DNA from: Chloropicon primus
Lineage: Eukaryota; Chlorophyta; Chloropicophyceae; Chloropicales; Chloropicaceae
Assembly (NCBI GenBank): GCA_023205875.1
Contig: CP060767.1
Location: 496,001 to 560,000, forward strand
Direction of reading: 5' to 3'
Length of the DNA: 64,000 bases
The notes under the pieces were generated by a model. That model ran no database searches. It was given only the letters and a program-made list of their open reading frames with translations, and was not told where the DNA came from. The position numbers were made by a program, and so were the translations under genes. Positions 1-64,000 of the stretch are shown piece after piece; the first letter of the stretch is position 1, and every line of letters begins with the position of its first letter.

Positions 1-99
1 GCTTATAGCAATATACGATACAATAATGATGTACATTGCAAGAACAATAAATGTAATTATGTACAAGTTTAAGTTGTGGTAACGAGATTCCTCTCCTCT

Positions 100-3000
100 C
101 TAGAGGTATCTTGACAGCTCTTCATCGAAGCTGTCCCTTCGGATGAAGACTTTGGTTGGAAGGTCCCCTCCCTCCTTCCCTTTCGTATCCTCCTCCTCGT
201 CCTCCTCCTCGGAAAGTTCAGCAAGTGCCTTGGCAACGGAATCCTCGATCTTGCTGTAAGAGCGCGAGTCCAGTGCCTCCTTTGCGACTTCGGAACTCGT
301 TCTCGGCAGGGCAGGAGGGTCCTCAATGTCGACTTCTGCGATAGCCTTGTCGACCGAAATTTGTAACGCCTTGGCCGTGTTCGCCCTCGCCATCAAGGCC
401 TCCTCGGCCGCTTCGCTATTCGTCCTGGTGAACACGGGGTTTCCGATGTCCTCGTTCACTTTCCCGAGCGCGGCGACACTCTGCTGTGCCCTGTGCGCGT
501 GCGCTCTGTATGTTCTCGCCCTGATTTCATCGTCCGCAACTTCGCTGTTGGTTCTCGTGAATACCGGATTGTCGACGTCAACCAGCTCCTTCTTGCCGTC
601 CTCGTTTCTGACAGCAACGACGCTGCTTCGCTCTTCTTTCTCCACCTCTTCCAAAGCGCGGCTCACAGAAGCTTCAACGGCATGGAGGGATTGATCTCTC
701 CTCCACTTTCTCTCTGTCTCTTCCCTTTCCCTCTTCTCCTTTTCCCTCTCCAGGTCCTCGAACGCCGTAGCGACACTAGCTTTGGGGCCACCGGATCCAA
801 GCGTGCCAAGGGATACCAACTGACTGAACCTCTTGCTGTCCCTCGTCTGCCTAACCGCAGGCTTTTTCGTGACCACGACGTCCGGAAGTTCGCCCCGCTC
901 CCTCTCCACCGGCTTGGTGATCACCTCGGGAAGTGGGCTGGGCGGTTGATCCTGCTGTGGCTTCTCGTCCGAGGAGCTCGGTCCGGGCAGAGGGTTGGTG
1001 GTGTAATCGTACAAGTCCATGTCCGAGGATTCAACGGCAACGACCACGAGAGGATTGTCGACCCTCAGGCTGCTCAAGTCATCGTAACGGATCAATCCAT
1101 CCTCTTGGGATTCATTCTCGGCCTTCATCATCTCTAGTTTCACGTCACCCATATCCACGTGCGCTGCGGACTGCTCGAAGAGGTCCTTGTTTCTGAACGA
1201 AAAGAGCTTCCCGAAACCTTGCTTCCTGACCGTGCCGATTCTTTTCGGCTTCAGTGTCATTTTGTCCTGCAGGGGTCCCTGAACCGTCCTCGCCCTTCTC
1301 TCCTTCACTATCCTGGCGACGTAGAGAGACCCGACGCCGCAAAAGAGCAGGCCCGTGAAGACGCAAGCGTAAATCAGCCAATCCGGGATGCCCTTCGAGT
1401 CAGATGCAAGAATAGACGTGCCTTCCTGCTTCTCTCCGATAATAATGTTACTCGTTCCTCCGCTCTGGCTTTCCTCTTCTTCGTCGTCGACGGCGCCCGT
1501 GGAGGTGGCGAGGGCCATGTAAGTTGCCTCTGGGTATGCCTCTTCCAAAGACTTCTGGAGCATGCCGCTAGCTGCAGCCTCCTCTAACTTTTGGCTGATC
1601 TCCTGGGTCACTTGCTTTTGAAGCGCTTCCATGTTCTCCAGCACAGAATTTGCGGTCGTCGAATCCTGAGGCGGGGGTGGAGGCGGCGGTGGCGGTGGCG
1701 ACGCGTCGCCCCCAGCATCCTCGTCCGTCAACGAATCGCCAGCTCGAGAATCCTCTGGATCCACGAAGCCACTCTCGTCGATCGTGTTCTCTGGGATGTC
1801 GTCGTAAAGACCCGATTCTTCCAGCGTTTTGGGGTCCTGCAAGATGATCATGTCGATGATAACGCTGCCTGGGATGACGGAAACTATTTTAATCCTCGAG
1901 GGATCGATATCCAGCAAGCTCGCCATGTTCTCGATGTACCTCTCCTCGTAAAAGTCCGCAAAGTTCATGTCCAATTTCGCGGAAACCTGCACGACCGCTT
2001 CTGTCCTGACTTCCAAAGATTTCCCGGATCCCGTCAGTTTAACGTACAAGACGCCCGCTGACTGGTGCCAGAAGAAGCTCCCGTGCGGCGTGCCATCGCC
2101 AAGCCTTGGAACGCAAGTGGCTTTCACCTCTTCCGACAGGAAACCGCCGCCTCTGCCGATGCACTCCTCGGTAGACTTGAGCGGCATCACCCTTCCGGAA
2201 CCCTTTTGCCAGACAAAGCGCCTTCCTGCGGACAAGTAGTTGATTTTGAGAATCACTTGGCTGTCTCCAGCCGCGTAGGGCAGCCACAACCTGAGCATCT
2301 TCGAGGGCGTCCCCGTGAAGTGAAGGCTGTATTCGTCATTCGTCTCCACGTTCGTCCAGAACGTGGAGAGCCTCTTCTGGCAGGTGTACCCAAAGCACCA
2401 GCCATGGTCCATGGTGTTCACGAGCAGGTCAGACATCTTCGAGCTCTCCTGCTCAAGAATCAATGGCGAAAAGTTGCGAGTCTCGGTGTCCGCGTCTCTG
2501 CTTTCGATCACTAGCATTTGGGGTGGCTGGGAATTGCGGCTCGCTTCCACCGAGCACTCCACGGCGTCCACTCCAAAACTCTTGCATGTGGGATTCGTCG
2601 TGATCGTGCCCTGGTCGAAAACCTTCCTCGGACCGGCGGATGAGGCGTGGCCCATGATGAAGGACGGACCACCCGATTGGGCGAACGTCCCGTCCAAGTC
2701 CGTCAATATCACGTGCTTTGGACCCTGGCAGTTCAGCGGAATCGTCGCCACCGAGTTTCCGTCGGTGCAGTACGCGCTACTACTTGCGATGATGGGGTCC
2801 GCGCAATCGAACGTGGCGACCCCGCAATCGGAGGGGTTGCGCCACATGGGATCAGGCCCGGTGAGCTTCACCTTCCTCGTGCTTCCAAGCCCCACCCAAG
2901 TCGTGTTCCTGAACAAGTGAGGATGGAAGGCGTCAGCTGCGCTGCCGTCGTTCCCGAACGCATAGCGTTCCACTCCGCAGTTGCTGCCATCACCGGCGTC

Positions 3001-6000
3001 GTAGTGAGCAAACACGTTGTCGTTGAGGTACGCGATGCCCTGGACCACAGGGTAGCCCATCTCCTTGTCCCAAGGCTTCTTCTCGGGCCCTGGGCTGAAG
3101 GAGAGGGAAGAGGTGAAGGAGAGCATGCCGTAAGACGGTTCTCTGGAATCTATCCTGTAACTTTGGGTGCTCGTTTGCATGTGGCAGCCGGTGTCGCCCC
3201 CCGTGGAGCACTTGAGGCACTCTTGCTCCGAGGACCGGCTGACAAACACGTTCGAGCTCACCGTTGCGGTTGCTTCCTCCGTCATCCCAGCCTTCCTCAG
3301 AAGTCTGAGGCCAACGTACTTTGTGTCACTGATCACGTTGTTCTCAACAACGATGTTCTCCGGCAAACCCCTCACGGTCCCAAGGATGCCAAAGTCCCAG
3401 TTATGGTGCAGCTGGGACCGCGAGATGAGGGAGCAGCCAGTGCCAGACGCTCGCAGCATCACTCCCACTACGCACGAATGGGCCACATTGTCCTTGAACG
3501 CGGCAGCGGAGGATGAGGAGCAGCCTCCCGCCACAACGTAAAAGCCGATTCGGTCCGATCCGGCGACGACGTTCGATGCGATGGCGTTTCCACCGACCTT
3601 GTCCTCCACGCCTGCAGGCCAAACAAAGTCGTGCTTTGACTTGTCCATCTTCATCACTCCAGCGACAAGATTCTCCTGGACGTGGTTCCCGGAGTTCTCC
3701 AGGACCACGGCTGAGGCGTCCAGACTTTCGTAGATGAAGTTACCCGTTATCCTCACGCCCTTTCCGTTACCCCTGACCTTCACCGCGCCCTCCATGCTGT
3801 ACACCACGCTCGACTTTTGGATGTACGAGTTCGCTTCGGGGGCATTGAAGGTCACGGCGCCGTTCTCGAGCCCCGCCTGGCCGCAATGCCCGACCGCTAC
3901 GTTTTGAATTTGCAGCAGAGCCTCGTTACATATGATTTGGCAGCCAAACTTGCAGTAAGCGGGGTTCTGGGAAGGATGGCAGATGTACTGGGCGGTCGCG
4001 TTGGGCTGCCAGGACACGGCTTGGCTCCGGTATTGCGGATGGTCCAGCACAAGACCGTTGTACTGGTCGGCAGCATCGGCTGACCCGACGCGAATGTTGG
4101 AGCTCATGAGCCCAACCTCCGCCCTCGTGTCCAAGGTCTTGTCGCCAAAGTTCTGGCTCGAGCCAAGGTGGTCGAACCTCAGACTGCCTTTCAGAACGAG
4201 AGTCCTCCCGCCGTTTTGCACCCCCTCGATCTCGTAGATCTCCCGCTCCCAAGGGTTCCACGAGGCGCTCGTCACCAAGATCTCTTGGCCCGCCAGCCAA
4301 GACACTGGCTCCGCCAGCGTGATGGTGTTCGTGCCCTTTGCCGCGGGATCCATCTTGACCCATCTCCGTCCGAAATCCTTGCCGTGCAACGATATCTTTC
4401 CTCCGTTCAGAGATGACAGGACCTTCCCTCCCATCGACCAGTCCGCCAACGGAAGGAACGGGTCGGAGCGGGTTCCAAACAAATTGATCGCCGCGTCCAG
4501 AACGTAGGCGTTGTCCGGCGTGCCGACGGTCAGGCTCCCCTCCACCAGAACGAAGTAGGAGTTCAGGGAGAGAGTGGTTGTCCTGAGGGCTTCCGAGAAC
4601 GTGAACTCTCCCCGGACGTGCAGAGTCCTCAAAACCGGGGAACTCACATCGAGAACGACCTTCATCCCGACCGGGATGAAAACCTCATCCATGTCTTTCG
4701 GAAACCAAATGCCGGACCGCATTTTTGCGTCGAGCTGCTCCTGGTTCGGGAAGCAGGCCGAGCAGTTGCGCCAGGTCACCTCCTCGGAGAACAAGAAAGT
4801 CCCGTTCCGGCTTCCTCCCTCGTAGACATCGCAGCCAACTTCCGGGCATTCGCTTGGCTCGACCCGAAGGGCCCTGTAGTCGCTCACAAGGACAGACAAA
4901 ACGGTGTCCGTTGCGTTGTGCTCCGGGTTGTACTCCACCCGTCCCTTGTCGTAGAAAAAGCTTCCGTGGACGTTCCCTTCCAGGAGGGGGACGTCTGAAG
5001 AAACCTTCGCTCCGTTCACCTTGAAGTGATCCTGACTCTGCTGGTACCTCGTCTTGAGGATCACACTTTCCTTCGCCGGCATGCGGTCCTGCCCGAGGAT
5101 TCTGAACCTCGTGTAATCGGTGCGGTAGGGCGAACCGATTTCCAAAGTGTAGTTGCGTCCCGAAATGACGTGGAAGCTGTGCCCGTGGTTGTTCCACTTC
5201 TGGTAAGGAACCCTGGTTTCGCAGATCGACGAGTTGAATTCGTTCAGGGGGCAACCGTTGCCCTCCTGCCAAACCTTCATGTCGTAGTGGCGCTCATCGT
5301 GAGGCCTGACCTCATCGACCATCACTCGCGTGTGGCGAATTTCAGGCCTGCAGACTTTCCCCCCCACGTTTTGGAAAGCCGGAAAGTCTCTGCACTCCGA
5401 GTCTCTCAGGAGCCCATTCGAGGCCACGATCGACCCCCCGGGCACGGTGGTGCAACCAGAGTTGTCGCACTCTTGGCCTATCAGCGATCCATCGGTGTCC
5501 ACGAACACTCCTTGGTGGGCCCAAGTCCACGATGTAATGGCCGGTTTTTCGCTCATGCCGGTGCCCTTCATGGAAATCTTCTCAAAGTACGTCGAAGCCG
5601 CGCCCTGTCGATCTTTGCATTTTCCACACGCTTCGAGGGCAAAGAACTGGGGATCGGAATCCGTGAAGCCATAAAAGGTAACGTTGCTAACGGCCAGGAT
5701 GGCGGTCGAGGTGATCGGCTTGGGCGATTGGGTGATCAAGCCCCTGATTCCTCGGGAGGATGGCCAGTAGCCCGCCGTCCCCACAAAGCCTTCGCTCGAC
5801 TTGGCCACCACCAGGGAATCGTGGAGCCCCGCCATCTCGGAAAGGGGCGTCTCCGGGCCCTTGCGGTGGTCTTGATTCCAAGTGAACTCGACGCCACCCC
5901 CGTGGTCTTTGCCGTTCACGACATGAGCATTTGGGCCCGCGCCGTTATCAGCGACCTTAAAGCCATGGAATTGCACGCGGCCCACACTCGTGGCGATGGC

Positions 6001-9000
6001 GCCCTTCATTCCATTCTTGTAAGCGACGAAGTTTTTGAGTTGTCCCGTCGTGTGATCGGATCTCCACCACTGCTTCTTGCAAGCGTGCACGAGAGGGCAA
6101 GGGAACCACTCCTCGAAAATTCTCAGCCCGTACTTGTCGCAGGAGTGGGCCGTGTTGTTGTCAAACTCGCCCAAGGGGCTGTACTTTGGACAAACTGGAG
6201 CCGTGGTCACCGACGCGCCGTCCGGGGCATCTCTGAGGCGGAACCAGAATCCATAACCGTCCGAGCCAGCCGCCACGTTCCCCCGGAAATAATTCATCGG
6301 GTTCGTGATCCAGAAAACCGCGGGGCTCGTGTCCGTGTTCAGAGAGCTGTGAGACCTTCTTGCCCAGATTCCTATGTTTCCCTCGAACACGTTCTCCGTC
6401 TCGATTCCATCCTCAAGGAAGTACGCGTGGCCTTCGATGTTGTAAGCAATGTTTTCCAAAAGCCTGAGCCTGTGCGTCCCGTGGACAGCAACCGCGCGGT
6501 GAAAGGAATGGTGAACGGAGTTCCCTTTGAGATAGGATCTCTGGGCATCGCCGTGCATGTGAAAGTGAATGCAGTAACGGCCGAGTCGGGAGCTTTGCCC
6601 GCAGTTTTCCATTTCCACGTGCTCCATCCTCAGGTAGCTCTCAGAGACGCCGCACTCGTCCGCATTGTTTGACAAGCAGTTCCCCGTCCGGTGGTCGTGG
6701 ACGAAAATGTGGGGACCGTACCTTTGGCTCGACGTGAAGTCGGCGTCGCCACGGATCATGACGTTCCTGCTCAGGCATCCAACCTCGGCCCTCATGTCGA
6801 TGACCTCGCCATCAAAGTTGGCTTCCACGCCAAGGTGAGTGAAGTTCAGGGGCCTGGTGATATCGATTCTCACCACACTGTTCTCGCCACTCGCTTCGCT
6901 CAGGCTCGCGATGACGGCCTCTTCGGCCTCGTCGGGCTTTAGACTGGAGGATGCCACGACGATCTTGTCTCCCACCTTCCAATTCACGGGGCCCGAGACG
7001 TGGATGGAGGTGTCCCCTGGATTCGCCGTCTCCGTCAGTTTCGTCCACACTGGCCTCTTCTCCTCCCCGTGTAAGTCCAAGTAGCCCTCCCTTACGGCGA
7101 TCATCTTGGCGCCGTACAGCGGCAGCTCCTGCGAGTTCCTGTCTCCGTGCATCGTAATTGCTGCTTTCCCGGCGTAAGGCTCATCCTCCGTTCCGATCGT
7201 AAGCTTTCCGCCCTTGTGCAAGAAGATGTACTTTGCCTGCAGCTCCAACTCCTCCTGGGATCCGGCCCACACAAGCTCCCCCTCGATCACGACGAGGTTG
7301 AGAGCGGGCGTGGACACGTCTAGCAGGACTGTCGTGTTTTGCGGGACAACCACGCTGTCGCCCTCCTCTGGGGGATCTTCGCCGCCCCACGTCGTTGGCT
7401 GGCTCCAGAAGTCGGCCTGGAAGAACGAAAAGTTTCCAGTGGCGTACCCAAGCCCATGCCAATCCAGAAAGATTTGGTGGGGCCCGCCGGCCCGCTTGGC
7501 AATCGGCAAAGTGGTGCACGTTACTATGTCATGTGTCGCATTCACCGTCATCGCGACACGGGTGCACGAGCCCGTGGACCCAAATGATATCGTTGGCAGC
7601 CCCTCCATCTGGTTGAAGCCCTCGCCCACGATCGTGACCTGCGTCCCGCCCTCCGTCGATCCTACTACCGGGTCGACAGATCTTATCCGTGGAGTCAGGC
7701 TATCGAGGAAGGAATACACCATCCCGGAGACGACAAAGTCCTCCATGTGAGGCGTTTTGACGCGAATGTTCTGCGGGGTGTCCACTTGCTCCTCCTCGGC
7801 GGACGAGGGCGGCGCGATCCTGCACCGAATCTCGGTTTGATCGGCAGAGATCTGCGTGCAGTTTCTGCTCCCAACTTTCACCAGATTCTCCTCGGCAAAT
7901 GTCTCAAAGTCAGCGAACCCCTCACCCGTGAGCCTCAGTATTTGGCCGCCTCCCCTCGTCCCTTGCGTGGAATTAACTCCCAGGACCGTGAGGGGCACGG
8001 TCAACACGTCGGGCCCCAGCTCGGAGTTTCCGGAACTGCTGTTCGAGGTGATCCCAACCTGGTACTCCCCAGAGACAATTGAAGAGAAGTCCTCCAGCTT
8101 GAACGTCAGCCTGCTGTTACTACTGTCAAAAGTGAAGTCAGACGAGGAGATGAGGTCGCCACGCGCACTCCGGAGGAGGATCCTCCGGGCATCTGCGGAG
8201 CTCGCAAGGTGGCCACAGTTGCTGCAGCCCACCGTAACGTCTGTCGTCTTGTAAGCTGTCGTAGGTGTCACTGAATCCACTGCGTAAGAAAACACGTCAA
8301 AGGCCACCGTGGCTGTACCCTGAAGGGTCTTGTCCTGGCCGGGTTCAAACGAAAGTTCTGTCAGAGTGAGCTCGGCGTCTGCTGCTAGATTGAAATCAGC
8401 AGGCTGGAGCAGGCATTTGATGGACTCGCCCGTGCTTTCCAAGACCTCGCACCTCACTTGGCGCGTGTCGGTGGACGAAGCGAGCAAGCGAACCGGTGTC
8501 GCGCAGCTGGAACGGCTGTCACATTGTGGAAACCCGGAGCCGCTCACAGTAAGGATTGTCCCGCCGTGCACAGACCCTCTTTGAGGCTGCACATCAGTGA
8601 CTCGAGGCAGTATCGTCACCTGCTTCAACTCGGTCGAACTCCACGCGGCGTAGTCGCCAGCCTGATTTCCCATCTTGACGTCATAGTGGCCCGCGGGCAG
8701 TGTCTTGCTGACAGAAAACGTCGCGAAGTCCTGCCCAGCTCTCCAGCTCGCCCCCTGGTACGTGAAGTTGCCAACTTGGATCGACAGCGTCTCGGTGCCA
8801 TCCAAGCCGAAATCACCCACAATCGTCAAGTTGTGGTGCGTTGTCGCAAATGCAAAGCTCCTGTGGGAGATGTAAGGCGTCCGGGCCGCGCTGTAGGTTA
8901 TGTCGCAATTTTCCTCCTGGCTGCAGGTCGCATTCACGCCATTGATGTTTGCCTCTACTGTGGCCGCCAGTGTCTGCGAAAAGAGTTTGAAGTCCGCAAC

Positions 9001-12000
9001 CGAGGCGGACAAAGAGCTCCCGTCCGGCACGATGCACTTAATGAGCTTGGACTCGACGTGGGAGACGTTACAAGGCAGCCCACCCACAGTGATCACGTTC
9101 TTCGAGACGTCTCTGGTGTTGAACAACGCGTCGGAGGAGTGAATTTCAAGCAAGCCTCCGCCGGCGAGGGAAAACTCCCTCACGTTCGCAGTCAGAGAGA
9201 TCTTGTTGTACGCCATGAATTTTGTCTGCGAAAGCGCAGCACCCGCATCACCTGCTGCATCAAAGGTGTACAACCCGGCTTCCATGTCCGGCAAGGCGCA
9301 ACTCAGAAAGGAGCTGTTGACCGCCTGCACGCTTCCGCACGAATACCCGAGGCCATTGCTGTCTCCCTGAAGGGAGACGACAGTCGCTCCCGCATCTGGC
9401 CAAAGTCCGGACAGGTAGACTTGCTCCCCGCCTGACCCTGCCGAGGGATAAACAGATTGCACGAGCAAGGTCGAGTTCTCCTCGTACTTGAAAATGCAGT
9501 CAGCGCACGATGCGTGGAAGGTGCTCTCACTGGCCCAGCAAAGGAGCCTGCCCAGATCATCGCTTGTGCTGTACTTTTGCCCGAAGGCATTCTTCATCAG
9601 GGACGGGCACTGGATCACAGTCACCTGGGAGGGTTTCTCCGGCTCTCTGTACTGGCACACCTTCGCAGCGGGGTCCTCCGGCGATGCGTTCGCGGAGCAA
9701 TAACTACGGGTCTTGCAGGTAATAGCACCCGCGGATATGCTTTGCACATCGCACGCTTGGAGTCCGTTTGGGTGCGTTGTGGACACCGGCACACTGAGCA
9801 AAACTTCTGACCCAGCAGAAAATCCCTGGCCAGCGATGGTCAGAATGGTGCCTCCCGCCAGACTCCCCTTTGCGGGGGAAACGGACGTGACCAGCAGCTC
9901 CACGCCAAGCTTGGAGCTCGATTGCAATGTTCTGCCCCCCGTCGTAAGCATCACGTGGTACTTCCCAGGCATGATTCCTGGTAGGACAGAGCACGTCAGG
10001 GAAACCTCGGCGGAGGTCTCGACCGCGCAATCCACATCAGCGTGCTCCTCGGACGACGAGGCCAGAGTCACTTTGCTGATGCTCGTCGCGTCGAACTTGC
10101 CGCTCACGGAGAGGGTTCCACCGCTCGCAGGAAGGGTCTCGGGCGAGAATCCCGAGATGCCGTACTCGTTTTCGTTGATGGACAGCTTGTCAGCAAACGT
10201 GCTCGGCACGGAGTCCACCGCAACAGTCAGATCCCAGTACGGACCCGGAAGCGGTCCAAGGAGGCACTCCAGCTTCGTCGTTGAGCAGACAGGGCAAGCA
10301 AAGTCGTGCGACCCAACCTGAACCTGGTTGCTCGAGCAGTCTGCAGAGAAGCCTTGTCCAGTGACGGTGATCCAAGTCTGCCCATCTCCTGATATGCTCT
10401 TTGGTGTGAAATCGCTCAGCAAAGTGTAATCAAACTCGACGCTGATGCGTTTGCTGGAGCCGTTGTTGCCGACGCTCACGTAAAGGGTTTTGTTTCCGCT
10501 TGTGCCCAAGTTCCCAACTCTGCACCTCAGCTCGGTTGCGGACGCTGATTGAAGCATGCACTCCTCCGCGTCTGCACTGACCACCACCACCTGGTTCTCC
10601 TGCAAGGTCTCCCCAAAGCCAGAGCCTGATATCTTGAGGATCTCCCCGGGAGCGACTTTTTGTGGATCTACGCTCGAGATGTCGGGTATTCCCGTGCTGT
10701 GCGTTGTGTAGGTGCAGTTCCTGCCAGGGCACCCTGCGAGGACGCCGTCGATCTCGACCTCAAGAATCGAAGACTCGGTGGTCTGGAAGCCGTACTTGGG
10801 CAACCTCAAGATGTCCGACCGAAGTGGAGTCTCGAGGGCGTCCGTCGTCGTCGCGATGTCCACGTACGACAGCCCCTCTATGTTTTCACCTTGGATGCCC
10901 GTCAAGTTCAACGACAATGGCTTGGGGACCCACAAGCTTTGAATCCTGGGTAACTCGGTCCTCCAGAAGAACCCGGTCTCGTCGTTGCCCCAGCGGGACG
11001 CAACCCTCGCGTCGATGCCGATCTCCGCAAAACGCCTCTCGATCTCGTTCGAGCTGGCATCGAAGGGCACTCCCGCCAAGCCGCTCCACGTCCCGTTCGT
11101 CGTGTCCACGGCGATGTCAAATGTGCCTCCCAATGGTGTCGAGTGGTTCCTCGACACCACGTAGCCCGCTGTCACGTTCTCTCCCACCACGAGCGATCCG
11201 CCTGAGTTCTCGGTCTGCACGGTCCACGTGACACCGTCACGTGAAGAACGGAACATCTCGCTCCCAGTTGGGAAGGTAAGTTTCCAAGACAGAGTCAGCT
11301 TGTTCCTGGAGACCACGCTGACGCTTGTATAGTTGGTGGCCGTGGCGTTGGCAGCCGCGGTGGTCACATTCACGCTGACCGTGGTGCTTTGGATTTTGAC
11401 AGAGAAGTCCTCCTTCGTGTCGAGTATCTTTTTCATGGCAGTTTTGACTTGCGCTGCGGTCGAGTTCAGCTTGACGGTAGCGCCAGCAAAAATGTTTCCC
11501 GTCGGGTACACGAACGCGGACGAGTTCGCGAGATCCAAGTCGAAACCTTCGAACTTGAAACTCACGATCGGGCCCCAGGCTTGAGACCTCACCCTGATCG
11601 TTTGGATTGCTGGGGCCGAGGCGATCGACGGCCCGACCCGCGTGGGGACGAAGCCCCCCACTTCCATGTCCATCTTCCTCCCGTGAGCCGGCAGGGAAAG
11701 CGCTTGGACCATCACCGGAACGCCCTCCTCCAAGTAAACAGACTCGACCCTCTTCCCCAGCAGACTGTTCCAGTGCTGCCAATCGTTGCTGTAGCGCGAC
11801 GTGACGTTCCATCGAGTGGCGTTGGGGAAGCCCAAAGAGAGCAGAGTTTTGTACGATTTCCTCTCTCCGTAATTGTAGGCCTTGGCTTGCAAAAAGTAGT
11901 TCGTAGTCTCGGGCGGCAAAAACACTGAGGTCAGCCTCAAGCCCCCAGAGTACGCCTCTGGCGTTCTGAACCCCGCGTTCTGCACCACGCTCGTGCTGTC

Positions 12001-13176
12001 GGCGGGCCTCGCCTTGACAACTTGTTGCAATGTCTCGAGATCGTTGACGCTCGAGTTGATGTCCCACCGCTCCAACAGAACCCCACGGCCGCCCCAACCA
12101 ATGCAGTTGCCTTCGCAAAAGTACTCCTCCCCGAAACCCTTCTCGAACAAGGTCGACGAGCCGTTTCCGCCGCTTTGGACCAAGGCCGTTGTTTCACAGA
12201 CGATCCGGCCATCGTCCAAGGACGTAGACGCCGTTCCGGCCACAGAGTGCCGTGCAGGAGTAATCTCGCAGTCAAGGTCACCCCCTGTGTTCCTCACCTT
12301 GACCTTCTCCGCACTCTTCCCGAAACCTTTCCCGGTTATGGTCAACACTTGCCCGCCGTTCGCCGAGCCGCTCGCGTGAGACATCCCGGTAACAGAAGGA
12401 TAAACTGACAAAACAAACGGATGACCAGCACTGCTCATGGAGTACAGGCTGTCCGGTATCCAAGCCCTCGTCCCTTGCTTTGGCTCCAGGAACTCCAGCG
12501 TCACGTTGTAGTGCCCCGCTACTCGTGGAGCTCTCACCCGGAGCTCTAACCTGTTGCCGGACGGGCCACCAGACGCAGACGTCCACGCGCTCTCGAAATC
12601 TTCGTGCTCCAGGAGGTAGTCCCCAGCATGGATGATCGTGTTTTGACCATCATACTTGACGTTCTTCGTGTATCTGTCGAAGTGGAACCAAACCGTGTCC
12701 ACGGATATTGTGAAGTAGCCCCCGACTTCCACAGCATTTGGCCCAATCGATTTCACTCTCGGCGTCTCTTGCTTCTTGTACGCGAACGCTTCGCCATTCC
12801 CAAGGACCCGTTTTCCTTTCTGGTACAGCGTAACGCTAGCTTCCCTCTCGATGGGACTCGGAGGGCAAACGCATACGATTTTGTTCGAGCCCGAGTAAAA
12901 CTCTTTTATCTTACACTCCTCGGTACCCACAAAAGCTTGAGACTGTGATGCGTAAAGATCCGTCTCAAAGTTTACTCCCGCGATCGTCAACAGCGTCCCA
13001 CCTTCCAAGCTTCCTTTCGTCGGAGACACCGTACTTATCTTGGCCACCTTGCCTGCGGATGAGGATGCTGTGGAGGAGGAGGAGGATGCGTCCTCCACGG
13101 CTTCCGTCCCAAGGACCAGAAGGAGGAGAATCCACACGAGTGCAGCAGACATGAGTTTGGTCCTCGCGGTTCTCAT
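100..13176 (-). CDS. Giant fibrocystin-L (PKHD1L1)-like type I membrane protein
   Basis: One uninterrupted frame of about 4358 residues. I start at the ATG at 13176 because it opens a signal peptide (MSAALVWILLLLVLG); the frame extends upstream only through low-complexity sequence. Seen in order: IPT/TIG-type beta-sandwich repeats, many ending in cysteine-rich turns; a PA14-like stretch at about residues 360-510; more IPT/TIG repeats; a first G8 domain near residues 1920-2040; parallel beta-helix sequence; a second G8 domain near 2800-2920 followed by more beta-helix; a ten-proline run; one transmembrane helix near 3932-3956; and a charged cytoplasmic tail of about 400 residues. This IPT-PA14-G8-PbH1 order is that of fibrocystin/fibrocystin-L, large surface or ciliary receptors of unknown ligand. 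Many N-glycosylation sequons fit an extracellular location. A 13 kb gene without an intron is notable. Family call is firm; function is inference. Confidence 0.9.
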   Translation of the reverse strand: MRTARTKLMSAALVWILLLLVLGTEAVEDASSSSSTASSSAGKVAKISTVSPTKGSLEGGTLLTIAGVNFETDLYASQSQAFVGTEECKIKEFYSGSNKIVCVCPPSPIEREASVTLYQKGKRVLGNGEAFAYKKQETPRVKSIGPNAVEVGGYFTISVDTVWFHFDRYTKNVKYDGQNTIIHAGDYLLEHEDFESAWTSASGGPSGNRLELRVRAPRVAGHYNVTLEFLEPKQGTRAWIPDSLYSMSSAGHPFVLSVYPSVTGMSHASGSANGGQVLTITGKGFGKSAEKVKVRNTGGDLDCEITPARHSVAGTASTSLDDGRIVCETTALVQSGGNGSSTLFEKGFGEEYFCEGNCIGWGGRGVLLERWDINSSVNDLETLQQVVKARPADSTSVVQNAGFRTPEAYSGGLRLTSVFLPPETTNYFLQAKAYNYGERKSYKTLLSLGFPNATRWNVTSRYSNDWQHWNSLLGKRVESVYLEEGVPVMVQALSLPAHGRKMDMEVGGFVPTRVGPSIASAPAIQTIRVRSQAWGPIVSFKFEGFDLDLANSSAFVYPTGNIFAGATVKLNSTAAQVKTAMKKILDTKEDFSVKIQSTTVSVNVTTAAANATATNYTSVSVVSRNKLTLSWKLTFPTGSEMFRSSRDGVTWTVQTENSGGSLVVGENVTAGYVVSRNHSTPLGGTFDIAVDTTNGTWSGLAGVPFDASSNEIERRFAEIGIDARVASRWGNDETGFFWRTELPRIQSLWVPKPLSLNLTGIQGENIEGLSYVDIATTTDALETPLRSDILRLPKYGFQTTESSILEVEIDGVLAGCPGRNCTYTTHSTGIPDISSVDPQKVAPGEILKISGSGFGETLQENQVVVVSADAEECMLQSASATELRCRVGNLGTSGNKTLYVSVGNNGSSKRISVEFDYTLLSDFTPKSISGDGQTWITVTGQGFSADCSSNQVQVGSHDFACPVCSTTKLECLLGPLPGPYWDLTVAVDSVPSTFADKLSINENEYGISGFSPETLPASGGTLSVSGKFDATSISKVTLASSSEEHADVDCAVETSAEVSLTCSVLPGIMPGKYHVMLTTGGRTLQSSSKLGVELLVTSVSPAKGSLAGGTILTIAGQGFSAGSEVLLSVPVSTTHPNGLQACDVQSISAGAITCKTRSYCSANASPEDPAAKVCQYREPEKPSQVTVIQCPSLMKNAFGQKYSTSDDLGRLLCWASESTFHASCADCIFKYEENSTLLVQSVYPSAGSGGEQVYLSGLWPDAGATVVSLQGDSNGLGYSCGSVQAVNSSFLSCALPDMEAGLYTFDAAGDAGAALSQTKFMAYNKISLTANVREFSLAGGGLLEIHSSDALFNTRDVSKNVITVGGLPCNVSHVESKLIKCIVPDGSSLSASVADFKLFSQTLAATVEANINGVNATCSQEENCDITYSAARTPYISHRSFAFATTHHNLTIVGDFGLDGTETLSIQVGNFTYQGASWRAGQDFATFSVSKTLPAGHYDVKMGNQAGDYAAWSSTELKQVTILPRVTDVQPQRGSVHGGTILTVSGSGFPQCDSRSSCATPVRLLASSTDTRQVRCEVLESTGESIKCLLQPADFNLAADAELTLTELSFEPGQDKTLQGTATVAFDVFSYAVDSVTPTTAYKTTDVTVGCSNCGHLASSADARRILLRSARGDLISSSDFTFDSSNSRLTFKLEDFSSIVSGEYQVGITSNSSSGNSELGPDVLTVPLTVLGVNSTQGTRGGGQILRLTGEGFADFETFAEENLVKVGSRNCTQISADQTEIRCRIAPPSSAEEEQVDTPQNIRVKTPHMEDFVVSGMVYSFLDSLTPRIRSVDPVVGSTEGGTQVTIVGEGFNQMEGLPTISFGSTGSCTRVAMTVNATHDIVTCTTLPIAKRAGGPHQIFLDWHGLGYATGNFSFFQADFWSQPTTWGGEDPPEEGDSVVVPQNTTVLLDVSTPALNLVVIEGELVWAGSQEELELQAKYIFLHKGGKLTIGTEDEPYAGKAAITMHGDRNSQELPLYGAKMIAVREGYLDLHGEEKRPVWTKLTETANPGDTSIHVSGPVNWKVGDKIVVASSSLKPDEAEEAVIASLSEASGENSVVRIDITRPLNFTHLGVEANFDGEVIDMRAEVGCLSRNVMIRGDADFTSSQRYGPHIFVHDHRTGNCLSNNADECGVSESYLRMEHVEMENCGQSSRLGRYCIHFHMHGDAQRSYLKGNSVHHSFHRAVAVHGTHRLRLLENIAYNIEGHAYFLEDGIETENVFEGNIGIWARRSHSSLNTDTSPAVFWITNPMNYFRGNVAAGSDGYGFWFRLRDAPDGASVTTAPVCPKYSPLGEFDNNTAHSCDKYGLRIFEEWFPCPLVHACKKQWWRSDHTTGQLKNFVAYKNGMKGAIATSVGRVQFHGFKVADNGAGPNAHVVNGKDHGGGVEFTWNQDHRKGPETPLSEMAGLHDSLVVAKSSEGFVGTAGYWPSSRGIRGLITQSPKPITSTAILAVSNVTFYGFTDSDPQFFALEACGKCKDRQGAASTYFEKISMKGTGMSEKPAITSWTWAHQGVFVDTDGSLIGQECDNSGCTTVPGGSIVASNGLLRDSECRDFPAFQNVGGKVCRPEIRHTRVMVDEVRPHDERHYDMKVWQEGNGCPLNEFNSSICETRVPYQKWNNHGHSFHVISGRNYTLEIGSPYRTDYTRFRILGQDRMPAKESVILKTRYQQSQDHFKVNGAKVSSDVPLLEGNVHGSFFYDKGRVEYNPEHNATDTVLSVLVSDYRALRVEPSECPEVGCDVYEGGSRNGTFLFSEEVTWRNCSACFPNQEQLDAKMRSGIWFPKDMDEVFIPVGMKVVLDVSSPVLRTLHVRGEFTFSEALRTTTLSLNSYFVLVEGSLTVGTPDNAYVLDAAINLFGTRSDPFLPLADWSMGGKVLSSLNGGKISLHGKDFGRRWVKMDPAAKGTNTITLAEPVSWLAGQEILVTSASWNPWEREIYEIEGVQNGGRTLVLKGSLRFDHLGSSQNFGDKTLDTRAEVGLMSSNIRVGSADAADQYNGLVLDHPQYRSQAVSWQPNATAQYICHPSQNPAYCKFGCQIICNEALLQIQNVAVGHCGQAGLENGAVTFNAPEANSYIQKSSVVYSMEGAVKVRGNGKGVRITGNFIYESLDASAVVLENSGNHVQENLVAGVMKMDKSKHDFVWPAGVEDKVGGNAIASNVVAGSDRIGFYVVAGGCSSSSAAAFKDNVAHSCVVGVMLRASGTGCSLISRSQLHHNWDFGILGTVRGLPENIVVENNVISDTKYVGLRLLRKAGMTEEATATVSSNVFVSRSSEQECLKCSTGGDTGCHMQTSTQSYRIDSREPSYGMLSFTSSLSFSPGPEKKPWDKEMGYPVVQGIAYLNDNVFAHYDAGDGSNCGVERYAFGNDGSAADAFHPHLFRNTTWVGLGSTRKVKLTGPDPMWRNPSDCGVATFDCADPIIASSSAYCTDGNSVATIPLNCQGPKHVILTDLDGTFAQSGGPSFIMGHASSAGPRKVFDQGTITTNPTCKSFGVDAVECSVEASRNSQPPQMLVIESRDADTETRNFSPLILEQESSKMSDLLVNTMDHGWCFGYTCQKRLSTFWTNVETNDEYSLHFTGTPSKMLRLWLPYAAGDSQVILKINYLSAGRRFVWQKGSGRVMPLKSTEECIGRGGGFLSEEVKATCVPRLGDGTPHGSFFWHQSAGVLYVKLTGSGKSLEVRTEAVVQVSAKLDMNFADFYEERYIENMASLLDIDPSRIKIVSVIPGSVIIDMIILQDPKTLEESGLYDDIPENTIDESGFVDPEDSRAGDSLTDEDAGGDASPPPPPPPPPPQDSTTANSVLENMEALQKQVTQEISQKLEEAAASGMLQKSLEEAYPEATYMALATSTGAVDDEEEESQSGGTSNIIIGEKQEGTSILASDSKGIPDWLIYACVFTGLLFCGVGSLYVARIVKERRARTVQGPLQDKMTLKPKRIGTVRKQGFGKLFSFRNKDLFEQSAAHVDMGDVKLEMMKAENESQEDGLIRYDDLSSLRVDNPLVVVAVESSDMDLYDYTTNPLPGPSSSDEKPQQDQPPSPLPEVITKPVERERGELPDVVVTKKPAVRQTRDSKRFSQLVSLGTLGSGGPKASVATAFEDLEREKEKREREETERKWRRDQSLHAVEASVSRALEEVEKEERSSVVAVRNEDGKKELVDVDNPVFTRTNSEVADDEIRARTYRAHAHRAQQSVAALGKVNEDIGNPVFTRTNSEAAEEALMARANTAKALQISVDKAIAEVDIEDPPALPRTSSEVAKEALDSRSYSKIEDSVAKALAELSEEEDEEEDTKGKEGGDLPTKVFIRRDSFDEELSRYL

Positions 13177-13229
13177 GGCATTGCCTTGTCCGTGTGATCG
13201 TGATCGTGTCAATGAATATGAAACCTGCT

Positions 13230-13270
13230 CACAGAGACAGAGACAGAGACAGAGACAGAGACAGAGACAG
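13230..13270. repeat. (ACAGAG)n hexamer microsatellite
   Basis: About six copies of an ACAGAG unit lie in the 364-base gap between the divergent fibrocystin-like and RWP-RK-like genes. No core promoter motif is evident beside it. Confidence 0.85.
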
Positions 13271-13470
13271 ACCCTTCTGTCTCCGTCTTTCAAGCTGCCA
13301 AGCCGCGGGAAAGGAGAACATCGTCCTCGCTTCCCAGCTGGGAGTTTTAGGATCCAAGTTACTTTTCCAAGGAGGAAGGAGGAAGGGGAAGAAGGGTTTG
13401 TTTCAGTCCGTTCGAGTCCTCTCCGTGCTGCACGTGGACTGCCCTGAACCCTAGTTGGCCGGTGCCAGTG

Positions 13471-13516
13471 ACGAAGCAACGAAGCAACGAAGCAACGAAG
13501 CAACGAAGCAACGAAG
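13471..13516. repeat. (GAAGCAAC)n octamer repeat
   Basis: Five to six copies of an 8-base unit end just upstream of the RWP-RK-like start codon. It probably sits in the 5' untranslated region. Confidence 0.85.
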
Positions 13517-13540
13517 TGTGTGAACGACAAAAGGTGCGTG

Positions 13541-15553
13541 ATGGAGGAGAGAGGCAAACCAGTCCAGGAAAGGATTGTTGCTGGAGGGGAAAGTCGAAAG
13601 ACAAAGCGGCGGAAGAGGCTTTACAGGACAGATATAAGCTTTGAAGATCTCCAAGGGGTGTTCATGCACACTACCGATGTTGCCGCGGAGAAGTTAAACG
13701 TCTCTACGAAGACCTTGAGACGCAGGTGCAAAGACTTTGGGATCAAGCGCTGGCCGCCGACCAGCTTGGAAGTGGAGAGACAAGCTGAGGTGCAGATCGT
13801 CCAACAAGAATGCTTGGCTTCGACAGCATCAGCACGAGTTTCAACGAGAGCGACTCCGAATGAGGAGGAAGCCAAGGTAGGAGGAGGAGGAGGAGGGAGG
13901 GAGGTGCAAAAGTCGGCGCCTTTTTCATATCAAGAGGAATCGGAAGAGGATGACGATCTGGCAGAGGAATACTGCATCAAGGAGGTGGAGGAGATCCCAC
14001 CCAACTGCACAAGTGATTATCCACCGACCTCCAGCACCGATGATGGGAACAACCCTCCACCTCCTGGCATGAGAGTGAAGAACGTCATCCGGTGTCCAAG
14101 GAACATCTTGAAGATCGTGAGGGAGTACGAGAGAGAAGTGAAGGAGAATGCTTCGCGCCGTGAAGTGGAGAGACGGAAGGAGATGGCTGATATGAAGGAG
14201 TGGTGCTCTACTTTGAGGGAGGAGGACCTCTTCAAGAAGTTTCAAAATTTCAGGAAAAAGATTTTGCTGAGCCAAGACGATAAGTTGAAGAAGGCTAGTA
14301 ACATCATTAAGGTCCTCTGTGTCTCCCAGGAGCTGTACGCCAGGAAGTTCGAGGGCAGGGATTCGGAGAAGGAAAAGGACAGTGGTGAGAAGAAGACTGC
14401 ATCATCGGCATCATCACGGACGAGTCAAGAGGAAGCGTACGTCCAGGTCCTGTCGTTTCACCTCGGCCGGAGGAGGGCAAACCTATTGATGGATATGCAC
14501 AAGACTTTGAAACAGAACATGTACAACGACGCGACTATGATGGCATGCTGGCTTGCTGGCTTGGGCTGCGAGAAGTTTGATGCCAAGGGAAAGTTCTCAG
14601 AAGGGGTGGAGAAGCTGAAGAACCAGATCGAGAACGCGGACATCCACGCGATGGCGGTCTGGGGGCGAATGCTGAAGAGCCACAGCCTCGAGGCTCTGTC
14701 TCATTACTTTCAAAAGCCAGAGTACGACGTGAAGACTCCTCATGGGAAGAGGTATAAGGAGGTCTTGGCCCAGCTGCTGAGCGACGAGGACGAGAAGGCC
14801 AAGGCCAAGGAGGACCGAACGTCGCTGGAATTGGACATCGAGTGGGTGAGGCGGTGGGCCGAGTCGGTGATCGTTTACAGGGTGTTCAAGGCCAATTGCC
14901 TTATCTTGGTGACCACGATGGATTACAGGCGGTTCGAAATCAGTGAGCTGTACAAGCTCTTCAACGAGGCACTCGAGAAGCACAAGAAGTCACCCGACGG
15001 CACGGCGCTTTCGGCCTTGTCCGACTTGGAGATCAGGCAGCAAGTGAAGCTGGTGGCGGAAATGAAGCTGAGGCTCATGGCAGTGTTGGGAAAGTTCGCC
15101 GGGGAGAACCTGTTTTGGACCGGGTCTGGCATCTACGAGCATTATGTCGTGATTCTCACCATGAACCTGGGCCCGACGAGAGCCAAGTCTCTCCTGCGCA
15201 TCGCCCAAGTCGAGAGTTTCAACTGGTACGAGAGCACGGACAGCATGGCCTCTTTGTTGATCGGCTTGGGTTACTGGAGAAAATCCTGGACTTCCTTAGA
15301 TGTCGGCATAGTCAAGCTCTCCGAGGAGATGAAAAGTGGAGAATTCGATGCCATGGCGAACATCGGGCGGTTGCTCGAACAGAATGACTTGCCTTGGCCT
15401 CCTAACCTTTTCCTTAACAAGCTTGTCAAGAAGGAGGTCAAGGAAGCGTCGACCGCAAAGCCGATTTCTGAGGAAGGAGAAAACAAGGAGGAGGAGACCA
15501 AGGAGAAGGAGCGGGCAACTGTAAAACCTAAATCACTTTTCGCCAAACGGTAG
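13541..15553 (+). CDS. RWP-RK-like protein with a duplicated C-terminal module
   Basis: 670 residues from the first ATG in frame. Residues 33-75 match the RWP-RK DNA-binding motif: ISFEDLQ, then AAEKLNVSTKTLRRRCKDFG, then IKRWP. The canonical RWPxRK signature is not intact: the segment reads RWPPTS, so the final RK is missing. A basic stretch (RKTKRRKR) just before it could be a nuclear signal. An acidic, proline-rich linker follows. The C-terminal half holds two related helical modules, near residues 300-395 and 525-620, each with LGxxRAxxLL and later a short MAxxGRxL motif. RWP-RK proteins are transcription factors in plants, algae and some other protists. The partner module is not one I recognise. 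Confidence 0.7.
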   Translation: MEERGKPVQERIVAGGESRKTKRRKRLYRTDISFEDLQGVFMHTTDVAAEKLNVSTKTLRRRCKDFGIKRWPPTSLEVERQAEVQIVQQECLASTASARVSTRATPNEEEAKVGGGGGGREVQKSAPFSYQEESEEDDDLAEEYCIKEVEEIPPNCTSDYPPTSSTDDGNNPPPPGMRVKNVIRCPRNILKIVREYEREVKENASRREVERRKEMADMKEWCSTLREEDLFKKFQNFRKKILLSQDDKLKKASNIIKVLCVSQELYARKFEGRDSEKEKDSGEKKTASSASSRTSQEEAYVQVLSFHLGRRRANLLMDMHKTLKQNMYNDATMMACWLAGLGCEKFDAKGKFSEGVEKLKNQIENADIHAMAVWGRMLKSHSLEALSHYFQKPEYDVKTPHGKRYKEVLAQLLSDEDEKAKAKEDRTSLELDIEWVRRWAESVIVYRVFKANCLILVTTMDYRRFEISELYKLFNEALEKHKKSPDGTALSALSDLEIRQQVKLVAEMKLRLMAVLGKFAGENLFWTGSGIYEHYVVILTMNLGPTRAKSLLRIAQVESFNWYESTDSMASLLIGLGYWRKSWTSLDVGIVKLSEEMKSGEFDAMANIGRLLEQNDLPWPPNLFLNKLVKKEVKEASTAKPISEEGENKEEETKEKERATVKPKSLFAKR

Positions 15554-15585
15554 CGTGCCGTCAAAGGTGGCTTGTATATTGACCA

Positions 15586-15833
15586 AAACGACGGTAACTA
15601 TATTTTCTTTAGCCCCCGACACAGACTCAGTCGGTTTCCAGTGAGAGAGGGGGGGAAACCGACTCAATTTACCGACCATGAAACGACGGTAACTATATTT
15701 TCTTGTGGCCCCCGACACAAACTCAGTCGGTTTCCAGTGAGAAAGGGGGGGGAAACCGACTCAAGTTACCGACCATGAAACGACGGTAACTATATTTTCT
15801 TTAGCCCCCGACACAGACTCAGTCGGTTTCCAG
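15586..15833. repeat. 95-97 bp tandem repeat, 2.6 copies, each with a hairpin
   Basis: Copies begin at 15586, 15681 and 15778 with the shared sequence AAACGACGGTAACTATATTT. Each full copy contains AGTCGGTTTCC, a purine-rich loop of about 15 bases, and its exact reverse complement GGAAACCGACT. A second short inverted pair (TTACCG/CGGTAA) spans the junction between copies. It fills the 367-base gap before the JmjC gene, so it could act in the promoter or 5' leader of that gene or at the 3' end of the RWP-RK-like gene. Confidence 0.85.
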
Positions 15834-15920
15834 AACAGAGAGAGAAAAAGGACGAAGGGGGACAACGTACCACCACGACGCTCGGTAGGGTATGGACAGC
15901 TTGCTTTGCCTTAGAGAAAG

Positions 15921-17405
15921 ATGTTGAGACACGCCCAAAGGGGCGGGAGGGCTTACCCCTATTCTTCAAGTCAGGATCACCACAAGTCCAAACGTCGACC
16001 TCGCTTTAGCCCCAAGGCAAAAGTTATTGCTCTTCTGGGCTTGTTCTGCCTCATAGCAACGCGTGGGGTCCTCAGCGGCAGGGGTGGCTCTCCCGTTGAG
16101 GACAAGCAGCCGAAGGATCCGAATATAGTCCCTATAACGAGGGTCCCTGCTCGTTCGATCAGCAGTGTCAAGGAGTTTTTCGACAGGTATGGAGACCAAG
16201 TCGTCATCGTTGAGGGGGAAGTGCGTCACCACAAGGCCTTTGAGTTAGGCTGGCAGGGGCTGAAAGACCTGTGCGGAGGAGGCACCCTGGAAACGGCCAA
16301 ATACAGCAAGGACTCGAACGAGTGGGCAGGGCTAACGGACAGGAATGCCATGCTTCTCAAGGACTACGTTGACAACTACATTCTGAACAGAAAGGAGGGC
16401 CACGAAATGAGATATGCTGCTGGTAATCTCGGGACTGGAAGTGTATGTCCACAACTCGATTCGCACGTGCTCGTTCCAAGGTATGTGTCTGGGGCCTTGT
16501 ACGGTGCCGATGAATACAGTCATGGACCCGGGGGAGAGATCCAGCGTCCAGTTTTGGCTCAACCTGAGGTTTTCATCGGGCCAAAGGACTCCTTGACCGA
16601 GATGCACATGGACAACTTCTTGTCTCCTTTCTGGATGACTGTATATATCGGGAAGAAAATCTTCAGGGCCGTATCGTATGAAGATTCGAGCATACACATG
16701 CCTTACTTTCGAAAGGATATAAGGTTTCAGAAGACCGTCAAGAACGAGAACAACGTGACTGAGGTGAAGCAGCTTGAGATATGGAACCCTGACTTAGAGA
16801 CCTTTCCAGAGCTTGGAAAAGTGAAGCTCCTCGAAGGCCCAGTCAATGCAGGTGACTGGATTTACCTGCCGCCGGCCACCTTGCACGGGGTCTACAACTC
16901 TGAATCTTCTTGGGCCGTGAGTCAAAACTCCTTGTATCCCGCGGTACGGGACAGATTCATAGACGTCTGCGTGACGGAAGACGTCGCGAATTGCGTTGCC
17001 TGGATGAAAGAGGTAACTAGGAACCAAACGTTAGGAGAGTGCATTGCTGGCGAGGAGGAGATGTTGGCAAAGCGTGCACCGTTTGTTCCTAGAAAAAAAC
17101 GAAAGGAAATGTTGCAGAAGTGCTGGGATGAGAGTCCAATCGGGCAGGAAATACAGAAAGAGTTTGACGAGGGAAAAAATAGAGACAAGCCTATGCATGA
17201 AGCTACAGGTTTCAAAGATTTTGAGTCGTGGTGCAAAGCAACTTGTAGGGTGAACCGAGCGTTTGACGCAAATAGAATGAAGCTTTATAATGAAGCAAGT
17301 GAGGACGAAAAGGATGTATTTCCAGAACTTGAGTACTTAGGTTACACAGAGGACGACCTCAAGTACAGGGCAGACTTCATCTGTAACTCCTGCAGTAGTG
17401 TTTAA
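15921..17405 (+). CDS. Membrane-anchored JmjC/cupin-8 type oxygenase-like protein
   Basis: 494 residues. A short basic N-terminus precedes one hydrophobic helix near residues 34-50 (ALLGLFCLIATRGVL), giving a type II signal-anchor. The body matches the JmjC/cupin-like fold: TEMHMDN near residue 227 supplies the HxD iron ligands, and PPATLHGVYNS near residue 320 supplies the distal histidine, preceded by the typical GDWIYLP strand. Such proteins use Fe(II) and 2-oxoglutarate to hydroxylate proteins or other substrates. The anchor suggests action in the ER, Golgi or another endomembrane compartment and not on chromatin. A cysteine-containing C-terminal tail ends CNSCSSV. The substrate cannot be told from sequence. 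Confidence 0.8.
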   Translation: MLRHAQRGGRAYPYSSSQDHHKSKRRPRFSPKAKVIALLGLFCLIATRGVLSGRGGSPVEDKQPKDPNIVPITRVPARSISSVKEFFDRYGDQVVIVEGEVRHHKAFELGWQGLKDLCGGGTLETAKYSKDSNEWAGLTDRNAMLLKDYVDNYILNRKEGHEMRYAAGNLGTGSVCPQLDSHVLVPRYVSGALYGADEYSHGPGGEIQRPVLAQPEVFIGPKDSLTEMHMDNFLSPFWMTVYIGKKIFRAVSYEDSSIHMPYFRKDIRFQKTVKNENNVTEVKQLEIWNPDLETFPELGKVKLLEGPVNAGDWIYLPPATLHGVYNSESSWAVSQNSLYPAVRDRFIDVCVTEDVANCVAWMKEVTRNQTLGECIAGEEEMLAKRAPFVPRKKRKEMLQKCWDESPIGQEIQKEFDEGKNRDKPMHEATGFKDFESWCKATCRVNRAFDANRMKLYNEASEDEKDVFPELEYLGYTEDDLKYRADFICNSCSSV

Positions 17406-17905
17406 ACCAAAACAAACGTTGCAATAGTAGTACCGCTTTCTGGATCCTGCCTGCCACGAGATGCGATGCGAAGAAGAGATCAGGGTTCGCTTGGGTGACT
17501 GGGGATTGAGACGAGTGTTGAAGAAGAGGAAGAAGAAGCCTTCAAGTGGTGGTGGTTTGACTTTATATTATAAATGGCACGAAAGCTGATCATTAGGTTT
17601 TAGGTTTTAGATAGCCGATGGCGGAAGCCAAGAGGGGTTGAAATTCCAGCGTGAGCACCACTGGTAGACGAGTCTGCTCCTTCCCCGATATCATCTGGTG
17701 ACAACGTCGTCTGGTAGGAAGGAAGGAGGGAGCAAAACATATGAAGGGGAGAGCAGCCTGGAAGAGGTCACAGTCTTCGTCTTCAAATGTCCTGCGTGTC
17801 ATTGTGGGCACATGTGTGCTCCTCCTGCAGCAGGAGTCCTGCTCGTCACAGTATCGCCAATGAGGAATAAACACATCCATGTGCTTAGGCTGAAGATGAG
17901 CGAGA
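17406..17905. other. Gap with no supported gene; telomere-like (TTTTAGG)2 near 17593
   Basis: About 500 bases without a convincing coding frame. Two tandem TTTTAGG-like units at about 17593-17611 resemble the TTTAGGG array at 18561. Confidence 0.5.
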
Positions 17906-18545
17906 ATGTGGGCCGAGACTTACGATCGAAAAGAGGCGCAGCTGATCGAAATTCAGAACTCGCAGAGACCCTGGACGAAGTCGCAGGCAGTTGAGGAGAA
18001 GAAGCTTGCCAGAGAGATTGCTGGGCGCGACCCTCGCTTGGAGGCGCGCAAAACCTTTGGATATGAAGTGGGCAACTTTGTGCAGGAGCATGAATGGCTG
18101 CCGCAAGCCCCGCAGCCCATCAGAGATAATGCCATGCGAAGCGTGATCAAGGCCATTGATTCGAACACTGTCAAGCAGGAGGCCATGAAGGAGCGCGGCG
18201 AGAAGAAGAAACGCAAATTCAACCTGAGGTACCGCAGCCGGAAGCTGCCGAGCTCGTGAACCATCGAGATCAATGGACGTTATATCGGAAGCGTGAAGAC
18301 CATCGATCGCCCCCGCACTCGTTACAAGGACGACAACAAACACGGCAACCGCCGCAGGTGGACGTAAGTAGAACTCTTCAAAAAGAGGGTGGGTGGAAAG
18401 CCGGTACTGTTGACGGAGGCAATCCCAGGCGGAGCAATCAATATGGATGTGAAGATCACGCGTGACCGTCTCGGGCACTTCCACATGCACATCCCAATCG
18501 CGACGCCTTGGACCCCGGGGTGCGGGCTTTTCAGACGACTCGCCG
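17906..18545 (+). pseudogene. TnpB/Fanzor-type (OrfB) RNA-guided nuclease fossil
   Basis: Degraded and truncated. The first part has the TnpB/Fanzor pattern of a pre-RuvC region: PIRDNAMRSVIKA, then a lysine-rich stretch and KFNLRYRSRKL. Further on lies the strand DRLGHFHMHIP, and near 18499-18530 the diagnostic RuvC-I motif LDPGVRAFQT containing the first catalytic aspartate. These blocks lie in more than one reading frame, about three breaks in all, and the homology stops directly after RuvC-I, so the zinc-finger and later RuvC motifs are absent. Fanzor genes are eukaryotic and giant-virus relatives of IS605/IS607 TnpB. No terminal repeats or transposase partner are visible. I am confident of the family and of its being dead. 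Confidence 0.8.
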
Positions 18546-18560
18546 GATAACGCTTCTTGG

Positions 18561-18584
18561 TTTAGGGTTTAGGGTTTAGGGTTT
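18561..18584. repeat. Interstitial telomere-like (TTTAGGG)3
   Basis: Three perfect TTTAGGG units followed by a partial one. They start within about 20 bases of the last recognisable base of the nuclease fossil. TTTAGGG is the plant-type telomere repeat, also known in several algal groups. Confidence 0.85.
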
Positions 18585-18839
18585 TAGCAAAAACTTGATC
18601 GAGAACGCCGCGAGACATAGTTCGAGCGTGGCCTTTGGACGAGGGCGGAGGAGAGGACGGAGGCAAGGAGATGTTGAGGAGGTGACGAGGGGAAGCGTCT
18701 TCTCTTGATCTTTTTAAAGAGCCATCGCTTGAAAGAAATGGCCTGGTGGTGAGGATTTCACGGCACGAAAGGCAGAGAGGAAGAGAGGCCGAGGAAGAGA
18801 GGCATGGCCATGGAGTGGTGGAGGAGGTGAGGTGTCGTG

Positions 18840-19757
18840 ATGGATAGGGACAAGAGGCTGGAGAAGCTTGCTGCCTTGCACAGGGTACGGAAGTATCCGG
18901 GCTCCGGTGGCATCCGTCCCAAAGAAAAGAACAAGAACAAGAACAAGAACAAGAAGAAGGATCCATCCTCATCTTCACCCTCATCGCAGCAGCAGCGGCA
19001 GCGGCAGCAAGTTGGACGACACTTGAGCAAGCAGGAGGTGAAGGATGCTACCGGCAGGAGCAGAGGGATGGAAAGCCTGGTTCCCGAAGAGGTTATGAAG
19101 ATGTTGAAGGTGGAGGGGAGGACGGATAAGAAAGGCATCGAGAGTGTGCTGGAGTTGTTGCTGAGGACGAATCCGAAACTGTCACGAGGCCAAGGGAACG
19201 ATCCGAGGAGGTCTCAATGGATGTCGAAGGTTTGTGACAAGACGCTGGTGCTGGAGAATCCGAGCACGAGTGTTTCGATGGCCAAGGCGCAGAAAGCAGA
19301 ACTGAGGCAGAGGTTGTCCAACTGCACGCAAGTGAGGGAGGCGTCCCGGGCGAGGCGGCGGTTCTTCTCCAACCACTTGAAGGGTTTGAGGGAGGGAAAG
19401 GCTTTGCCGTACGAGGATGTGGAGGCTCTCCACGAGCTGTGGCTAGATTATGCGGCCAAGTGGCACGAAAGCAGCAAGGAGAAGAGAGCGGCGAGCGGCG
19501 GGGCCACTGGGGTGGACCCCTCCTCTCTGGAACTCCGAGGGGCTCGCGTGACGGTGCTTGAGTCCAAAGTCTCCAGCTATCGTGGCTTGGGGGACCAGCT
19601 GATCTTCGACGTGTCGAGGAACGCTCTCACGGTGGTGTCGAAGGAGGGTCAGATCAGGATTGTGCCCATCGGGGGGACGGTGTTCGAGGTGGGCGCGAGG
19701 ACCTTCTCCCTTGTTCTCCACGGCGATGAAATTTTGAGAAGAAAAGGGTTTTCTTAA
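18840..19757 (+). CDS. POP4: RNase P/MRP subunit POP4 (Rpp29)
   Basis: 305 residues from the first ATG. The C-terminal 110 residues match the Rpp29/POP4 Sm-like barrel: LHELWLDYA, then LRGARVTVLESK, then YRGLGDQLIFDVSRNALTVV, then VPIGGTVFEV, and the closing HGDEILRRK. POP4 binds the catalytic RNA of RNase P and RNase MRP, which mature tRNA 5' ends and pre-rRNA in the nucleus and nucleolus. The N-terminal half is an extension with KNKNKNK and serine/glutamine runs, usual for low-complexity RNA-binding tails. The gene converges on the next one with only 10 bases between stop codons. Confidence 0.85.
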   Translation: MDRDKRLEKLAALHRVRKYPGSGGIRPKEKNKNKNKNKKKDPSSSSPSSQQQRQRQQVGRHLSKQEVKDATGRSRGMESLVPEEVMKMLKVEGRTDKKGIESVLELLLRTNPKLSRGQGNDPRRSQWMSKVCDKTLVLENPSTSVSMAKAQKAELRQRLSNCTQVREASRARRRFFSNHLKGLREGKALPYEDVEALHELWLDYAAKWHESSKEKRAASGGATGVDPSSLELRGARVTVLESKVSSYRGLGDQLIFDVSRNALTVVSKEGQIRIVPIGGTVFEVGARTFSLVLHGDEILRRKGFS

Positions 19758-19767
19758 AGACCACCCA

Positions 19768-21489
19768 TCATTTTTTGTCTGAGAGAGGCTTTAGTCCCAG
19801 CGGCTTGACGTCCTCGATGTTCCCTTTGCGAATGAAATCGCTCCAGTACTCCGGCAGGAGATCTGCCACGACGTAAAGCGGCACCTCCTGCTTGTAGCTG
19901 GCCTCCACCGTCAGAGCATCAGACAGGAGACACTCGATTTGCTCGACGGAATTCTCCATGGGTCTCTGAAGCTGCTCCACCACAACGGCTGCCTCGCCTT
20001 CGCACAGCCATACGTTACCCATGAGCAGGTCCTTCACACTCTCCATCTGGCCCTTCATGGACTGGAGTTTCGCGTCGAGTATTTCCACGAGTTCCTCCAC
20101 GTCCTCCGTCACTTGGCAGGTGGCTTGGTCAGCACGCGGAGAATATTCTTCCCCCCCTCCCCCCCGCTCGCTGCCGCCTTCCCTGTTGCTCATGGCCTTG
20201 CAGCACCTCGTGAAAACCCCCAGCAGCAAGTACCGCAGCTGCTTGGTCTCCGTCTGACTCACGAGCTGGTCCACAATCCAGTCGTTGACCTTGTCCTGCT
20301 CCTCCGGGGTGGACCAGCACACGTGCTTCAGAAGGAGGGTATCGAACTCGCTCACCTGCTTCCTTCCGTTGGTGAATGCGCACATCTTCAGCATCCCCAC
20401 GCACTTGAGGAGCCTCCTGTCCGAGATGTAGATCGGGGGCTCGCATTCCTCCATCAGGTGAGACCTTAGCCTCGCCAGGATGTCTATCACTTGATTGGGC
20501 ACGGCAACCTCCCTCCTCGCTTCCTCCATGAGGTCCTCCAGCCACTCCGGCTCCAGCCTTCCCTCCCCCTTCGCCATCGCCATCGCCCTGGTGACCTCAC
20601 CCTCCGCCGAGACTTCCGACGGCGTCGAGGAAAGCAAGTCCGTAATGCCGTCGTCGCTCACGGGGTTGACCAACTTTCTGAAAAGGAATCTGTCGTAGAG
20701 AGCCTGGAGCTCCGGGTCCTGGGGAAGCTCATTCGATGCGCCGACCAGGCAAACCAGAGGCACGTCCACCTGCTCGTTGCCGTTGTCGAACCTCTTCTCG
20801 TTCAGAATCATCAAAAGCGCGTTCAACACGGCGCTGTTTGCCTTGAAAACCTCGTCGATGAACGCGACCTGAGCCTCGGGAAGGTACCCGGTCGTGTTCC
20901 TCCTGTAGACGTCCTGCTCGAGGGACCTGAGGGAGAGGGGGCCGAAGAGCTCCTCCGGAACGGAGAAGCGGGTAAGGACCCTCTGAAAGAACGCCGCGTC
21001 GTCACTGACGATGGAACCGAGTCTCCTGGCAACCTCGCTCTTTGCCGTCCCGGGAGGACCGATCAAGAGGAGATGCTCCCCGCAACAGGCCGCGAGGAGA
21101 ACGAGCCTCGCTTCCGCCCCCCGCTCCACCAACCCATTCTCGAGCTTGCTCAGCGCGGCGCTCAGTCTCGACCTCACCGCGTCCTTCTCTGGCTCAAATG
21201 CCCCGCTGGATCTCTCACGCACGCCCTCACCGCCCCGACCCCCCTCCATCCTCTCTCTCACGTACGCCCTCACCCTCTTGGTCACCTCCTCCGACTCGAA
21301 CACCAACGAGGTACTCGCCTCGCCGTTCCCTCCTTCCCTTGAACCCGAACCACCACCCTTCCCCTCACACCTCACACGATGCCGATGCACCTTCTGCCTC
21401 ACATTGTAACGACTGGCCTTCCAACTCCCTCCCTCCCTCCCCACACCGCAACACCTCCTCCCATGACTCAATACCTTGGCATGACCCAT
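19768..21489 (-). CDS. MoxR-family AAA+ ATPase, RavA-like
   Basis: 573 residues from the first ATG at 21489; the frame stays open upstream, so a 5' exon or other start is possible. Walker A reads GPPGTAKS near residue 138, Walker B VAFIDEVFKAN near 212, and sensor 1 LVGASNELP. The segment FSVPEELFGPLSL before Walker B, and VPNQVIDILARLR after it, are typical of RavA. RavA/MoxR ATPases are chaperone-like hexamers that insert metal cofactors or remodel protein complexes, common in bacteria and archaea and scattered in algae. The arginine- and glycine-rich N-terminus could be an organelle transit peptide. No VWA-domain partner lies next to it, unlike in bacterial operons. Confidence 0.8.
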   Translation of the reverse strand: MGHAKVLSHGRRCCGVGREGGSWKASRYNVRQKVHRHRVRCEGKGGGSGSREGGNGEASTSLVFESEEVTKRVRAYVRERMEGGRGGEGVRERSSGAFEPEKDAVRSRLSAALSKLENGLVERGAEARLVLLAACCGEHLLLIGPPGTAKSEVARRLGSIVSDDAAFFQRVLTRFSVPEELFGPLSLRSLEQDVYRRNTTGYLPEAQVAFIDEVFKANSAVLNALLMILNEKRFDNGNEQVDVPLVCLVGASNELPQDPELQALYDRFLFRKLVNPVSDDGITDLLSSTPSEVSAEGEVTRAMAMAKGEGRLEPEWLEDLMEEARREVAVPNQVIDILARLRSHLMEECEPPIYISDRRLLKCVGMLKMCAFTNGRKQVSEFDTLLLKHVCWSTPEEQDKVNDWIVDQLVSQTETKQLRYLLLGVFTRCCKAMSNREGGSERGGGGEEYSPRADQATCQVTEDVEELVEILDAKLQSMKGQMESVKDLLMGNVWLCEGEAAVVVEQLQRPMENSVEQIECLLSDALTVEASYKQEVPLYVVADLLPEYWSDFIRKGNIEDVKPLGLKPLSDKK

Positions 21490-21885
21490 CCCCACCCCTC
21501 CACCTCGACCTCCGTCTGCTTGGTCGTTTTTCCCCTTCCTCTCCGACGATCCCTTGGACAACTCCAGCAAGTGAGTGGTCAAACGAAATATCGTGAGGTA
21601 TCCTTTCGCCCACCGAGCGTTACTTTCTCGTCAACGCTCCGAACGAACCACGATGGAACGATAGGGTGGGAACCTTATCCGTTTCGACTTCCTGTACGGT
21701 GAAGATGAAACAAACCAATGGTTGGCGTGTTGTTGTGTTCCCTGGGTCAAATTCCACAACCAAGGGTTCGATGGAAAGCTCAACACGTCACGTTTCACAA
21801 TATCCTTGTCTCTTCTTCCCTCCCCCTCCTCCTCCTCGTCCCAATGGTCCTCCTCTCTCTCCTCGGCGTAAGCACAACACTCGAC

Positions 21886-21919
<34 letters not shown>

Positions 21920-21989
21920 AGAACGGAGCAAGGGTTTCGCTCTTCGTGGCTTCGTGGTTCGTGGTTCGCTCTATCAATATATAATAACG

Positions 21990-22318
21990 ATGCGTGAGGT
22001 GGTGAACAGAATGTTTCCAAGCTTTGTGAAAAGGGCCATGAAACCTTACATGCCTTTAGCTATGATACCCAGTACGAGTAAAGTCATGGGACTTGGGGCA
22101 TGGGGTGCAACCGGTGCCGTCGCTGCATTCTTCGCCATTGGGGTAAGAAGAAGAGAAAAAAAGCAAAGAGGAAGAAGAAGAAAAAAGAAAACAATGCAAT
22201 GAGCTTCGCGTGTTCTGACCGTGACGGTTTTCGTTTTCGTTTGACTCGTGGTGACTCGAAGGATCCTGCATTTATTTTCGTCAAGGATTTGGTGACTCCG
22301 CCACCACCGGAGGAGTAG
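21990..22318 (+). CDS. Small two-exon single-pass membrane protein, 69 residues
   Basis: Exon 1 is 21990-22142 and exon 2 is 22262-22318, joined in phase 0 across a 119-base GT-AG intron. The protein has a basic amphipathic start (VNRMFPSFVKRAMKPYMP), one glycine/alanine-rich helix (GLGAWGATGAVAAFFAIG) and a short tail ending TPPPPEE. The size and layout fit small accessory subunits of mitochondrial inner-membrane complexes, such as QCR10-type subunits of complex III, but I see no diagnostic motif. The splice model is supported by clean phase, an open frame on both sides and an AATAAA downstream at 22406. An (AG)n run lies about 75 bases upstream. Confidence 0.5.
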
Positions 22319-22405
22319 AGTAGACGGGAGGATTCAAGGAGTTGTAGGGCATCCCTCCGGGGGATGGTTTGTGTTTCTTCTGTGTTTCGTTTCGTTTCGT
22401 TTGAT

Positions 22406-22411
22406 AATAAA
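22406..22411 (+). terminator. Likely AATAAA polyadenylation signal
   Basis: AATAAA 88 bases after the stop of the small two-exon gene and upstream of the convergent cohesin gene. Confidence 0.4.
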
Positions 22412-22630
22412 TTTGCGGTTCCTCTCTTGGAGAGCAGGAAAGCAGGAGAGGACCTCTCGAGGTCTAGATAGCTTAGTAGTATAAAGAACCAAGTGCGCAA
22501 CTGAAGTGTCTCCTGCTGGCCCCTAGGGGGAGGAGGAGGAGGAGAGCTCTTCTGAGTTCTCTGAATTCCTTCCGCGAAAAGAAAATGTGTGTTTTACAGG
22601 TGTGTCTAGCGCTCGCTTGCTTGTGTGGCT

Positions 22631-25381
22631 TCACAGCCTCCTTCGGCTTCGAGGAGGGGGGGGTGGGGCTTCGCCGCCGGACTCCTCGTCGTCAGACTCC
22701 CCCTCCGCGGACTCTGATTCCTCCTCGTCTTCATCCATGGCGTCGGAGCCTGCCTCCTCCTCGTCCGTTTGCATCTTCGCGTCGAGTTCGAGGTACTCTT
22801 GAATCAGGCCCTTGAACTTCTCCTTCTGGGAGGCGTCCTCCTTGAGCTTGTTCATGAGGGCGTGAATTTTCTCGAGAGCCACCACTACCTTGTCCTCCGG
22901 CAGCTTGTCGAGGCCCGAGGCCACCGTCTCCTTGAGATCGTTGACCATGTCCGTGACCGCCCTGCCGGCAATCTCTCTGGTCGCGCCCGGGCCCCTGGAC
23001 TCCAGCGCCAGCAAGCACCTCGCGATGAATACGAGGTGAGACCTGCGACTTTCCTTGGAAGCATCCGGCTTGCCCGAGGGAGGAAGCAGACTGTCCCTGG
23101 TCCACAGCTCCTCCAGGACGTCCACGATCTTCTTGAAGTCGTCCACTTTTCCCGTGGCAACATAAAGTTCCTGCTGCATCAAGGTGACCACCTGGCACAA
23201 ATCGTACAGCAAGCTCACCGCATTGGGGCCCTTCTTGCTCTTGCACTGAGAGAAGAGGGTGCTCAAGACGCCCATCAAGGCCATGGTGCTCTGCTGGGTC
23301 GTCCTTTCACAAAAATCTGTGACCGCGCTCGCCATCACCTTCTTTCCCTTCTCCTTCTTCATCAGGAGGAACTCCCTCGCGAGCTTGGGGTCGGTGAAGC
23401 GCTGCATGGAGGCCAGGACAACCCTGACGACCGAGAGGACGCCGGCATCGCCCTTGAGGTGCTTTGACTTGCAGGCCTTGGCTAGGACCTCCCACTCGTG
23501 GAGCACGGGCAAATGCGGAACCACGGCGCTCACCGCCCTGACGTAATAGTCCTCCTCATCCATCTCGCCCTCGGCCGTTAACCCAGAGCGGCCCCTCCTC
23601 TGCAAGACCTTGGACAGGGAAGGCATCCCTTCCTGGACCAGGGAGCTGAGGAGCTTGCAGGCCTCCACGCAGGAAGGCAGGGCATCGTCCGCCGAGTCCC
23701 CCGCGCCCTTTCTCTTGCCCTTCTTGCTGCCGGTGGACGACCTGGACTTGGAGGACTCCTTCGTCGCCTCTCCGAGCCTGCGTTCGATGACGCAAGCCGC
23801 GAGCTTCCCCGCCGACTTCCTGATTCTCATGTTGCTGTCCAAAAGAAGCATGGCGAGATCGCTGCTGAGGCCGCCGCACTCCCCGTCCTCGTCGCAAACG
23901 TCGAGGAGGTTTGCCTGCGACAGGGACAGGACCAGCTCCATCGCATTCACGCAGACCTGCTCGTTCACGTCCTTGATGAGCTCCACGAACCTGCCGCTGA
24001 ACCTCTGGGTCAGGAGGTCAAGGGCGGACAGATTGGAAAAATTGGAGACGTCGGCACCGCCGTCCCTTCCGCTGCCCCCGCCCTGGGACGCGATGGCGTG
24101 CCTCTGGTAGACCTGGTTCAAGGCCTGCACCGCGGCCAGCCTGCCTTGGGGATCCTTGTCGTTCAGGCTCCAAGCCACGTACTTCAAGTAGGCATCCGAC
24201 AAGAACTTCTTCGGGTGCTGAACCACCCAGACTCCGACCCACCTGACGGTGAGCGACCTGATCTGTGGGGAGACGTCCCTGAACCTCACGATGACGAGCT
24301 CCTGGAACAGCTCCTTCATGTGAACGTCAAGGGAGTTGCTCCTCTCGTGGCACTCCTGGAGGCGCCTGTTGAGGTCCCTCCTCTGGTCCTTCTTCGTGGA
24401 CGAGTGACCCACCGCCCTCAGCTGCTTGGTCAGGACGACGTTCGACTCGTCCAGAATCTGGTGAGCTTGCACGAGCGACCCCAGCAAGGCGTACCCGCAA
24501 ACGCAGGCGGCGTACCTCACCTGCCTCACCGCGGACTTGCTCAGCTCCATGCAGACTTGAGACATGCAGGCCAAGAAGTCGACCTCGTCGCCGCCGCCCT
24601 CGCCCCCTTGGACGTACAGCGTCTCCTTGCCGTGCATGAGGACGACCAGCTGGTTCCAAAAGTGAATGAAGTTGCTCTCCAGGCTTCTCGACTTTGCCGT
24701 GGAGGTCTTGACGTAAAGAATCGTCCTCGCGTCGGTCAAGCCCGACGAGTTCCCCTCCTCGCTGAAGCGCTCCGAGAGACTCTTGCCGAACTCGGCGTAG
24801 ATCTCGCCCTCCTCCTCCTCCTTGTCGTCGTCCTCCTCCTTGCCTCCTCGGTACGACTTGGTCTCCCCCAGGAGGTGGGCGCTGGAAGCGTCCAGGCCGC
24901 AGGCCTGAGCCAGGAGCTTCACGCACAGGTCCACCTTCCCCTCGTTGTCCAAGGCGCAGCACCTCTTCGCGGTCGAGGCCGCCATGTTCCTCGTGACAAA
25001 CCCGTTCACGGGCTCCGCGTCGCTCGCGTTCTCGTCGTCGTCGTCCGCCGAGACCGGACTCGGCGCCGTCACCCTCTTCGTCGTCGCCGGAGTCGTCGGA
25101 GTTGTCGGATTCGGAGTCCTCTTCTTCTTCTTCGCGTTACTCGACCCGGGCGACTTCCTTCCCCCCGCCGTTGCCTTGGGCGTCCTCAGCCTCTTGCTTC
25201 TCCGCCTCAGACCAGAACTCGTCTTCTCCTCAAAGTCACTGTCCTCCCTTCCGTCCTCCGACGCGGATGACGAAGAAGATGAAGAAGGCGAAGAAGAAGA
25301 TGGTGGAGGAGCCTTCTTCACGGGAGACGGAAACGCCTTCCTCGTCGACGAACGCGTCGACCTGCGAGCAAGCGTCACCAT
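22631..25381 (-). CDS. SCC3: Cohesin subunit SCC3/STAG
   Basis: 916 residues from the ATG at 25381, without introns. A low-complexity acidic N-terminus leads into the STAG domain near residues 220-340, followed by the conserved SCD block near 357-430 (ELVIVRFRDVSPQIRSLTVR, later KYVAWSLNDKDPQGRLAAVQ). HEAT-like helices follow, then an acidic C-terminus ending in a proline run and RSRRRL. SCC3/STAG binds the kleisin RAD21 and the loader or release factors and is essential for sister-chromatid cohesion and loop formation in the nucleus. The length is shorter than animal STAG (about 1250), mostly at the C-terminus. The SCD makes the call firm. Confidence 0.9.
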   Translation of the reverse strand: MVTLARRSTRSSTRKAFPSPVKKAPPPSSSSPSSSSSSSASEDGREDSDFEEKTSSGLRRRSKRLRTPKATAGGRKSPGSSNAKKKKRTPNPTTPTTPATTKRVTAPSPVSADDDDENASDAEPVNGFVTRNMAASTAKRCCALDNEGKVDLCVKLLAQACGLDASSAHLLGETKSYRGGKEEDDDKEEEEGEIYAEFGKSLSERFSEEGNSSGLTDARTILYVKTSTAKSRSLESNFIHFWNQLVVLMHGKETLYVQGGEGGGDEVDFLACMSQVCMELSKSAVRQVRYAACVCGYALLGSLVQAHQILDESNVVLTKQLRAVGHSSTKKDQRRDLNRRLQECHERSNSLDVHMKELFQELVIVRFRDVSPQIRSLTVRWVGVWVVQHPKKFLSDAYLKYVAWSLNDKDPQGRLAAVQALNQVYQRHAIASQGGGSGRDGGADVSNFSNLSALDLLTQRFSGRFVELIKDVNEQVCVNAMELVLSLSQANLLDVCDEDGECGGLSSDLAMLLLDSNMRIRKSAGKLAACVIERRLGEATKESSKSRSSTGSKKGKRKGAGDSADDALPSCVEACKLLSSLVQEGMPSLSKVLQRRGRSGLTAEGEMDEEDYYVRAVSAVVPHLPVLHEWEVLAKACKSKHLKGDAGVLSVVRVVLASMQRFTDPKLAREFLLMKKEKGKKVMASAVTDFCERTTQQSTMALMGVLSTLFSQCKSKKGPNAVSLLYDLCQVVTLMQQELYVATGKVDDFKKIVDVLEELWTRDSLLPPSGKPDASKESRRSHLVFIARCLLALESRGPGATREIAGRAVTDMVNDLKETVASGLDKLPEDKVVVALEKIHALMNKLKEDASQKEKFKGLIQEYLELDAKMQTDEEEAGSDAMDEDEEESESAEGESDDEESGGEAPPPPPRSRRRL

Positions 25382-26066
25382 GACCAATCCCTTACTTACG
25401 TGGTCCGGTTCTCGTGAATGACCAACCTAAGCTTAGCTTAGCTTCGCAGCGAGTGACCTATCGTTGGAAAGCTCGAAATACGAGGAGCAAGACGATCGCG
25501 ACCGAAGACTTCCCTTCCTGGATGCCTGCCCCGCGCGCGCGCGCGAAAGAGAGAGAGAGAGAGAGATCTTTTTTGTCAACGTGATGAAGATGAAGATGAT
25601 GATGGACTCGTTGTGTTTTTCTGGAGGCGAAATCCTGGAAGGCGGGGTTCATTCGAAAGCTGTTGCGATGAACCATCGATCGATCTCAACCCTTTCCCCT
25701 TTTTCTCCACCCCTCTCCCACCGTCGCGCGGACAAAAACAAAAACAAACGCAAACCCACCCACCTCACCTCCGCCTGCCCGCGGATCCCAATTGGATTGT
25801 TTTGGCGCGAAAATTGGAGTGGTCTCCTGAGGTAACGGACGACAGCTGGTAGGAGCGAGGGACGAGAGGACGTTTGTCTACGAGGTGAGGGCGCGCGAAG
25901 CGAAAGAGCGAAACGATGACAGCCGCCGGAAGGCCGTCGAAGCATACGCATACCCTTCTCCCTTTCTGACCGTCCATCATACAACATTTTGTTTTTGTTT
26001 TTTTGTTTTGTTTTGCTTGGCAGCCGTGATGCCTAGCCGCGGCAAGAACGCGGCGATGCCCCAGCG
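25382..26066. other. Gap with no supported gene
   Basis: 685 bases upstream of SCC3 and downstream of the sialyltransferase. It holds a short (CG)n/(AG)n run near 25540 and T-rich tracts near 25985-26015, but no coding frame I can support. The SCC3 promoter should lie at its left edge. Confidence 0.5.
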
Positions 26067-28019
26067 TCATGGCGGACGGTTTTCGATTCGATCAGGAGCA
26101 CGTGCCGGGGATGCTGCTCCTCGGGCGGGTGGGGGCCTGATCAGGTCCAAATTCAATGGGATCTGCCTCACGAGATGGACCGGGGGAGGGGGAGGAGGAG
26201 GAGGCGGTGGTCGAGGGGCCGCCTGCCTGTCCGGCAGCGTGGAACCTGCCGATTGGGGTCCTGATCCGTCGTACTGGTACCTCGTGATCAACTTCGGAGG
26301 CCTCCCTCCGGTCCTTCCCTTCCTCTCCGGTGCCGGAGGCTTGAACGCGGGGGCGTAGGCTTTCCAATTGTTCTTGAAGGCCCAGTGAAGCTTGGGCTTG
26401 CAGCCTCCTGCCTCCTCGCTGCACTTGGGGCACGACTCCCTCTGTGCGGCCCCGTAGTCTGACACCTCCTTGAACTTGTGTCTGGCCTTGCAAGATTTGC
26501 ATTCCGCCACGTTCACTTGGCATTCGAGGACGCATTCCTCCTTTTTCAGATGCACCAGGCCGCTGAGAGCCATCGCTTTCACTGCAAACCACTCGATCTG
26601 GTCCCTCCTCTGGTTTGCGGGCCGGTCGCAGGTGTTGTAGTAGTGGTAGTGCCTCACGCCCTGTGCCCGGGCGACCTGGTAGCCGTACACAGTGACCCTT
26701 CTGCACATTTGCAGGCTCGCCAACATGCCGTAGAGCCCAGAGGTGGCTAAAATGCCTTGGTCCGCGAACACGGAGGACACGTGCTCGACGAAATCTGGGT
26801 GGAAGGCGAGGACCTTCAGCTCCGGGTCTCCGATTCTCAGCCGCTTCAATGCCAGGAGAGATGCAGGGTTCCTCATGTGAATCAGCACGGTCTCGTTCTG
26901 AGATTCTCTGAAGGCGAGGTTCTGCGAGTTCGTGATCCTGAAGGTCGTCTTTTGGCCGACAAGCCTTTCGAAGTTCACCGTCGGGGCTGAATTGAAGCGA
27001 AGGACCATCTCGTGCCGATCGATCTCCTCCCCGTGCTCGAAGTTGTGGTGGATCCCAGAACTTCCCACGATGGCACATGTGTTGTAGTACACATGCTCCG
27101 TCACCGGGTTGGCATCCGGAAGCAAGTCATAGAGCTCCTCATCCACAGTCCCGAGAAGCGTGCCGTCGTACGCTGCGTCTTGCTCCGCCTGCTCCCTTTT
27201 AGCTGCTTTGTCGTGCAAGAAGACCTTGATTTGCTCGCCGACGCCAAGGCTCTCTTTGGTCATGAAGACGTGTCCCGAGAACTCGTGGAATTTCTTGTTG
27301 CTCACGACTCTCAAGTGAGTCAGTGGCCTCACCCTCGAGCATCCCGCGCCAAAGCGAGTCGCCAGGCACGAGCAAGTGTTACCCCCGATGCAAACACCAC
27401 CCTCACCGCAAGGGCATTGATCTGCCTTGGTCTCATTGGATCCCATCACAGCAGGGGCGTTTCTCCGCCGCCTCCCCTGCTGCCCGTTCGTTCCACTTCC
27501 AGCGCCTGGCCTCGGTGGCGACCGTTTCTCCTTCCCGAACAGGTTTGCTTGGAGCTCCGCAATTCCGGAGGACAGCCTTGGCGATTGGTGCCTCGCCTCT
27601 GCTTGCTTTCTCTTCCGGTCACTCCTCCCGGCCTCCTTGTCAGCCTGCGCGCCGGCGGCACCGCCCCCGCCGTGATCGCCTCGACCTTCCAGGCGTGGCG
27701 GCTCGCCCCTCACTTCCATTTCATCACCCGTGGTGGAACCCCTAGCCGAATCCTCTTTCTGCCTCTTGTACTCGTCCACCTTTATCGAGAGCGACTCCCT
27801 CACGACGCTGTGCAGGTGAAGGCCCCCGCGGTGACTGTGCGTCTCGAGCGCACGGTGAGAGTTCACGATGGCAAAGAAGACGATCAATCCAAGAACTGAA
27901 AACACGACCACGTTCATGTTCGTCAAACCAAGAACGCCACTTCCAAACCTCTTCTTCCTCCTCCTCCCCCTCGTTCCCTCCCCTCGGTTCGGATTCTTCT
28001 CGCTCGCCATCATCATCAT
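26067..28019 (-). CDS. GT29 sialyltransferase-like protein with an EGF-like module
   Basis: 650 residues, starting in a run of four methionines. A type II signal-anchor lies near residues 31-52 (MNVVVFSVLGLIVFFAIV), then a basic stem. A cysteine-rich EGF-like motif near 195-230 contains CPCGEGGVC and CSCLATRFGAGC. The catalytic part carries sialylmotif L near 311-345 (CAIVGSSGIHHNFEHGEEID), motif S near 426-450 (TSGLYGMLASLQMC) and the HYHYYNTCD block near 456. GT29 enzymes transfer sialic acid or related keto-sugars from a CMP donor in the Golgi. A second cysteine-rich cluster and a proline-rich tail follow the catalytic region, which is unusual. The donor in an alga could be Kdo or another nonulosonate. 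Confidence 0.85.
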   Translation of the reverse strand: MMMMASEKNPNRGEGTRGRRRKKRFGSGVLGLTNMNVVVFSVLGLIVFFAIVNSHRALETHSHRGGLHLHSVVRESLSIKVDEYKRQKEDSARGSTTGDEMEVRGEPPRLEGRGDHGGGGAAGAQADKEAGRSDRKRKQAEARHQSPRLSSGIAELQANLFGKEKRSPPRPGAGSGTNGQQGRRRRNAPAVMGSNETKADQCPCGEGGVCIGGNTCSCLATRFGAGCSRVRPLTHLRVVSNKKFHEFSGHVFMTKESLGVGEQIKVFLHDKAAKREQAEQDAAYDGTLLGTVDEELYDLLPDANPVTEHVYYNTCAIVGSSGIHHNFEHGEEIDRHEMVLRFNSAPTVNFERLVGQKTTFRITNSQNLAFRESQNETVLIHMRNPASLLALKRLRIGDPELKVLAFHPDFVEHVSSVFADQGILATSGLYGMLASLQMCRRVTVYGYQVARAQGVRHYHYYNTCDRPANQRRDQIEWFAVKAMALSGLVHLKKEECVLECQVNVAECKSCKARHKFKEVSDYGAAQRESCPKCSEEAGGCKPKLHWAFKNNWKAYAPAFKPPAPERKGRTGGRPPKLITRYQYDGSGPQSAGSTLPDRQAAPRPPPPPPPPPPVHLVRQIPLNLDLIRPPPARGAASPARAPDRIENRPP

Positions 28020-28598
28020 GCACGGACTCTTCTATCTCAAAACTTTGATGAAGCCTTCTCCTTCGTTCCCGTCTTCAAGCTTGGCCTCTCCATGACACAT
28101 GGTGCCGTGCCTCACGCAACGCCCTCTCCTTCCACCATGAAACCCTCATGCCTTCACCTCTTCATCTCAGAAAAAAGTGTTCACGATCACGGAAAGGTGA
28201 AGGTGAAGCTATTGCTCTTTGCCTCCGTCGCCTCGCGTCGTGTCGCTTCTCTCAGGTCAACACATGGCATCCCCCCCTCTCTCTCTTGAGTCGTGGATGG
28301 AAACCCTCCGAAAGTTACGCCGTCACCTCTCCAAGACCATCCCATCCCATCCCTCTTTCCTCGCCCTCGTCCTCCTCCTCATCATCATCATCATCATCGA
28401 AGAACTTGCTCGCTCGTGAACGAAACCTTGGCAATGGTCACACCAACGGAAAGATCGTGACGAGTCCTATCGATATACGTCGCGTTCGCACCGATCGCAA
28501 CCCTCTCCTCGCCGACGATCGCTTACTACGTGCCGTCGTCCCCCCCCCTTCGATCAGCGCCCTTTCTCTTTCCGATCGATCGATTGCGATCCCAATAA
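28020..28598. other. Gap with no supported gene; (ATC)n run
   Basis: 579 bases with pyrimidine-rich tracts and a (CATCAT)n run near 28378-28398. Nothing coding is convincing. It separates the sialyltransferase from the accessory island. Confidence 0.5.
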
Positions 28599-28967
28599 TC
28601 ATTTCTCGATTTTCAGATTCGCGGCGTGGTACGTGGCGCACTTCCAGTCCCCGCTGTCGAAGTCGAACAGTGGCCCGTCCTTGTCGACACCGAGCCCGAG
28701 CAGCCACCTGACACGCGTGACGTCGTCGACTGCGAGAGCCACGGAGAAATCCGTGTAGAACCGTTCCGGATGCTTGGCGATGTTGCGCAGAACGCGAGGG
28801 CGGCGGCGGGCGGCGGCGACGGTATGGGGTGGCGCGCGCACGCGGCCGCCCGCACGCGTCGTTGTGTCGGTGCGCGCATGCGGCCGCTCCCGCACGGTCT
28901 CCGGCTCCGTCCTCGGCTTCTTCGAAGGGGGCTCGTCGAGGGGGAGGGGGAGCCAGACGAGTGTCAT
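28599..28967 (-). CDS. Small protein with a basic NLS-like patch and an ankyrin-like end
   Basis: 122 residues from the ATG at 28967. The N-terminus contains PPSKKPR, a likely nuclear signal. The C-terminal half reads like the first helices of an ankyrin-type protein (FSVALAVDDVTRVRWLLGLG), ending KIEK. Strongly GC-rich. It is too short to hold a full repeat array, so it may be a remnant or a small accessory gene. The PPSKKPR patch resembles PPSKRRR near the start of the repeat gene at 33452, which suggests a shared origin for this island. Confidence 0.45.
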   Translation of the reverse strand: MTLVWLPLPLDEPPSKKPRTEPETVRERPHARTDTTTRAGGRVRAPPHTVAAARRRPRVLRNIAKHPERFYTDFSVALAVDDVTRVRWLLGLGVDKDGPLFDFDSGDWKCATYHAANLKIEK

Positions 28968-29257
28968 CGAGGAAGCTTTTCCGACCGTTTCGCGCACGCG
29001 AAACCTTCACCACAAGGGAGTTGAGGGGACAGTCACGCCCTCTCCGCGGAAAAGGTTCGTGGCGGACGTCGTGCCGCCAGCGGCGGTGGGTGCGGTGTGG
29101 CGGACGTGCTGCCGGCGCCGGCGCCGGGGGGCTAATTAGGGTTAGACGCATTTTGAACGAGTCTCCCGTGGGTTTGTACGGTTTACGAAAGAGCCACACG
29201 ACACAAACTGACTCGTAGCGCAGTTCAATGCGTGGGGGCTCGGGGAAGCTTTTCCAC

Positions 29258-30136
29258 TCACGGAGGGGGCAAGCCCCCTTCCAACCCCCGCTGCAAGCGT
29301 GGGGGTTCGGGGGCCGTCAGGGCCCCCGTTAGGGCCCCCGGCAGCGTTGCTCCGGCCTCAAGCAAAAGCTTGAGGCACCTGGCATGACCATGATCTCGAG
29401 CATGCTGCACGGGCGTCAAACCTGCGCCGTTTGCCCTGTCCTTGTCCGCACCGGACTCGAGAAGCATGCGCAAGCACTCGACTTGGTTCTCCGCAGCCGC
29501 ATAAATAATGGGTGTGGTGCCGTCCACGTTCGCAATGTCCGGCGACGCTCCGACGTCAAGCAGAAAACGCAAGCATTCGATATGGCCGCCGCGGACGCAG
29601 AATTGCAGAGGGGTCATGTCACCACTCTCCAAGAGAGAGTCCTTTTCGGCACCGTAAGCGACGAGCAAACGAAGACACTCGACGTGGCCCCTCTCCGCAG
29701 CTTCGTGAATAGGGGATAAACCGTCAATTTGGACGTTCGGATCAGCGCCATGTTCAAGAAGAATTCGAAGACAGTTGGGGTGATCGTTGATGACAGCCCT
29801 CAGAACAAGCGTCCACTCATCGTCCCCATCGAGACCGGAGTCGAGCTCAATATTACCGAACTTCAACAGCACACGAAGGCAGTCGTAGCTGCAACGGTCC
29901 ACGCTTTCGTGGGCGGCTTCCAACGCATACGAGACGCCAACCTTGACCATCTTCTCAAGATGGTCGGGCATGTCAAACATTGCCAAAATGCGTAAGGACG
30001 AATCCCATCCGCCTATGTATGTGCGTGAGCGGGCATCAAATGAGGGTGAGAGAGCGAGTGCGACCCATTCCTCAAGCAACTCACGAATAACACGCCCCCT
30101 CCAGGGCTTCCAAACACCAGAAGAGGGGGGTGTCAT
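29258..30136 (-). CDS. Ankyrin-repeat protein
   Basis: 292 residues. At least five ankyrin repeats are visible from about residue 95 onward, for example NCLRILLEHGADPNVQIDGL, HVECLRLLVAYGAEKD, HIECLRFLLDVGASPD and QVECLRMLLESGADKD, each with the TPL/SPI-H-A pattern between helices. The N-terminal 90 residues hold degenerate repeats or a cap. Ankyrin proteins bind other proteins; no enzyme domain is fused. Its ATG overlaps the stop codon of the repeat gene by four bases (ATGA), which implies translation from a shared message or viral-type packing. Such ankyrin genes are abundant in large DNA viruses and in some protists. Confidence 0.8.
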   Translation of the reverse strand: MTPPSSGVWKPWRGRVIRELLEEWVALALSPSFDARSRTYIGGWDSSLRILAMFDMPDHLEKMVKVGVSYALEAAHESVDRCSYDCLRVLLKFGNIELDSGLDGDDEWTLVLRAVINDHPNCLRILLEHGADPNVQIDGLSPIHEAAERGHVECLRLLVAYGAEKDSLLESGDMTPLQFCVRGGHIECLRFLLDVGASPDIANVDGTTPIIYAAAENQVECLRMLLESGADKDRANGAGLTPVQHARDHGHARCLKLLLEAGATLPGALTGALTAPEPPRLQRGLEGGLPPP

Positions 30137-33100
30137 GCATCAATCATGGCAATCATGGCCTCGTGTTTCCTTTTCTTGTTCCGCAGCGAAACAAGCAGCT
30201 GGTGCGCTGCGCCCTCGTCGCTGCACGCCTTCAGCTTGGCGGCGAGCGTGCCGATCATGTTCATCAACTTCGCGTTCTCCTTGTTTAACACGGTCCGCAA
30301 CTCTTTGACGGGATCCAATCCCAGGACCGACAGAGCGTCCCCGCATGCGACTACCGCGTCCACAAACCCAGGCTTCAACATGCGCGACGCGAAGGCGTTC
30401 GAACCCGCTATCAGCACGCCGCCTTTGCCGACCATCTGCTCGAGCTCTTCAAGCACGGCGTAAAGTGCCTCGGGATCGTCGAACTTCGCCGCAACGCTAT
30501 TGCAAACAAAGGTCTGGAGATTCTTGATACCGAAGCGCGTCCTCAGCGTGTCGAGCACGGCGTAGAGCGCGTCGGGATCGTCGAACTTCGCCGCAACGCT
30601 ATTGCAAACAAAGGTCTGGAGATTCTTGATACCGAAGCGCGTCCTCAGCGTGTCGAGCACGGCGTAGAGCGCGTCGGGATCGTCGAACTTCGCCGCAACG
30701 CTGTTATTCACAAAGGTGATACCGAAGCGCGTCCTCAAAGTGTCCAGCACGGCGTAGAGCGCTGCGGGATCGTCAAACCTCGCCGCAACGCCTCCTGAAA
30801 CAAAGGTTTGGAGACTCTTGATGCCGAAGCGCGTCCTCAAAGTGTCGAGCACGGCGTAGAGCGCGTCGGGATCGTCAAACCTCGCCGCAACGCCTCCTGA
30901 AACAAAGGTTTGGAGACTCTTGATGCCAAAGCGCGTCCTCAAAGTGTCCAGCACGGCGTAGAGCGCTGCGGGATCGTCAAACCTCGCCGCAACGCTGTCT
31001 GAAACAAAGGTCTGGAGACTCTTGATGCCGAAGCGCGTCCTCAAAGTATCGAGCACGGCGTAGAGCGCTGCGGGATCGTCAAACCTCGCCGCAACGCTGT
31101 CTGAAACAAAGGTCTGGAGACTCTTGATGCCGAAGCGTGTCCTCAAAGTGTCGAGCACGGCGTAGAGTGCCTCGGGATCGTCAAACCTCGCCGCAACGCC
31201 ACCACAAACGAAGGTCTGGAGACTCTTGATACCGAAGCGCGTCCTCAAAGTGTCGAGCACGGCGTAGAGCGCGTCGGGATCGTCAAACTTCGCCGCAACG
31301 CCATCACAAACGAAGGTCTGGAGACTCTTGATACCGAAGCGCGTCCTCAAAGTGTCGAGCACGGCGTAGAGCGCGTCGGGATCGTCAAACTTTGCCGCAA
31401 CGCCACCACAAACGAAGGTCTGGAGACTCTTGATACCGAAGCGCGTCCTCAGCGTGTCGAGCACGGCGTAGAGCGCGTCGGGATCGTCAAACTTTGCCGC
31501 AACGCCACCACAAACGAAGGTCTGGAGACTCTTGATACCGAAGCGCGTCCTCAGCGTGTCGAGCACGGCGTAGAGCGCGTCGGGATCGTCAGACCTCGCC
31601 GCAACGCCACCACAAACGAAGGTCTGGAGACTCTTGATACCGAAGCGCGTCCTCAGCGTGTCGAGCACGGCGTAGAGCGCGTCGGGATCGTCAAACCTCG
31701 CCGCAACGCCACCACAAACGAAGGTCTGGAGACTCTTGATACCGAAGCGCGTCCTCAGCGTGTTGAGCACGGCGTAGAGCGCTGCGGGATCGTCAAACTT
31801 CGCCGCAACGCTGTCTGAAACAAAGGTCTGGAGACTCTTGATGCCGAAGCGTGTCCTCAAAGTGTCGAGCACGGCGTAGAGTGCCTCGGGATCGTCAAAC
31901 CTCGCCGCAACGCCACCACAAACGAAGGTCTGGAGACTCTTGATGCCGAAGCGCGTCCTCAGCGTGTCGAGCACGGCGTAGAGCGCGTCGGGATCGTCAA
32001 ACTTCGCCGCAACGCCTCCTGAAACAAAGGTTTGGAGACTCTTGATGCCGAAGCGCGTCCTCAAAGTGTCGAGCACGGCGTAGAGCGCTGCGGGATCGTC
32101 AAACCTCGCCGCAACGCTGTCTGAAACAAAGGTTTGGAGACTCTTGATGCCGAAGCGTGTCCTCAAAGTGTCGAGCACGGCGTAGAGTCGTCGCCGCAAC
32201 GCCTCCTGAAACAAAGGTTTGGAGACTCTTGATGCCGAAGCGCGTCCTCAAAGTGTCGAGCACGGCGTAGAGCGCTGCGGGATCGTCAAACCTCGCCGCA
32301 ACGCTGTCTGAAACAAAGGTTTGGAGACTCTTGATGCCGAAGCGTGTCCTCAAAGTGTCGAGCACGGCGTAGAGTGCCTCGGGATCGTCAAACCTCGCCG
32401 CAACGCTGTCTGAAACAAAGGTTTGGAGACTCTTGATGCCGAAGCGCGTCCTCAAAGTGCTGCGGGATCGTCAAACCTCGCCGCAACGCTGTCTGAAACA
32501 AAGGTTTGGAGACTCTTGATGCCGAAGCGCGTCCTCAAAGTGTCGAGCACGGCGTAGAGCGCGTCGGGATCGTCAAACCTCGCCGCAACGCTGTCTGAAA
32601 CAAAGGTCTGGAGACTCTTGATGCCGAAGCGCGTCTTGAGCGCCGTGAGGATGTCAAAGAGTTTCTCCGGATCGTCGAACTTTGCAGCGACGCCGCCGCA
32701 GACAAACGTGCCCAAGTTGGTTATGCCGAACTTGGGATCTTGCAACCCTTTGATGCTTTTCTCGAAGGCTCCCGTCAGGACACGCGAAGGCACTCCGGGG
32801 GTGGCCATGAGCTTTCGCGCCAGGTCGAGATCACCACCCACGAGCGTCGCGACGCGCTGCTCGGCGGCTTCAAACTCCTTGCTCATGCGCGCCCACACGT
32901 CCGCGGCGGCATCGTTGGCGGCGGCGTTGTCATGGTTGCTGCTCGGGCACGCCTTGGTCGCTGCAGCACCGCCTTGATGGATGCGCTGCGCGACGGCGGT
33001 CACAGCAGCTGACGCGGCAACGTTCGGTAATTGCGACTCGGTGACGACGACGAGCACGTTGTCCCCCACTGCGAAAGCTGCTCGAAGTGTGCGGCGCCCA

Positions 33101-33452
33101 CGCGCAAGCGGACCACGAACGCGTCAGGGAACATTTCGCGGAGCTTGGTCGTCTTGCGTTGGTCGCGTCCCACGTCGGAGTCGCCGTGCGTGAAGCCCGG
33201 GTCGTACTCGAACAGCACTTCCGTGCCATTCGTGAGCTTGAAGAACGCATCGGTGTTGTGGTGGGTCTTGCCTTCCGTCAGGTGCTTCGCGAGCGAGCGC
33301 CCGGTCACGCCCTGCTCAAGCAAGCCGTTCTCAAACAACAGCTGCGCCACATGCGCGACGTGACGTGTCTCGGCCTTGGACGCGCCGATCGGAGACGGCA
33401 CGTCGTAGTCGTCGACACGGCGGCGTTTGCTCGGCGGCGCGTCCGACGCCAT
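30133..33452 (-). pseudogene. Nuclease-like domain joined to a 34-residue tandem repeat array, interrupted
   Basis: Parts in order of transcription. First, an N-terminal part from about 33452 to 33060 starts MASDAPPSKRRRVDD (nuclear-signal-like) and carries FEYDPGFTHGD, RDQRKTTKL and FVVRLRVGA, resembling the E-D-K core of VSR/PD-(D/E)XK nucleases. Next come a variable linker and about 23 copies of a 34-residue repeat (32730-30436). Last is a C-terminal cap of about 100 residues with a helical, basic end. The reading frame is interrupted about two or three times, so in this copy it looks decayed unless unseen splicing or assembly error explains it. The nuclease assignment is tentative; the repeat array is certain. 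Residues 11-13 and 22 of the repeat carry most of the variation, with 17 also alternating R/K. Confidence 0.6.
30436..32730 (-). repeat. 102-bp coding tandem repeat, about 23 copies
   Basis: The unit is 102 bases, 34 codons, with consensus FGIKSLQTFV, xxx, VAA(R/K)FDDP, (A/D/E)ALYAVLDTLRTR. Between copies the change is mainly at residues 11-13 (SDS, SGG, CGG, CDG, CNS, NNS), at 17 (R or K) and at 22 (A, D or E). The first copy is diverged (FGITNLGTFVCGG), the one next to last-but-one lacks four residues, and the last grades into the C-terminal cap. Near-identity of the DNA shows recent expansion or conversion. Each unit should fold as two helices in a solenoid. Confidence 0.9.
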
Positions 33453-33615
33453 GACGCGCACCTCGAACGCGGTGATGCGGCCATTGCGAAGCGGCGGTGC
33501 GCTGCAGAAAACAAAAAAATGACGATTTTTTTAAAACCGGGACAGTTTTTACCTCCGTGTTTGTTTTCACCCACATTATCATTTGACGTGCACACTGTAC
33601 TACATCAATGCAACA

Positions 33616-33873
33616 ATGAAAGTCCTCGAAGAAACACCATTCTTTTCGGCGGAGAATGAAGGACACAACATCATTCAGCCCCCTCAAGTCATTGAAGGAA
33701 TATCAGCAGTCGACCACTCGCCTTACGACTTCGTTTTCGAGCACCTTGAAGGTTTATCCATCGAAACGCGGGTACTTGCGCTCTGCGTGGTTGCATCGTC
33801 AGTGCTAAGCGCGCTCACCTCATGGCGCATCCGTACAATCGAGGCGACTCGGCGACAACGGGCGCGTGACTGA
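33616..33873 (+). CDS. Small membrane protein, 85 residues
   Basis: Intronless, from ATG at 33616. An acidic N-terminus precedes one hydrophobic helix near residues 53-73 (VLALCVVASSVLSALTSW) and a short basic end (RRQRARD). No family recognised. It opens a run of three short plus-strand frames facing away from the repeat gene, across an AT-richer gap that may be a divergent promoter. Confidence 0.4.
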   Translation: MKVLEETPFFSAENEGHNIIQPPQVIEGISAVDHSPYDFVFEHLEGLSIETRVLALCVVASSVLSALTSWRIRTIEATRRQRARD

Positions 33874-33954
33874 CCGGATGGGCCCCCCGTTTGTTTCTGT
33901 AAGATGAATTGTATCGTTTGTTTCGTTTCTCTTTCTGATCCATTCAATTGAGCG

Positions 33955-34173
33955 ATGTCGACTCCTTTTGATGAAATCGTGAAGATCGTGCGGGACGAAG
34001 ACCTCGTCGATTGGCTTGTGTATCATGTCCCCGATGACCCCTTGGGACGCTTCATCATGGATGAACACCCTTACCTCGATTTTATACTGTCGAGAACCAA
34101 GTATAAACACAACAAAGTCACGTTCGCGTTGTGCATGGAATCGGCCCAAAAGCAATTGAGAGAACGTATATAA
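33955..34173 (+). CDS. Small hypothetical protein, 72 residues
   Basis: Intronless, 82 bases after the previous frame. It starts MSTPFDEIVKIV and contains DPLGRFIMDEHPYLDF. Composition is that of a soluble helical protein. The codon and residue mix looks genuinely coding, with no low-complexity sequence, but no family is recognised. Confidence 0.45.
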   Translation: MSTPFDEIVKIVRDEDLVDWLVYHVPDDPLGRFIMDEHPYLDFILSRTKYKHNKVTFALCMESAQKQLRERI

Positions 34174-34197
34174 AGCATCCGAAACAGGCCATTAGCA

Positions 34198-34575
34198 ATG
34201 TCCGTCGAATGGAGCGGTGGTGAAGGAGCGCGAAACCGCGGTCGTCGTAGTACGAAATTTTCGACCTTGGCCGTGACAGAGGAAGAAGATGCAAGTGCTG
34301 CCAAGGACGGTGACGTCGTATCCGTCTTCAGGACCCTGCGGCTGTCTCCACTCTATTGGACGTACGTGGCGGGCATTTTGCTTCATCTTGCATCGCTGAT
34401 CGTGTTAGACCAAGGAGATGAGCCGGAGCAGAGGATGGCCATGGGATGGGCCATGGGAGGAGGAGGGAAGGACGGAGGAGGGAGGGATGGGAGGGATGGG
34501 AGGAAGAGGGTGGGAGGCGTTGACTCTGCTTCCTCTCTTTTCAAGATGAACAAGGGTCACTTGGAAAAGGAATGA
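34198..34575 (+). CDS. Small single-pass membrane protein, 125 residues
   Basis: Begins 25 bases after the previous stop. A soluble N-terminus leads to one hydrophobic helix near residues 52-70 (YWTYVAGILLHLASLIVL), then a methionine- and glycine-rich low-complexity segment and a basic tail. No family recognised. The tight spacing of the three frames is unlike most neighbouring genes. Confidence 0.4.
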   Translation: MSVEWSGGEGARNRGRRSTKFSTLAVTEEEDASAAKDGDVVSVFRTLRLSPLYWTYVAGILLHLASLIVLDQGDEPEQRMAMGWAMGGGGKDGGGRDGRDGRKRVGGVDSASSLFKMNKGHLEKE

Positions 34576-34742
34576 GGAGGGGAGGGGGGAGACCATTCTT
34601 TTTATTTTGCCGGAGACGACTGACGACACAAAGGACAAAGGGAAGGAAACGTTCATCACCGACATTACGTTATTCGCTGGTCTTCTTGCGCACGTAAAAC
34701 CTTTTGCAAATTACGCTTGGCTTTAGGTCTCTTTTGGATCCA

Positions 34743-35030
34743 TCAACGAACCTTCTCCAGCTTGCCGTTCTTGAGTATGTAGGAGCCCGGCGACCCGATG
34801 AAGTAGTTTGCGTCAAAGGAGGGCTTGTCCCACTCGTACTCTCCGTCGTTGAGCACGAACTCGAGGTTCGAGGCGGTGATACTAAAAATTTTGTGGTTTG
34901 GCAGCTCCCCCGTTTTCATCTTCATGCCAGGGGAGTCGGTCCAACCGGACTGCTCTGGGCTGTTGAAGTGGATGAAGGCGGGCTCCCAGGACGTCTCGTA
35001 CAAGATCGAGATCACCCCGGACGGATCGAT
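34743..35030 (-). CDS. CBM25-like glucan-binding module (C-terminal exon, partial)
   Basis: About 95 residues to the stop codon. The pattern LYETSWEPAFIHF, GWTDSPGMKM, LEFVLNDG, EWDKPSFDANYFI, PGSYILKNGKL matches CBM25/CBM53 starch-binding modules, which bind alpha-glucans through the tryptophans seen here. There is no in-frame ATG, and a pyrimidine tract ending CTCTCCAG lies just upstream on this strand near 35057, so this is probably the last exon of a longer gene. A minus-strand open stretch at 35200-35556 could hold earlier exons but I cannot join them with confidence. The catalytic partner is unknown; the CBM may also be regulatory. Confidence 0.5.
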   Translation of the reverse strand: MDPSGVISILYETSWEPAFIHFNSPEQSGWTDSPGMKMKTGELPNHKIFSITASNLEFVLNDGEYEWDKPSFDANYFIGSPGSYILKNGKLEKVR

Positions 35031-35678
35031 CGATCGATCGGGAGGGAGAAGAAGCTGGAGAGGCGACGACGGCGTGAAGCGGAGAGGCTAGGTGTCTGGA
35101 GGATCGTGATCGTGTCGCGATCTTCTTCCTCTTTCGTTTCAACCTTTGGTGGAGGATTAGAATCTTTTGGAAACGAAAAGAGATCATTCGATCATTCGAT
35201 CATTCGATCATTCGATCGAACGAGAGACACGCACGCGCGCGAGGACGAGGAGGAGGGCGTTGAGGCGGAGGATTCTTTTGTTCAGGAAGGTTCCGATCGC
35301 TAGGAACGCGGCTCGAGCTTTCGGTGGAAACTCGCTTCGCCTCGGTGTCGTCCCTGGACGCGCGCTTGACGTATTCATTCATCGAAGAGGAGTCGAGGAC
35401 GAGGGCATTGAGGTCACCAAAGGCAACGAGGTGCGCCAGGTTGGACTCTCGTTTCGTCGTTCGATCGATCGAACGAACGAACGAACTTTTTTTCTTCTTC
35501 CTCTCCGCTAGACGTATCCGAACTCGGCGCTTGACCGAGGAGGTGAGCTGCGTCATCCCACAAGGTGGCAGGCAAGGTTTTTAGGGCTGGTCATCACCAG
35601 AAAGGACTCGTCCGAAGTCTCCTCGGTTCATCGGAGGACACGGCATTGAATTGAATTGAATTGTTCACCGTGTTCAGA

Positions 35679-38600
35679 ATGAGCACTGCTGGGAGTTGTG
35701 ATGGGTCACCTGGTTCTGAACCGAGCAGGTCCAGGGCGTTTAAGCGGTTAGAGAGTCTCGACCCCGAAGCGGAGTTCGGCGGGTACGACGTCCCGCTGCC
35801 TCTTGGTCCGGAGGATCGTGAGAAGTTCCGCCACGGGAGGCTTCCCAATGGCCTGAGGTACTACTTGAGGAAGAATGCGTATCCAAAGAGCAGGTGCGCC
35901 CTGTCTTTGGCGGTTCAAGCGGGCTGCGTGCAGGAGGAGGACCACGAGCAGGGCATCGCGCACATCCTGGAGCACCTGGCATTCAGGGGGACGCAAATGT
36001 TCACGAATTATGATATTGTCCGGTTTCTCGAGTCTATAGGTGCGGACTTCGGCGCTGATCAGAACGCTTACACGTCCTTCGACGAGACCGTGTACGAGCT
36101 CTTTGTGCCCTGCGACAAGCAGAGCAGGGAACGCGACCGCGGCGGAGGGGGCGAGGAGGGGAGCATGGAGTCACTCTCGACGCTTGACAAGGGTCTGTTG
36201 GTCCTGTCAGAGTTTGCGTTTGGCGTCACCGCAACCAAGGAGGAGCTGAATGTGGAGCGGGGGACTGTGTTGGATGAGTGGAGACAGTCGAGAACGTCTC
36301 AGTCCAGGGTGGTGCAGGCGCACTGGAAGGCAATCATGAAGGGGTCAAAGTACGAAGACAGGCTGCCGATTGGAATAGAGAAGGTCATCAGGGAGTGCAC
36401 GGCTGAGGAAGTACGAGCTTTTCGGGACCGGTGGTATGCCCCCGAGAGAATGGCTATCACCGTCGTTGGCGACTTTGAAGAAAGCATGGATGAGATGGAG
36501 AACAAGGTAGCCACGATGTTCGACCAGCAGGGGTACGGCAAGGATAGCAACCCTAGGGACTGGCCGAATTATCGCACAAAGGTGCACGAGGAGCCGCAGT
36601 ACATGTGCCAAACCGACGAGGAAGCTACGCAGAGCAGCGTGAACGTCTCGTTTGTCAAACCCTGTGAGATGTCGGGCACCACCTGGACCCTGAAAGACTA
36701 CAGGGACATGATTGTGGGCGACATGTTCGTAACGGCGATCAACAGCAGACTGTTCAGGCGGAGTCACTCCAAGGAGACTTCCCAGCCGTTCTACACCGCA
36801 GCTTTCTCAAACGATAGGATATGCAGCAACGCGCAATGTGCCACCTTGACCGCAAGTTGCAAACTCGGTGGGACTCTGATCGCCCTCGAGTCCCTCCTCG
36901 TGGAGCTGGCGAGAATCAGGTGCCACGGGTTCAGCATTCAGGAGGTCGAGGCCGCGAGGAAGGAGCTGCTCCTGGATGCCGAGACTGCCTACACGGAAAG
37001 GAGCAAGCGGAAAAGCGACGACTTGAGGGACGAGTACGTGGGCTCCTTCCTTCTGGGAGAGGCTGTGACGGATCCCGTCACGGAGGCAAGGATCAACCGC
37101 TTGCTTCTGTCGGACATCACGAGGGAAGAGCTCGGCGCCTTTGCGAACCAGTACCAGAGATCGAATGGGATGGTAATACAGACGGTGGAGCCGCCCCACT
37201 CGCTCAGCCTCGGCAAGGAAGACCATGAAAAGCTGGAAGCCGTGGTTCAGAAGGTGATTGGCATGGAGAAGGGGGAAATCAAGCCGCACAAGGATGACGA
37301 GAGCAGAATGTCCCCGGATGACATCTTGAGGGAAGGGGACATCGGGCACGCCAAACCTAGCTTCGAGCACGAGGTTCGGTCGTACCCCAAGCTGAATGCA
37401 AAGGAAGTCACGTTGAGCAACGGCATGAGGCTGTGCTGGAAGAGGAGCAGCCTCAGGGAAGACCAGCTGCTCATCCACGCGTTTGCGAGGGGGGGGCTCT
37501 CCCAGGCCATCAGGGGTGTCACGAGCGATCCGTCTGAAGAGGAAGTGAGGAGAATGCGAACTGCGAATGTCAGCTCTTTGTTTGCCTCTGATATTGGCGC
37601 GTTTGGATTCAGACCACCCGTCCTGAACGAGGCGCTGGCGGGCTTGCGGTGCCACGTGGGGACAAGGGTGAGGCCCTTCGCTCGGGTATTCGAAGGGGAA
37701 CAAAGCTCGGGCGACTTTGAGGTCACCTTGAAGCTGATACACCGTCTGTTCAGCACGAGGGTGCAGGCAGTGGACTCCGAGCTCGGAAACATCAAGCAGA
37801 TGGTGAGAGAAGCCATCCAGAACCAAATCAGGGATCCCATGACAAAGTACTCTCAGCGCGTCAAGTCGGTGAACTACAACTCGTTCTATTTCAGGCCCTG
37901 GACCCTGCCGGAGTTTGATGCCATTGACGCAAAGGAATCGTGCGAGTTCTATTCCGAGTGCTTCAACCACCCGGGTGAATTCACTTTAATCGTCGTGGGC
38001 GACATCGACGAGATCGCAGAAACGGACGAGGGCTTCCTTCAGCTGATGGAGAAGTACGTCGGTTCAATCGAGGTCAAGGACCCTGCACGCAATGTGCCCC
38101 TCGATAAAAGTGAAGTCGTTCCTATCCCCTTCATGCAGCCCAAGGAGACTGTCAGGGAGATCGTTAGGGAAAAGCTTGTGGATCCCATGTCCATCACCCA
38201 AGTGACTTTCCCACTGACGATTACGACCATGCCCGTGGAGGTTGCCCAGGAGGAGCTCTTTTGGATCTCGTTCATGTGCCAGCTGCTCGAGATGCAGCTC
38301 ATGAAAGAGATGAGGTTCCAGCGTGGAGAGGTGTACAGCGTCAGCGTGGGTCCTTCCTTTGCCATAGAATCGCCGTCTGCTATCCCCTCTGGAAAGGCGA
38401 GGGGCGACGTAGCGATCAACTTCAGCTGCGAGCCGGGTGGGGTGGCCGAAAAACTCGTCAACCTTGCCGTTGATGAGGTTCAAAGGTTGAGGACCCACCC
38501 AGTCACCAAGTCGGACATCGATTCGTTGCTTGAGATGGAAAAGCGATCCTACGAGCTCGCCGTGGAAGAGAACAACTTCTGGCTCGAGGTGATCGAGATG

Positions 38601-38945
38601 GCGTACCAGAGCAGGAAGTACAAGCAAACGAGGAGCATAGACGAGGCTTACATGTTCAGGAAGAAGATCAGGGAAGCTGTACTCGCTGACATCAACCCGG
38701 AAACGATGGCTGTGGCTTTCTCGAAGTTTTTTGCGGACACCGAGAAGCGCGTGTACACCGCTATCACACTGGAGCCCCAGGACTCTTCTCCGAGCATGAT
38801 CACCAGGCTCCTGGCCTCGATTTCGGATTGCCTTTCAACGAAAAAAGTAAGCACCTCGACTCAACAAGTGGTGGCAGGGGCGGTGCTGGCAGTTGGCCTC
38901 GGAGCTGCGTTCGCATACCTCTCTTCCAGTCGGAGACACGGTTGA
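35679..38945 (+). CDS. PqqL-like M16 zinc metalloprotease with a C-terminal membrane anchor
   Basis: 1088 residues from the first ATG. The M16 zinc motif HxxEH reads HILEHLAFRGT near residue 94, with the downstream glutamate in NVERGTVLDEWR near residue 190. LPNGLRYYLRKN at the start and FGADQNAYTSFDETVYEL are diagnostic of the PqqL branch of pitrilysin-type proteases. The second M16 half, inactive, spans roughly residues 560-1040. The last 30 residues form one hydrophobic helix followed by SSRRHG, a tail-anchor layout that M16 proteases normally lack. Plant homologues are plastid or cytosolic peptide-degrading enzymes. The anchor suggests attachment to an organelle outer membrane or the ER, with the protease facing the cytosol. 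Confidence 0.85.
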   Translation: MSTAGSCDGSPGSEPSRSRAFKRLESLDPEAEFGGYDVPLPLGPEDREKFRHGRLPNGLRYYLRKNAYPKSRCALSLAVQAGCVQEEDHEQGIAHILEHLAFRGTQMFTNYDIVRFLESIGADFGADQNAYTSFDETVYELFVPCDKQSRERDRGGGGEEGSMESLSTLDKGLLVLSEFAFGVTATKEELNVERGTVLDEWRQSRTSQSRVVQAHWKAIMKGSKYEDRLPIGIEKVIRECTAEEVRAFRDRWYAPERMAITVVGDFEESMDEMENKVATMFDQQGYGKDSNPRDWPNYRTKVHEEPQYMCQTDEEATQSSVNVSFVKPCEMSGTTWTLKDYRDMIVGDMFVTAINSRLFRRSHSKETSQPFYTAAFSNDRICSNAQCATLTASCKLGGTLIALESLLVELARIRCHGFSIQEVEAARKELLLDAETAYTERSKRKSDDLRDEYVGSFLLGEAVTDPVTEARINRLLLSDITREELGAFANQYQRSNGMVIQTVEPPHSLSLGKEDHEKLEAVVQKVIGMEKGEIKPHKDDESRMSPDDILREGDIGHAKPSFEHEVRSYPKLNAKEVTLSNGMRLCWKRSSLREDQLLIHAFARGGLSQAIRGVTSDPSEEEVRRMRTANVSSLFASDIGAFGFRPPVLNEALAGLRCHVGTRVRPFARVFEGEQSSGDFEVTLKLIHRLFSTRVQAVDSELGNIKQMVREAIQNQIRDPMTKYSQRVKSVNYNSFYFRPWTLPEFDAIDAKESCEFYSECFNHPGEFTLIVVGDIDEIAETDEGFLQLMEKYVGSIEVKDPARNVPLDKSEVVPIPFMQPKETVREIVREKLVDPMSITQVTFPLTITTMPVEVAQEELFWISFMCQLLEMQLMKEMRFQRGEVYSVSVGPSFAIESPSAIPSGKARGDVAINFSCEPGGVAEKLVNLAVDEVQRLRTHPVTKSDIDSLLEMEKRSYELAVEENNFWLEVIEMAYQSRKYKQTRSIDEAYMFRKKIREAVLADINPETMAVAFSKFFADTEKRVYTAITLEPQDSSPSMITRLLASISDCLSTKKVSTSTQQVVAGAVLAVGLGAAFAYLSSSRRHG

Positions 38946-39473
38946 CTTGATCTCTACAGCTTTGGAATTACAGCACATCATTTACATTATTTGGTTGTTA
39001 TGTTATACTGTTATAAAAATAAGTTAGTCGGGTGGTAGCATCTTCTTCTCCCTGTGTGTACCTCTAGAGGACATGGATATCATCCAAAGATTTTCCTTAT
39101 CTTTGAGGAAAGTAACGCACCAACCACCCTCTCAAGGGATGTTGTCCATCTCCATGGAAACCAAGCCAAGGTCTGCCTCTCCCATGATGGAATGGAATGG
39201 ATCCTCATGCGTCCTCCCCTCCATCAAAGGCCTCTTCTCTTCTCCTCTCACTCTCATCACAATCATCCCCTCCAGGGAAGGGGAAAGCATCCGGCCAGAA
39301 CCGGAACCCTCGCGCGCGAGAGAGGGAGGGAGGGAGAGAGGAAGAGGGAGGGAGGGAGCGGCGAGGAAGGTGAAGAGGGAGAGGGGGAGGCGGAGGGAGG
39401 CCACGGTCGCGCGCTCCTTTCTTTCTTTTCCTTGCGCGTCGAAAGCCGGAAGCGTTGGACAGCGAGACACACA

Positions 39474-39541
<68 letters not shown>
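38946..39541. other. Gap with no supported gene; (AC)n(AG)n tract at its end
   Basis: About 600 bases of mostly purine-rich and pyrimidine-rich sequence. The 70 bases up to the kinase start codon are an (AC)n run (about 39467-39490) followed by an (AG)n run (to 39541), probably in its 5' untranslated leader. Confidence 0.6.
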
Positions 39542-39544
<3 letters not shown>

Positions 39545-42524
39545 AAGAGGTTTATGCGTTGGGCTGGTGGAGGGCAAGGAGACAGCGAGCGTCGTGACAG
39601 CAGCAGCGGAAGGAACACGAACCCCAACACGCCGTCGCCGAATTCGAACCAATATTCTTACAACGCGGAAGGGGATGCTTTTGCTGGACACTACAGTGCA
39701 CTCGCAGAGTCTCAACAGGACGCTCAGTCGTCCTTACCTCCTGACCCTTACCACCAGCATTACTCTCAGGCTCAGATCTTCCACCACCACAGGAGGACCG
39801 CCAGCAGAGACTCGTACGACTCATTCACAAAATATGGCGGAACACCAAACCAGAGCGACAACTTCCTCGTAAGTCACTCTTCACTTGACTTGACTTGACT
39901 TGACTTGACTTGACTTGACTTGACTTGACTTGACTTGCTTGAAAGGAGTCCAGAGGTCTTGACTGGAGTTGCCAGCACCAGAGGGCTTTGTGGATGGGTT
40001 TGGTTCCTTTGCTGACGGCTTTTGCTTTGCTTTGCTTTTTTTTTTCTGGGGGGGGATATTGGCTTGGCTTGGCTTGGCTTGTGTGTTTTGGTTTTGTGTG
40101 TAGTCGGACGAGGAGGAGTACCAGACGCAGCTTGCGTTGGCGATGAGCGTTTCGGAACAGGAGGCCAAGCAGAGGGACTCGATGAGAGATGGACTGCAAC
40201 CGGAGTCGCTGACGGACGGGACCATGTCCGGAAAGCGGGCGACGAACGCCCAAGAGCTTGTGGAGAAGTATTGGTACACGAGGAGGGTTCACTGCGACGA
40301 GAGTATACTCGATGGATTTTATGATTGCGTTGGGAACTTTGACTCTGTGCGAGGAGGAGAATTGTCACCGAGGGGGGGGAGAGACCCAGCAGACAGGGCA
40401 GGGAGCAGGCCAAGCAGCAGACAATCGGGTTCGAATCTTCACAAGACGACTTCAAAGGAACTTCCCAACTTGCAGAGGATACAAAGTGACATGGTGTATC
40501 TTTGCGCCTCGGTGGAGGGTATGGACGAGAGGGAGCTGCTTTTGGTGGACAGAAGGGTGGACGAGAAAATCGTGGCGCTAGCAAAGCAGGCCGAGGCCAT
40601 CAGCAGCAGCGGAGGAAGCCCCAAGGAGAAGGCAATCGCTTTGGGAGATCTTGTTGTTGCAAACATGGGAGGGCCAACGAATGGGACGGATGGAGTCGGG
40701 TACATGAGGCAGAGAAATAAGTGGCTTGGGTCCTCCCACCAAGCCAAGGACAACGCCAAATCGTACGTCGTGAAGCTGGGTGACCTCTCCTGTGGAATGT
40801 CAAGGCACAGGGCCCTCTTGTACAAAGTCTTGAGCGAGGAGGTCCAAGGGTTGGGATGCCAGCTGGTGAAAGGGTGCTTCTACTACACGGACAATGACTC
40901 GGATAGCTTGACCGGAGCCCCCCTACTTGCGGAAGACGAGGCCAAGCCAGCGGAGGGCGAGGGCGAGCCGCAGCTGAATTTGCAGGCCACTTTTGCAGGC
41001 CTGCAGCTGCAGGCACCGACACCACCTTCCGCGCCCGAGGTGGACACGTCTCCATATAGCGTTTCCGTTGGAAAGGACTGCGACAACGGAAGCGTCGTGG
41101 TACAGTGTGACGGGGACCACTACGTTGTCGATCTCATGTCTCAGCCTGTGGAGCTGATACAGTTGCCCAGCAGCGACAAATTCGATACCTTGGGTTGTAC
41201 GAGATCAAGCAGTCGGGGGGCACTGAGGAGCACTTTGGAATCGGGAACGTCCAGCCTTTCTGATCGGTCCTGGGTCCAGCAGGAGCTCGAGGCAACGTCT
41301 CAGCTGGTTTCCACCATCGAAAGTCTGATGAGGACGAACAGCATGAAGGACAGTGGGAGGGATCCTGGTGGGAAGGGGACGGCTGACCCTAAGGGTGTGC
41401 AAAAGTCGCAGAGCAATCGTCAGCACGACGCGCTGGACGAGCTTCTGAAGAGGAACAACAGGACCAGCAGCAGTGGTGAAGGCAGCAGCAACAACAGCGG
41501 CACCCTTTCCAGCGGCGGTGGGCATGTGGACATGGGGACCAGCACGGACACATCCAAGAGCGATGCGACCCAAGGCGGTTTACCGAAGAATCAAGGTCAG
41601 GCAGAAGGCAAGGAGAAGGACAGCGCGCAAACTCAATTGAGCATTGATATTATTAAAGAGAGTGTGGGCGTCTCGGACGGAGATAGCCAGTGGAACATCA
41701 AGGTCGAAGACGTGACGTTTGGGGACAGAGTGGGCATCGGTTCCTTTGGCGAAGTGTATCGAGGAATGTGGAGAGGCACTGAAGTTGCGGTCAAGAAGCT
41801 CATTGACCAGGACATCACTGAAGAATCAAAGCAAGAATTTCTTGGAGAGGTCTCGATCATGAGACGGCTCAGGCACCCGAACATCGTTCTATTTATGGGT
41901 GTTATTACGAGCAGGGACAACTTGGCCATCGTCACCGAGTTCTTGCCGAGGGGAAGTCTCTTCAAGCTCCTGCACCGATCTGGGATCCAGCTGGACCTCC
42001 GGAGGAGACTCCGAATGGCCGAGGATGTCGCGAAAGGCATGCACTACTTGCACACGTGCAATCCAATGATCGTGCACAGGGACCTGAAGTCGCCAAACTT
42101 GCTTGTGGACAGGAATTGGTGCGTAAAGGTCACGGATTTTGGCTTGTCTAGGATGAAGCATTCCACCTTTTTGAGCACAAAATCCAATGCGGGCACTCCG
42201 GAGTGGATGGCACCAGAGGTGCTCCGAAGCGAGCCCGCGAACGAGAAGTCGGACATCTATTCTTATGGCATCATACTGTACGAGTTGATCACGGGAAAGA
42301 TCCCATGGGAAGGCCTCAACGCGATGCAGGTCGTCGGTGCGGTGGCGTTCCAGGACAAGAGGCTCAACGTTCCCGAAGGCATCGACGAGGAAGTGAAGGA
42401 GCTCATGCAGAACTGCTGGAGGGGCGACCCCTCCAAGAGACCAAGCTTCGAGGAGATTCTCAAAGCTCTCCGAGTGGTCATCAAGCGCACCCCTGTCCCC
42501 ACAAGAAAGGTAACTCCCACCTGA
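39542..42524 (+). CDS. EDR1/CTR1-type Raf-like MAPKKK
   Basis: Two exons, 39542-39868 and 40104-42524, phase 0, about 915 residues. The 235-base intron carries a (TTGAC)n run. Exon 2 opens with SDEEEYQTQLALAMSVSE, the conserved start of the EDR1 domain, which then shows DGFYDCVGNFD, LGDLVVANMGG, LSCGMSRHRALLYKVLSE and DHYVVDLM. After a serine-rich linker comes a full kinase: GIGSFGEVYRG, VAVKKL, HRDLKSPN, DFGLSR, GTPEWMAPE, and the end of subdomain XI. All catalytic residues are present. In plants these Raf-like kinases (EDR1, CTR1) act in defence, ethylene and stress signalling; in algae the upstream signal is unknown. The domain order makes this call firm. Confidence 0.92.
39883..39936. repeat. 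(TTGAC)n pentamer microsatellite in the kinase intron
   Basis: About eleven TTGAC units just inside the 5' splice site of the intron. A second short run of GCTTG/TTGGC units lies nearer the 3' end. Confidence 0.9.
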
Positions 42525-42778
42525 AAAGAAGGGAAGTAATTATTCATATTATTTTGAAATTGAGCTCTTCCTTCGGCTTATACTTCCGACGCTCTTGTTC
42601 AAGAAAGGGAAACCCTTTTCGCCGATTACAGAAAACCGCTTAAAAACATTCTTTGTTGCCCCTGCTGCGAGAACTTGTAGCGAGCACAAGGGAAGGGCCC
42701 CAACCCATTCATTGTCTCCGGGCAAACGCACAGCCAAAGCGATTCGCACGCCGTTACCATTCGCCTCCTCGCCACCGC

Positions 42779-43584
42779 TTAGTCGTCAGCGAAAGGATAT
42801 TCCTCGTTGATGTACTCGAGCAGCTTCATGTGAAGCTCAAACCTCTCGTCACCCTTCAGCGGATCTTTCGATATCAAGACTTCCACCTTCATGGAGACTT
42901 GCTCAAGGGCCCCCCGAATGACGCCGCAGAGCAAGTTGCAGTAGCTCAAGGGCTCCAGCTTCTCCGGCAGCTCGACAAAATCAATCAACGGGTTGTCGTT
43001 CAAAACCTGCAAAGGGGGAAGGAGGAGGAACAAGTGGCCGCCGCTCGTGTCAGTACTCTGAGGTGAACGACGGACGCCGCCGGCAGAGAGAGAGAGAGAC
43101 CTACCATTTTGCATTCCTTGTCACCTATCTGAGTCACTTTGGCGTCTATGCCGAGGAACATTTTGAAACCCGTGTCAGCAATCGTCTTCACGGCCTCCTT
43201 GAAGTTCCTGCACCTGGTCGTGTTCGTCTTGGCCAAGAAATCATCCACAAGCCTCACTCCTATGTTCTGTCCCATCCTGTCCAGCTGCTTGTTCACTTCC
43301 TCTGGCGACTCCAAATCCAGGAGAAGATGCCGAACGAGCGCTCCGTACGTCAAAGTAAACAATTCAGAGTTCTTTCACACGCAACACGATCAGACACCGT
43401 TCCATCCATGCAGAGCAAGCGACGAACATGGGGGTTAGGTCTTGGTTCTAGGTTGATGGGTCATCCCCTCTCTCCTTCGTGTTTCTCCCGAAAGGGACAC
43501 GAAAAAACGATTGCCAATGCGAATTACTTGACCTACGATTCTTTCTCCTGCGACGGAGGATGCCACCTTCCCCTTGGACGACAT
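42779..43584 (-). CDS. BET3: TRAPP complex subunit TRAPPC3/Bet3
   Basis: Three exons on the minus strand, 43584-43537, 43371-43105 and 43006-42779, all phase 0, giving 180 residues, the usual Bet3 length. Introns are 165 and 98 bases. The joins reproduce the family alignment: exon 1 ends AGERI and exon 2 begins NSELFTLTYGALVRHL; later LDRMGQNIGVRLVDDFLAK, then NPLIDFVELPEKL, YCNLLCGVIRGALEQVSMK and EEYPFADD. Bet3 is the central subunit of the TRAPP tethering and Rab1-activating complexes in ER-to-Golgi traffic; the cysteine in YCNLLCGV is near the family's palmitoyl-tunnel region. High confidence for both identity and splice model. Confidence 0.92.
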
Positions 43585-43880
43585 CGCTTCACCTCCTTTC
43601 CTCGTTGTAGGGCTTCGTCTCCTGCTCCTCTAGTCGTGAAAAAATCTTCTCTTGTCAGCGATAAAAAACGCATCACGGAGCCAACGCCTTCGTGCGACCA
43701 CTTAAACGAAAGAGCTCGAGATTATCTTTCCATCGACCCCTGCCTCGACCGATCCTCTTCTCTTCGTCGTCTTCGGCGTCGCGTTGAAGTTGAAGTTCAC
43801 TCACTCACCCTCGTGCTCCGCCCAGCCTCAGCCTGCTTTGCTTTGAGAGGAAGGGCGAACGGCGGAGTACCAGAGAGAAG

Positions 43881-44190
43881 CCACCTTGTTGGGGACCGTG
43901 ACGGCGAAGAAGGTGACAAGAGGGGAAGAGGAAGGTGTCAAACGAAGATTTGTCTCATAAGCTTTCCAACGATACCTTGATCGACCCATTTGGTGCTCAG
44001 ATTGGTCGAGGCATCGACTGGGAGGACGGAAAGGGAAGGGAAAAGCATCCAAGAGGCCACCTTGTCGAGGACGGTGACGGCGAGTGAAGGTGACGAGAGG
44101 GGAAGAGGAAGGTGTCAAACGAAGCGTTGTCTCGCGGTTATTCGGTGGAGTACCCGCACGCCTGGTTTGACGCTCGAATTGGTCGAGAGG
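43881..44190. repeat. Imperfect direct duplication, about 130 bp, two copies
   Basis: Copies at about 43881-44006 and 44058-44190 share CCACCTTGT, GGACSGTGACGGCGA, GAGGGGAAGAGGAAGGTGT CAAACGAAG and a GMTYGAATTGGTCGAG-like end. They lie between TRAPPC3 and the zinc-finger gene, in about 800 bases without any other supported feature. Confidence 0.6.
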
Positions 44191-44385
44191 ACGCGGAGAG
44201 AGCTGAGAGAGCAAGAGAAGCGAGGCAGGGGAGAAGGGGGTGGGTGAGGACGGCCAGCCTCGAGAGCCAAGGGGAGAGACCTCGAGAGGCGTGTTGGGTG
44301 GAGTGAGTCGGGGGCGGGAGGGAAGAGGTTTCGAGAATTGTGCCGCCTGTTTCGAGTTTTTTGCCGAGCGGAGAGGTGGTGACTC

Positions 44386-44966
44386 ATGACTGGTGGTCTG
44401 AGTGGCAAGGTGTGCTACTGTGGTGCCAGAGAGGAAGGCGTGTTGCTTGCGAAGACCAAGACGTATAAGCTCCACAGAATGCGTAACGTTGCAATGAGGG
44501 AAAAGGTAGCGGAGAAGGCAAACACGAACTTGAATGCTTACTTTATGGTGGCAAAGGAAAGAAACAGCAGCGTCGCGCTGCTGGAGGGGAGAGCCGAGGT
44601 AAGCCCAGCAGGCCAAGAGGAGGAAAGGTAAGGTGTCGACGACGAAACCGCCTCAAATTGTATCCTCTCTCTCCCTCAGCCACTTTCTTTGCGTGACTGA
44701 CCGCTATTCGTTAGCCAGTAGAAGGTCAGACGTGCTCACAGTGCCAGGGTCTGGGAAAGTGTGACTGCTTTCACTGCCAGGGTCTGGGAAGAGCGAACTA
44801 CACGAGCACGGCCGTGCTGCCCCGAGGGACGTACCCCGTCTGGTGCGCGGAGTGCGGAGGCGGCGGTGTCGTCTATTGCTTCAAGTGTCAAGGGACGGGA
44901 AAGAAGCTCTTCGCGGAAGGGATTGGTTTTCGTTTACCCCACGACGACGAGCTGAAGGACCCTTGA
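44386..44966 (+). CDS. DnaJ-type zinc-finger protein (no J domain)
   Basis: Exons 44386-44598 and 44715-44966, phase 0, 154 residues, intron 116 bases. Exon 2 encodes four CxxCxGxG-type motifs in the classic order: CSQCQGLG, CFHCQGLG, CAECGGGG and CFKCQGTG, forming two zinc sites as in the cysteine-rich domain of DnaJ. No J domain is present. Proteins of this type in plants (BSD2, LQY1, PSA2) are plastid chaperones or thiol enzymes for Rubisco or photosystem assembly, which suggests but does not prove a plastid role. The N-terminal exon (VCYCGAREEG, then a basic helix) is not a clear transit peptide. The stop codon lies only 18 bases before the next start. Confidence 0.75.
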
Positions 44967-44984
44967 GCGGCGACGGGCGTCATC

Positions 44985-45581
44985 ATGGCTTCCGAAGACG
45001 AAGACGATGGGATTGGCAGGGAGGTCGACCCGCTGGCAAGCGATCTCATGGGGAACGCTCCTAGTGACAACGGCCTGGTTCTGAGGCTGGTGCTGGAGCA
45101 GTTGGCAAAGCACAGGAAGCCGACGATTCTGGATGATCCCGGTGACCGATGCGGCCAGCAGGTCAACGCCTTCGCGGCAAAGGACTTTCTGTCCTGCGCT
45201 ATGACCTGCAAGAGGTGGAACGCCCTGACGGAAGAGTTCCTTTTCAAGCCGGTCTGCCAATCGTTTGGCTGGAGACCGCCCAGAAGGCCAAGGCATCAAG
45301 TATCAAGAGGAACAGATGTCGTGGGCGGCGCGTGGACGCAGCTGTACATCAATCACGCTTGCAGCTTTTGCTACGAGCTCGGGGAGTTTCCCGTCAGGAA
45401 CCAAGGCGTGATCCGGAATTGCAGCCAGCTCTTCTTGATCTGCCTCGAGTGCACCAAGAGAACGAAAGTGATCAACCATTTGATCTCGAAGGGCCTGAGG
45501 GTCGATCTCGAGAGTCTGCACGGCAGGCGCCTGTTGGACAACGACGCCAAGTCGAAGAAGAGAAAGAGGAGACGGCGGTGA
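44985..45581 (+). CDS. F-box-like protein with a CxxC pair
   Basis: 198 residues. Residues 65-90 fit the second half of an F-box (DFLSCAMTCKRWNALTEE). After it come HACSFCYELG and LICLECTKR, two CxxC pairs spaced as a zinc site, and a strongly basic end (KSKKRKRRRR), likely a nuclear signal. F-box proteins recruit substrates to SCF ubiquitin ligases. The F-box here is short and the family of the zinc part is unknown to me. An AATAAA at 45595 is its probable polyadenylation signal. Confidence 0.55.
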   Translation: MASEDEDDGIGREVDPLASDLMGNAPSDNGLVLRLVLEQLAKHRKPTILDDPGDRCGQQVNAFAAKDFLSCAMTCKRWNALTEEFLFKPVCQSFGWRPPRRPRHQVSRGTDVVGGAWTQLYINHACSFCYELGEFPVRNQGVIRNCSQLFLICLECTKRTKVINHLISKGLRVDLESLHGRRLLDNDAKSKKRKRRRR

Positions 45582-45594
45582 CGAAAAGAACGCG

Positions 45595-45600
45595 AATAAA
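45595..45600 (+). terminator. Likely AATAAA polyadenylation signal
   Basis: AATAAA 14 bases after the F-box-like gene's stop codon, in the 64-base gap before the convergent gene. Confidence 0.45.
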
Positions 45601-45645
45601 GAATAATGTGATTTAGTCTTTTAGGCTGCTCAGCGTGCATGTCGT

Positions 45646-46748
45646 TCATTTCAATTCATCCTGAGTGACTTGCTCTGCCTTGGCCAGAGTGTCGTTCGTG
45701 CAAAACATGAGGCTAACCATTGCCCTTCGGTCAAAGAACGGCCTGTGAGATTTGAACTGAACGGCGTTGAACGCTTCCATGCTGGAGGAGAATTTGACCA
45801 GAAACTTTTTGGTCAGAGACTTCCCTCTCCCCCCCCCCTGAGTCCCTCCGTAACCCACCCTCTGCTTCTCCTTGAGCTCCTGGATCCCCGTGTTGCACAC
45901 AATGTTGTACCCGCGGAAAAAGTCCTTCACATCCAGCCAGGTCGTGTCATCCGGCACGTTCGTCAGGCTCACGTACTCGTTTCCGTCTGGCAGCACGCAC
46001 TCCGTCTCGGACACCATGCTCTGGGCCTGCGTTGCGCTCAGTGACCTCGTTTGGCACTGCAAGAGGCCCAAGCCTTTCCCTTGCAACTTTGCCAGCGCAT
46101 CCGATGGGTTTTTCAGGGGCACGTACCAGGAAACGACGTCGAGGGAATTGTTCAATCGCACCCTCAGCGGCTCGTGGCTCGCAAAGGCGACGCCATTCTC
46201 AGACAAAAACTTGCGAACGTCCTGCAAAGTCGTCGCGTAGGAGACGAGAGAAGGTGGTGTGCGTTAGTCATACGGCGCGCCCCAAAAGCAGAAAAGACTC
46301 CGCGTGAACTTACCAAGGGAAACACGGCCTTGGGAAGGTCCGACAATTCGATCCACTTTGTTCCAGGCATCTGCAAGGGAACCTCATCCTTGTCCACCCC
46401 CTCCTGGGCTGTGGAGAGCGTCTGGGCCTCCGCGGCCTCGCCACTGTCGAGCTCTTCCTCGAGCTCCCTCCTCAGCGATATGGCTTCCTCCTTGTCCATC
46501 TGCTCCTCCGATGATCCCGTCCCCTCGCCATCCCTCTCGCTCCCTTCCTCCGGACCCGAAGCGAACGAGCGATGCCAACCAACTCCGTGGCTCCACCCTT
46601 GGTCCTCCCTTCCCATGGGACAAGACCTCTGCATGAGGTGGCAAACGACTCGACGCTCGCCACCGCTAGGCACTTTTCTCAAACCTTGCAAGGTCGACGC
46701 CAGCCTCATCACTCGAGAGGCTGCCCTTCCCACATCCCTCGCACTCAT
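45646..46748 (-). CDS. Mitochondrial-type protein with RRM-like folds
   Basis: Exons 46748-46314 and 46221-45646 on the minus strand, phase 0, 336 residues; the intron is 92 bases with GTAAG and TTTGCAG ends. The first 25 residues (SARDVGRAASRVMRLASTLQ) form a basic amphipathic presequence without acidic residues until later, typical for mitochondria. The C-terminal half contains an RRM-like pattern: EYVSLTNVPDDTTWLDVKDF (RNP2-like strand and helix) and KKFLVKFSSSMEAFNAVQ (RNP1-like strand and helix). A second, more diverged one may start at DVRKFLSENGV. I infer an organelle RNA-binding protein; the exact family is unknown. Confidence 0.6.
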
Positions 46749-47436
46749 TTTGCCTCCCTCTCGTCACTTGCTCTCCTCTTCTCCATCCATTCAGGCAGAA
46801 AACAAACCCAATGCCCAATGCCCAATGCCTCTGTCAGTCTCTCAATGACTCGTTCCGGCGTCGATCCTGACGATCGAGGTGTCCACGGAAAGATAAAAAC
46901 ACGATACTTCCTTCTGTATGATCGACATCCTCTTCCTCTCTCGTTATCGACCTCAAACACTCACCTCTTTCCTCTCCTCTGTCTCCCTTTCTGCTCCAAA
47001 CTCCCTGGGTTCCCTTCCTCAAATCCTCAAAACGCAACCAAATCTTTCCAGCGAGGTGTCTACGGAAAGACAAAAACACGATGCTCGTTCCTATCGCTAC
47101 GTGATGCCCTAAAACGCCCGCACTCGAGCTCAGCCTCGTCCGCAATCCTCGCCCCTTCTTCCAAGTTTGAGGCGGCTCTAAACCTAATTTCATTTCACCA
47201 GTAAAGGGAAGGAAAGGATAACGCACCAAAGCAGAGCAGAGGAGAGCAGAGCAGAGGAGAGGAGAGGACAAGATGGATGCAAGTGGGATGGCACGGTATG
47301 GCTTGGCTTGGCTTGGCTCCTGATGAGGTAGCCCAAGCCTTGAAGCATCGAAATGAAACCTAGGTTCAACAAAAGGTATCAAGAAGTGTGTGTGTGTGTG
47401 TGTGTGTGCGTGCGTGCTACAAACATGGCGTGTGGT
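46749..47436. other. Gap with no supported gene; 40-bp imperfect repeat
   Basis: 688 bases. A segment GAGGTGTCCACGGAAAGAT... at 46878 recurs in altered form at 47053 (GAGGTGTCTACGGAAAGAC...), followed in both by AAAAACACGAT. GCTTG and AGAGC simple repeats and a (GT)n run lie at 47230-47410. Confidence 0.55.
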
Positions 47437-48756
47437 TTACTTGCCCATGAAACCTTTGAAAGTATCCTTGATGGATTTGGTGAAGTTCTTCTGCTGACCC
47501 TTCTTCTCCTTGTTCAGGGTCGTATTGAAGGTCTTTTTAATCGTCCCCATCACCATGTCAGTCATGCCGGTCACCGCGTTCTTTACGGTTCTCATGGTTC
47601 CCGCGCTGCCACCGTCCCACTTGACGACCTTTTCCGCCGCCTTCTTCAGACTCTCGTCCCAATCCTTCTTGTCCTCCGAAGTCTCAAACTTGAAGATGTG
47701 GATCTTGTCCCCTGTCCTGCCCCCAGGGCCTTCTTTGATGTAGGTGCAGAGCTTCTGGGCATCCTTCGGGATGGCTTCCTTCGCCTTGCCCTTGATCATG
47801 GACTGAGCCTTGAGGTTCGCACCTTTGAGGATGAGAGCCTTTGGTTCGTCTCCCTCCTTCGGACCGTCGGTTCCTTCGGCTTCCGAATACTTCAGGACAT
47901 AACCCAATTCCTGGTCCAGGCACAACACGACCCACCTCTCTCTGAACGCCTTGGTCACGTCACCGCGTTTCTTCAACAAGCCTTCCTTGAACAAGGGGAC
48001 GTCGTCCTCCGCAGGTTGCACCTCACCCGAAGACACCTCGACGGCTTCATCATACGTTGGTGGTGGTTGTGACTCCTCGGTTTCCTCCTCCTCATGCTTT
48101 TCTTCCTCTTTTTCTTCTTGTGCTTGACAACAGCCCTGTTGCTGTTCCTCTTGCTCGTTGGCTTGCGGCGGGGCCCCCTGCAAACTCAATCCTGAAAGTA
48201 GGCCGCCCACCTTGGCTGCGTCCTTCTCGGCCTTCTCCTTGGCTTTCTGCGCATCCAAGGCCGCCTTCTGGGCCGCCTTCTCTGCGTCCTTCTCGGCCTT
48301 CAGCCTGGCTTTCTCAGCGTCCTTTTCTGCTTTTAGCCTGGCCTTCTCGGCATCTTTCTCAGCCTTTTCCCTCTCCTTCTCCGCATCCAAGGCCGCCTTC
48401 TGGGCCGCCTTCTCTGCGTCCTTCTCGGCCTTCAGCCTGGCTTTCTCAGCGTCCTTTTCTGCTTTTAGCCTGGCCTTCTCGGCATCTTTCTCAGCCTTTT
48501 CCCTCTCCTTCTCCGCCTTCTTCTCCGCCATCAGCTTGGCTTTCTCTTCCTTTTTCCTCTCCATTTCAGCACGCTTGGCTGCTTGCTCCTCTTCGTACTG
48601 CCTCTGCTGCTCTGCCACCAACCTCTCTTTGGCCTCCTGCTCAGCTTTCTCAAGCTTCTCCATGAATCCTTCGCAGAATCCTTCCACCAGGCCTGCCTGC
48701 TTCATCCAGTCGGCCACTGGCCTTGGATCAGGCACTGATACTCCTGGCTCGTCCAT
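47437..48756 (-). CDS. PH-domain protein with a long EK-rich coiled coil
   Basis: 439 residues. After a short N-terminus comes a charged helix of about 130 residues built from KAEKDAEKARL-type 11-residue units, duplicated in two blocks with almost the same DNA (about 48240-48355 and 48380-48500). A glutamine/glutamate linker follows, then a PH domain near residues 235-360: VPLFKEGLLKKRGDV, AFRERWVVLCLD, YVLKYSEAEG, and the closing helix DWDESLKKAAEKVV. The C-terminus is basic. PH domains bind phosphoinositides or proteins, so the protein may tether the membrane to a rod-like scaffold. No enzyme domain is present. Confidence 0.75.
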   Translation of the reverse strand: MDEPGVSVPDPRPVADWMKQAGLVEGFCEGFMEKLEKAEQEAKERLVAEQQRQYEEEQAAKRAEMERKKEEKAKLMAEKKAEKEREKAEKDAEKARLKAEKDAEKARLKAEKDAEKAAQKAALDAEKEREKAEKDAEKARLKAEKDAEKARLKAEKDAEKAAQKAALDAQKAKEKAEKDAAKVGGLLSGLSLQGAPPQANEQEEQQQGCCQAQEEKEEEKHEEEETEESQPPPTYDEAVEVSSGEVQPAEDDVPLFKEGLLKKRGDVTKAFRERWVVLCLDQELGYVLKYSEAEGTDGPKEGDEPKALILKGANLKAQSMIKGKAKEAIPKDAQKLCTYIKEGPGGRTGDKIHIFKFETSEDKKDWDESLKKAAEKVVKWDGGSAGTMRTVKNAVTGMTDMVMGTIKKTFNTTLNKEKKGQQKNFTKSIKDTFKGFMGK

Positions 48757-49557
48757 TGGACTCCAAGTCCTCCACTCTCTGCTCTCAAAACTTCACAAGG
48801 CGTCCAGTCCAGCAGACACGACTCACAAAACCAAACCACTCGACGAGTCCCTTCCCTTGGAGACAAAACTTCGCACAGGAGATGCTGCTGGGTGCCAAGA
48901 CAAGCCTTCCCGAGTCCCTGCAGTGCCGGTCCTTGCCCAAAGGTCCGGCCTTTGACACGTCTACCGCTTATCTTGGAGAGTCCTTTCTCCAAACGCTAGT
49001 ATGCACTCTTGGAGTACTGAGCGTCTACCGAACACAAGGCAAAGTTTGGGGGATCAATGGAAAGCTCGGGAGAAGGCCTATCAATTCCACGGGGCTGTCC
49101 TACCAAAGTTTCTCCCAACCAGGGACCACCTCAACGCTTTCCTTTCTTCGTCCAACGCCAAAACGCTTCCTCCTCGGTCCAACTTTTACTGGAAACGACA
49201 GGAAATCGGCAGGATGGACGACGTTGATGTGGAGACGAGAGGAGAGGAATTTTTACATCTGGCTGGACAGGTCCTCCTCGGGGATGGGGAGGAGGACTGC
49301 CTGTGGATCACCTTTGCTTTGCTTTGCTTTGCGTCCGTTCTGCTGCTTTGCTCTCTCGGTTTTTCTCAGGGTTTTCTGCCTAGAGGTTGGTTTGGATTCT
49401 GTGCAGCTTCACATCATCCTATCTCAAACACAACAAGACTCTATCCACAGGATTACTTGACGATTAAAGCGCTAATACATGTAGCCAAAGTTCTCAGGAC
49501 CGACCACAAGGTGACCCTTTCTTGTGATCGGCAAAGGTTTCCCTTTCTTGCAACAGC
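48757..49557. other. Gap with no supported gene
   Basis: About 800 bases upstream of the PH-domain gene. Open frames exist on the plus strand but none shows a conserved pattern. A (GCTTT)n run lies near 49310-49332. Confidence 0.45.
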
Positions 49558-49959
49558 ATGGCGAAAAAGATGGATGGCGTGTTACAACGAGGGGCAAATG
49601 CTTCGAGCAGGAAGGGAGGACGAGACCCTGTGAGGAGGCAAGTATAAGGCCGACATTATTTCAGTCCCTCCTCTGGCGCCTCTCCAGCACCTTCCCAGGA
49701 ACTGCCTTTGCCAAAGGAAGAGTTCATATCACCACAACATCGAAACTTTACCTGGAGGAGGGAGACGAGCACGGCACACGTCAGTCAGCTTGCGAGATCG
49801 AGAGGAGAGCGGGACGGTCGAATAGCAGGACCTTCTTCTCGGGAAGTGGGACCTCTTCCCACCAAACCGGAATCATCAAGCCGCCCGCGGGAACTCACCG
49901 TGGCAATAATCATGTACGCAAAGGAGTCGCTCCATTCGCCATCATCGCAGCACTCATGA
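49558..49959 (+). CDS. Possible small two-exon gene, 114 residues
   Basis: Exon 49558-49641 then 49699-49959, phase 0, with a 57-base GT-AG intron. The joined product begins MAKKMDGVLQRG and continues across the join as RDPVRRQ/ELPLPKEEF, then SPQHRNFTWRRETST. The sequence near the join looks coding in composition; the C-terminal part is less convincing and another intron may follow. No family recognised. Confidence 0.35.
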
Positions 49960-50143
49960 CCTCTCCATCTCGGACAGAAGCTTCTGCGGAAGGAAACCAG
50001 CCACAGAACGAGTCAGGACAGTGCAAGTGCAGTGGGGTTAGTCCTCTCTCCCTGTGCCAACGCAAAGTGAGGGAACCCAAGACGAAAGAGGATGCCAGGC
50101 AACTCAACTCGGATGGACGGAGAATCTTTCTCATCGTGAACTG

Positions 50144-50149
<6 letters not shown>

Positions 50150-50180
<31 letters not shown>

Positions 50181-50210
50181 ACACTCACTCACTCACTCAC
50201 TCACCTCTCT
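50150..50210. repeat. (GTGAAA)n then (ACTC)n simple repeats
   Basis: Five to six GTGAAA units followed by (CACT)n, just after the stop codon of selenoprotein W on the minus strand, so within its 3' untranslated region. Confidence 0.8.
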
Positions 50211-50211
50211 T

Positions 50212-50594
50212 CTACTGCTGGATGGCTTTGCCAACAGCATTCAATATTTTTTCAATCTTCTCTTGAGAGTCCACGTAACCGTCGCCGTTCTTCTTGCTAT
50301 GCACGAGTTCCTGCGTGTCCTCGATGAAGACCTCCAACCAACCCGTCGCTTCAGGCGTCCCGTACCCCTCTATCTCAATATCATTCCCAGGATACTTGGA
50401 CCGAATAGCATTGCAGATGCTAACAAAGAGAGAGAGTGACAAGTCAAGTCAGCACCAAGAAGAAGAAGAAGAGAAGAAGAAGAAGAAGAAGAAGAAGAAG
50501 AAGAAGGGAAGGGGTTTGTTGGGTTTCATTCTTACGCCTTATACTTGCTGAAGTACCCTCAGGCACCGCAGTACGTTATCTTCAGCTTCACCAT
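50212..50594 (-). CDS. SELENOW: Selenoprotein W with an in-frame UGA (Sec) codon
   Basis: Exon 1 is 50594-50536 and exon 2 50419-50212 on the minus strand, joined within a codon across a 116-base GT-AG intron, giving 88 residues, the normal SelW length. Exon 1 reads MVKLKITYCGA, then TGA at 50561-50559, then GYFSKYK. This places selenocysteine exactly in the CxxU redox motif of the Rdx family. Exon 2 carries KYPGNDIEIEGYGTPEATGW and LVHSKKNGDGYVDSQEK, hallmarks of SelW. The family has a thioredoxin-like fold and acts in redox control. The UGA cannot be a nonsense mutation by chance without loss of the flanking conservation. A SECIS element is expected in the minus-strand 3' region below 50212; I could not define one. 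Confidence 0.92.
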
Positions 50595-51114
50595 CTCGCT
50601 TCTCTCGCTTTCGCTTCTCTCTCGCGCTGTTCTGGGTTTTCTAGGAGAGGAAACTGAGGCTGGAGAACATGATGGGATGGAGGGAGGGAGGGAGGGATGG
50701 AGGGATGGGCAGGGGGCTTGGACATTGTTCCTTACTGTTGGTACTGCTACTGTCTCCCTCTGGCTTCTCGCTTCTCGCTTCTCGCTTCTCGCTTCTCTCT
50801 CTTGCGAGATGAGGAGATGATAAAAGGGAGAGGAGGTTCACCGCTGGCTGAGAGGGAAGAGGGGAAGACGAGGACGCGACAGAGGTAGATCTCTCTGGTT
50901 CTCCGCCTGCGCATGGATGAATGATTGCCGGACATGATTGTGTCCATCTCTCTCCGTGACTGGTAACTGCACAGCGTACTCCATATTATACTCTATCACA
51001 CACACACACAAAAAAACAAAAAATTGTGAACCTAAAACTGAAAAAACCAGCAGCGCAGTGCACGCCTCGCGCTCGAATGCCCCAGTGGTTCCGCAAAGAA
51101 TGAAAAAAGGCGCC
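50595..51114. other. Gap with no supported gene; microsatellites
   Basis: 520 bases with (TTCTCGC)n near 50765-50800 and (GGGA)n near 50680. Nothing coding is supported. A (CAC)n/A-rich run lies at about 50997-51020. Confidence 0.5.
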
Positions 51115-52062
51115 TCATTGCTGGAGAGAATCGCGCATGGTGTCCCGAAGCATATCCTGCTCCTCGATCCAGCACCTGGGCTCCACGCCAGTGGCCTCGA
51201 AAATCTTCTTCTCCAAAAACTGAAGCACGCCGGACCCGTCCAGGGCGTCGTTGCACAGGCCGCTGACGATGCAGTAGTTGTTCTCGAAGGGCTCCCTGTG
51301 GTGGCTGCTGTGGGCCTTCCTGCTGATCAAGAGCCCGGCCTCCTGCAGGTCGTTGACCAGGAAGGGGAGCTCCTGCTTCTTCATGTGGCTCCAAGAGTGG
51401 AACTGCTGGGCGAGGCAAATGAACGCGGAGAAGAGGGACCAGAACATCTGCCACTCGGGATGGTCCACGTCCGTCGCGCACAGCACCAGGAACGGCAGGG
51501 TGGGAATGCAAGTCTTGTACGTGTTGTTGCTGAACTCCCTCATGGTGATCGTCCATGGCTCACCGTGGTGGCCCTGGAACGCCGCGATCACGTTGCCAAG
51601 TATCGGGGTCTTCCCGCTCCCGTAGTTATCCACGCTCCAGTGGAAGATTCCGCTCCCGAGATCGCTCAGAACCCACGCGGCCAAGGCGCTGAGCGCCATC
51701 GCGGAGGCGTCGCCCGCAGAGTCCACCGTGGAGAGGGCCTCCGCCACGCATAGACCGGTCAGCCCGAAGCTCGCCGCGCATATGACTCTCTGACTCCCTG
51801 TGCTCTTGAACCCATCGTTCTCGATGATGAAGTTCGTGTTGCCCTCCATCCTCATCCTCCGCTTCTCCTCCCGGGAGAGGGAGAGGGACTTCTCCTCGAC
51901 CTCCGACACCATGACCTCCGCCCTCGTCCTCGTCCTCAACCACTTGTTCTGCACCCTCTTCCCCACAACATTCCCCTTGCAAAGCCTCCTGCTTGCAATG
52001 CCACCACCACACACACCCCTCCTCCCCCCATCCACGGAGTTCACCCCCATCCCCATCCCCAT
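51115..52062 (-). CDS. Kua/CarF/FAD4-type fatty-acid desaturase
   Basis: 315 residues from the first ATG at 52062 (a MGMGMG run). The histidine pattern is that of the TMEM189/CarF/FAD4 family: GIFHWSVDNYG, FQGHHGEPWTIT, QQFHSWSHMKK and AHSSHHREPFENNYCIVSG, eight or more metal-binding histidines. Hydrophobic segments surround them. Plant FAD4 makes trans-delta-3-hexadecenoate in plastid phosphatidylglycerol; animal and bacterial members make plasmalogen vinyl ethers. The long basic N-terminus without a signal peptide (GGRRGVC, then WLRTRTRAEV) looks like a transit peptide, favouring the FAD4 role. The GTG- and TTG-initiated upstream frame gives no better start. Confidence 0.85.
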   Translation of the reverse strand: MGMGMGVNSVDGGRRGVCGGGIASRRLCKGNVVGKRVQNKWLRTRTRAEVMVSEVEEKSLSLSREEKRRMRMEGNTNFIIENDGFKSTGSQRVICAASFGLTGLCVAEALSTVDSAGDASAMALSALAAWVLSDLGSGIFHWSVDNYGSGKTPILGNVIAAFQGHHGEPWTITMREFSNNTYKTCIPTLPFLVLCATDVDHPEWQMFWSLFSAFICLAQQFHSWSHMKKQELPFLVNDLQEAGLLISRKAHSSHHREPFENNYCIVSGLCNDALDGSGVLQFLEKKIFEATGVEPRCWIEEQDMLRDTMRDSLQQ

Positions 52063-52860
52063 CCCCCTCCCTCCTCGGTGGTCCGATCCCCCAAACTCTG
52101 GTCCGTGCTGCCGACCCCGAGCTCCAAACAATCCAAGTGAGGGCTCAATGGAAAGATCTCGAGGCGTGCCTTCCAACCCTCTCACCACTGACACCAATGC
52201 TCTTCTCCCCTCCGCAACAAGATGCCATCAAAACACCCACCCAAGACCGAACACAGCCTCCAGAGAGAAGAGATCTCCCTCTCTCTATCGTTCATTCTCA
52301 GCCTCAAAGACTTTGTTCTTCAAGAGACATTCCCTTTTATCTAGAGAACAACTCAATGCGTAACCACTCCCAACGAATGTATGGTACACGTTTTTGACGA
52401 TCTTCATTGTTCTTCCATAGACGTACCCCTAAAATGTTACAATACACTCTTGTGATAACGCCTATTATAGAATTTACAAAGCGTACACGTTTTTGACGAC
52501 ACTTTTGGTGGAAAATTCTTTTTGAATTTCGAGAGTCAAAGGGAACGACGGGAGGCGACGGGTGGCGGAGTCTTTGGTCTTTCTTGAGTTTTTTTAGGAC
52601 CCTGGAGGTGAAGAACGCTTCGAGGGAGGTGAATACTTAGAAGAGTCTCGTCGAGATCTTTCCAACGAGTGGTCGCACGAGGATTTTGACCCGAGGTAAC
52701 GCACTCTTTCGGACACGGAGGAGGTCAAGCCTGGGAAGCCTGCCTCGCATTGCATTCCTTCATTCCTTCGAGCAGCAGGCAAGCGGCCGGAGAGAGAGAG
52801 GGAAGGTTTCTCCTTTGCGTCGGTTACGTCGGTTACGTCGTGGCGGTGGTGGTGGTTTTT

Positions 52861-52894
<34 letters not shown>

Positions 52895-52902
52895 GGGACT
52901 TG
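52063..52902. other. Intergenic, divergent between the desaturase and the phosphatase; (GT)n run
   Basis: 840 bases holding two divergent promoters. A (GT)n run at about 52865-52893 ends ten bases before the phosphatase ATG. The near-repeat CGTACACGTTTTTGACGA occurs at about 52384 and 52481. No coding frame is supported. Confidence 0.5.
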
Positions 52903-54543
52903 ATGAAGGACGGGATGGAGGATAGCAGTCTGGCTGTGGCGCGTGCAGCATCGGATGAGACGGAGGTCGCGGTGAGGCCGGAGGACATTGAAGTGGTGGA
53001 CAACGGACAAGTGACGCCGGCTTCGAAACTTCGCAGGTTCAGTGGGATACTGGACTCCGCGGTGCGGACTTTCCTTTCGGGTTGCAGGTCACCCCTGAAC
53101 GCGGCGACGTTGACGCAGAGCACGCCGGGGGGGAGCGGTGACCAGGGACAGGTTGTGGACGGGGAGGGGACGAGTGAGGGTGCGCTGTTCAGTCCAGGGG
53201 CCGGGAGGAAGGACTCCTCGGGGGGGAGGAAGAGGCGCATACCTCTGTCGAGCATGAATAACGTGCAAGTGGTGGGCGGGGTGGGGAGGGCCGGGGAGGG
53301 AGAGGCCGGCGAGGGAGGCGAAGGGAACCACGCCACGGCGGTGGCCTCGGCGACGTCTAGCGCGGTGAAGATGAACAGCCCGGCTGCCTACGACCTCATC
53401 ACCTCGAGCCAGAGGAAGAAGTCGAAGAAGAAGAGGTTGAACGCCGGCGGCGCGGGCGAGTCCGAGAACGTCCTGCCAAGAAACCTGAACAAGGTGTTCA
53501 TGGACGAGGAGGCGGGCGGGCAGAGCGAGGTGCACGACGACAGGAACGGGACCCTTCCAGGCGTCGAGGAGGAGGACGGGGGCGCTGCGGAGGCGAATGA
53601 CGAGAAGGGGGAGGGCAAGAGAGGCGGAGGAGTCCTTAGCAACCTCCTCTTTTCCCCCATGTTCACGCTTCTGGGCCGCGGAAAGCAAGCTCAGGAGGGC
53701 GACCAGGAGCGCTACGCGGAGGACCAGGCCGCTGCCAACTTGAACTGCGAGGAGGGCTCCCTGGAAGCCGCGGTCGAGTCGAGCGACGAGGAGGACAGCG
53801 TCGACCTGGTGCCGATCAGGGACGAGTCCGACGAGGACGATAGCGAGGTGGACTACGACTACAGCCAGAGCTTTGACCCGTTCTACTTCATCAAGAACCT
53901 CCCCCCGTTGGAGCTCTGCGTCCCGGCCTACAGGGAGAACCTGTTGCCGAGGCAGACCAGGCAACAGAGGAACAAGAAGACCCTTGTCCTGGATTTGGAC
54001 GAGACCTTGGTCCACTCCAGCCTGGAGAACGAGCTCCCTTGCGACGGCATGGAGGAGCAGCTGAAGTACGACTTCACCTTCCCAGTCCACCTGGGAGACG
54101 AGAGGTACGATGTCTACGTCTACGTGAGACCAGGGGCCCTCGAGTTCTTGGAGAAAATGCAGGAGCTGTACGAGGTGGTGATCTTCACGGCCTCGCAGAA
54201 GATGTACGCCGAGAAGCTGCTGAACATCTTGGACCCCCAGAGACGATTCATCAGGCACCGCTTGTTCAGGGACAGCTGCGTCTTGGTGGAGGGCAACTAC
54301 TTGAAGGACCTGTCCATTATCGGCAGGGACCTCAAGGACACCATCATCGTGGACAACTCGCCCCAGGCGTTCGCTTTCCAGCTCAGTAACGGGATTCCCA
54401 TCGAGTCCTGGTTCGACGACCAGCAGGACAGGGAGCTCCTCAAGCTCATTCCTTTCCTCAAGAAGCTCACAAAGGTGGAGGACGTCAGGCCAAGTATCGT
54501 GAAGAGGTACAAACTTCACGATAAGGTTGCCAAGGCCTGCTGA
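52903..54543 (+). CDS. FCP1/SCP-type (NIF) phosphatase, CTDSPL2-like
   Basis: 546 residues from the first ATG. A long acidic, glycine-rich N-terminus of about 350 residues is low in complexity. The C-terminal 180 residues form the FCP1 homology domain: [15 protein letters not shown] at about residue 360 gives the DxDxT/V nucleophile motif, then [62 protein letters not shown] and IPIESWFDD. It is a HAD-fold Mg-dependent phosphatase acting on Ser/Thr, in the family on the RNA polymerase II C-terminal domain or on lipin-type targets. No BRCT domain, so the SCP/CTDSPL2 branch and not FCP1 itself. AATAAA follows at 54603. Confidence 0.88.
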
Positions 54544-54602
54544 GAAACCGGCCGGCCTGAAGCGAGAACGGCAAAAGAAGGGGAGAAGGACAAGCCAAAC
54601 CG

Positions 54603-54608
54603 AATAAA
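54603..54608 (+). terminator. Likely AATAAA polyadenylation signal
   Basis: Overlapping AATAAATAAA about 60 bases after the phosphatase stop codon, before the convergent nucleotidase gene. Confidence 0.5.
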
Positions 54609-54667
54609 TAAAGCACAAACTAAAGGAGAATTCCGACAGACATTGTGTATCTTAACATCATTCATTT

Positions 54668-55974
54668 TTACCGATCAACCTCGGCACCAAGCTTTGAGAC
54701 AACCTCGGGGTGGAACCTCCCGTTGCTGCAGATGACACCCAGGCCCCCTGGCCGGAAGTGTGAGCACGGCGTCTTCCCGAGGAACAGCGGGTCCCCCCCG
54801 AGGTCTGAGACTGTTCCACCTGCCTCCGTCACGCAAAGAACTCCGCTCGCGTGATCCCACACCTTGAGGTCTTCTTTCCCTTTCACAGGGTGCTCGATGT
54901 AAAGGGAGCACAAGCCGAGAGCCACGGCAGCGTACTTGACGAGGGACCCACAGCAAGCTTTGAGGACTTTCTTTGGTTTCCTCCCTCGGTACGCCCGGCC
55001 GAGGAGCAGGGAATCATCGAAAAAGTCCTGGCTCTTCGACATCAGCAGGGTTGCCTCCTCGAATGTACGGCTCCCATCCACGCTCACCAGCTCACCGGGG
55101 TGAGAGGCGCCCACCCCTTCGCCGTCCTCGTCCACCGCCATTGCCACCGTTCCACGCCCTTTCTGTGCAGCGATGAGGATGCCTTGCCCACAAACCTCCT
55201 CCTCGTCCAAATCACACTTCGCCCAGTTTGGTAAACCCATCACCCCAACCACGGGTTGCCCTTCTTCGACGAGGCACAGGCCGATCACGTATTGGTCGGC
55301 CAAGTTGGGTGACACGAGCCCTTTCGTGCCGTCGATGGGGTCCAGTATCCACCACCGCTGCTTCCTCGCGTCGTCCTCGTCCTCCGCTTCCGTCGTCGTC
55401 GTCGTCTCTGTGGGGGTTGGGGTTGGCACGACAGAATTCACGAGCTTGCCGACTTCAGTGGCATCGAATTCCATGTTCCCAGCATCCTCCTCCGCTATGA
55501 GAGGCGTCCCGTCTGAGAGGAGGCCCTTCTCGCTGAGCAAGGACAGCGAACGAGGAAGAGAAACTCGTCAGCCGACCAAAGGTTCGAAGGTCACCGCGAA
55601 GACGTGAGGAGGACTGGTAATTCGGAAGCATACCTTAACTCTTGCTCTATCAGGGACTGAATCGCATAATCAGCGATAGTGACGGGCGAAAGGTCGTCCT
55701 TCACCGCCTTGCCACCGCTTCCTCCGGCGAGTTCACTCATCCTCATGCCGAGGACACAAGCCTTTCGCACGGCCTCGATTGCCACCTGGGCCGCCTTATC
55801 TCTATAATCCGCACCCTCTCGAGCGTCCTCGCAACAACAAGGCCGATGAAAATGCCTTGGAATGACCTCGGCCTCCCTTCCTCCCGCCCTTCGAGGTGTA
55901 GCCCCCCTCCAGTGCCCCCGATCCTTCCAGGTCTGCCACCTCTCGAGTCCTTCCACTCTGCACAGCATCCTCAT
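54668..55974 (-). CDS. 3'(2'),5'-bisphosphate nucleotidase (HAL2/SAL1 type)
   Basis: Exons 55974-55634 and 55532-54668 on the minus strand; the codon split over the join restores SLIEQELS/EKGLLSDG. The intron is 101 bases. About 401 residues. Metal and substrate motifs of the inositol monophosphatase fold are present: DLSPVTIADYAIQ, LIAEEDAGNM, WWILDPIDGTKG and VWDHASGVLCVTEAGG. HAL2/SAL1 removes the 3' phosphate of PAP and PAPS, keeping sulfate assimilation and RNA decay running; in plants it also works in plastids and mitochondria. The N-terminal 50 residues are basic and may target an organelle, though an ATG nearer YRDKAAQVA cannot be excluded. An acidic TTTT-rich loop sits before the WILDPIDG motif. 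Confidence 0.88.
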
Positions 55975-56629
55975 CCCTCCGCCGTTTCTTCCAAGGAAGG
56001 AGTCGTTCGAAAAAAAATGAGATTATGCGTGTGATGATGATCACGCCGCCATCTTCTTCTTCTTCCCTCCTCTCCCTTCCCTCTCTCTCTCTCTCTCTCC
56101 ACGACACGACACGACGAGGCCGAGGTCCTGGAGATTTTGGATAACGCTGCAGAAGAGAGAGAGAGAGAGAGAGAGAGAAGGATCGCATCGCGAGGAGGGG
56201 TGAGAGGGGTGTGGAGGGGAGGTTATCAGGCGGAAGGATCGTCTCTTCCTCTTTCGAATGAGCATCCTCTCGTGTGTGACTCCACCTGACATTGGGGTTG
56301 GCTTCATCGATCCTAAACTGCAGCACAGACAATGAAGAGGATGGATTGTCACAGGGATAAAAGACTCGAGTAATCTCCTTCTCCTTCTCCTGTTGATGAT
56401 GAGGTGATGGTCTCCTCGTTTGGAAAGCAAAGAGTGTCCACCACCAGCACGAACTTGGTCTCCTTGAGCTGTGCTCCATCAAGGCCTCGGTCCAGAGGAA
56501 GGATCCTTCCTTCCTAGTGACGCCATCCTGAGTCAGAATTCCTGACTGCCTTTTGTGACGCCCAAACGGCCATTGGCTGGTGGATCGTTCCAACTGCAAG
56601 CCGCCGGACAACCCCAAGAGAACCCAGGA
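55975..56629. other. Gap with no supported gene; (AG)n runs
   Basis: Pyrimidine- and purine-rich sequence with (CT)n near 56085 and (AG)n near 56155-56180. Upstream of the nucleotidase gene; no coding frame is supported. Confidence 0.5.
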
Positions 56630-57150
56630 CGGTGATGCTGCTGCTGCTGGTGACGATCGTGATGGTGATGGGTGACGATGCTCGTGCTGGCGATGGATGG
56701 CCGCGGGCCCTCTCGAGGACGAGGACAAGGATGAGTTGGCAGTGTCAAGGGCAAGTGATGCTGGTGTTTGTGGTCGTGAGCTTGCTTGGTGGTGGTGGTG
56801 GTGGTGATGATGGTGATGGTGATGGTGATGGTGATGGTGATGATGATGGGTGACGATGCTCGTGCTGGCGATGGATGGCCGCGGGCCCTCTCCTCTCCTC
56901 TCTCGAGGACGAGGACAAGGACAAGGATGAGTTGGCAGTGTCAAGGGCAAGTGATGCTGGTGTTTGTGGTCGTGAGCTTGCTTGGTGGTGGTGGTGGTGA
57001 TGATGATGGTGATGGTGATGGTGATGGTGATGGTGATGGTGATGATGATGGGTGACGATGCTCGTGCTGGCGATGGATGGCGGGCCCTCTCCTCTCCTCT
57101 CTCGAGGACGAGGACAAGGACAAGGATGAGTTGGCAAGGGCAAGGGCAAG
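56630..57150. repeat. Minisatellite, three units of about 178-202 bp with (GGTGAT)n
   Basis: The anchor GGTGACGATGCTCGTGCTGG starts at 56671, 56849 and 57051. Each unit has a variable (GGTGAT)n core, a GGGCCCTCTC block, an (GGACAA)n block and AAGTGATGCTGGTGTTTGTG. Length differences come mainly from the GGTGAT count. Long open frames through it (poly-His on one strand, poly-Val/Met on the other) are composition artefacts. Confidence 0.85.
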
Positions 57151-57844
57151 GGCAAGGGTTAAACTCAGATTCTGCAGTGTCAAGTGAATATTTGCATTCA
57201 CCTATTAAGTGCTAACAGACAAAAGAAAAACAGAATATTTCGAACAGAATCCAATTCAACCGATGAGCCTCTTGCGCGTCCACAGGTTCCTTCCTCAAGG
57301 TACCTCAAGGGTTTAGGGTTTATGGATGGATGCTTAGAGCCACACGAATCGGTCATCACATTGTGCTCACTCGCTTGACTGGACCTCTTTGCTCGACTCA
57401 AGTGCCTCTTTGTTTTTAGGTAGCTTACTGGTATATTCACCTCTACCCTTTGTCCCCCTTTGTCCCCCTCTCCTCCTCTCCTCCTTGGAGTCCGTGAGGT
57501 TTGCGGCCAAGCAACACGAGAACGAGGGTGAGAGACACCAAGGGAAGGAGACGGAGACACACGGGAACAGCCCTAGTGTTGCCTTGACTCGACTCGCTTG
57601 CTCCACTCTTCATTGTAGTATTCTCTCTCATCTGGTGGGTGCCAAGGTTGAGTCTTGGTTCAAGGGAAGGAGTCCTAGAAGGTAAGAGGGACGACACCGT
57701 TGTGCTCCATTGGTTTCTCTTCACTCGGTTTCTCACCGGCTCGCTCACTGACTTAACTTGGCCATCTCTGTCTCAGTGAGGACGACTTTCAAGGATGGTG
57801 AAGTGAAAGGGTTCTGGTAGGACGGAAGGAGGGTACTCTGGAGC
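57151..57844. other. Gap with no supported gene; telomere-like motif at 57309
   Basis: About 690 bases before the CAMK-type kinase. GGGTTTAGGGTTTA at 57309-57322 equals two plant-type telomere units. Several GT and AG dinucleotides would allow a 5' untranslated exon, but none is decisive. Confidence 0.45.
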
Positions 57845-58774
57845 ATGAACCAAGTACCACAAGTTTCCCATCAGGAGTTCAAGGACACCTATGAGCTCAA
57901 AGATATCTTGGACAGGGGGACCTTCTCCTTGGTGCGCAAGGCGGTGGTGCGGAGCACCAACGAGCTCGTGGCAGTAAAGATCGTGGACACGTCCAACTTT
58001 CCTGGAGCGGAAGGGGTGGTCCAGCGTGAGCTCGAGGCTCTCATGGTGGTCCAGCATCCCAACTGCATACAGATGCGAGCGTACTGCCGAAACTCGAACT
58101 ATGTGTACATCGTGGTCAACCTCGCCAGGGGAGAGGTCCTGGTGGATTGGTTGCAAGAGAAGCGGCAATGCACAGAGCTGGAGACTGCCATCATTGTCCA
58201 TGGGATCCTTCAAGGTGTTTTCTATCTTCACTCGAACAACATCGTTCACAGGGACCTCAAGCTGGACAACCTCATGTTTGAGTCTCCGGGGGACATCAAT
58301 TCTCTTAAGATACTGGACTTTGGTTTCAGCAAGGTCTTGCAAGGGACAGGGGACATCCTGCAGACTATCTGTGGGTCGCCTCAGTACATAGCTCCCGAGA
58401 TATTGAACATCACTACGTCTGGGATGAACCAGCCGATACCCTACACGCAGGCGGTCGACTTGTGGAGCATCGGGGTGATCATGTACATGCTTATAGCCGG
58501 GTACGCCCCGTTCGACGAGGACAACGAGATGAAGATGTACCACAAGATCATTAAGGGAGAGTTTTCCTTCCCCTCCGACCCGTGGGACAACGTCTCCAAC
58601 CAGGCCAAGGAGCTCATCTACGGCCTGCTGAACGTGGATCCCATGAGGAGGATGACGGTCCCGCAAGCTATTGCCTCGCCTTTTATCACAAAGTACGCGA
58701 GGCTTTACACGAACGTGCCAAACAGCAGCAGTGGCAGCGCTTCTACCATCCCACAGAGACTCAAGACGACATGA
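57845..58774 (+). CDS. CAMK-type Ser/Thr protein kinase
   Basis: 309 residues, almost all kinase domain. Seen: VAVKIVD (lysine), a glutamate in VVQRELEALM, HRDLKLDN, LDFGFSK, GSPQYIAPEIL, then VDLWSIGVIMYMLIAGYAPF and RMTVPQAIASPFI. These place it in the CaMK/phosphorylase-kinase group. The glycine loop reads LDRGTFSLVRKA, so the first glycine of GxGxxG is an aspartate while the rest fits. No calmodulin-binding or EF-hand extension follows the domain, only 30 serine-rich residues, so it may be constitutive or regulated by partners. All three catalytic motifs are intact. Confidence 0.88.
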   Translation: MNQVPQVSHQEFKDTYELKDILDRGTFSLVRKAVVRSTNELVAVKIVDTSNFPGAEGVVQRELEALMVVQHPNCIQMRAYCRNSNYVYIVVNLARGEVLVDWLQEKRQCTELETAIIVHGILQGVFYLHSNNIVHRDLKLDNLMFESPGDINSLKILDFGFSKVLQGTGDILQTICGSPQYIAPEILNITTSGMNQPIPYTQAVDLWSIGVIMYMLIAGYAPFDEDNEMKMYHKIIKGEFSFPSDPWDNVSNQAKELIYGLLNVDPMRRMTVPQAIASPFITKYARLYTNVPNSSSGSASTIPQRLKTT

Positions 58775-59341
58775 GCCAGGAACGACGGAGCGAACAATTG
58801 CTGTACGTTCGAAGCAACGGAGAGAGAGAGAGGGAGGGAGGGAGAGAGCCATATAAACTGGGATGACATTCGTATACTCCTCTGTGCTATACTATAATAG
58901 TTTTCACCTGCCAGGACTGATGCATATCCTCCTCGTACCATGCCACGCTCCTGCTGGCTTTTGAGTCTTCCCTTCGGTAATCGTGATGCAAGATTCTGCC
59001 AAGCTTCAAGCTTGAGCCAACAGAAGACAGGCCTTGCCTCTTCTCCTCATCATCGACGCCGCCGCCGCCGACACGAGACCGCCTCGTGCGTTACGAAGCA
59101 AGCCAGCGGAAATCCATTCATTCCTTGATCCATCGAAAGCGATGGAGAGCAAGCAAGAGTCCTTCCTGATCCTCCTCCCTCCAGTTCCCTCGGCCCTCGC
59201 CATCACCATCACTCAAGATCTCCTCGAAAACGTCATCCAGAATCCAAGGCGGAGCAGCGCCGAAGCAGCGCGCGAGAGAGACGGACACGCGAGACAAGGT
59301 AGAGGGCGAGGCGGAGGTGGAGGACCCTCCCCTCAGTCGGG
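58775..59341. other. Gap with no supported gene
   Basis: 567 bases. A 67-codon frame from 59142 (MESKQESFLILLPP) exists but shows no family pattern and ends in glycine-rich low complexity; it could be part of the leader of the PPR gene. Confidence 0.4.
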
Positions 59342-61369
59342 ATGATGCCGAGGACCAAGACCCTTCACGGGTGCCGCACTTTTGTCCGACGCTTCGCAAC
59401 GAGGAGGGAAGGAGCAACGTCATCATCATCGTCATCATCGTCGTCGTCTACGCCATGGGCAACGTCATCCCTGTCGTCGAGGTGGAGACGCGTTGAGGCG
59501 CGAGTGTTTGTTGTGGAGGGGGATGAGGGAAGCGCGAGGGTGAGAGCGAGGGCGACGACGAGTGTCGAGGAAGCGAGCACAAGCGCAAGGTTCACTGAGG
59601 TTCTGCTGGACCCGAGGAACGAGGTAAGCGACCGACAGGAGCAGACCCAGCCTCAAGGGAAGGAGGAAGAGACAGAGACCACTCCGTTCCGCTCGGGTGT
59701 CAGGTGGATGTCTCGGCATTTCGCGAGGCTTGGCCGTCTCTTCCTTCGCCTGGTCTCTGGTTTCGAAGCAACGTAACGTCCTGACTTTCGTCCTCGCCGT
59801 CCTCGTGGTGTTCAGTGCGAGTTCCCTGTGACTCTGCCAGAAGGTTTGAGGAAGAGGGAGGTGGAACTCCTGGTGCGTACCTTGGCTCAGAGCGAGGAGG
59901 ATGCGATATGGCCGAGGGCAGAGCTCCTGGTGGATTGCTTGGAGGGTGGCAAGAGTTCTAAAACATTTGTGGATTCTTGGATGTACACGGAGGTGCTGCG
60001 ATGTTATCGGAAGAGGGGCAAGGCATCGAAGGCTTACGTGTTGTACGAGAAGGCACTGGACCGACGGCCAAAGCTCCGCTTGGACTCACACTTTTACGCG
60101 GAGGCCATGCTAGCGCTCTCCAAGGGCTCGCGGGACGAAGCAGCCAAGGCAGAACTCGTTTGGAACCACCTGCTCAGGAGAAGCAACCACGAGCTCTTGT
60201 CCAAGTACGCTCTAACTGCTTTCTTGTGCTGTTGCGCCAAGTCTGGGGACTGGAAGAGAGCTCTTAGGGCCTTTCACAGCGACTTTTTCTTGTTTCAGAG
60301 CACTGGGAGTGCCGCAAGGGAGAGGAGGAAGCTGCCCGACGTCGTTGCGTGCACCGCTTTGATGAAGGCGCTCAAAGTGGGCGGGCAGTGGAAGAAGGGG
60401 GAGGAGCTCCTGCAGTGGATGTACGACAATGGGATCAATCCGAACCCATACACGTACGGAGAACTTTTTGTGTTGCTTGGGGAGTGCAACAAGTGGGAAC
60501 TGGTGATGTCGCACTATTACGAGCTGACCCACCGAGGGTCGGGCGACCCACCGCTGCAGCAGAACCAGAGGGTCCTGCCGGAGCCGAACATGCACGTGTT
60601 TTCCGCCACGATGAATGCCTTGGGCCAGGCAGGAAAGTACGACCTCTGCCAGGAAGTCTTGCAGAAGATGATCGAGTCGGGGAAGAAGCCCAACGCGATG
60701 GTGCTGGTGTCCCTCTTGTCCATTTACGAGAAGAACCACGAAGGGTACAGGGCTCTGCAGGTTTTTCGCTACGTGCAAAACGCAAAGTGCACGAGGATGA
60801 ACATCTTTGTCTACAACGTCCTTCTGTCCGCACTGAGCAAGTCGGAGGCCGCGGACAAAGCGAGGGAGGTGTTCGAAGAGATTTTGCGAGCGGAGGGGGG
60901 CATCGCACCGGACCGGGTCAGTTACGAGACCCTGATCGCAGCGTACGCTCATGTGGGCGACTATTCCAAAGCGAACGAGGTGTTCAAGGAGATGAGAACC
61001 AAGGGTTTCGTCCCCACGGACTACGCTTATGCCGGGAGAATCAAGGCCTACGCGAAGAACAACATGTGGAGGGAGTGCGTGCTCATCCTCAAGGAGGTGG
61101 AGGAAGAGCAGGGTATACAGCCCTCTGTTCACATCTACAACGCCGTCTTGCAGGCTTGCTTTGTCACGAAGAAGTGGGAGCTCGCATTGAAGCTCTTCGC
61201 GAGAATGGAGGAGAAGGGCATAGAGCCCAACAGAGCGACGAAGGCTTTGCTGAGCAAGATCTGCCACGACGGGATCGAGTCCTGCGAGGACAAGCAGAGG
61301 CAGGCCGTCCTCGCTTCGGCCATAGCAGCAGCAGCGGGGGCCCTCGCCATCCGAACCGGGGTGTTCTAA
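59342..61369 (+). CDS. Pentatricopeptide-repeat (PPR) protein, organelle-targeted
   Basis: Exons 59342-59623 and 59816-61369, phase 0, about 611 residues; intron 192 bases. Exon 1 encodes a targeting peptide rich in Arg and Ser (CRTFVRRFATRREG, then a serine run). From about residue 120 on there are at least nine PPR or PPR-like helix pairs, for example VVACTALMKALKVGGQWKKG, HVFSATMNALGQAGKYDLCQ, FVYNVLLSALSKSEAADKAR and VHIYNAVLQACFVTKKWELA, of about 35 residues each. P-class PPR proteins bind organelle RNA in a sequence-specific way and act in stability, processing or translation. No SMR, E or DYW domain follows. The C-terminus ends in an alanine-rich helix. Confidence 0.88.
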
Positions 61370-61493
61370 ACCATCACGTTCTTTTGGGTTTCTTTTTATA
61401 TTACAAGCACAAGATCTATCTTCCTCCAGGTGATGGACGATGATATATTATTCCAGTTCGATCAGATTCTCCGTCGTCGTCGGACGATTCTCT

Positions 61494-63192
61494 CTACCAG
61501 CCACCGCTCTTTGCGCTCTGCTGCTGCCTCGCCGGGGCGTTGAGCTCCGAGCAGATGGACTTGAGCTTGCTTATGTGGTTCGAGTAGTAATCCAAGTAGT
61601 TCCTCTGGATCTTGACATCGCCGATCTGGACCGTCTCCTCCCCAGTCTCCCCGTCGACGTCGACCATGAAGTCGGTGGCGCCGGAAGAGGACGTCTTGTG
61701 TTTGAGGCACATCAAAAGCGTGAGAAGCTGCTCCGTTCCGCTTCCCATCAAGTCCGCCAGCTTGGAGACAGAAATCGAGGTGTACAGCTTGAGGTACTGC
61801 TTCAGCACAGGAAGCTGGTTCTGCTGCTGGATCTCCGTGAGGAACATCTTGAGCTGAAGCTTGTAGGCCTCGCTGCTGATGTTGGCGGATGGGTTGCTGT
61901 AGTCCGGCAAGGAGGGCGTGATGAACTTTGGGCAAGCGTAGGTGAAGAGCTCGTCGAAGACAGGGAGCTCGCTCCTCGTCATCTTGGACAGCTTCTCCGC
62001 GTGCTTCTCCCTCAAGTTCGTCTGCACGTTCTCCTCCAGGGACTTGGTTCCGGCTGGGCACAAAGCGACCGCCAAGGCGAGCAGGGCGTACATCTGCTCC
62101 ATCTTCTGCAAGATCTGGTCGTAGCCACTGCTCCTACTGTGGTACTGCTTGATCCTCGCGATGAACACCAGGCCCTGGTTGAACACCTTGATGGCGTCGA
62201 GGTACCTTCGCATCATGAGGTAGCAGAATCCGGTGTAGTAGCTCGCGCTGATGTGGCACAAGGTTACCTTGGTGTAAAGCCCGGTCTTGTTGTGCAAGTC
62301 CAGCGGCTCCATCGCCTGGAGACCTCCGCAGTAGTCGCCCAAAATGCAGTGCACCCTGAGAAGTCCAACCCTCGCAAAGTACCCCAAAACCTTCAAGCAG
62401 TTGCTCCCCCTTCCGTTCCTGGCATCCACGTACCCCTCGGTCTCCGCCAATGCCTTTCCTCCATCCCTCTTCAACTCCGCCACAATGTCACTCTTGTCCA
62501 CGAACGTCTGCAAGTAGTTCAGCACAGCAAGCGGGGACCACACCTCTCCGCACTGCTTCAGTCCCTCAATCTCCTCCGGCGTCCTTTGGTACAACTTGGC
62601 TCGGTACTGGCAAAAGCTCTGGAACTGATAGATGAATTCATCAATCATCTGCCACAACCATCCATTAGGCAGCTGCATGTTCACGTTCCTGTTCAAGATG
62701 ATCCCAAACAACGAGCAGTAGGTTTCCCAACTCTGGATCCTTTGGTCCAAGCTCGGCGTTAACTTGGCATACAAGTGCCTGAAGTACATCTCCTTGTAAA
62801 GCAAACAGAACACGTGGTCATTGTCCACGTACTCCGCAATCGCTTCCGCGGCAGGCCACGGCGTCGTCTTGAAGTACCTCTCACTGAGTTTATGAAAACT
62901 CGAATCGAACATGGAATATATCTCATAAATGTTCCTCTCTCTGATGTGCCTATAAAAGTAAACCACAAACTGCTTCACGAGGTCAGGCACCTCACCTCCT
63001 CGAAACCTTTCCATCTTCCCTCTCACTTCCTCGTCCTCCTCCTCGTCGTCTTCGTCGTCGTCGTCGATCGGTTTCACGCGACGCGCGGCGCTCCTTTGGC
63101 TCTCTCTTTCGCTTCGAGCGCTCGCCGCCGCCGTCTACAAAAAAGTGTAAAACAACATACAAGACACCCAGAACACAAACCTCAAAAATCAT
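61494..63192 (-). CDS. EIF3L: Translation initiation factor eIF3 subunit L
   Basis: Body exon 63134-61494 on the minus strand is firm. It encodes PDLVKQFVVYFYRHIRERNIYEIYSM at its start, then WQMIDEFIYQFQSFCQYRAK, and the PCI-type helices near the end (FMVDVDGETGEETVQIGDVKIQ). There is no ATG in this exon before residue 70, so a 5' exon is needed. The short frame ATG ATT TTT GAG at 63192-63181, a 46-base intron (GTTTGTG...TTTTTTGTAG) and phase 0 fit well, giving about 550 residues, near the family's usual 560. eIF3L belongs to the eIF3 octamer that assembles the 43S preinitiation complex. The acidic DDDDEDDEEED start is a local feature. Confidence 0.88.
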
Positions 63193-63203
63193 TAACGCCC
63201 GAG

Positions 63204-63204
63204 T

Positions 63205-63249
<45 letters not shown>
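63204..63249. repeat. (GAC)n trinucleotide repeat
   Basis: About fifteen GAC units just upstream of the proposed eIF3L start, in the gap between divergent genes. Confidence 0.9.
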
Positions 63250-63251
<2 letters not shown>

Positions 63252-63517
63252 GTTCGGCTTTCGATGGGGGTTATTGCTTGGAGAGGCACTGGCATTCTTT
63301 CGTTCTTTCTAGCGTTGCTTCTAGGCCTGCACGTTGGAGGCTTGCCTTCCTGGGCGGCATGGCTTCATTATTCTAGGCCTGCACTTTAGAACATAACGCT
63401 TTATCTGGCGGGGAGGGAGAGGAGGAGGGGAGCCCTTGTGTTGCTTGGTGAGTTTTTTGACGGCCGGCCGGGGTGGTCGAATCGAGCGAGTACTCCTCTG
63501 CTCCTTCTGCTGCGAAC

Positions 63518-64000
63518 ATGGCCACCCGACGACGGGGACGACGACACGAGTCGCTCGCTCTGGAGACCTGGGTGATCATGGCGTGCTACGGGGTGACGAA
63601 CATCGCACTCTCCTTCGTGAACAAGGACCTGGCGCAGAGCGGGGAGGTCGAGATCCCGCCCCTGCTCCTGGCGCAGTGCGTGGCGACGGTGGTGCTCATG
63701 AAGCTCATGGCGCCCGCCGCAAAGGGGGAGCCCCGGGCTCTCCGAGCATTCTCACAGAGGATGCTCATCGCCTCGCCGGCGGCTCTCTTGTACGCCGTGC
63801 AGCATTACACGAGAATGAAAACCTTCGTCCTCGCGGCGGTCGACGTCGTGCTCGTGGCGAGACAGCTCGTGCCGATCTTGTGCTTCGCCATCGAGAGGGC
63901 CACGGGGACCGAAGACAAGCCACAAACCACCAAGTCCCTGGCCTGCATGGGGTGCATCATCGCGGGGGTTGCCGTTTATGCTCGTGGAAAAGCCGAAGCT
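63518..64000 (+). CDS. DMT-family nucleotide-sugar/triose-phosphate type transporter (N-terminal part)
   Basis: 161 codons are open from the ATG at 63518 to the window end without a stop. After a basic start (MATRRRGRRHE) come hydrophobic helices: WVIMACYGVTNIALSFVNKD, then LLLAQCVATVVLMKLM, then a YAVQHYTRMKTFVLAAVDVV block, and LACMGCIIAGVAVYARGKAE. SFVNKDL in TM1 and the aromatic/lysine block in TM3-4 match the GONST/UDP-sugar transporter branch of the drug/metabolite transporter superfamily (Golgi or ER). The protein is cut by the window edge at about half of its expected length, so the substrate-specific C-terminal helices are not visible. Confidence 0.8.
   Translation, partial: MATRRRGRRHESLALETWVIMACYGVTNIALSFVNKDLAQSGEVEIPPLLLAQCVATVVLMKLMAPAAKGEPRALRAFSQRMLIASPAALLYAVQHYTRMKTFVLAAVDVVLVARQLVPILCFAIERATGTEDKPQTTKSLACMGCIIAGVAVYARGKAEA

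Follow-up and report, generated by a model that had tools for sequence, protein, structure and literature searches.

A candidate family of coded-repeat proteins with TALE-like layout and enzyme-like heads in the green alga Chloropicon primus

A gene of Chloropicon primus encodes a tandem array of near-identical 34-residue units that differ mainly at residues 11-13, preceded by an enzyme-like head and followed by a C-terminal cap. Our tentative reading, to which we give close to even chances, is that it represents a family not described before, made up of recognition proteins with coded repeats that probably target nucleic acids and that have the layout of TAL effector (TALE) repeats without being TALEs.

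Results

The window gene and its two further copies

The gene lies in a 64,000-nucleotide stretch of contig 14 (hereafter, the window) of C. primus, a tiny, free-living marine green alga. Its features are collected in Table 1. A DNA scan counted 23 units, as against the roughly 23 near-identical units reported in the first-pass annotation, and Tandem Repeats Finder detected a 102-bp period over 30452-32187, with multiples of it up to 32635. The KRRR-rich, nuclear-signal-like start that had been pointed out is also present. The reading frame is open in four pieces on the minus strand (33461-33000, 33069-32452, 32455-32099 and 32214-30133), that is, with three interruptions where two or three had been suspected. 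The first falls inside the last part of the N-terminal domain, with the first mismatch to the other copies at nucleotide 391 of the gene, and the other two are truncated units, with spacings of 85 and 83 bp. One unit of the window array is 4 residues short. The interruptions may represent real decay or an assembly error.

Table 1. Features of the window around the candidate coded-repeat gene
Feature	Position	Strand	Remarks
Segment common to the window and contig 9	29101..34365		Flanks outside the gene match base for base
Part of that segment also found on contig 15	29763..33471		Identical for 19 bp upstream and 370 bp downstream
Ankyrin-repeat ORF, 292 aa	29258..30136	minus	Its ATG overlaps the stop of the repeat gene
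Coded-repeat gene (candidate), window copy	30133..33452	minus	Start codon at 33452, stop 30135-30133; frame interrupted three times
C-terminal cap (FASRM...KLM)	30133..30432	minus	Kept in relatives
Array, 23 units of 34 residues, variable residues 11-13	30433..32730	minus	
Truncated units of the array	within 32106-32272 and 32373-32542	minus	
Linker, N-terminal domain to array	32731..33041	minus	
N-terminal domain, PD-(D/E)XK/VSR-like by motif pattern	33042..33419	minus	Coordinates transferred from the contig-15 copy
Basic stretch PPSKRRRVDD	33408..33437	minus	Read directly from the sequence; by its pattern, a possible nuclear localization signal (NLS)

Two further copies in the same genome are open (ORFs of 1094 and 1019 aa), so the repeat gene is not the mere relic that it had been suggested to be. 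By the same DNA scan, the copy on contig 15 has 22 units and that on contig 9 has 20. These two copies show zero differences in the first 740 nt or the last 675 nt of the gene; all differences are in the array, whose length and unit order vary while the remainder of the gene does not. Unit 8, for instance, carries the pair DG in one of the two and GG in the other. Outside the gene, the window and contig-9 loci are identical over 913 bp before the start codon and over 1032 bp past the stop. The ankyrin-repeat ORF accompanies the repeat gene on contig 9 and is truncated on contig 15. Comparison of the three loci revealed no block ends common to all of them, and a mobile element was set aside on this ground. 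Visual inspection shows the contig-14 block to lie between direct repeats of 7 bp, and that on contig 9 between repeats of 3 bp only.

Variation within the array is concentrated at residues 11-13

Among 52 units from the three C. primus copies (19, 17 and 16, the 16 taken from the last open piece of the window copy only), amino-acid changes occurred in columns 5, 11-13, 17, 18, 22, 29, 30 and 32-34, those at columns 30 and 32-34 all coming from one terminal unit left in this set, the last of the contig-14 copy. Variation mostly at residues 11-13, then at 17 and 22, had been noticed at first sight, and the units of the three copies agree with it. When 78 units from 10 proteins were ranked by the summed share of within-array entropy, columns 12, 13 and 11 occupied ranks 1 to 3, and the share of column 12 was reached by 0 of 20,000 column shuffles. 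For this ranking and for the pair tally, the first and last units of most proteins were dropped (only the first in P0001 and P0002, only the last in P0012), as was a shifted LRTRFGITFV unit; the window copy, P0005 and P0008 entered none of these counts, and the contig-9 copy was left out of the 10-protein ranking and of the triplet tally. In P0011 the first unit, out of register, was dropped as terminal, and one unit missed by the patterns was added by hand. Within single proteins, column 12 was only 5th in C15 and 6th in P0006 by its share of variation, and the 3 units of P0012 gave 15 ties in the column ranking. In P0001, the four units after the first are identical save at residues 12 and 13.

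The residues used at these positions are few. Column 12 holds D in 37 of the 78 units, G in 25, N in 15 and S in 1; column 11 holds C in 47, S in 27 and other residues in 4; and column 13 holds G in 49 and S in 29, an alphabet trimmed by the unit finder, which required G or S there in nearly all patterns. The resulting 12-13 pairs are GG (22), DG (22), DS (15), NS (11), NG (4), GS (3) and SG (1). Near-identical units that differ mainly in one short stretch are a layout otherwise known from DNA- or RNA-reading proteins.

Nucleotide diversity was computed on 19, 17 and 15 units of the three copies. Within the alga, columns 11-13 reached a piN of 0.23-0.26, and columns 17 and 22 vary equally (0.25-0.27). 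The 29 remaining columns showed a piN of 0.003-0.006 with a piS of 0.14-0.18, evidence of strong purifying selection. As piN/piS within columns 11-13 was 0.42-0.48, positive selection there is not demonstrated; when piS at the other columns is subtracted from piN at 11-13, the bootstrap interval for the window copy spans zero. With regard to structure, extending the first helix to residue 18 lowered the helical moment estimated for six proteins from 1.45 to 0.76 and placed the basic residue 17 in the hydrophobic face, so that the calculation, made from sequence, favours a break at 12-13. Net charge per unit ranged from -1.0 to +0.75; the arrays are therefore neutral to slightly acidic, which does not favour nucleic-acid binding.

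These last results bear on the main rival reading, a protein-binding or structural alpha-solenoid in which residues 11-13 belong to a helix cap and interchange neutrally among D, N, G and S by drift, the rest of the unit being homogenised by unequal exchange. D, N, G and S are common helix-cap residues, so the narrow, N-cap-like alphabet has an innocent explanation, and a piN/piS below 1, the charge of the arrays, the variation at the tolerant columns 17 and 22 and the neighbouring ankyrin gene (ankyrin repeats being protein-binding) are all in keeping with it. We nevertheless regard it as somewhat unlikely: relatives with a unit consensus only 23-33% identical to that of the window family also vary at these columns, each homogenised array retains several D/N/G x G/S pairs side by side, which one would not expect of drift, and shuffling did not reproduce the share of column 12.

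Distant relatives fall into two architectures

Protein searches detected distant relatives with units of 33-38 residues and, across the family, 2-23 units per array. As each search scored about 8000 candidates, the list of relatives is partial. In four relatives of a second branch, the unit consensus is 23-33% identical to that of the window family outside the variable columns, and the TALE-like layout first seen in the window (34 residues, variable pair at 12-13) recurs in these four. The full architecture of head, array and C-terminal cap is kept in distant relatives and occurs in two forms, one with the PD-(D/E)XK-like N-terminal domain of the window gene and a second with a head whose motif order resembles that of uracil-DNA glycosylases. 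One further candidate (P0010, E 1e-4) was set aside, as its repeats are of a different kind and its sequence looks bacterial.

Scans of IMG/VR with short peptide patterns, which mainly reach close relatives, gave zero confirmed relatives, and the phage search confirmed none; a viral origin was rejected on these IMG/VR scans and a prokaryotic origin on scans of GTDB genomes with short peptide patterns, again reaching close relatives mainly. A recently amplified, partly decaying block of selfish or viral derivation, without cellular function and with replication slippage behind the array changes, would account for the three near-identical copies (one of them broken), for the ankyrin gene carried by the block and for the direct repeat seen by eye around it. 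Such a block appears quite improbable to us: the three copies lack common ends, the pattern and phage searches yielded no confirmed relative within their reach, the unit is under strong purifying selection and distant relatives retain the full architecture.

The heads resemble a nuclease and a glycosylase below significance

Seven aligned members of the window type share the invariants GK, TD, L.EYD, H, RD..KT and P.A...R.R. The PD-(D/E)XK signature of Vsr, DUF559 and RAP domains consists of an acidic core of the D...ExK/ExD type plus H and RD/K. The VSR/PD-(D/E)XK-like segment proposed to precede the array holds as a motif pattern and finds no match among curated families, with nothing above cut-off in Pfam (6 branch-1 pieces), NCBIfam (7 pieces) or PHROGs (7 pieces, best E 0.16). 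Against E. coli Vsr, hhalign gave a weak alignment (E 0.077, probability 0.7%), placed at the RD..K..L site where one would look for it.

The second-branch head presents G..PP, DW.D, AG and HP blocks in the order of the family-4 uracil-DNA glycosylase motifs. Unlike that family, it has D in place of the motif-3 N and is joined to a repeat array. When a global alignment is forced, the two are roughly collinear, at a score reached by 13 of 200 shuffles, and a weak alignment to Mug falls at motif 1 (E 0.1, probability 0.6%). Four pieces each gave nothing above cut-off in Pfam and NCBIfam, nor in PHROGs (best E 0.036). Both head assignments are below significance, and the invariant polar residues of both heads look enzymatic.

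Comparison with known repeat systems

With TAL effectors and TALE-likes (RipTAL, Bat/BurrH, MOrTL) the algal family shares near-identical units of about 34 residues, variation at 12-13 and arrays that differ between close copies. The window gene itself has tandem units in the 33-35-residue range with hypervariable residues 12-13, without sequence similarity to TALE units. TALE units carry GG after the variable pair; the algal unit has VAA instead, with a D/N/G x G/S alphabet. Further differences from TALEs are the enzyme-like N-terminal head, the eukaryotic host, the range of 33-38 residues and 2-23 units, and the lack of credible sequence similarity. Descent from a true TALE, which would make this a eukaryotic TALE, could draw on the best PDB match of a 9-member, 3-repeat profile, the TAL effector chain 3ugm (E 7e-4 for the whole chain). 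However, no single stretch of that match exceeded the cut-off, and the alignment puts the TALE variable residues opposite columns 17-18 of the window family rather than 12-13. Moreover, of two column-permuted control profiles, one matched a designer PPR at 2.9e-11 and the other nothing up to E 10; E-values of the repeat profile are therefore unreliable, and the TALE match was discounted. The TALE Pfam family was also absent among the Pfam matches listed for the repeat proteins (25 of 84 families listed in one set). Such descent is thus hardly credible, and the initial view that the array is unrelated in sequence to TALEs stands. Strong Pfam matches along the array (DUF4113 at 5e-32, YAcAr at 2e-28 and others) were rejected as sums of small matches, as none of the individual stretches reaches even E 1 and different relatives match different families.

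A further alternative is a distant relative of the OPR/HPR-RAP (FASTK-type) RNA-binders, in which helical repeats would bind single-stranded RNA and a RAP-like domain would act on organelle RNA. Both systems combine helical repeats with a domain, RAP has a restriction-endonuclease-like fold related to that of Vsr-type proteins, and ranks two and three among the PDB matches of the repeat profile went to RAP-domain proteins (E 0.27 and 0.33) sharing L..FM...VA.R..D...L, a weak local resemblance subject to the same unreliability of E-values. We judge this relationship improbable: the head gave no usable alignment to the RAP profile (186 of 200 shuffles scored equally high), it is N-terminal where RAP is C-terminal in both C. 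primus RAP proteins, the start of the protein is NLS-like, and the unit motif is different. The algal gene does not combine a C-terminal RAP domain with OPR/HPR units.

Tandem helical units also recall pTERF/mTERF proteins, of which pTERF is DNA-binding, with motifs that depend on arrangement (Hu et al. 2024, PMC11417379); in the accessible part of that article, heads of the algal kinds are not described for pTERF and the word "alga" was not found. The mTERF family (PF02536) was absent among the Pfam matches listed for the repeat proteins, with four mTERF matches in the same genome as a control. No description of the family was found in the accessible parts of the literature searched, which included PMC5472282, PMC11417379, PMC12301720, PMC5387724 and PMC13126933.

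Discussion

If the gene does belong to a coded-repeat recognition family, the protein would consist of an enzyme-like head, an alpha-helical repeat array and a C-terminal cap. Each unit would form a helix over residues 3-11, a break at 12-13 and a short helix followed by a second helix over 21-34, much as a TALE unit does. Residues 12-13, together with residue 11, would contact a single position on a target polymer, a nucleic acid being the likeliest, and the string of 12-13 pairs would spell that target, with GG, DG, DS and NS as the common four. The array would place the head on its target. In proteins of the window type this head would be a PD-(D/E)XK-like nuclease, and those of the second type would carry a glycosylase-like domain. 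Recombination between repeats would change the target along with the array. A bolder version, possible although we find it doubtful, is that these are natural sequence-programmable nucleic-acid enzymes of eukaryotes, reading one base per unit with a new 11-13 code (GG, DG, DS, NS) and aiming a PD-(D/E)XK nuclease or a base glycosylase, nature's own TALE-nuclease or TALE-glycosylase, independent of TALEs.

Even if the array binds protein, it represents an unnamed repeat family, and because deeply diverged members vary mainly at one and the same site, its function is directly testable. Should a polymer indeed be read through the 12-13 pairs, a eukaryote would have arrived independently at modular sequence recognition, with enzyme heads already attached. 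The family would then show in nature how many codes can evolve on a scaffold of helical repeats, and would be a candidate for a programmable tool.

A coded-repeat gene present in three copies

The first-pass annotation had described an array of 34-residue repeats interrupted two or three times. This array was confirmed, with 23 units of 34 residues counted in the window, and three breaks were found in the reading frame of this copy, one near the end of the N-terminal domain and two in truncated units. The encoded sequence opens with a basic stretch (PPSKRRR) and continues with the head, a domain some 125 residues long, followed by a linker, the 23 units and a C-terminal cap. Searches of the genome (17,584,162 bases in 20 contigs) with the array, the N-domain and two related proteins (P0008 and P0011) as queries detected no fourth copy besides that of the window (contig 14) and two open copies, located on contig 15 (ORF of 1094 aa, 22 units) and contig 9 (ORF of 1019 aa, 20 units).

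Outside the gene, contigs 14 and 9 are identical base for base over 913 bp before the start codon and 1032 bp after the stop codon. Within this common segment, an ankyrin ORF of 292 aa begins with an ATG that shares bases with the stop codon of the repeat gene (ATGA) in both contigs. On contig 15, the part in common with the segment extends just 19 bp beyond the start codon of the gene and 370 bp past the stop, so that the ankyrin ORF is truncated there. Overlap between the start and stop codons of neighbouring ORFs is unusual in a eukaryote, and the two genes perhaps constitute a dicistronic or fused unit. The copies of contigs 9 and 15 show zero differences in the first 740 nt and the last 675 nt of the gene, and differ inside the array in the number and types of units, so that between these two copies the array changes while the remainder of the gene is static.

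By eye, short ACGTCC direct repeats were seen at the ends of the common segment, and a CCGCCAC motif on either side of it in the window. Two short ORFs in the segment, divergent to the repeat gene, had no Pfam match at E 0.01. A 4485-aa ORF of the window codes for a giant fibrocystin-like protein.

Features of the window and their positions
Feature	Position	Strand	Remarks
Coded-repeat gene	ATG at 33452, TGA at 30135-30133	minus	
Segment common to contigs 14 and 9	29101-34365		5.3 kb
ATGA overlap with ankyrin ORF	30133-30136		
Two short ORFs	33583-34173	plus	96 and 72 aa
4485-aa ORF	100-13557	minus	8 TIG, 2 G8 and CEMIP beta-helix matches
Tandem repeat	15586-15833		96-bp unit x 2.6, between RWP-RK and cupin-like ORFs
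Sialyltransferase-like (GT29) protein	26067-28019		cysteine-rich stretch; in a green alga

Relatives with two different heads

Among the relatives found by protein searches (about 8000 candidates scored in each), two architectures were observed. Branch 1 (P0001-P0006 and P0008) has the window-type N-domain, the array and the cap, except that P0004 lacks the first residues and P0001 stops inside the array. The P0001 model (1439 aa) also includes an amine-oxidase region linked to the coded-repeat part, and is perhaps a fused, truncated gene model. In branch 2 (P0007, P0009, P0011 and P0012) a different N-domain precedes the same kind of array. Units are of 34 residues in the alga, P0001, P0002, P0005 and P0006, 35 in P0003, P0004 and P0008, 36 in P0007 and P0012, 38 in P0009 and 33 in P0011. 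With columns 11-13 excluded, identity of the branch 2 unit consensus amounts to 23-37% with branch 1 and 23-33% with the window family. The scans of viral contigs and prokaryote genomes, which mainly reach close relatives, and that of phages yielded no confirmed relative. Such arrays draw doubtful family names, a hazard for automatic annotation: P0003 is named "predicted methyltransferase", and the window array matches Pfam DUF4113 at 5e-32.

The branch 1 head has GK, TD, L.EYD, H, RD..KT and R.R as invariants, which we take to be the pattern of Vsr/DUF559-type PD-(D/E)XK nucleases. The nuclease-like segment proposed in the first-pass annotation is present as a motif pattern and did not pass profile tests: comparison with Vsr gave E 0.077, 186 of 200 shuffles were as good against RAP, and searches of both heads gave nothing above cut-off in Pfam and NCBIfam and a best E of 0.036 in PHROGs. 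The motifs of the branch 2 head (G..PP..S, H.N.T, DW.D, AG..N and HP) stand in the order of those of family-4 uracil-DNA glycosylases; tests against this family (13 of 200 shuffles as good) and Mug (E 0.1) were not passed.

Variability at columns 11-13

Within-array entropy shares, summed over 10 proteins (78 units), were highest at column 12 (1.68, a value reached by no column in 20,000 independent column shuffles), followed by columns 13 (1.07) and 11 (0.74). Column 12 holds D (37), G (25), N (15) or S (1), column 11 C (47), S (27) or others (4), and column 13 G (49) or S (29), the unit-finding patterns having nearly always required one of these two. In the four units that follow the first one of P0001, 12 and 13 are the sole points of difference. 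Weighing against this pattern, column 12 ranks lower in two arrays (5th in the contig-15 copy, 6th in P0006), and P0012, with 3 units only, gives many ties.

At the DNA level, piN in the 29 other columns of the alga (0.003-0.006) is far below piS (0.14-0.18), showing that these are under selective constraint. Columns 11-13 reach a piN of 0.23-0.26. As columns 17 and 22 are equally variable (0.25-0.27), the piN/piS ratio of 11-13 is 0.42-0.48, and zero falls inside the bootstrap interval of piN(11-13) minus piS(other columns) in the window copy, positive selection at 11-13 is not demonstrated.

Proposed mode of action and affiliation

The consensus unit of six proteins is amphipathic over residues 3-11 and 21-34. 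If the first helix is prolonged to 18, its moment drops from 1.45 to 0.76 and basic residue 17 comes to lie within the hydrophobic face; a helix break at 12-13 is favoured accordingly, as a rough estimate and not a fold. In TALE units, the specificity residues sit in the linker between helices (PMC5472282). The array would be alpha-helical, each unit reading one target position through residues 11-13, and the head domains suggest nucleic acid as the target.

Run against the PDB, a three-unit profile built from nine relatives hit a TAL effector at E 7e-4, without any one stretch passing the cut-off, and two RAP-domain proteins at E 0.27 and 0.33. Of two control profiles in which the columns had been shuffled within each unit, one hit a designer PPR at 2.9e-11 and the other gave no match; E-values of repeat profiles are therefore untrustworthy here, and the TALE match was discounted. 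In sequence terms, the family stands as an orphan among the libraries searched. Its classification as a TALE, mTERF or OPR/RAP protein or as a proven nuclease would be unwarranted. A TALE-like layout with a nuclease-like partner is kept as a working hypothesis, weakened by the charge of the arrays, which are not basic, and by the failed head tests, and strengthened by conservation in relatives and the second enzyme-like partner.
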